Positions 1 to 25,371 of a stretch of DNA of 25,371 bases are shown here, in pieces. Source of the stretch: Acholeplasmatales bacterium (GTDB lineage Bacteria > Bacillota_I > Bacilli_A > Acholeplasmatales > Anaeroplasmataceae); NCBI GenBank assembly GCA_024696565.1, contig JAILGR010000012.1:1-25371 (forward strand). Direction: 5' to 3'. Position 1 is the stretch's first letter. The number at the start of each line of letters is the position of its first letter. The notes beneath the pieces were generated by a model that saw only the letters and a program-made list of their open reading frames with translations, was not told where the DNA came from and did no database searches. Position numbers and translations under genes: made by a program.

Positions 1-546
1 TGTTAAATTCTTAGTATCTCCTATCTTTTTTTCATATGTTCTACATTTGTTATTTAAATACATTATTAAATCACCATATGTTAAGGCAGCAGCTAGTTTC
101 TTAATTAATGGGAATGTGTATTTAAATCCTGAATCTTTTTCTAGATTAGACATATTTAAAGATACAACAGGAATATAACCATATCCTGCTTTAACTAAAG
201 CTTTTCTTAATAAATGTAAGTAATTAGATGCACGGCATCCACCACCTGTTTGAGTTATTAGACATACTACTTTATCTAGGTCATCTCTATGATTTAAATT
301 ATCAATGAATTGACCAATTACTAATAGGGCAGGATAACATGTGTCATTATGAACATATTTAAGACCTTCAGATACAACATCTGGTCCTTCATTTCTCATA
401 ATCTCTACTTTATAACCAGATTGAATTAAAACCTGTTCAAATAAAGACATATGAATAGGAAGCATATTTGGAATTAGGATAGTATGGGTTTTAACCATTG
501 ATTCTTTGAACTTAGGATATTCAATTTCTTTTTCTTCTAGTTCCAT
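1..546 (-). CDS. 2-hydroxyacyl-CoA dehydratase/activase, C-terminal HgdB-like part (partial)
   Basis: This reading frame is open from the ATG at 546 to the left edge, so 182 residues are visible and the C-terminus is missing. The protein has the conserved segments LIPNMLP, HNDTCYPALLVIGQFID (about residues 67-83) and ITQTGGGCRASNY, which I recognise from the C-terminal part of the very large clostridial activase/dehydratase proteins related to 2-hydroxyglutaryl-CoA dehydratase. The ATG overlaps the stop codon of the upstream activase gene by one base (TAATG), so translation is probably coupled and the two products probably act together. In many Clostridia the equivalent region is fused to the activase as one chain of about 1400 residues; here it is a separate polypeptide. 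The substrate is unknown. Family assignment is confident, the exact reaction is not. Confidence 0.8.
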   Translation of the reverse strand, partial: MELEEKEIEYPKFKESMVKTHTILIPNMLPIHMSLFEQVLIQSGYKVEIMRNEGPDVVSEGLKYVHNDTCYPALLVIGQFIDNLNHRDDLDKVVCLITQTGGGCRASNYLHLLRKALVKAGYGYIPVVSLNMSNLEKDSGFKYTFPLIKKLAAALTYGDLIMYLNNKCRTYEKKIGDTKNLT

Positions 547-3470
547 TATTTATTCTTCCTTTCTTGTTTTAATGCTTCAAATAAGCTTCTTAGTCTGATT
601 TTTACAGCACCAAGATTAGTAATTTCATCAATCTTTATTTGAGTATAAATCTTGCCTTTTGCCTCTAAGATAGCTTTACATTCATCAGTTGTAACAGCAT
701 CAACACCACAACCAAATGATACTAACTGAACTAAATTCATATCATCTTCATGAGTACAATATTTAGCAGCAGAATATAATCTTGAGTGGTATGTCCACTG
801 ATTTAATACACCAACTTTGAATTTCTTTGTAAGATGAGAAATAGATTCTTCAGATACAACATAAGCTCCCATACCAGCTATTAGCTTATCAATTCCATGG
901 TTAACTTGTGGATCTTGATGATATGGACGTCCGGCAAGAACAATAATTTCTTGTCCTTTTTCTCTAGCTTCTTTAATGTATGAATCAGCAGTTTCTCTAA
1001 TAGAAGATAGATAATTATTATATGCTTCATATGCTTTATCTGTTGCAAGCTCGATTTCTTTTTTAGAAATTTTTTTATCTTTAAAATATTTATCAATAAT
1101 ATTTTTAATTTTTACAACAAACATCTTTTTATCATCTAAAGCGATGAAATCATCTATGAAGGTAATATTTTTAATCTTACCAACATTGTTTTCAATGTTT
1201 TGTGGATAATAAGCAACAATTGGACAATTGTAGTGGTTATCACCTAAGCCTTCATCAATGTTATAAGATTGGCAAGGATAGAAGATAATATCATTACCTT
1301 CATCAATTAATTTTTCAATATGGCCATGGACAAGCTTAGCAGGGTAACATACTGTATCTGATGGAATTGTATGTTGACCTTTAGAATATAGTTTTTCATT
1401 AGAGAATCCTGAATTAATTACTTCAAAATCTAATTCAGTAAAGAATGTATGGAAAAATGGTAATAATTCATACATATTTAATACTAATGGAATAGCTATT
1501 TTACCACGCTTTGCGCCAGTTTTGGGTTTTAAATTAGTTAAGAATTCTCTATTAAATTCATAAATATTTTTACCTTTTATAGAAGCTTTTATACCAAGTG
1601 GTTTTTCACATTTATTACCACTTATAAATTTATTTGGATTATTTTTAAATGTATTAATAGATAATAAGCAATGGTTATTACAACCTTGGCATTGTAAATT
1701 TTTAACTTCATGATTGAATTCTAATAATTCTTGATGAGTGATAGTAGAAGTTTTTTCAACACCTAAGCTTTTAGCATATAAAGCCGCACCATAAGCACCC
1801 ATTAATCCGGCAATATTAGGACATACTACTTCAAGGTTTAATTCTCTTTCAAAAGCTCTTAATACAGCTTTATTTAAGAATGTACCACCTTGAACTACTA
1901 TATGATTTCCTAAGGCTTCTTTATTAGTTGCACGAATAACTTTATATAATGCATTCTTTACAACAGAAATAGATAGACCAGCAGAAATGTTTTCAATAGT
2001 AGCTCCATCTTTTTGGGCTTGTTTAACTGATGAATTCATAAATACAGTACATCTAGAGCCTAAGTCTACTGGCTTTTTAGCCATTAAGCCTAAGTTAGCA
2101 AAATCAGCAATATTATAGCCTAATGCGTTAGCAAATGTTTGTAAGAATGAACCACATCCAGATGAACATGCTTCATTTAAGAAAATATTTGATATTGCGT
2201 TATGTTCAATTTTAAAACATTTAATATCTTGACCACCAATATCAATTATAAAATCAACATTTGGCATAAATTTTTTAGCCGCTGTATAGTGAGCCATAGT
2301 TTCTACTAAGCCACCATCTAACTTAAAGGCATTCTTTGCTAAATCCTCACCATAACCAGTAGAAGCAGAAGCTTCTATATTCATATTAGGGTATTTTTCA
2401 TATAGGCTAGTAAATATATCTTTAATTACTGATACAGGGTTACCTTTATTTGGTTGATATGATTCAAAGCGGATATTTCCATCTTCATCAATTAAAACAA
2501 ATTTTAAGGTAGTAGAACCAGAATCAATACCTAAATATAATGGTCCATTATAATCATCTAAAGATAGTGTTTCTACTTTAGCTTTTTCATGTCTTTTAAT
2601 AAATTCATCATATTCTGCTTGATTATTAAATAATGGATTATTATATGCATATGTTGCCTTATTAGAGAATTGAATTAGATTATCAATTGCTTTATCTAAA
2701 TCAATAATTTCTTTTGCACATAAAGCTGCTCCAATAGAAACATAATATAATGAATTCTTTGGGCAAACTCCTTCAGTTTTTAATGTTTTATCAAAGGCTT
2801 CCTTTAATTCTGATAAGAATGTTAAAGGTCCACCTAAATATGCAACTTTTCCTTGAATTTCTCTTCCTTGTGCTAAACCACCAATTGTTTGGTTTACAAC
2901 AGCATAAAAGATTGAGGCTGCAATATCAGATTTTGATGCTCCTTGATTTAATAGTGGTTGGATATCACTTTTGGCAAATACACCACAGCGTGAAGCAATA
3001 GAATATAGCTTTTGGTGGTTCATTGCTAAACCATTAATTTCTGTAATATCAACATTAAGTAGAGTTGACATTTGGTCGATGAATGCACCAGTACCACCGG
3101 CACAAGAACCATTCATACGAACTTCCATACCATCTGTTAAAAATAGGATTTTGGCATCCTCTCCACCTAATTCAATGATACAATCAGTACCAGGAATTAG
3201 TTTGTTTGCGGCTACTCTAGTAGCATATACCTCCTGAACGAAAGGAATACTTGCGCCCTCAGCCATACCCATTCCGGCTGAGCCTGAAATAGCTAATTTA
3301 ACTTTATTAGAAATGATGTTTTGTTCTCTTAGTTCTTTTAGCTTAGCAATTATATTATCTTTGATATGTGAATAGTGTCTTTTATAATCTTTATAGATTA
3401 TATGATCATTTTCGTCTAGGACAACACATTTGATAGTTGTTGAGCCTACATCTAATCCTAATCGTAGCAT
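546..3470 (-). CDS. Acyl-CoA dehydratase activase: two BadF/HgdC ATPase domains plus DUF2229-like region
   Basis: The 974-residue product carries two tandem ASKHA-type ATPase modules of the BadF/BadG/HgdC family. Each has a phosphate loop (LDVGSTTIK near residue 5; GIDSGSTTLK near 315) and a pair of cysteines matching the [4Fe-4S] ligands of HgdC (C123 in NGSCAGGTG and C162 in SRCGVF; C435/C439 in EACSSGCGS and C474 in SRCTVF). A further cysteine cluster follows (C594, C597, C601, about C621), then a DUF2229-like region. Such proteins use ATP hydrolysis to push an electron into a radical dehydratase; the partner here is probably the overlapping downstream gene. An in-frame ATG six codons upstream contains the Shine-Dalgarno AAAGGAG itself, so the start is placed at the MLRLGLDVG methionine, eight bases after it. 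It is transcribed away from the lipoprotein operon from a strong promoter. Cytoplasmic; substrate not predictable from sequence. Confidence 0.88.
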   Translation of the reverse strand: MLRLGLDVGSTTIKCVVLDENDHIIYKDYKRHYSHIKDNIIAKLKELREQNIISNKVKLAISGSAGMGMAEGASIPFVQEVYATRVAANKLIPGTDCIIELGGEDAKILFLTDGMEVRMNGSCAGGTGAFIDQMSTLLNVDITEINGLAMNHQKLYSIASRCGVFAKSDIQPLLNQGASKSDIAASIFYAVVNQTIGGLAQGREIQGKVAYLGGPLTFLSELKEAFDKTLKTEGVCPKNSLYYVSIGAALCAKEIIDLDKAIDNLIQFSNKATYAYNNPLFNNQAEYDEFIKRHEKAKVETLSLDDYNGPLYLGIDSGSTTLKFVLIDEDGNIRFESYQPNKGNPVSVIKDIFTSLYEKYPNMNIEASASTGYGEDLAKNAFKLDGGLVETMAHYTAAKKFMPNVDFIIDIGGQDIKCFKIEHNAISNIFLNEACSSGCGSFLQTFANALGYNIADFANLGLMAKKPVDLGSRCTVFMNSSVKQAQKDGATIENISAGLSISVVKNALYKVIRATNKEALGNHIVVQGGTFLNKAVLRAFERELNLEVVCPNIAGLMGAYGAALYAKSLGVEKTSTITHQELLEFNHEVKNLQCQGCNNHCLLSINTFKNNPNKFISGNKCEKPLGIKASIKGKNIYEFNREFLTNLKPKTGAKRGKIAIPLVLNMYELLPFFHTFFTELDFEVINSGFSNEKLYSKGQHTIPSDTVCYPAKLVHGHIEKLIDEGNDIIFYPCQSYNIDEGLGDNHYNCPIVAYYPQNIENNVGKIKNITFIDDFIALDDKKMFVVKIKNIIDKYFKDKKISKKEIELATDKAYEAYNNYLSSIRETADSYIKEAREKGQEIIVLAGRPYHQDPQVNHGIDKLIAGMGAYVVSEESISHLTKKFKVGVLNQWTYHSRLYSAAKYCTHEDDMNLVQLVSFGCGVDAVTTDECKAILEAKGKIYTQIKIDEITNLGAVKIRLRSLFEALKQERKNK

Positions 3471-3495
3471 AAAATATACTCCTTTCATTTTTCAC

Positions 3496-3515
3496 AATAA
3501 TATAATTATATTATT
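3496..3515. repeat. 20-bp perfect palindrome over the activase -10 box
   Basis: AATAATATAATTATATTATT is identical to its reverse complement, centred between 3505 and 3506. It covers the -10 hexamer (3505-3510) and the expected start site of the minus-strand promoter. It could be a repressor operator, but in AT-rich DNA a chance palindrome is possible. Confidence 0.45.
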
Positions 3516-3533
3516 CATAATTCAAAAAGTCAA
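3505..3533 (-). promoter_or_regulatory. Sigma-A-type promoter of the activase operon
   Basis: Read on the minus strand, the -35 box is TTGACT (3533-3528, five of six consensus bases), the spacer is 17 bases and the -10 box is a perfect TATAAT (3510-3505). Transcription should start near 3497, giving a leader of about 27 bases before the ATG at 3470. Confidence 0.8.
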
Positions 3534-3574
3534 TTTTTAAACAAAAATATAAAAATTGCAAAAAGATTTTTTCG

Positions 3575-3603
3575 TTGTATATTGTAATCATTTAGGGTAT
3601 AAT
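3575..3603 (+). promoter_or_regulatory. Sigma-A-type promoter of the lipoprotein-cysS-mrnC-ATPase operon
   Basis: The -35 box is TTGTAT (3575-3580, four of six consensus bases), the spacer is 17 bases and the -10 box is a perfect TATAAT (3598-3603). The expected start is near 3610, about 48 bases before the lipoprotein ATG. It diverges from the activase promoter about 40 bp away. Confidence 0.75.
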
Positions 3604-3615
3604 ATAAAAATGATA

Positions 3616-3631
3616 CAAGTATATATACTTG
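3616..3631. repeat. 16-bp perfect palindrome in the lipoprotein leader
   Basis: CAAGTATATATACTTG is a perfect inverted repeat just downstream of the expected transcription start. In RNA it can fold as a six-pair stem with a four-base loop. It may be an operator or a 5'-end mRNA hairpin; it has no terminator U-tract. Confidence 0.45.
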
Positions 3632-3657
3632 AAAAAGAGTGATTGAGGTATTTTGAG

Positions 3658-5259
3658 ATGAAAAAATTAACAGGATTTTTAACAACGCTATTTGCAATAT
3701 TAGCTATATTTTTATTGGCTTCCTGTAACGATACAAGCAATGTACAAGTACAAATGTCTTCTATTGCGACAACTAAGTCAATTACAATGAATTTTACTTT
3801 TGCAGCAAATGATAAAATAACAAATGGTTCTGCTCAGCCACATGTAAAATATTATACATATGATGAAGAAGCATCAGATAATATTGGTTATTTTAAGCAA
3901 GATACTTATTTAGTATTTTCTGATACATATACATCTTCATCCGCAACATTTGATTCTTTAGATATGGATACAAAATATGTATTCCGTTTATATGTAACTT
4001 ATAATCAAGAAGAAGAATTAATTGAGACTTGGGTTTTATCAACTAAGAGTGGTGTTGCAACAGATATTGTTACAAAGGATCAATTATTAGACATTACAAA
4101 TGATCCATCTGGTTCTTATGTATTAAAGGCAGATTTGGATTTTGCAGGTGAAACAATTACTGCAGCATTATTCAGTGATTCTAACCGTTTCACTGGTACA
4201 TTTGATGGTGATGGTCATACTATTTCTAATTTTAAATATTCTTCATCTGTTCAAGGCTTATTTGCATATACAGATGGTGCTACAATAAAGAATTTAACTT
4301 TAGTTGGTCATACTGAAAATGAATTAGTTAATGGTGATTATACATCTACACAATCTACTAAGGATTTAGGATTAGTTGCTGGTAATGCAAAGGGCACATT
4401 ATTTGAAAATGTTTCTGTAAAGGATGCAAGCATTGAAGTAAATGGTGGAGCAAGTGCCACATTGAATGTTGGTGCATTTGTTGGTTATGCAGATGGTTGT
4501 CAATTTGTAAATTGTAAGGCAGAAAATGTTTCTGTTAAATTTGCAAAATTAAGAAACCGTGTTTGTACAGGTTTATTTGCAGGTGCTATTCTTGGTAATG
4601 TTAAAGTTAAAACTGATGACAAAACATTTACAGTTAAGAATTGTTTTGCAACAGGTGTATTAGAAGGTGTATTACATTTCGCATCTAATGTTGGTGCTGT
4701 ATATGTTGGTGGTTTTGCAGGAGATATTTCTTCTAGTGCTTTAGTAACTGACTCTTATACAGTTTGTGATATTGATTTATATAGAGATGAAACTTCATCT
4801 TATTCAAACGAATTCTCATTATCAGTAGGTAGCTTTGCAGGTGGTAAGGTTAATGGTACATCTATGTATATTACAAAGTGTGCTGCAGTTGCTGATATTT
4901 TAGTTCAAGCTGGTGCTAAAGATACTTCACTTGAAGTTGATGCAATGAAGGAATTAGAATTAAATCAAAAGTATACTTATGTTGGTGGATTCATTGGTGA
5001 AATATCTGAATATATTAATAAAATTGAAAACTGTGTTGCTTGTAAGAAAGCAGATGGTATTGTAATTAATGCTTTAGAATCTAAAGTTGATTCTGAGACA
5101 AGCCAAACTATTACATTAATTACAAAAGCTAACGATGTTGCTAAAAAGTATGATACTGCTAAGATTATAAATGTTGTTTATGCACAAGCTCTAGCTGATT
5201 TTGATACTACAGTATTAGCAAGCAATATTGCTGAAGTTTTAAATGGGTATTTAGCATAA
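3658..5259 (+). CDS. Surface lipoprotein with FN3-like and GLUG/beta-helix-like repeats
   Basis: The 533-residue product begins with a lipoprotein signal peptide: MKK, a hydrophobic stretch to about residue 19, then the lipobox LASC with the lipidated cysteine at C23. Residues of roughly 30-135 resemble a fibronectin type III-like sandwich (strand-rich, ending TWVLSTKSG). From about 140 onward there are repeated short strands of the GLUG/right-handed beta-helix type, for example FDGDGHTISNF, GLFAYTDGATIKNLTLVG, VGAFVGYADGCQFVNC, YVGGFAGDIS and YVGGFIGEIS. It should be anchored on the outer face of the membrane and may bind carbohydrate or another surface partner, but no specific function can be given. 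An upstream in-frame TTG at 3643 lies inside the likely Shine-Dalgarno (TTGAGG, 3643-3648), so the ATG at 3658 is chosen. It is the first gene of the operon; cysS follows after 19 bp without a terminator. Confidence 0.82.
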   Translation: MKKLTGFLTTLFAILAIFLLASCNDTSNVQVQMSSIATTKSITMNFTFAANDKITNGSAQPHVKYYTYDEEASDNIGYFKQDTYLVFSDTYTSSSATFDSLDMDTKYVFRLYVTYNQEEELIETWVLSTKSGVATDIVTKDQLLDITNDPSGSYVLKADLDFAGETITAALFSDSNRFTGTFDGDGHTISNFKYSSSVQGLFAYTDGATIKNLTLVGHTENELVNGDYTSTQSTKDLGLVAGNAKGTLFENVSVKDASIEVNGGASATLNVGAFVGYADGCQFVNCKAENVSVKFAKLRNRVCTGLFAGAILGNVKVKTDDKTFTVKNCFATGVLEGVLHFASNVGAVYVGGFAGDISSSALVTDSYTVCDIDLYRDETSSYSNEFSLSVGSFAGGKVNGTSMYITKCAAVADILVQAGAKDTSLEVDAMKELELNQKYTYVGGFIGEISEYINKIENCVACKKADGIVINALESKVDSETSQTITLITKANDVAKKYDTAKIINVVYAQALADFDTTVLASNIAEVLNGYLA

Positions 5260-5278
5260 ACTAGTAGTGGAGGATTTT

Positions 5279-6607
5279 ATGGGATTAGTTATTTATAATT
5301 CTTTAACTAACAAGTTAGAAGAATTTAAGCCTATAAATGGTAATAAGGTTAATATGTATGTTTGTGGACCTACTGTTTATGGGTATATACATATTGGAAA
5401 CGCAAGACCAGTAATATTTTATGATATGTTAAGAAGATATTTAACTTTCTTAGGTTATGATGTTACATATGCTTCAAATATTACTGATATTGATGACAAG
5501 ATTATTAATAAAGCAATTGAGGAAAAGAAAACAGAAAAGGAAATTGCTAAATTCTATGAAGATGCATATTGGGATTCTGTTTCTATGGTTGGTTCTAAAA
5601 AACCAGATTTAATTCCTCATGCTACTGAATATATTGGTGAAATGATTGATTTCATTCAAGAATTAATCAATAAAGGATATGCTTATAATAAATCAGGAGA
5701 TGTATTCTTTAGAGTTCCTAAAATTAGTGATTATGGTATTTTATCTAATCAACAAGTAGAAGAATTAAATAGTGGTGCTAGAATCTCTATTGATGATAAA
5801 AAAGAAAATCCCCAAGATTTTGCATTATGGAAGAATACTGATGTTGGTATTAAATGGGATTCTCCATTTGGTGCTGGTCGTCCTGGTTGGCATACTGAAT
5901 GTGTAGTTATGAACCATAAGCTATTTGGTAATACTATTGATATTCATGGTGGTGGAATGGATTTAAAGTTCCCACATCATGAAAATGAAATAGCTCAGGC
6001 TAAAGCTAATTATGGTACTAATTTAGCTAAATATTGGATTCATGTTGGTAGACTTGATTTAAATGGCGTTAAGATGTCTAAATCTTTAGGTAATGTTATT
6101 TATGTTAAGGATATTAATTCAACTCATGATGGTATGGTATTAAGATGTTTAATTTTATTTTCACCATATCGTTCTATGATTCCTTATTCTATGGATTTAT
6201 TTAATCAATATGCTAAGGAATATGATAAGTGGGTTAGAGCGTATAAACAATCATTATTTGAATGCCAATATCAAGGCGTTTTAACAGATAAAGTTTCAGA
6301 TTCAGATATTGAAGAATTTAAAAAATATATGAATGATGATTTTAATGTTCAAAATGTTTTAACTGTTGTTAATAATATTGTTAAAAGCTTAAATACTTTA
6401 TTAAGAGCAAAAGAATATGAAAATTTAGCTATAAAGTTACATACATTAGAAGTTATATTTGATGTATTAGGAATTAATTTATTTGTAAATAAGATGACAG
6501 AAGAACAATTAGAAGTTTATAAAAATTGGCAAGCTGCAAGATTAAATAAAGATTTTGAGGCAGCTGATTTATATAGAAATAAATTAGTAGATTGGAAATT
6601 ATTATAA
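5279..6607 (+). CDS. cysS: Cysteine--tRNA ligase
   Basis: CysRS charges tRNA-Cys with cysteine in the cytoplasm. The class I signatures are clear: HIGN at residues 38-41 and KMSKS at 265-269. The four zinc ligands that select cysteine are in the family positions: C29, C208 (WHTEC), H233 and E237 (PHHENE). At 442 residues it is slightly shorter than the roughly 460-residue enzymes of E. coli and Bacillus, ending soon after the ADLYRNKL helix, so only the far C-terminal tail is missing. A GTG four codons upstream lies at the Shine-Dalgarno GGAGGA (5269-5274), so the ATG at 5279 is preferred. The stop overlaps the mrnC start (TAATG). The cysS-mrnC pairing is the usual one in Bacillota; the lipoprotein before and ATPase after are not. 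Confidence 0.97.
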   Translation: MGLVIYNSLTNKLEEFKPINGNKVNMYVCGPTVYGYIHIGNARPVIFYDMLRRYLTFLGYDVTYASNITDIDDKIINKAIEEKKTEKEIAKFYEDAYWDSVSMVGSKKPDLIPHATEYIGEMIDFIQELINKGYAYNKSGDVFFRVPKISDYGILSNQQVEELNSGARISIDDKKENPQDFALWKNTDVGIKWDSPFGAGRPGWHTECVVMNHKLFGNTIDIHGGGMDLKFPHHENEIAQAKANYGTNLAKYWIHVGRLDLNGVKMSKSLGNVIYVKDINSTHDGMVLRCLILFSPYRSMIPYSMDLFNQYAKEYDKWVRAYKQSLFECQYQGVLTDKVSDSDIEEFKKYMNDDFNVQNVLTVVNNIVKSLNTLLRAKEYENLAIKLHTLEVIFDVLGINLFVNKMTEEQLEVYKNWQAARLNKDFEAADLYRNKLVDWKLL

Positions 6608-6996
6608 TGGACCCTATGCAATTAAACGGCTTATCCTTAGCTTATATAGGAGATGCTGTATATGAATTATATATTAGGGACTATGTAATTAAGCTTGGTT
6701 TTACTCAAGTTAAAGATTTACATAAAATGGTTGTTAAGTTTACAAGTGGAAACTCACAAGCAGACCTAGTTCATTATTTATTAGAAAATAATCTTTTATC
6801 TGAAGAAGAATTATCTATTTTTAAAAGAGGTAGAAATTCTCATGTCCATACATCTAGAAAGAATATGGAATTAAAAGATTATTTAGATGCGACTGGGTTT
6901 GAGGCTTTAATAGGTTTTTTATATTTAAATAATAATAAAGAACGTTTAGAAGAAATTATTGATTTATCCTTGAAGAAAGGGGGGAATGCTAAATGA
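6607..6996 (+). CDS. mrnC: Mini-ribonuclease III
   Basis: This 129-residue protein is a stand-alone RNase III catalytic domain without the double-stranded RNA-binding domain. The family signature AYIGDAVYE carries the catalytic aspartate (D16), and E99 in GFEALIGFLY supplies the second metal ligand. In Bacillus subtilis, Mini-III matures 23S rRNA precursor, and the same role is likely here. Length fits the family (about 130-140 residues). The ATG shares its A with the cysS stop, and its own TGA overlaps the ATG of the P-type ATPase, so three genes are translationally coupled. A methionine three codons later (MQLNG) is an alternative start. Confidence 0.93.
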   Translation: MDPMQLNGLSLAYIGDAVYELYIRDYVIKLGFTQVKDLHKMVVKFTSGNSQADLVHYLLENNLLSEEELSIFKRGRNSHVHTSRKNMELKDYLDATGFEALIGFLYLNNNKERLEEIIDLSLKKGGNAK

Positions 6997-9900
6997 AAAG
7001 TCCGAATCTTGATGAATTAACTGAAGAGGAATTAAAAGAATATTTAGCACAAAACGCCGACGAAGATTTGAAGGCTGATTTAGATGGTGGGGTGGAAAAA
7101 GAAGAACCTACTATCCAAATCGCAGAAGAAATCGAAATGCCTGCTCCTAAAAAAAGAAAACAACAACAAACTCAAGAAGAAAAGGAAAGAAAACGTCAAG
7201 CTAAAATAAAGGAAAGAGAAATTAAAAAAAGAAGAAGATATTTAAGAAAAAATCCTTCTACTTTAGTTCGTTATGATATTGATCCTAAAATGGGTTTGAC
7301 AAGCGAAATTGCTGAACAAAGAATGGTAGATGAATTGGTTAATAGAACTAGTAAAAAGTCTAACCGTAGTGTATTTAGCATAATAATGAAGAATATCTTT
7401 ACATTCTTCAACTTATTGATTTTCGTTATTGCAGGATTCTTATTCTGGCAAGGTGCCCCTATTACAGATTTTGTCTTTTTAGTAATTGTATCTATTAATA
7501 TTATTATTGGTATTATTCAAGAGATTAATGCTAAGAATATGATTGATAAATTATCATTAATGTCTGCCCCTACAGCGTTTGTTATTCGTGATGGTGTAGA
7601 ACATGAAATATCTATTGAAGATGTAGTTTTAGATGATTGTATTGTATTAGAATCAGGTAGACAAATTTGTGCTGACTCAATTGTTATTGATGGTGCAATT
7701 GAAGTAAATGAATCCTTATTAACAGGTGAATCTGATGCTATTTTAAAGAATCCAGGAGATCATTTGTTCTCTGGTTCTTATGTAGTTTCTGGTAAATGTA
7801 GTGCTAGAGTTGATAAGGTTGGTAAGGATAATTATATTGAGAAATTATCTCAAGAAGCTAAAAAATATAAAAAGCCTAAATCTGATTTATATGGTGCACT
7901 AAATAAGATTATCAAATTTATGGCTTTCCCAGTTGTTATTTGTGGTGCATTATTATTCTATGTTATGTATTCTAGAACTAATCCTGGTTTATATAGCAAG
8001 GAAATGCAAGAAATTGTTAGAAAAACAGCTGGTGCTATGATTGGTATGATTCCATCAGGATTATTCTTAATGTCTACTATTGCCCTATATATTGGTGTAA
8101 TTAAGTTAGGTCAAAAGAATGTATTAGTACAAGATGTATACTGTGTAGAAATGCTTGCAAGAGTAAACTGTATATGTCTAGATAAAACAGGTACTATTAC
8201 TGATGGTACTATGGTTGTTAAAAATGTAATTGATTATAATACTGTCCATGGTCTAGCTACTAGAAATGTTGTTTCAGCAATGCTAAATGCATTACAAGAT
8301 AACAATATGACGAGTCAAGCCTTAAAGGATAAGTTTGGTCTTGGAAAAAGAATTAAGCATAAAGCTTTAATTCCATTTTCTAGTTCAAGAAAGTTCCAAG
8401 CAGTTACTTTTGATAAATATGGTACATTTGCCTTAGGTGCTCCTGAATTTGTTTTAAAAGAAGATTATAAGAGAGTAGAAAAAGATGTTAATAAATATGC
8501 ATCTTTAGGATATCGTGTCTTATGTCTTGCTCATAAAGATGGAACAATTGAAGGTGTAGAAATGCCTGATGGTCCTATTGAGATTATCGCAATGATCTTA
8601 ATTGAGGATAACATTCGTCCTGATGCAATTAATACTATTAAATATTTCCGTGATTCTGGAGTTGAAGTTAGAGTAATATCTGGTGATAACCCAATTACTG
8701 TATCAAAAATAGCCTCTCGTGCTGGTGTAGACAATGCCGATAAGTTTGTATCTTTAGATGGCAAAACTGATAGTGATGTGATTAATGAAGTTAGAAAAGG
8801 GACTACTGTATTTGGTCGTGTATCCCCACAACAAAAGAGATTAATCATTAGAACACTACAAGAATTAGGTAAAACTGTTGCTATGACAGGTGATGGTGTA
8901 AATGATATTCTAGCCCTAAAAGAGGCAGATTGTTCAATTGCCGTTGCATCTGGTTCTCAAGCAGTAAGAAGTTGCTCACACTTAGTTTTACTAGATTCTA
9001 ATTTCGATTCAATGCCAAGTGTTGTATCTGAGGGTAGAAGAGTTATTAATAATGTTGCAAAAGTATCAGCTTTATTCTTAACTAAAACTATTTTCTCATT
9101 ATTCTTAGCTATTGAAGCACTAATTACAGGCTCTTATCCAATTGCAACAACTCAATTAATTATTATTGAAGCATTCGCTATTGGTCTACCATCAATTGTA
9201 TTAGTTAATGAGCCTAATAATAGGCCAGTTAAAGGTAAATTCCTTACTAATGTCATTAGGGAATCACTTCCTGGTGCGTTAGTTATTTTAGCAATATCTT
9301 TAGTAGTATTTGGTCTATCTTCACAGTTGAATTTAGATTCTATTTCAAGAACTACTATTATAGTAATTGCAGCTACTCATACATGTATGATGGTATTGTT
9401 TAAGGTATGTAAACCGTTCAATACTGTTCATAAGGTTTTATGTGGTTTCTGTTATTCAATGTTCTTATTCATTATATTTGTTTTACCGCAAATGTTAGAA
9501 TTAAGACCAATTACACCACTAACTGAATATTATTCTACTAAAGTACCAATTTCATATTTAACAAAATATCCATCTATTGAACGTAGTAAGGCTAATTATT
9601 ATGTAGTAAATGGTAAAGTATATTCTAATTTACCAAAGGATAGTATTAATTATCCTAATACTATTATCTCTGCAATAGGAGACAACGATAAATTATATTA
9701 TGCAATTGATGGTAGAAAGACTGATATTGAGGTTGCAAGACCTGACTTAAGTTATTCTGATACTGGTGTTGTTTATCTTGGCGGTTATAAGGTTGCTGAT
9801 GATATCGAATATAAAGATGATTTAAATATGACTATTGATGAATATGGTTATTTATATTGTGATGGAAAGCAAGTTAAGATTACATTAACTAAATCTAATG

Positions 9901-10892
9901 AAAAATATAATTATACATTAAAATATGATAACTATATTGCATCAAAAGCTACATTCCCATATACAGTAATCCCTAAGGTTACTATTGAAGATGGAGAATA
10001 TTTATTTGATGGTAAACGTCTAGATGAATTAAAATATAGTGTTTCAAATACATTATCAATGGATCATGAATTACATATTACTGTTGATGTTAATTCTTTA
10101 GCGTTATTAATCAATGGAGAACCAATTTATGGTGTTGATAAAAATGGTGAAAAGTCTCAAACACCTTATAAGGTTAGTCTACCTTTAGTTACAACTACTG
10201 GTATCAATAAGCAAATGATGCTAGAGGCTGCAGAAACAGGTAATACAGTATTTGATATTTATGGTGATTTAACTGATTTAATTAGTGATGTAACAGATGA
10301 AAAGACTATTTATTCAGCTGATGGAAAAGCAATCTCTTATAGTGCATCAAAAAATATGTTCTATGTAGATTCTGTTGCTACACCAGATTTCCAATTTTCA
10401 AATATTGGTACAGATGGCTTTAGTAAATATAATGATGATACTAACCAAAAGATTGTTGTATCTAGTTTATTAGTTAGTGCCTTAAATGGTGCAACACAAT
10501 ATTCCATTTATGATGGAGATATAGTTATTAATACAACATCTTCATTATCTAATGCCTTATATTCACCTGAAATTAAGGTTACAGAGGCTGGTAAATATAT
10601 TATTAACGGATATTATACTGAATATGCTTTCTCAAATGCGGCAATAAATGCTCATGTTGATGATAATAATTATTTAGTTTTAGGTTCAGTAACTACTGAT
10701 TATTTAATTAGTTCAGCAGACATTATTGAATTAAAAGAAGGTATGGTAACATCCTTACCTATTAATAGTTTAATATTCTTATTAATGCTATGCTTAGTTG
10801 CCGGTCCATTGATGAAATTATTACAAAATATGATTCCATGGATAATTAAACAAGCAAAGACTATTAGAGATTTATTAACAAAAATAAATTGA
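6993..10892 (+). CDS. CtpE-like cation-transporting P-type ATPase with large extracytoplasmic insertion
   Basis: The 1299-residue protein has a complete P-type ATPase core: actuator motif TGES at 244-247, phosphorylated aspartate D397 in CLDKTGTITDG, nucleotide domain, and hinge TGDGVND at 632-638. The core resembles the CtpE-like group, whose characterised member transports Ca2+; ion choice here is inference. There is no CPC or HMA motif, which argues against soft-metal export. TM4 reads MIPSGLF (P354, S355), where related calcium pumps often have PEGL. About ten membrane segments can be read: near 133-152, 156-177, 306-327, 346-372, two between 695 and 743, two more, one ending near 835, and a last one at 1258-1278. 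Two additions are odd: an acidic then Lys/Arg/Glu/Gln-rich N-terminus of about 95 residues, and a strand-rich domain of about 415 residues (838-1252) between the last two segments, predicted outside the cell. Start overlaps mrnC stop (ATGA), preceded by AAGGGGGG. Confidence 0.9.
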   Translation: MKSPNLDELTEEELKEYLAQNADEDLKADLDGGVEKEEPTIQIAEEIEMPAPKKRKQQQTQEEKERKRQAKIKEREIKKRRRYLRKNPSTLVRYDIDPKMGLTSEIAEQRMVDELVNRTSKKSNRSVFSIIMKNIFTFFNLLIFVIAGFLFWQGAPITDFVFLVIVSINIIIGIIQEINAKNMIDKLSLMSAPTAFVIRDGVEHEISIEDVVLDDCIVLESGRQICADSIVIDGAIEVNESLLTGESDAILKNPGDHLFSGSYVVSGKCSARVDKVGKDNYIEKLSQEAKKYKKPKSDLYGALNKIIKFMAFPVVICGALLFYVMYSRTNPGLYSKEMQEIVRKTAGAMIGMIPSGLFLMSTIALYIGVIKLGQKNVLVQDVYCVEMLARVNCICLDKTGTITDGTMVVKNVIDYNTVHGLATRNVVSAMLNALQDNNMTSQALKDKFGLGKRIKHKALIPFSSSRKFQAVTFDKYGTFALGAPEFVLKEDYKRVEKDVNKYASLGYRVLCLAHKDGTIEGVEMPDGPIEIIAMILIEDNIRPDAINTIKYFRDSGVEVRVISGDNPITVSKIASRAGVDNADKFVSLDGKTDSDVINEVRKGTTVFGRVSPQQKRLIIRTLQELGKTVAMTGDGVNDILALKEADCSIAVASGSQAVRSCSHLVLLDSNFDSMPSVVSEGRRVINNVAKVSALFLTKTIFSLFLAIEALITGSYPIATTQLIIIEAFAIGLPSIVLVNEPNNRPVKGKFLTNVIRESLPGALVILAISLVVFGLSSQLNLDSISRTTIIVIAATHTCMMVLFKVCKPFNTVHKVLCGFCYSMFLFIIFVLPQMLELRPITPLTEYYSTKVPISYLTKYPSIERSKANYYVVNGKVYSNLPKDSINYPNTIISAIGDNDKLYYAIDGRKTDIEVARPDLSYSDTGVVYLGGYKVADDIEYKDDLNMTIDEYGYLYCDGKQVKITLTKSNEKYNYTLKYDNYIASKATFPYTVIPKVTIEDGEYLFDGKRLDELKYSVSNTLSMDHELHITVDVNSLALLINGEPIYGVDKNGEKSQTPYKVSLPLVTTTGINKQMMLEAAETGNTVFDIYGDLTDLISDVTDEKTIYSADGKAISYSASKNMFYVDSVATPDFQFSNIGTDGFSKYNDDTNQKIVVSSLLVSALNGATQYSIYDGDIVINTTSSLSNALYSPEIKVTEAGKYIINGYYTEYAFSNAAINAHVDDNNYLVLGSVTTDYLISSADIIELKEGMVTSLPINSLIFLLMLCLVAGPLMKLLQNMIPWIIKQAKTIRDLLTKIN

Positions 10893-10916
10893 TTTATTTA
10901 TAAATTAGGTTATAAT
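10889..10916 (+). promoter_or_regulatory. Promoter of metG
   Basis: The -35 box TTGATT (10889-10894) overlaps the TGA stop of the ATPase gene. A 16-base spacer leads to a perfect TATAAT (10911-10916). The start should be near 10923, just before the T-box leader. No terminator separates it from the ATPase gene. Confidence 0.75.
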
Positions 10917-10923
10917 TTAAACA

Positions 10924-11157
10924 TATAAAAAAGACTTTGAAAAGAAGAGTAATAGATTAAAGCCTCAAAGAGAGTATCTATTTGGTGAAAAGATATAGGA
11001 TAATATCTATGAACATGGTCTTGGAGTCGTGCTAGTGATATGTAATTAGCAACAGGTGCGCCTGTTATAGCGTAAATAGGCTTTTAAAGCGAAAAAGGTT
11101 GGTACCACGTGATTTTGAAATTTCGTCCTTAGTTCATACTAAGGGCGTTTTTTATTT
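10924..11157 (+). promoter_or_regulatory. T-box riboswitch, methionine-specific, for metG
   Basis: The leader has the classical T-box parts in order: an AAGAAGAGTAA motif (10942-10952), AGAGAG (10969-10974), and a distal Stem I hairpin of GTATCT (10974-10979) with AGATAT (10991-10996) whose loop contains GGTGAAA. Next comes GAACATGGTCTTGGAG with Met specifier ATG at 11015-11017, a second hairpin AACAGG/CCTGTT (11051-11066), the T-box TGGTACC (11100-11106), and a terminator. The antiterminator can form from AAGG (11095-11098) with CCTT (11127-11130) and ACG (11107-11109) with CGT (11124-11126), excluding the terminator. TGGT would pair with a tRNA 3' end ACCA. Uncharged tRNA-Met is thus expected to turn metG on. 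A nearby ATG at 11009 is an alternative specifier reading, with the same amino acid. The whole 10893-11170 gap is explained by promoter and T-box. Confidence 0.93.
11124..11153 (+). terminator. T-box-controlled terminator before metG
   Basis: CGTCCTTAG (11124-11132) pairs with CTAAGGGCG (11139-11147) in a nine-pair stem with a six-base loop, followed directly by a run of six Ts. Its 5' arm is shared with the T-box antiterminator. Confidence 0.92.
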
Positions 11158-11170
11158 AAGGAGGAAAAAT

Positions 11171-13111
11171 ATGAGTAAGAAATTTTATTTAACTACGGCA
11201 ATTGCTTATACATCTAGTAAACCTCATATTGGTAATGTATATGAAGCAATCTTAGCTGATGCGATTGTAAGATATAAGAAAAAAGATGGTTATGATACTT
11301 GGTTTCAAACAGGAACTGATGAACATGGTCAAAAGATTGAACAAAAGGCCTTATCTTTAGGTATTACACCAAAAGAACATGTAGATAAGGTATCTAAGGA
11401 ATTAAGAGATGTATATGATTCTATGAATGTAAAATATGATCATTTCATCCGTACTACAGATGAATATCATGAAAAACAAGTTGCTAAAGCTTTTGAAAAG
11501 CTATTAGCTAAAGGTGATATTTATAAAGGTACTTATGAAGGATATTATTGTGTAAACTGTGAATCATATTTTACAGAAAAAGATTTAGTAGATGGTTGTT
11601 GTCCTGATTGTGGGGCTAAAATCAATAAAAATCAAGAGGAGTGCTATTTTCTAAAGCTTGAACCATATAGAGAAAGATTATTAAATTACATCAATGAAAA
11701 TCCAAAATTCATTGAACCAGAAGCTAGAAAAAATGAAATGATTAATAACTTCTTAAAAAATCCAATTCCAGATTTATGTGTTTCAAGAACATCATATAAA
11801 TGGGGTATTCCAGTAATATCTGATCCAAAGCATGTAATATATGTATGGATAGATGCCCTAATTAACTATATTACTGGTTTAGGTTATGATGTAGATGGTA
11901 ATAATCAAGAATTATATAAGAAATATTGGCCTGCAGATTGTCATTTAATTGGTAAAGATATTTTAAGATTCCATACTATTTATTGGCCAATTATGTTGAT
12001 GGCTTTGGATTTACCATTACCTAAACAAGTATTTGGTCATCCTTGGGTATTAATGAATCATCAAAAAATGTCTAAACACACTGGTAATGTTATTTATGCT
12101 GATGAATTAGTTGAGGTATTTGGTGTAGATGCAGTTAGATATTATGTATTACATGAAATTCCATTTGCTCAAGATGGTAATTTAACTTATGAATTAGTAT
12201 GTGAAAGAAGTAATTCTGATTTAGCTAATACTTATGGTAATTTAGTATCTAGAACTATTGCGATGGTAAAGAAATATTTTAAAGATGAAACAATTACTAA
12301 AGGTACATCTACAGAATTTGATAATGAATTAAAAGAAGCATTTAGTGAAGCATCTTTAAAATATTCTAAATTAATGGATGAATTTAGAATTGCTGATGCA
12401 TTAGAAGAAGCAATGAAAGCTTTAAGAGTTGCTAATAAATATATTGATCAAACAGAACCTTGGGTATTAGCTAAGGATGAATCAAAGAAAGATACTTTAA
12501 AGAATGTATTATATAACTTATTAGAAGCAATTCGTATTGGAACAATTTTATTAGAACCCGCTATTCCTGATACAGCTAATAAAGTTTATAAAGCTTTAGG
12601 CACTAATAATACTGAATTAAAAGATTTAGCATTTAATTTAGATTCTAATTATAATGTAACACCTACAGAAATCTTATTTAAAAGATTAGATGTTAAAGAA
12701 GTTATGGATTTAGTATTAGCTAAAGAAGAAGCTAAGAAAAAAGCCATTGAAGAAGCAAAAGCTAAAGAAGAATCTAAAGAAAAGCCAGAAATCACTATTG
12801 ATGATTTTGAAAAATTAGATTTAGTAGTAGGTGAAATTTTAGAAGCTAAAAAACATCCAAAGGCTGATAAGTTATTAGTATTTAAGATTAATATTGGTAC
12901 TGAAGTACGTCAAATTGTATCTGGTATTGCCAAATTCTATAATCCTGATGATTTAGTTGGTAAGAAGGTTATTGTTGTTAAAAACCTAAAAGCAATTAAA
13001 CTAAGAGGAGAAGAATCTCATGGTATGTTACTATGTGGATCTGATGAAGCTGATACTTACTTAGAGCTAGTTAATATTGATTCTTGCAAGCCTGGAGATA
13101 TTGTTAGATAA
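11171..13111 (+). CDS. metG: Methionine--tRNA ligase with C-terminal tRNA-binding domain
   Basis: MetRS charges tRNA-Met for initiation and elongation. The 646-residue chain has the HIGN motif at 19-22, a zinc-type insertion with two CxxC pairs (C127/C130 and C144/C147), and the KMSKS-loop equivalent at 299-303. That loop reads KMSKH, a change at the last position. After the anticodon-binding helices there is a Lys/Glu/Ala-rich linker and, from about 541 to the end, an OB-fold tRNA-binding domain (Trbp111/EMAPII-like, FEKLDLVVGEI ... GEESHGMLL). The reading frame stays open upstream to a TTG within the T-box, but that stretch is leader RNA and terminator; the ATG at 11171 follows AAGGAGG at 11158-11164 and gives the conserved FYLTTAIAYTS start. 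Transcribed alone from its own promoter and T-box. Confidence 0.97.
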   Translation: MSKKFYLTTAIAYTSSKPHIGNVYEAILADAIVRYKKKDGYDTWFQTGTDEHGQKIEQKALSLGITPKEHVDKVSKELRDVYDSMNVKYDHFIRTTDEYHEKQVAKAFEKLLAKGDIYKGTYEGYYCVNCESYFTEKDLVDGCCPDCGAKINKNQEECYFLKLEPYRERLLNYINENPKFIEPEARKNEMINNFLKNPIPDLCVSRTSYKWGIPVISDPKHVIYVWIDALINYITGLGYDVDGNNQELYKKYWPADCHLIGKDILRFHTIYWPIMLMALDLPLPKQVFGHPWVLMNHQKMSKHTGNVIYADELVEVFGVDAVRYYVLHEIPFAQDGNLTYELVCERSNSDLANTYGNLVSRTIAMVKKYFKDETITKGTSTEFDNELKEAFSEASLKYSKLMDEFRIADALEEAMKALRVANKYIDQTEPWVLAKDESKKDTLKNVLYNLLEAIRIGTILLEPAIPDTANKVYKALGTNNTELKDLAFNLDSNYNVTPTEILFKRLDVKEVMDLVLAKEEAKKKAIEEAKAKEESKEKPEITIDDFEKLDLVVGEILEAKKHPKADKLLVFKINIGTEVRQIVSGIAKFYNPDDLVGKKVIVVKNLKAIKLRGEESHGMLLCGSDEADTYLELVNIDSCKPGDIVR

Positions 13112-13121
13112 TTAGATGATT

Positions 13122-13145
13122 AAATCCCAAATTTTGGGATTTTTT
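13122..13145 (+). terminator. Intrinsic terminator of metG
   Basis: AAATCCC (13122-13128) pairs with GGGATTT (13136-13142), with a seven-base loop that can tighten by two A-T pairs. The T-run continues to 13145. It lies 10 bases after the metG stop. Confidence 0.88.
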
Positions 13146-13228
13146 CATTTTATAATATTAGTTAACTATTATATAGTTAGAGATTACATAATTTGCAAAA
13201 TTGTAAAGATAATAGCAATTAAATTAAT

Positions 13229-13247
13229 CTTATTTCTAAGAAATAAG
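13229..13247. repeat. Hairpin between metG and the purine promoter
   Basis: CTTATTTC (13229-13236) and GAAATAAG (13240-13247) form an eight-pair inverted repeat with a three-base spacer. Only AT-rich sequence surrounds it and no gene is seen in 13146-13283. It sits about 40 bp upstream of the proposed purine promoter. It may be a weak second terminator or an operator; the TTGTTTTCG that follows is a poor U-tract. Confidence 0.4.
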
Positions 13248-13283
13248 TTGTTTTCGTTTATGTAAGTGTTTTACTAAGTAAAT

Positions 13284-13312
13284 TTTTCATTTTTTAATTT
13301 TATAAATATGAT
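13284..13312 (+). promoter_or_regulatory. Probable promoter of the purine operon
   Basis: The -35 box TTTTCA (13284-13289, four of six consensus bases), a 17-base spacer and the -10 box TATGAT (13307-13312, five of six) place the start near 13319, just before the riboswitch aptamer at 13327. The -35 box is weak and the region is very AT-rich, so this is less certain than the other promoters. Confidence 0.6.
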
Positions 13313-13326
13313 AAAATAATTATGGT

Positions 13327-13400
13327 GATTAGATATAATAGCCTTAATATGGGAGGCAAGTCTCTACCCTGATACCGTAAATATCAGGACTATCTTAGCC
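13327..13400 (+). promoter_or_regulatory. Purine riboswitch aptamer, guanine class
   Basis: The three-way junction of the purine riboswitch can be read directly. P1 is AGATA (13331-13335) with TATCT (13391-13395), followed by J1/2 TAAT. P2 is GCCT/AGGC with loop TTAATATGG. J2/3 is the conserved GTCTCTACC. P3 is CCTGATA/TATCAGG with loop CCGTAAA, and J3/1 is ACT. The base equivalent to xpt position 74, which pairs with the ligand, is C (13390), so guanine or hypoxanthine is expected rather than adenine. It precedes nine purine-pathway genes and should lower their transcription when guanine is plentiful. Confidence 0.95.
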
Positions 13401-13488
13401 TATTAACTTATTTCTAAAAGTATTAGAGACGACTTGGATCGGAGTTTTAAATGATACAATTAAGAATGAACGTTAATATTAATAGTCC
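13387..13488 (+). promoter_or_regulatory. Antiterminator of the guanine riboswitch
   Basis: GGACTAT (13387-13393), the 3' end of P3 plus J3/1 and the start of the P1 3' strand, is perfectly complementary to ATAGTCC (13482-13488). TATTAAC (13401-13407) is perfectly complementary to GTTAATA (13472-13478). Together they make a two-part helix that cannot coexist with the folded aptamer and takes the first two bases of the terminator arm at 13487. Enclosed is a smaller hairpin, GTATTA (13420-13425) with TGATAC (13452-13457). Pairing is seen in sequence; the switching role is inference from known purine riboswitches. Confidence 0.75.
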
Positions 13489-13510
13489 ATTACGCTGTAA
13501 TGGTATTTTT
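13487..13510 (+). terminator. Riboswitch-controlled terminator 1 of the purine leader
   Basis: CCATTAC (13487-13493) pairs with GTAATGG (13497-13503) around a three-base loop, followed by TATTTTT. Its first two bases are shared with the antiterminator, so it should form when guanine stabilises the aptamer. Confidence 0.8.
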
Positions 13511-13520
13511 GAATGCAATT

Positions 13521-13551
13521 AACAACATTAGTCGACCTAGTGTTGTTTTTT
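13521..13551 (+). terminator. Second terminator of the purine leader, just before purK
   Basis: AACAACATTAG (13521-13531) and CTAGTGTTGTT (13537-13547) form an 11-pair stem with one T-G pair and a five-base loop, followed by Ts to 13551. This is stronger than terminator 1 and ends eight bases before the purK Shine-Dalgarno. It may act as a backup stop or a second control point. Confidence 0.85.
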
Positions 13552-13568
13552 CGTTTTTAGGAGAAATT

Positions 13569-14654
13569 ATGAAAACAATTGGAATTATTGGTGGCGGGCA
13601 GCTAGGAATGATGATAGCTGAGGCAGCAAAGAAATTAGGTTATGATTCTATTTGTCTTGATCCTAATCCTAAGTGTTCAGCAAGTCATATTTGTAAAAAA
13701 GTAATAGTTGCTAAATATGATGATGTAGATGCATTAAATGAATTAGGAGAAGAATCGGATGTCTTAACCTATGAATTTGAAAATGTTCCTTCAGAACAAT
13801 TAAATTTCATTAAGGACAAATTCAATATTCCTCAAGGTATATTACCATTATTTGATTCCCAAAATAGAATTAGAGAAAAAACTAATGCTAAAGATAATGG
13901 ATTAAATACCCCTAAGTTTAAGGCAATCTATAATATGGATGACTTAATGAAGGGAATTGAAGATATTAAATTACCTTGTGTTTATAAAACAACTACCTTA
14001 GGCTATGATGGCCATGGACAAGTTGTAATTAAAACATTAGATGATATAGAGAAGGTAAAGCCATTTTTAAATGGTGAAGGAATATTAGAAGAATTTATTC
14101 CATATGATTTTGAAACATCAATTATTCTAATTAGATCTAAAGAACAAATAATATCTTTCCCAATGGGAATTAATAAGCATAAAAATGGTATTTTAGATTT
14201 AGTAGTAGTTAATGAAAATAAAGATATTTTTAAGAAAATAGAAAAAGCGGCTAAAGAATTTATGGTTAAAGCTAATTATTTTGGTATCTTAACAATTGAA
14301 TTCTTTGTTAAAGGTGATAAGTTCTATTTCAATGAGATGGCACCAAGACCTCATAATAGTGGTCACTACACTATTGAGGGTTGTAATGTTAGTCAATATT
14401 CAGAGCTTGTGAAATTCTTAGTTGAAGATAAGTTAGAAGAACCTAAATTATTATCTCCAACAATTATGAAAAATATCTTAGGCTTTGATTATCAAAATAT
14501 GAAAAAAGTTAAAGAAGATAATAATGTATATATTCATGATTATTTTAAAGAAGATGTTAGAGAAAAAAGAAAGATGGCTCATATAACATTTACTAATTTA
14601 ACAATAGATGAATATGATACAAAATATAAAAAATTATTTAGTGAGGAAAAGTAG
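13569..14654 (+). CDS. purK: 5-(carboxyamino)imidazole ribonucleotide synthase
   Basis: PurK uses ATP and bicarbonate to carboxylate AIR to N5-CAIR. The 361-residue ATP-grasp protein starts with the nucleotide loop IGIIGGGQLGMM, has YKTTTLGYDGHGQ in the ATP-binding region, and near its end the family signature NEMAPRPHNSGHYTIEGC. Length is close to the Bacillus enzyme (about 380). The ATG at 13569 follows AGGAGA (13559-13564); in-frame sequence further upstream belongs to the leader and terminators. It is the first gene of the operon under the guanine riboswitch. PurK needs a class I PurE mutase, and no purE lies beside it, unlike the common purE-purK pair. Confidence 0.96.
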   Translation: MKTIGIIGGGQLGMMIAEAAKKLGYDSICLDPNPKCSASHICKKVIVAKYDDVDALNELGEESDVLTYEFENVPSEQLNFIKDKFNIPQGILPLFDSQNRIREKTNAKDNGLNTPKFKAIYNMDDLMKGIEDIKLPCVYKTTTLGYDGHGQVVIKTLDDIEKVKPFLNGEGILEEFIPYDFETSIILIRSKEQIISFPMGINKHKNGILDLVVVNENKDIFKKIEKAAKEFMVKANYFGILTIEFFVKGDKFYFNEMAPRPHNSGHYTIEGCNVSQYSELVKFLVEDKLEEPKLLSPTIMKNILGFDYQNMKKVKEDNNVYIHDYFKEDVREKRKMAHITFTNLTIDEYDTKYKKLFSEEK

Positions 14655-14655
14655 T

Positions 14656-17600
14656 ATGGCAAAATATCGAATTTATGTGGAGAAAAAAGAAGGATTCCAA
14701 GTTGAATCAAAATCTATGCAAGCAGATTTAAACTTAAATCTAAGCTTAAATTTGAAAAATGTTCGCTTAATCAATGTTTATGATTTATTTGGTTTTTCTA
14801 AAGAATTATTAGAGAAAGCTAAATATCAAGTATTTGGCGAGATTGTTACAGATAATGTATCAACAAAATTAGATTTAACTGGTAAGAAGTATATCGCAAT
14901 GGAATACTTACCAGGTCAATTTGATCAAAGAGCTTCATCAGCAATTGACTGTGTAAAACTAATTGATCCAACTTGTGATATTAATATCCGTTCTGGAAAG
15001 ATTATTATTCTAGATGATGATACAAGCGATGCTACAATCGCTAAGATTAAAAAATATGTAATTAATGCAGTAGAAGCTAGAGAAAAGGATTTATCAGTCT
15101 TATCAGATTTAGAAAAGGCTAAGATTAATCCGGTATCTGTATTAAAAGGATTCACAAATATGAAAGAAGAAGATTATCCTTCATATTGTAAAGAATATGG
15201 TTTAGCAATGAATGCCGATGATCTTGGTTGTGTAGTAAATTATTTCAAAAGAGAAGGCAGAGATCCATGGGAGACAGAACTTAGAATCTTAGATACTTAC
15301 TGGTCTGATCACTGTAGACATACAACATTTAATACAATATTAACTGAAATTAAGATTGATGAATCATTCATGAAAAATGAATTAGAGGAATCACTTGATT
15401 TATATTATAAGATTAGAAAAGATTTAAATAGAGAATCTAAAAAGCTTTGTTTAATGGATTTAGGTACTATTGGTGCTAGATATTTAAGAAAGAAAGGCTT
15501 ACTTGATGATTTAGAAGTTTCAGAAGAAAATAATGCTTGTTCAATCTTTGTAACTATTGACGTTGATGGCGAAGATGAAAAGTGGTTATTACAATTTAAA
15601 AATGAAACACATAACCATCCAACAGAAATTGAACCATTTGGTGGTGCATCAACATGCTTAGGTGGAGCCATTAGAGATCCACTATCTGGTAGAGCTTATG
15701 TTTACCAAGCAATGCGTGTTACAGGTGCTGGTAATATTTATGCAGAAGTTAAAGATACACTAGAAGGTAAATTACCTCAAAGAGTAATTAGCCAAAAGGC
15801 TGCCGCTGGTTATTCATCATATGGTAACCAAATTGGTTTAGCTACTACTCATGTTAGAGAAATTTATCATGATGATTATGTAGCAAAGAGACTAGAGGTT
15901 GGTGCTGTAGTTGGTGCAGTTAAGGCTGATGTAATTAGAAGAGAATCACCTAAGGCTGGCGATATCATTTTATTACTTGGTGGTAGAACAGGTAGAGATG
16001 GTATTGGCGGTGCGACTGGTTCATCTAAAGAGCATACAACAAAATCTATTGAAGTTTGTTCGTCTGAAGTACAAAAGGGTAACGCTCCTGAAGAAAGAAA
16101 GATTTCTCACTTATTTAGAAGACCAGAGGTTACTAAATTAATTAAGAAATCTAATGATTTCGGTGCTGGTGGTGTATCTGTTGCTATTGGTGAATTGGCT
16201 GATGGCTTATCAATTGATTTAGATAATGTTCCTACAAAATATTCTGGATTAAATGCTACAGAGCTTGCAATTTCTGAATCACAAGAAAGAATGGCTGTAG
16301 TTATTGCTCCTAAAGATGTAGATAAATTTATTAAATATTGTCATGAAGAAAACATTGAAGTATCAAAGGTAGCAGTTGTAACTAAAGAACCTAGACTTGT
16401 AATGCAATATAAGGGTAGAAAGATTGTTGATATCTCAAGAGAATTTATTGATTCAGCTGGTGCTGATCATTATGCTAAAGTTTGTGTTAATGCAGTAGAT
16501 AATAAAAATCCATTCATCAAAGATAAGAAGATGAAGGTTAAAGATAGAGTAGAAAAGACTTTAACAGATAATAATGTAGTTAGCCAAAAAGGTTTAATTG
16601 AAATGTTTGATGCAACTATTGGAGCATCTACAGTATTAATGCCATTTGGCGGTAAATATCAAAAGACTGAAACACAAGTATCAGTTCAAAAGTTACCAGT
16701 AAAGGATCATTATACAAATACTGCATCAATTATGGCTTTTGGTTATAACCCATATATTGCAAAATGGAGCCCATATCATGGTGCTGAATATGCAATTATT
16801 GAAGCATGTGCTAAGGTAGTAGCTGCTGGTGCTAGATATGATAAGATGAGATTTTCTTATCAAGAATATTTTGAAAGAATGCATAATGAAAAATCTTGGG
16901 GTAAACCTCTTGCAGCATTACTTGGTGCTTTGAAGATGCAAAACGAATTAGGACTACCTTCAATTGGTGGTAAAGATTCAATGTCTGGAACATTCCAAAA
17001 CATTTCAGTTCCACCAATGCTAATGGCCTTTGGTATTACTACAGTTGATTCAAGAGTAGTTATTTCTCCTGAATTTAAAGGTGAAGGTAATAATCTATAT
17101 TTAATTCGTCATTATGAAAATCCTAATTACACTCCAAATATTCAAGAATTAAAGATGAACTTTGAATTTGTATCATCTAATATTGAAACAGGAAGAATCC
17201 TATCAGCTTATGCTTTAGGCTTTGGTGGTGTAATTGAAGCAGTAACTAAGATGAGCTTAGGTAATCAAATTGGTTTCAATATTTCATATGATAATGAATT
17301 ATTAGATGCATTTAATTATGGTTCTATCTTAGTTGAAACTAAAGAAGAATTAAAATTCCCTAATGCTATTTATTTAGGTAAGACAACAAATAAGAAAACA
17401 GGTGTATTCAATAAGGTTGAATTTAGCTTAGATGAACTTGAAGAATTTAATACTAAGAAATTTACTACTATTTATAAAGATAAAGGCGATAATAATTGTC
17501 CTTTAATGGATATTACTCCTTGTAAGAAGGAAGTAGAACTTCTAAAGAAAAAGAAAGAAGTTATTGCTTACTTCCCAGTCTTCCCAGGTACAAACTGCGA

Positions 17601-18354
17601 TTATGATACACAAAGAGCCTTCCAAAAGGCTGGTGCTAAAACAAAGAGCACAGTATTTAAAAATTTAACTAGTGATGATGTATTCAATTCTATTGATGAG
17701 ATGGCATCTAATATTGATAAATGTGATATTTTCGTATTATCTGGTGGCTTTAGTGCCGGTGATGAACCAGATGGTTCTGGTAAGTTCATTGCTAATGTAT
17801 TGAACCAAGAAAAGGTAAAAGATGCAATTCATCGTCTATTAGATAGAAAGGGACTTATCCTAGGTATTTGTAATGGATTCCAAGCTTTAGTTAAATCAGG
17901 CTTATTACCATATGGTAGACTTGGAACTGTTACAAAAGATTCTCCAACACTATTTAGAAATGATATCAACAGACACGTTTCTCAAATGGTTTATACAAAG
18001 GTTATGACAAATGCTTCTCCATGGTTATCAAGCTATAATACAGGTGAGATTCACGCTATTGCCGTATCACATGGTGAAGGTAAATTTGTTGTATCTGAGG
18101 CTTTAGCTAAAGAATTAGTGGATAATGGTCAAGTAGCATTCTGTTATACAGATACAGAAGGCAATATTACAGATAAGGCACCATTTAATCCAAATGGTTC
18201 TTCATATGCTATTGAAGGTATTATTTCTAAGGATGGTTTAATCTTAGGTAAGATGGGACATTCTGAAAGATATGAAGAGAATCTATTTAAGAATATTTCT
18301 GGTAATAAACAACAAGATATATTCAAAAACGCAGTAAATTATTTTAAAAAGTAA
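14656..18354 (+). CDS. purL: Phosphoribosylformylglycinamidine synthase, long single-chain form
   Basis: The enzyme converts FGAR, ATP and glutamine to FGAM. At 1232 residues it is the long form in which PurS-like, synthetase and glutaminase parts are one chain, as in many Clostridia and in proteobacteria, rather than the separate PurS-PurQ-PurL of Bacillus. Landmarks are [25 protein letters not shown] from residue 316, and a class I glutamine amidotransferase domain from about 969 ([10 protein letters not shown]) with nucleophile C1072 in GICNGFQ and H1139/E1141 in SHGEGKF. All catalytic residues are present. The start ATG lies one base after the purK TAG with GAGG (14643-14646) upstream; an in-frame ATG within the purK end would add 16 unconserved residues and is rejected. 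purC follows after 11 bp. Confidence 0.97.
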
Positions 18355-18365
18355 GAGGGATTATT

Positions 18366-19079
18366 ATGAAAAAAGAACTATTATATGAAGGAAAAGCAAA
18401 ACAAGTATATGCAACAGAAGATCCAAATGTAATTATTATGCATTATAAGGATGATGCTACAGCAGGTAATGGATTAAAGCATGCTTTATTTGCACATAAG
18501 GGTGAGTTAAATAATGCAATTACAACAATTATTTATGATTATTTGATTAAAGCCGGAATAAAGACTCATTATATTAAGACATTAAATGAAACAGATCAAT
18601 TATGTAAGAAGGTTCAAATATTCCCTCTTGAGGTAATAGTTAGAAATATAATTGCTGGATCAATGGCAAAAAGACTTGGTATTCCTGAGGGTACTAAGCC
18701 AAATAATACAATCTTTGAGATTTGTTATAAAAATGATGCCTTAGGTGATCCATTAATTAATGATCATCATGCAGTTGCAGTGGGAGCAGCAACATATGAT
18801 GAATTAAAAGTGATTTATGAAACTACAGCTAAAGTTAATGAATTATTAACTAAATTATTTGATTCTATTGGTGTTACATTAGTAGATTTCAAGGTTGAAT
18901 TTGGTAAAACAGTAGATGGTGAAATTGTATTAGCTGATGAGATTTCACCTGACTGTTGTAGATTATGGGATAAGAAGACAAACGATCATTTAGATAAAGA
19001 TAGATTTAGAAGAGACTTAGGCGATGTTATGGGAGCTTATGTTGAAATACTAAATAGACTTGAAAGCTTAAGAAAGTAG
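18366..19079 (+). CDS. purC: Phosphoribosylaminoimidazole-succinocarboxamide synthase (SAICAR synthetase)
   Basis: PurC joins aspartate to CAIR with ATP to give SAICAR. The 237-residue length is normal for the bacterial enzyme. Conserved stretches are [12 protein letters not shown] at the N-terminus, [25 protein letters not shown] in the middle, and [14 protein letters not shown] near the substrate site. The ATG is preceded by GAGGG at a normal distance. It sits between purL and purM, spaced 11 and 9 bp, in the same transcript. Confidence 0.97.
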
Positions 19080-19088
19080 GTATTAAAA

Positions 19089-20123
19089 ATGGCAAAAAGT
19101 TATGAAAGTGCCGGAGTTAGTCTAGAAGCAGGCTATGAAGGTGTAAAGCGTATTAAAAAGCATGTTGCTAGAACTAATAGATTAGGTTCTATGGGAAATA
19201 TTGGTTCATTTGGTGGTATGTTTGATTTAGCATCACTTGGATATAAAGAACCAATCTTGGTAAGTGGTACTGATGGTGTTGGTACTAAATTAAAATTAGC
19301 ATTTGAAATGGATAAGCATGATACTATTGGTATTGATGCTGTAGCAATGTGTGTTAATGATGTACTAGCTCAGGGTGCTGAACCATTAATATTCTTAGAT
19401 TATGTAGCTTTAGGTGAAAATATTCCTGAAAAGTTAGAACAGATTGTTAAGGGTGTTGCCGATGGTTGCTGCATGGCTGGTTGTGCATTAGTTGGTGGTG
19501 AAACTGCAGAAATGCCTGGTATGTATGGTGATGGTGAATACGATATTGCTGGTTTCACTGTTGGTTGTGTAGAAAAGGCAAATCTAATTGATGGTTCTAA
19601 AGTATCAAGTGGAGATGTATTAGTAGGTATCGCATCTACAGGTGTACATTCTAATGGTTTTTCATTAGTTAGAAAGATTATTAAAGATAATAATTTAAAT
19701 TTACATGAACCATTAACTGAATATTCAGAGTTACCACTTGGTGATTTCTTATTAACACCTACTAGAATTTATGTTAAACAAGTATTAGATGTAATTAAGA
19801 ACTGTGATGTTCATGGTGTTGCCCATATAACTGGTGGTGGTTTTGATGAAAATATTCCAAGAATTTTAAAAGAAGGTCAAGGAATATTTGTAGAAGAAGG
19901 CTCATGGCCAATTTTACCAGTATTTAAATTCTTAGAAAAATATGGTAAGGTTCCACATAGAGAAATGTTTAATATCTATAATATGGGTATTGGTATGGTA
20001 TTAGCTATGCCTGAAGCTGAAGCTAAAAAAGCTATTGATATTTTAGCTAAATATGGCGATAAGGCTTATGTAATTGGTAAGGTTACAGATAATCCTGGTG
20101 TAGCAATTAAATTGGTGGATTAA
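19089..20123 (+). CDS. purM: Phosphoribosylformylglycinamidine cyclo-ligase (AIR synthetase)
   Basis: PurM closes the imidazole ring, turning FGAM into AIR with ATP. The 344 residues match the family (346 in Bacillus). Recognisable segments are [46 protein letters not shown] and [16 protein letters not shown]. The ribosome binding site is weak (AGGT, overlapping the purC TAG), so expression may rely partly on coupling. The stop TAA is followed one base later by the purN ATG. Confidence 0.97.
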
Positions 20124-20124
20124 T

Positions 20125-20694
20125 ATGAAAAATATCGCAATATTTGCCTCAGGCAGTGGAACTAATTTTGAAGCATTAGTCAAGGCTTGTGAATCAGGCT
20201 ATATTGATGGTAAGGTTGTATTAATGGTTTGTGATAAAAAGAATGCTTATGTTAATGAAAGAGCTAAGAATCACAATGTGCCATCATTTGTCTTTAGTGC
20301 TAAGAATTATCAAACTAAAGAAGAATATGAAGAATTAATTGTTGAAAAATTAGAAGAATATAATGTTGATTTAGTATGTTTAGCTGGATATATGAAATTA
20401 TGTGGCTATGTATTACTAAAAAAATATGAAGGTAGGATAATCAATATTCATCCAGCCCTATTACCATCTTTTAAAGGTGCTCATGGTATTAAGGATGCTT
20501 ATGATTATGGTGTAAAGATATTTGGAGTTACAGTTCATTATGTTGATGCCGGAATGGATTCTGGTAAGATTATTGAACAAGCGGCGTTTCATATAAAAGA
20601 AAATGAAACTATAGATGAAGTTGAAGCTAGAATTCATGAAATAGAACATGAAATCTATCCAAGAGTAGTTAAAAATATTTGTGAGGGGAAATAA
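20125..20694 (+). CDS. purN: Phosphoribosylglycinamide formyltransferase 1
   Basis: PurN transfers a formyl group from 10-formyl-THF to GAR. The 189-residue protein starts with IAIFASGSGTNFEAL, and the catalytic trio is present: N107 and H109 in INIHPALLPSFKG, and D145 in VDAGMDSGKI. Its Shine-Dalgarno GGTGGA lies within the last codons of purM, and a single base separates the two genes. The 10-formyl-THF it needs can be supplied by folD, in the same operon. Confidence 0.97.
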   Translation: MKNIAIFASGSGTNFEALVKACESGYIDGKVVLMVCDKKNAYVNERAKNHNVPSFVFSAKNYQTKEEYEELIVEKLEEYNVDLVCLAGYMKLCGYVLLKKYEGRIINIHPALLPSFKGAHGIKDAYDYGVKIFGVTVHYVDAGMDSGKIIEQAAFHIKENETIDEVEARIHEIEHEIYPRVVKNICEGK

Positions 20695-20696
20695 AA

Positions 20697-22250
20697 ATGA
20701 AAAGAGCGTTAGTAAGTGTTACAGACAAAACTGGTGTAGTTGATTTTTGTAAAGGCTTAGTTGAATTAGGTTATGAAATTATTTCTACAGGTGGTACTAA
20801 AAAAGTATTAGATGCATCTGGTGTTAAAACTTTAGGTATTAGTGAAGTTACAGGCTTCCCTGAAATTTTAGATGGTAGAGTTAAGACATTACATCCAAAT
20901 GTACATGGTGGCTTACTTGCAGTAAGAGATAATCCTGATCATGTTAAGCAATTAAAAGAACATAATATTGAATATATTGATTTAGTTTGTGTTAATTTAT
21001 ATGCATTTAAAAAGACTATTGAAAAAGGTGCTGAATTTGCCGAAGCAATTGAAAATATCGATATCGGTGGTCCATCTATGCTAAGAAGTGCAGCTAAGAA
21101 CCATAAGTTTGTTACTGTTGTTAGTGATGTTAATGACTATGATAAAGTTTTAGCAGAAATCAAAGAATATGGCGATACTACATATGAAACTAGATTAAAG
21201 TTAGCTGCTAAAGTATATACTTTAACTGCTGAATATGATACAATGATTGCTACATATTTAAGAGAAAAAGCAGGCTTAGAAGAAAAATTATTCATTGAAG
21301 CTGATGTTAAACAAGAATTAAGATATGGTGAAAATCCACATCAAAGTGCTAAGTTCTATGTAACAGATAAGGATATGCCTTATTCATTAGCTAATGCAAA
21401 ACAAATTCAAGGTAAGGAATTATCTTATAATAATATTCAAGATGCTAATGCAGCATTAAATATTGTTAAAGAATTTGGTAATCAACCATTTGCTTTAGGC
21501 TTAAAGCATATGAATCCATGTGGAGCTGCAGTTGGTAAGGATTTAAAAGAAGCTTGGTTAAAAGCTTATGAATCAGATCCTGTATCAATATTTGGTGGTA
21601 TTGTTGCAACAAACCAAGTTATTGATAAAGAAGCAGCTAATTTAATTAAGTTTGATCATGGTGAAAAAGGTAAATCTATTTTCTTAGAAGTTATCTTAGC
21701 TCCTGGTTTTACAGATGAAGCATTAGAAGCATTTGCTAAGAGACCTGATTTAAGAATTATTCAATATAAGTTAGGAGATTTCCCTAAGACTAAACAATAT
21801 TTATCAGTAAATGGTGGTTTACTTGTTCAAGACTTAGATACTGAAATGAAAGAAGTAACTATGGATATGACTATTACTAATTGTAAGCCTACAAAAGAAC
21901 AATTAGCTGATATGAATTTTGGTTGGAAGATTGTTAAGCATGTTAAATCTAACGCTATTGTAGTTGTTAAAAATGGTGTAACTTGTGGTGTTGGTGCTGG
22001 TCAAATGAATAGAGTTGGTGCAGCAAAGATTGCTATTGAAGAAGCACATTCTAGAGGCGTTAAGGATGGTTTAGTATTAGCGTCTGATGCATTCTTCCCA
22101 TTTAGTGACACATTAGAGTATGGTATTGAAAATGGTGTTTGTGCTGTTGTACAACCTGGTGGTTCAAAAAGAGATCAAGATAGTATTGATCTAGCAAACG
22201 AAAAGAATATTCCAATGACATTCACTGGAATGAGACATTTTAAGCACTAA
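20697..22250 (+). CDS. purH: Bifunctional AICAR formyltransferase / IMP cyclohydrolase
   Basis: PurH performs the last two steps to IMP. The 517-residue length is typical. The N-terminal MGS-like cyclohydrolase domain (about 1-190) has SVTDKTG, ISTGGT and DGRVKTLHPNVHGG. The C-terminal transformylase domain has RYGENPHQSA, ALKHMNPCG with the catalytic Lys-His pair, and VVQPGGSKRDQD near the end. GAGGGG lies upstream of the ATG, within the end of purN; purD follows 13 bp after the stop. Confidence 0.97.
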   Translation: MKRALVSVTDKTGVVDFCKGLVELGYEIISTGGTKKVLDASGVKTLGISEVTGFPEILDGRVKTLHPNVHGGLLAVRDNPDHVKQLKEHNIEYIDLVCVNLYAFKKTIEKGAEFAEAIENIDIGGPSMLRSAAKNHKFVTVVSDVNDYDKVLAEIKEYGDTTYETRLKLAAKVYTLTAEYDTMIATYLREKAGLEEKLFIEADVKQELRYGENPHQSAKFYVTDKDMPYSLANAKQIQGKELSYNNIQDANAALNIVKEFGNQPFALGLKHMNPCGAAVGKDLKEAWLKAYESDPVSIFGGIVATNQVIDKEAANLIKFDHGEKGKSIFLEVILAPGFTDEALEAFAKRPDLRIIQYKLGDFPKTKQYLSVNGGLLVQDLDTEMKEVTMDMTITNCKPTKEQLADMNFGWKIVKHVKSNAIVVVKNGVTCGVGAGQMNRVGAAKIAIEEAHSRGVKDGLVLASDAFFPFSDTLEYGIENGVCAVVQPGGSKRDQDSIDLANEKNIPMTFTGMRHFKH

Positions 22251-22263
22251 TAAGGAGTTCTTT

Positions 22264-23511
22264 ATGGCTAAGGTTTTAGTTGTTGGTGGAGGAGGAAGAT
22301 GTCATGCAATAGTTCATGCATTATCCAAATCTAAGTATGTAGATGAAATATATGCCCTACCAGGCAACGCAGGTATTGCAAAGCTTGCAATGTGTGTTAA
22401 TATTAAAGATACTGAAGTAGATAAGATAGTTGAATTTGCAAAATCAGAAAATATCGATTTAGTAGTAGTTGGACCTGAAGCTTCTTTAGCTATTGGTATT
22501 ATTGATAAATTAGAAGAAGCAGGTATTAGAGCATTTGGGCCTAAACAAAATGCTGCTAGAATTGAATCATCTAAGGAATTTGCAAAAGACTTAATGATGA
22601 AATATAATATTCCTACAGCTAGTTTTAAATCATTTACTAATTATGATGATGCAATTAATTATGTTAAGGAAAATTCATTTCCTACAGTAATAAAATATGA
22701 TGGTTTAGCTGCCGGAAAAGGTGTAGTTATTGCTAATAACTTTGATGAAGCTAATATGGCATTAAAGGATATGCTATTAGATGACAAATTTGGTCATGGT
22801 AAGGTTGTCATTGAAGATTATTTAGAAGGACCAGAATTCTCTTTTATGTGCTTTGTCGATAGAGAAAATGTATATCCTCTTGAAATGGCACAAGATCATA
22901 AGAGAGCTTATGATAATGATTTAGGCCCTAATACAGGTGGTATGGGTGCATATTCTCCATTACCATTTATTACTAAAGAAGATTATGAATATGCATTAAA
23001 TAAGATTATGATTCCAACTGCTAAGGCAATGGTAAAAGAAGGCGTACCATTTAAAGGTGTTTTATATGGTGGTCTTATGAAAACTAAAGGCGGCATTAAG
23101 GTTATTGAATTTAATTGTCGTTTTGGTGATCCAGAAACTGAAGTGGTTTTACCTAGATTAAAATCAGATATTTATTTAGCATTCAATGCTATTATTGATG
23201 GTAAAGAACCAGTATTAGAATGGGAAGATTGTTATACTATTGGTATAGTTTTAGCATCAAAAGGCTATCCTGGGGATTACAAAAAAGGCTTTGTAATTTT
23301 AAATGCTGATTCAGATGATATCTATCATATGGGAACAAAAATAGATGATAATGGTAATCTTGTAACAAATGGAGGAAGAGTTTTATTTGCAGTAGCTAAG
23401 GGTAAGACTTTAGAAGAAGCAAATAAAAAAGCCAATATGTTAGTTGATGAAATTAAGTGTGATAACTTATTCCATAGAACTGATATTGGTGCTAAAGCAT
23501 ATAGAAAGTAG
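22264..23511 (+). CDS. purD: Phosphoribosylamine--glycine ligase (GAR synthetase)
   Basis: PurD joins glycine to phosphoribosylamine with ATP. The 415-residue ATP-grasp enzyme shows VVGPEASLAIG, KYDGLAAGKGVVI, the FKGVLYGGLM segment, and the C-terminal metal site NCRFGDPETE. One oddity is in the N-terminal phosphate loop: the near-universal GGREHA reads GGRCHA, with Cys at position 13 in place of Glu (codon TGT), although the rest of the protein looks intact. GGAG precedes the ATG. Its position between purH and folD keeps it under the guanine riboswitch. Confidence 0.96.
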   Translation: MAKVLVVGGGGRCHAIVHALSKSKYVDEIYALPGNAGIAKLAMCVNIKDTEVDKIVEFAKSENIDLVVVGPEASLAIGIIDKLEEAGIRAFGPKQNAARIESSKEFAKDLMMKYNIPTASFKSFTNYDDAINYVKENSFPTVIKYDGLAAGKGVVIANNFDEANMALKDMLLDDKFGHGKVVIEDYLEGPEFSFMCFVDRENVYPLEMAQDHKRAYDNDLGPNTGGMGAYSPLPFITKEDYEYALNKIMIPTAKAMVKEGVPFKGVLYGGLMKTKGGIKVIEFNCRFGDPETEVVLPRLKSDIYLAFNAIIDGKEPVLEWEDCYTIGIVLASKGYPGDYKKGFVILNADSDDIYHMGTKIDDNGNLVTNGGRVLFAVAKGKTLEEANKKANMLVDEIKCDNLFHRTDIGAKAYRK

Positions 23512-23519
23512 GTATTATT

Positions 23520-24380
23520 ATGACTGTAGTAATTAGTGGTAAGGAACTTGCAACTTTAAGAAGAAGTCAAATGAAAGAAGAAGTTGCTTCATTTGAATCT
23601 AAATATGGAAGACGCCCTCATTTAGCTGTAATTTTAGTAGGAGAAGATCCAGGTTCTGTTTCTTATGTTACTGGTAAGGAAAAAGCTTGTATCGAAATAG
23701 GTATTAAAAATACTACTATTAAAAAGCCTGATACTATTAGCCAAGCTGAATTATTAAATATTATTAATGATTTAAATAATGATCCTTTAGTTGATGGTAT
23801 ATTAGTTCAATTACCATTACCTAAACATATGGATTCTGATTTCATTATTAATGCGATAATACCAGAAAAGGATGTAGATGGATTTCATCCTCAAAATGTA
23901 GCTAGTCTATATTTAAAACAAAAAGGAATTGTATCTTGTACACCTAAAGGTATTATGGAATTATTAGATTATGCTGGTATTGAAATTGAAGGTAAAAGAG
24001 CGGTAGTTATTGGTAGATCTAATATTGTAGGTATGCCTGTTTCTAAACTATTATTAGATAGAAATGCTACTGTTACTATTTGTCATAGTCGTACAAAAAA
24101 TATAAGTGAAGTAACAAAACAAGCTGACATTTTGATTGCGGCCGTTGGTAAGCCACTATTCGTTAAAGAAGATATGGTAAAAGAAGGTGCTGTTGTTATT
24201 GATGTTGGTGTTAATAGAAATGAAGAAACAAAGAAACTTTGTGGAGACGTTGATTTTGAAAATGTTAAGAGCCATACCTCTTATATAACTAAGGTTCCTG
24301 GAGGGGTTGGACCTATGACGATTACTTGCTTAATGGAAAATACAATTGAATGCTTCTTAAAGCATATGGAGGAAAAATAA
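23520..24380 (+). CDS. folD: Bifunctional methylenetetrahydrofolate dehydrogenase / methenyltetrahydrofolate cyclohydrolase
   Basis: FolD interconverts 5,10-methylene-THF and 10-formyl-THF, the one-carbon donor for PurN and PurH, which explains its place inside a purine operon. The 286-residue protein carries the catalytic Tyr-Lys pair Y49-xxx-K53, DGILVQLPLPKH, EKDVDGFHP, the Rossmann segment VVIGRSNIVGMPVS, and the C-terminal PGGVGPMT. Length is normal. The ribosome binding region, AGTAGGTATTATT, is weak and resembles that at the purC-purM junction. The stop is followed one base later by purB. Confidence 0.97.
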   Translation: MTVVISGKELATLRRSQMKEEVASFESKYGRRPHLAVILVGEDPGSVSYVTGKEKACIEIGIKNTTIKKPDTISQAELLNIINDLNNDPLVDGILVQLPLPKHMDSDFIINAIIPEKDVDGFHPQNVASLYLKQKGIVSCTPKGIMELLDYAGIEIEGKRAVVIGRSNIVGMPVSKLLLDRNATVTICHSRTKNISEVTKQADILIAAVGKPLFVKEDMVKEGAVVIDVGVNRNEETKKLCGDVDFENVKSHTSYITKVPGGVGPMTITCLMENTIECFLKHMEEK

Positions 24381-24381
24381 G

Positions 24382-25371
24382 ATGATTGATCGTTATAGTC
24401 GTAAGGTAATGAGAGATATTTGGACTGAAGAGAATAAGTTTGATGCTTACTTAAAGGTTGAAATATCTAATGCTAAGGCTTGGGCAAGCCTTGGTGTTGT
24501 TCCTAATGAGGATTTACCAAAATTAGATAAGGCGACTTTTAATATTCCAAGAATAAAAGAAATTGAAGAAGTAACAAAACATGATGTTGTAGCTTTTACA
24601 AGATGTGTTGGAGAATCTTTAGGTGATGAAAAGAAATGGATTCATTATGGATTAACTTCTACAGATGTAGTTGATACAGCTAATGGATATTTATTAAAAC
24701 AAGCAAACAATATATTAAGAAAAGATATTGATGATATTATAGCTGTTTTAAAGAAAAGAGCTATTGAATTTAAATTTACTCCATGTATTGGTAGAACACA
24801 TGGTATGCATGCCGATATCACATCATTTGGCTTAAAGTGGGCTTTATGGTATGAAGATATGCAAAGATGTAGGGAAAGATTTGAATATGCATGTAAAGAA
24901 GTTGAGGTTGGTAAATTATCTGGTGCTGTTGGTAACTTTGCTAATATCCCACCTCAAATTGAAGAATTTGTATGTAATGATTTAGGAATAGATTATGCTA
25001 AAATTTCTACTCAGGTATTACAAAGAGATAGACATGCTCATTATATGTCTTGTCTAGCTTTAGTAGCTTCTGAATTAGAAAAGATGGCATTAGAAGTTAG
25101 AAACTTATCTCGTCAAGAGGTTAAAGAAACTGAAGAAGCATTCTCTAAAGGACAAAAGGGATCTTCAGCAATGCCACATAAAAGAAATCCTATTTCATCA
25201 GAAAACATTTGTGGTTGTGCTAGAGTAATTAGAGGTTATATGGATACTACTTATCAAAATATAGCTTTATGGCATGAAAGAGATATTTCTCATTCATCTA
25301 CTGAAAGAATTATTTTACCAGACGCAACTTCTTTACATGCATATTCAAATCTTTCCCTACATCTTTGCATA
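24382..25371 (+). CDS. purB: Adenylosuccinate lyase (partial; last 47 bases suspect)
   Basis: PurB cleaves SAICAR to AICAR and adenylosuccinate to AMP, releasing fumarate. The frame runs from the ATG at 24382, after GGAGG (24368-24372), to the right edge: 330 codons, with the C-terminus missing. Family features are HYGLTSTDVVDTA, catalytic H140 in GRTHGMHAD, the lyase signature GSSAMPHKRNP with catalytic serine near 262, and SHSSTERIILPDAT. After PDAT the reading becomes SLHAYSNLSLHLCI, which does not match the expected helix (LxYMLxRF in relatives). From 25325 onward the DNA is an exact inverted copy of 24858-24904 in the same gene. The true purB sequence is therefore reliable only to about residue 315. 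Confidence 0.93.
   Translation, partial: MIDRYSRKVMRDIWTEENKFDAYLKVEISNAKAWASLGVVPNEDLPKLDKATFNIPRIKEIEEVTKHDVVAFTRCVGESLGDEKKWIHYGLTSTDVVDTANGYLLKQANNILRKDIDDIIAVLKKRAIEFKFTPCIGRTHGMHADITSFGLKWALWYEDMQRCRERFEYACKEVEVGKLSGAVGNFANIPPQIEEFVCNDLGIDYAKISTQVLQRDRHAHYMSCLALVASELEKMALEVRNLSRQEVKETEEAFSKGQKGSSAMPHKRNPISSENICGCARVIRGYMDTTYQNIALWHERDISHSSTERIILPDATSLHAYSNLSLHLCI
24858..24904 (+). repeat. Inverted repeat, left copy (inside purB)
   Basis: This 47-bp stretch, TATGCAAAGATG to AAAGAAGTTG, encodes a normal part of PurB (MQRCRERFEYACKEV) and recurs exactly, inverted, at 25325-25371. A 420-bp segment separates the copies. The coding context shows that this copy is the original. Confidence 0.97.
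25325..25371 (-). repeat. Inverted repeat, right copy at the window edge; probable fold-back artefact
   Basis: The final 47 bases are the exact reverse complement of 24858-24904 and run to the last base of the window. They replace the expected purB coding sequence. An exact copy of coding sequence turned around at a sequence end is typical of a fold-back chimera or an assembly path that turns back on itself. Confidence 0.95.

Follow-up and report, generated by a model that had tools for sequence, protein, structure and literature searches.

Organization of the locus

The window, a 25,371-nucleotide stretch of an Anaeroplasmataceae genome, carries on one strand the genes for a lipoprotein, cysteine-tRNA ligase (cysS), an RNase III-domain protein that we take to be mini-RNase III (mrnC), and a P-type ATPase (Table 1). 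The source bacterium belongs to a gut and rumen lineage that is kin to the wall-less mycoplasmas. The ATPase gene is an uninterrupted open reading frame whose ATG start overlaps the stop codon of the gene before it.

Table 1. Genes and protein features at the pump locus
Feature	Position	Strand	Remarks
Lipoprotein	3643..5259	+	LLASC lipobox by sequence; GLUG motif; upstream neighbour, candidate partner
cysS, cysteine-tRNA ligase	5267..6607	+	syntenic
RNase III-domain protein	6592..6996	+	overlaps ATPase start
P-type ATPase with extracytoplasmic repeat domain	6993..10892	+	1299 aa
Charged cytoplasmic N-terminal extension (residues 1-92)	6993..7268	+	hydropathy, charge
P-type core, TM1-TM9 with A, P and N domains (residues 93-836)	7269..9500	+	
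TM4 motif PSGL (residues 354-357)	8052..8063	+	PEGL in published CtpE (PMC5615198)
TM6 QLIIIEAFAIG	9153..9185	+	Glu726, Ile730; PMC10654040
TM9 (residues ~815-836)	9435..9500	+	
Extracytoplasmic beta-hairpin repeat domain (residues ~844-1255)	9522..10757	+	
N-terminal double-hairpin repeat unit (P-x-I ... YVVNG ... YYAIDGRKTD)	9564..9743	+	self profile alignment, A6 search
C-terminal double-hairpin repeat unit (P-x-I ... YIINGYYTEY ... YLVLGSVTTDY)	10560..10724	+	self profile alignment, A6 search
TM10 (residues ~1257-1279)	10761..10829	+	

P-type core and ion-site motifs

An earlier note on this DNA had described the ATPase core as complete, and motif and domain searches agreed. The catalytic motifs TGES, DKTGT and TGDGVND were found at residues 244, 397 and 632, PF00122 and PF00702 exceeded their cut-offs, and TIGR01494 scored 234 bits against a cut-off of 62. 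The protein also has the P-type fold. NCBIfam equivalogs for P2-type Ca2+ ATPases were not reached (TIGR01517, 224 of 507 bits; TIGR01522, 188 of 798; TIGR01116, 187 of 703). A Kyte-Doolittle scan with overlapping peaks merged gave ten hydrophobic segments.

Ion-site positions were compared across a tree of 78 sequences. The tree omits L166, which duplicates L115, and the incomplete sequences L116, L137, L150 and L151; L115 was kept, its 8-residue loop being a contig-end artefact. The TM4 Glu was absent in 77 of the 78, the exception being L168, a paralogue used as outgroup. Matching by eye, we take Glu726 in TM6 to occupy the place of SERCA N796, and Ile730 that of D800. Ile was present at the latter place, as matched by eye to SERCA, in 71 of the 78 sequences.

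The external repeat domain

By hydropathy, the TM9-TM10 loop of the pump is ~412-415 residues long. The extracytoplasmic location proposed in the earlier note agrees with hydropathy, with the flanking charges and with the fold of P-type pumps, and from this topology the loop should lie outside the cell. The boundaries given there (residues ~838-1252) were correct within about 6 residues. So was its description of the region as strand-rich and nearly Cys-free: residues 838-1252 hold one Cys and three His, and the AlphaFold model of the ectodomain was all-beta and confident (pLDDT 84). The proposed structure prediction succeeded for the ectodomain, with no PDB match, and was moderate for the full-length pump (pTM 0.52).

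The ectodomain consists of tandem beta-hairpin repeats. All 34 ectodomains compared were acidic, with net charges from -13 to -40. In the ectodomain alignment, which excluded L155, L145 and every sequence of 1030 residues or fewer, near-invariant positions were mostly turn or strand residues (Gly, Pro, Asn, Tyr, Thr), and no acidic or His/Cys cluster was evident among them, nor a conserved site for the ligand sensing raised in the earlier note.

Searches with the ectodomain alone, as had been suggested, gave no match that could be accepted, whether in Pfam or, by sequence or by fold, in the PDB. The window's ectodomain gave no Pfam family at E up to 10; 28 homologues searched at E up to 1 gave weak matches only, with at most 3 members per family and a best E of 0.0061. 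Foldseek with the ectodomain model returned weak beta-propeller matches, and none of the fold searches gave a match sufficient to assign a fold.

The hairpin element P-x-h-x-I-S-x-x-G-x-Y-V-I-N-G-x-x-T was also present in surface amidase-like proteins and a collagen-like lipoprotein of the order (L206-L208; protein types assigned by eye), as weak profile matches to the pump repeat (E 1.1e-4, 6.2e-4 and 0.0073). These proteins have the short hairpin motif in common with the pump; one copy was seen in each and many in the pump, and the hairpins are putative homologues at most. Beyond the family, the A6 unit search gave only weak matches (E 6.2e-4 to 0.0075) in three genomes; the candidates noted included those of G093 and G157 and a 12,480-aa frame in G073. 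In G021, an ABC exporter has hairpins of the pump's kind within its nucleotide-binding domain, on the cytoplasmic side.

Distribution and divergence of the ectodomain

The pump carried the ectodomain in 48 of 55 Anaeroplasmataceae genomes, but in none of the 105 genomes searched from the rest of the order and in none of 379 non-family genomes in the phylum sample. One family orthologue reaching TM10 lacked it; all others reaching TM10 had it. Elsewhere in the order, the orthologues sampled had a TM9-TM10 loop of 8-18 residues. The ectodomain is a lineage trait, apparently that of Anaeroplasmataceae. With these short loops and no accepted database match, the insertion is unusual, as had been claimed; the homologues collected show it to be common within the family, yet no already known domain by the searches run.

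Ectodomain length rises along the tree from ~290 to ~490 residues. A pump of Acholeplasmataceae (L155) has a repeat insert in the same loop, apparently of independent origin. A motif model from the eight units of this insert scored above the best shuffle in only 9 of the 34 ectodomains; therefore, motif scores alone are no proof of homology.

Identity to L086 and L088, the nearest named relatives (L088 being the pump of Anaeroplasma bactoclasticum ATCC 27112), was 86% and 84% in the core and 39% and 38.5% in the ectodomain. Among the 14 closest pairs of the 34 sequences, dN/dS was 0.19-0.62 in the ectodomain vs 0.04-0.13 in the core, several dS values being near saturation; ectodomain dN/dS was below 1 in 14 of 14 pairs. 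These findings show that the ectodomain evolves fast under purifying selection. A separate cluster (P0002) was 97% identical to the window's pump over residues 820-1299. Given this match, the occurrence across family genomes and the dN/dS values, the long-loop stretch is no sequencing accident.

The lipoprotein as candidate partner

The earlier note had proposed that the pump works with the lipoprotein of its locus. A lipoprotein match was obtained at 29 of the 35 loci of the ectodomain clade, and 28 of these matches had cysS at most 0.9 kb away. In short-loop relatives (44 loci), the upstream match lay 2.2-4.5 kb from cysS in 22 of 24 measurable loci, L141 and L146 being the exceptions with a lipoprotein close to cysS. 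Lipoprotein presence, in its simple form, was rejected as an ectodomain marker; the match also occurs upstream in many short-loop relatives.

Mirror-tree tests were confined to sequences whose lipoprotein and CysS (and MrnC) frames were of sufficient length, 29 of the 34 in one test and 27 in the other. Ectodomain and lipoprotein distances were correlated beyond core and CysS in the set of 27 (partial r 0.316, reached by 0 of 1000 permutations); the correlation is modest, distances are near saturation and the permutations allow for the tree only in part. Controls gave 0.072 and -0.046, neither being a second surface lipoprotein. Because the ectodomain forms a single clade, adjacency and ectodomain are confounded by descent. 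Adjacency and correlated distance still lend the proposal weak support; lipoprotein presence is not specific to the ectodomain.

Proposed explanation and alternatives

We suggest that the starting point was a P6/CtpE-like cation pump, that its outer TM9-TM10 loop was enlarged by tandem beta-hairpin repeats in an ancestor shared by most Anaeroplasmataceae, and that the resulting domain later grew by repeat gain. The membrane and cytoplasmic parts would move an ion via the normal phospho-aspartate cycle. Anchored at both ends on the outer side, the ectodomain would most probably be an acidic outward scaffold docking a surface partner, comparable to the separate beta subunits that sit on animal pumps; among possible partners, the locus lipoprotein would be the best candidate. 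We regard this explanation as a whole as reasonably probable. Its anatomical part we hold with high confidence, whereas the partner role is tentative, somewhat short of an even chance.

The acidity common to the ectodomains would also fit a partner-free role in ion capture or gating, in which divalent cations would be enriched by the domain at the pump's outer mouth, or the domain would stabilize one state of the cycle; related pumps of apparently two lineages received repeat inserts in this loop. However, the near-invariant positions are mostly structural, with no acidic or His/Cys cluster evident, the TM4 Glu that would point to the substrate is missing, and acidity may be usual for surface proteins of such genomes; we consider this role unlikely. 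The low ectodomain identity beside a conserved core, its variable length and the weak hairpin matches in surface proteins of the order could instead indicate an adhesin, decoy or shield, a fast-changing domain that the pump anchors and that meets fibre, host or phage. We give this little credence: dN/dS stays below 1 in every pair, and the divergence follows one neighbour, the lipoprotein, rather than being erratic. Near-neutral expansion, with an outer loop that tolerates inserts and hairpins that spread with little function, would account for the ABC exporter hairpins in G021 and the apparently independent L155 insert; it is improbable in view of the domain's retention in all but one family orthologue reaching TM10, the purifying selection and the confidently folded model.

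Cell-wall binding, a role raised in the earlier note, is very improbable. A transpeptidase search of the window's genome (85% complete) gave no match, a control search being positive in 10 of 14 genomes. Transpeptidases were matched in 18 of the 48 ectodomain genomes, some of which may be walled, and in none of the other 30, the window's own included (many genomes are incomplete). With this split, the domain does not track a wall, and wall binding was rejected as a general role. The sole short-loop family member carries a transpeptidase, and no wall-binding family was among the domain matches of the ectodomain.

A bolder form of the scaffold explanation is possible but doubtful: the pump may have internalized an external subunit, apparently acquired at least twice, that co-evolves with the locus lipoprotein into an outer-surface assembly. 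With its graded ectodomain lengths beside short-loop sister groups, and with natural short-loop orthologues of the G032/L163 type, the pump family offers a way to study how an external cap affects a pump. The locus also marks the pump and the lipoprotein as a candidate surface pair in anaeroplasmas of gut and rumen.

Comparison with known pumps

Among the open-licence papers listed, none was seen to describe a P-type ATPase whose TM9-TM10 loop bears a large external domain, and the architecture found no described counterpart there. CtpE of Mycobacterium smegmatis is reported to be a 791-aa protein for Ca2+ uptake (PMC5615198), and CtpE and the proposed P6 ATPases form family 23, with Ile reported at the TM6 Asp position (PMC10654040). 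Compared with these reports, the window's pump shares the P-type core, the ten membrane segments predicted by hydropathy and the TM6 Ile; it differs in having PSGL for PEGL in TM4, in the Glu/Asp of its subgroup at the TM6 Asn position and in the ~412-aa external domain. The label CtpE-like in the earlier note fits Ile730 and the ten segments but not TM4. Judged by motifs, the resemblance to CtpE/P6 ATPases appears roughly right, and membership of the CtpE clade is putative; in this pump subgroup the ion site differs from that of CtpE.

Among the matches listed, P2/P3 structures (LMCA1, SPCA1, PMCA, MgtA) were 15-23% identical to the pump, and their chains have 768-1098 residues, so an extra loop of ~400 residues is not expected there. 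P-type pumps are not known to expose much mass on the outside of the membrane other than through a separate subunit. The Na,K-ATPase beta subunit and the neuroplastin (NPTN) of PMCA are separate single-span proteins. The window's pump resembles these assemblies in having external protein mass atop a P-type pump; in contrast to them, its mass lies within the pump chain itself, in the TM9-TM10 loop, and is built of hairpin repeats.

Distribution and phylogeny of the ectodomain

The external repeat domain carried by this otherwise normal P-type pump is real and lineage-specific. A profile of 28 aligned ectodomains (TM9-TM10 loop, residues ~844-1255) matched 49 of 55 Anaeroplasmataceae genomes, and gave no match in 105 other genomes of the order or in the 379 genomes of a phylum sample that fall outside the family. 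The ectodomain lay inside the pump in 48 family genomes, in a few of these (e.g. G006) merely as a contig-end fragment; the G021 match was to an ABC exporter alone. Among family genomes without an ectodomain in the pump, G016 and G067 had a pump truncated at a contig end, G074 had a pump fragment only, and no orthologue was found in G021, G065 or G030. G032 was the sole family genome with a true short loop. When the pump core was used as query across the phylum, all non-family matches listed lay in frames of ≤964 residues. The two nearest unnamed protein clusters showed 97% and 57% identity across pump residues 820-1299.

In a FastTree phylogeny of 78 pump cores, the ectodomain-bearing Anaeroplasmataceae-type pumps formed a single clade (support 0.996). 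Within the clade the loop lengthens from 290-303 residues in the basal members through 318-353 and 376-393 to 412-494; the 8-residue loop of one member (L115) is due only to a contig end. Outside the clade, loops were 0-13 residues except in L155, and the position of the nearest short-loop sequences was weakly supported (0.49-0.66).

Repeat structure and evolution

Aligning the ectodomain profile with itself revealed internal repeats with probabilities of 96.9% and 95.8%; 20 controls with shuffled columns never exceeded 0.3%. A repeat unit spans ~51-78 residues, mostly 55-65, and has two hairpins of the form Y-x-I-x-G-x-x-T. The earlier note had described a strand-rich extra domain, and the isolated ectodomain was indeed predicted as a series of units with about three strands each (pLDDT 83.7, pTM 0.75). 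No PDB entry or viral model matched this prediction at E ≤ 0.001. Near-invariant positions were chiefly Gly, Pro, Asn, Tyr and Thr, with a few Val, Leu, Ser and Asp, which is what hairpin turns, and not an active site, would show.

Hairpins of this type also occur in the G021 ABC exporter, within ~95 extra in-frame residues that separate Walker A from the next strand. Aligned ABC proteins from 23 further loci, some of them not true orthologues, had no such insert; because G021 is one 64%-complete metagenome genome, a chimera is possible. Single copies of the motif, with weak E-values, were seen in three proteins of the order (L206-L208), assigned by eye as a collagen-like lipoprotein and two amidase-like surface proteins.

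In L155, an Acholeplasmataceae metagenome pump, the TM9-TM10 loop carries an insert of 255 residues, comprising eight units W-x-L-N-G-x-x-T-x-I with some variation. Because L155 groups with short-loop relatives (support 0.979 and 1.0), its insert looks independent in origin. A model of the L155 unit scored up to 26.5 bits against 34 ectodomains and ≤9.8 against shuffles (340 made, 210 reported); the median real score was 5.2, and only 9/34 ectodomains exceeded the best shuffle. The insert scored 39.6 (probability 68%) against the ectodomain profile, and the best of 100 shuffles scored 20.6. Judged by these scores, the two inserts probably share a repeat type, short of proven homology.

Relative to the nearest named relative (L086), identity was 39% for the ectodomain, 86% for the core, 47% for the neighbouring lipoprotein and 83% for CysS. 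dN/dS over the 14 closest pairs, some near-saturated at synonymous sites, was 0.19-0.62 for the ectodomain and 0.04-0.13 for the core. All 34 ectodomains were acidic (net −13 to −40). We infer that the ectodomain is an outward scaffold with a partner; rival readings are that it captures ions, that it serves adhesion, or that its repeats expanded under weak selection.

Cell wall and neighbouring lipoprotein

Binding to the cell wall, proposed in the earlier note, was not borne out. Transpeptidase was present in 21/55 family genomes and in just 18/48 ectodomain-bearing genomes, so the ectodomain does not track the wall; none was found in the window's own 1.28-Mb metagenome-assembled genome (85% complete). 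According to a published survey, 40-60% of Anaeroplasmataceae genomes carry genes for peptidoglycan (PMC10868615). In family f1, all sampled g3 (3/3) and g6 (11/11) genomes had transpeptidase. The window's genus had it in 6/27 genomes and may therefore mix walled and wall-less species.

The order cysS-RNase III protein-pump was common to ectodomain and short-loop groups where contigs reach. An upstream lipoprotein match was found at 29 of 35 named ectodomain loci, ≤0.9 kb from cysS in 28 (1.65 kb in L113); the six other loci were mostly at contig ends. The distance was measurable at 24/44 short-loop loci, being 2.2-4.5 kb in 22; in L141 and L146 the lipoprotein was close to cysS. With core and CysS distances removed, pairwise ectodomain and lipoprotein distances correlated at 0.339 (0/2000 permutations, 29 taxa) and 0.316 (0/1000, 27 taxa). 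As controls, the RNase III protein and an N-terminal pump stretch gave 0.072 (190/1000) and −0.046 (693/1000). This pattern favours a link between these two surface parts, in line with the suggestion that the pump could work with the lipoprotein of its operon; shared surface selection could also produce it.

Elsewhere in the window, a long purine biosynthesis run (purK, purL, purC, purM, purN, purH, purD) comes after metG and is followed by a THF dehydrogenase/cyclohydrolase gene; the gene names are assigned with the help of Pfam/NCBIfam matches.

Coordinates of features in the window and in locus L167
Feature	Sequence	Position	Strand	Detail
Lipoprotein	window	3643..5259	+	
cysS	window	5267..6607	+	
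RNase III-domain protein	window	6592..6996	+	
P-type ATPase	window	6993..10892	+	1299 aa
TM4 PSGL	window	8052-8063		
TM6	window	9153-9185		with Ile
Purine biosynthesis run	window	13500-24380		
ABC exporter	L167 (G021)	8628-10721	-	697 aa

Ion site and comparison with known pumps

CtpE/P6 pumps are described as having PEGL in TM4 and Ile replacing the TM6 Asp (PMC5615198, PMC10654040). The likeness to CtpE drawn in the earlier note holds for the TM6 Ile and fails at TM4, where the window pump has PSGL. TM6 also has Glu/Asp at what we take to be the position of a SERCA Asn. The PEGL Glu was absent from TM4 in 77/78 sequences and an acidic TM6 residue was present in 77/78, that is, in the whole clade except the outgroup; these two features suggest that the clade's ion site differs from that of CtpE. 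With PSGL for PEGL, Ile kept and Glu/Asp at the SERCA Asn place, the window pump is classed here, on its motifs, as P6-like and not as a P6 member.
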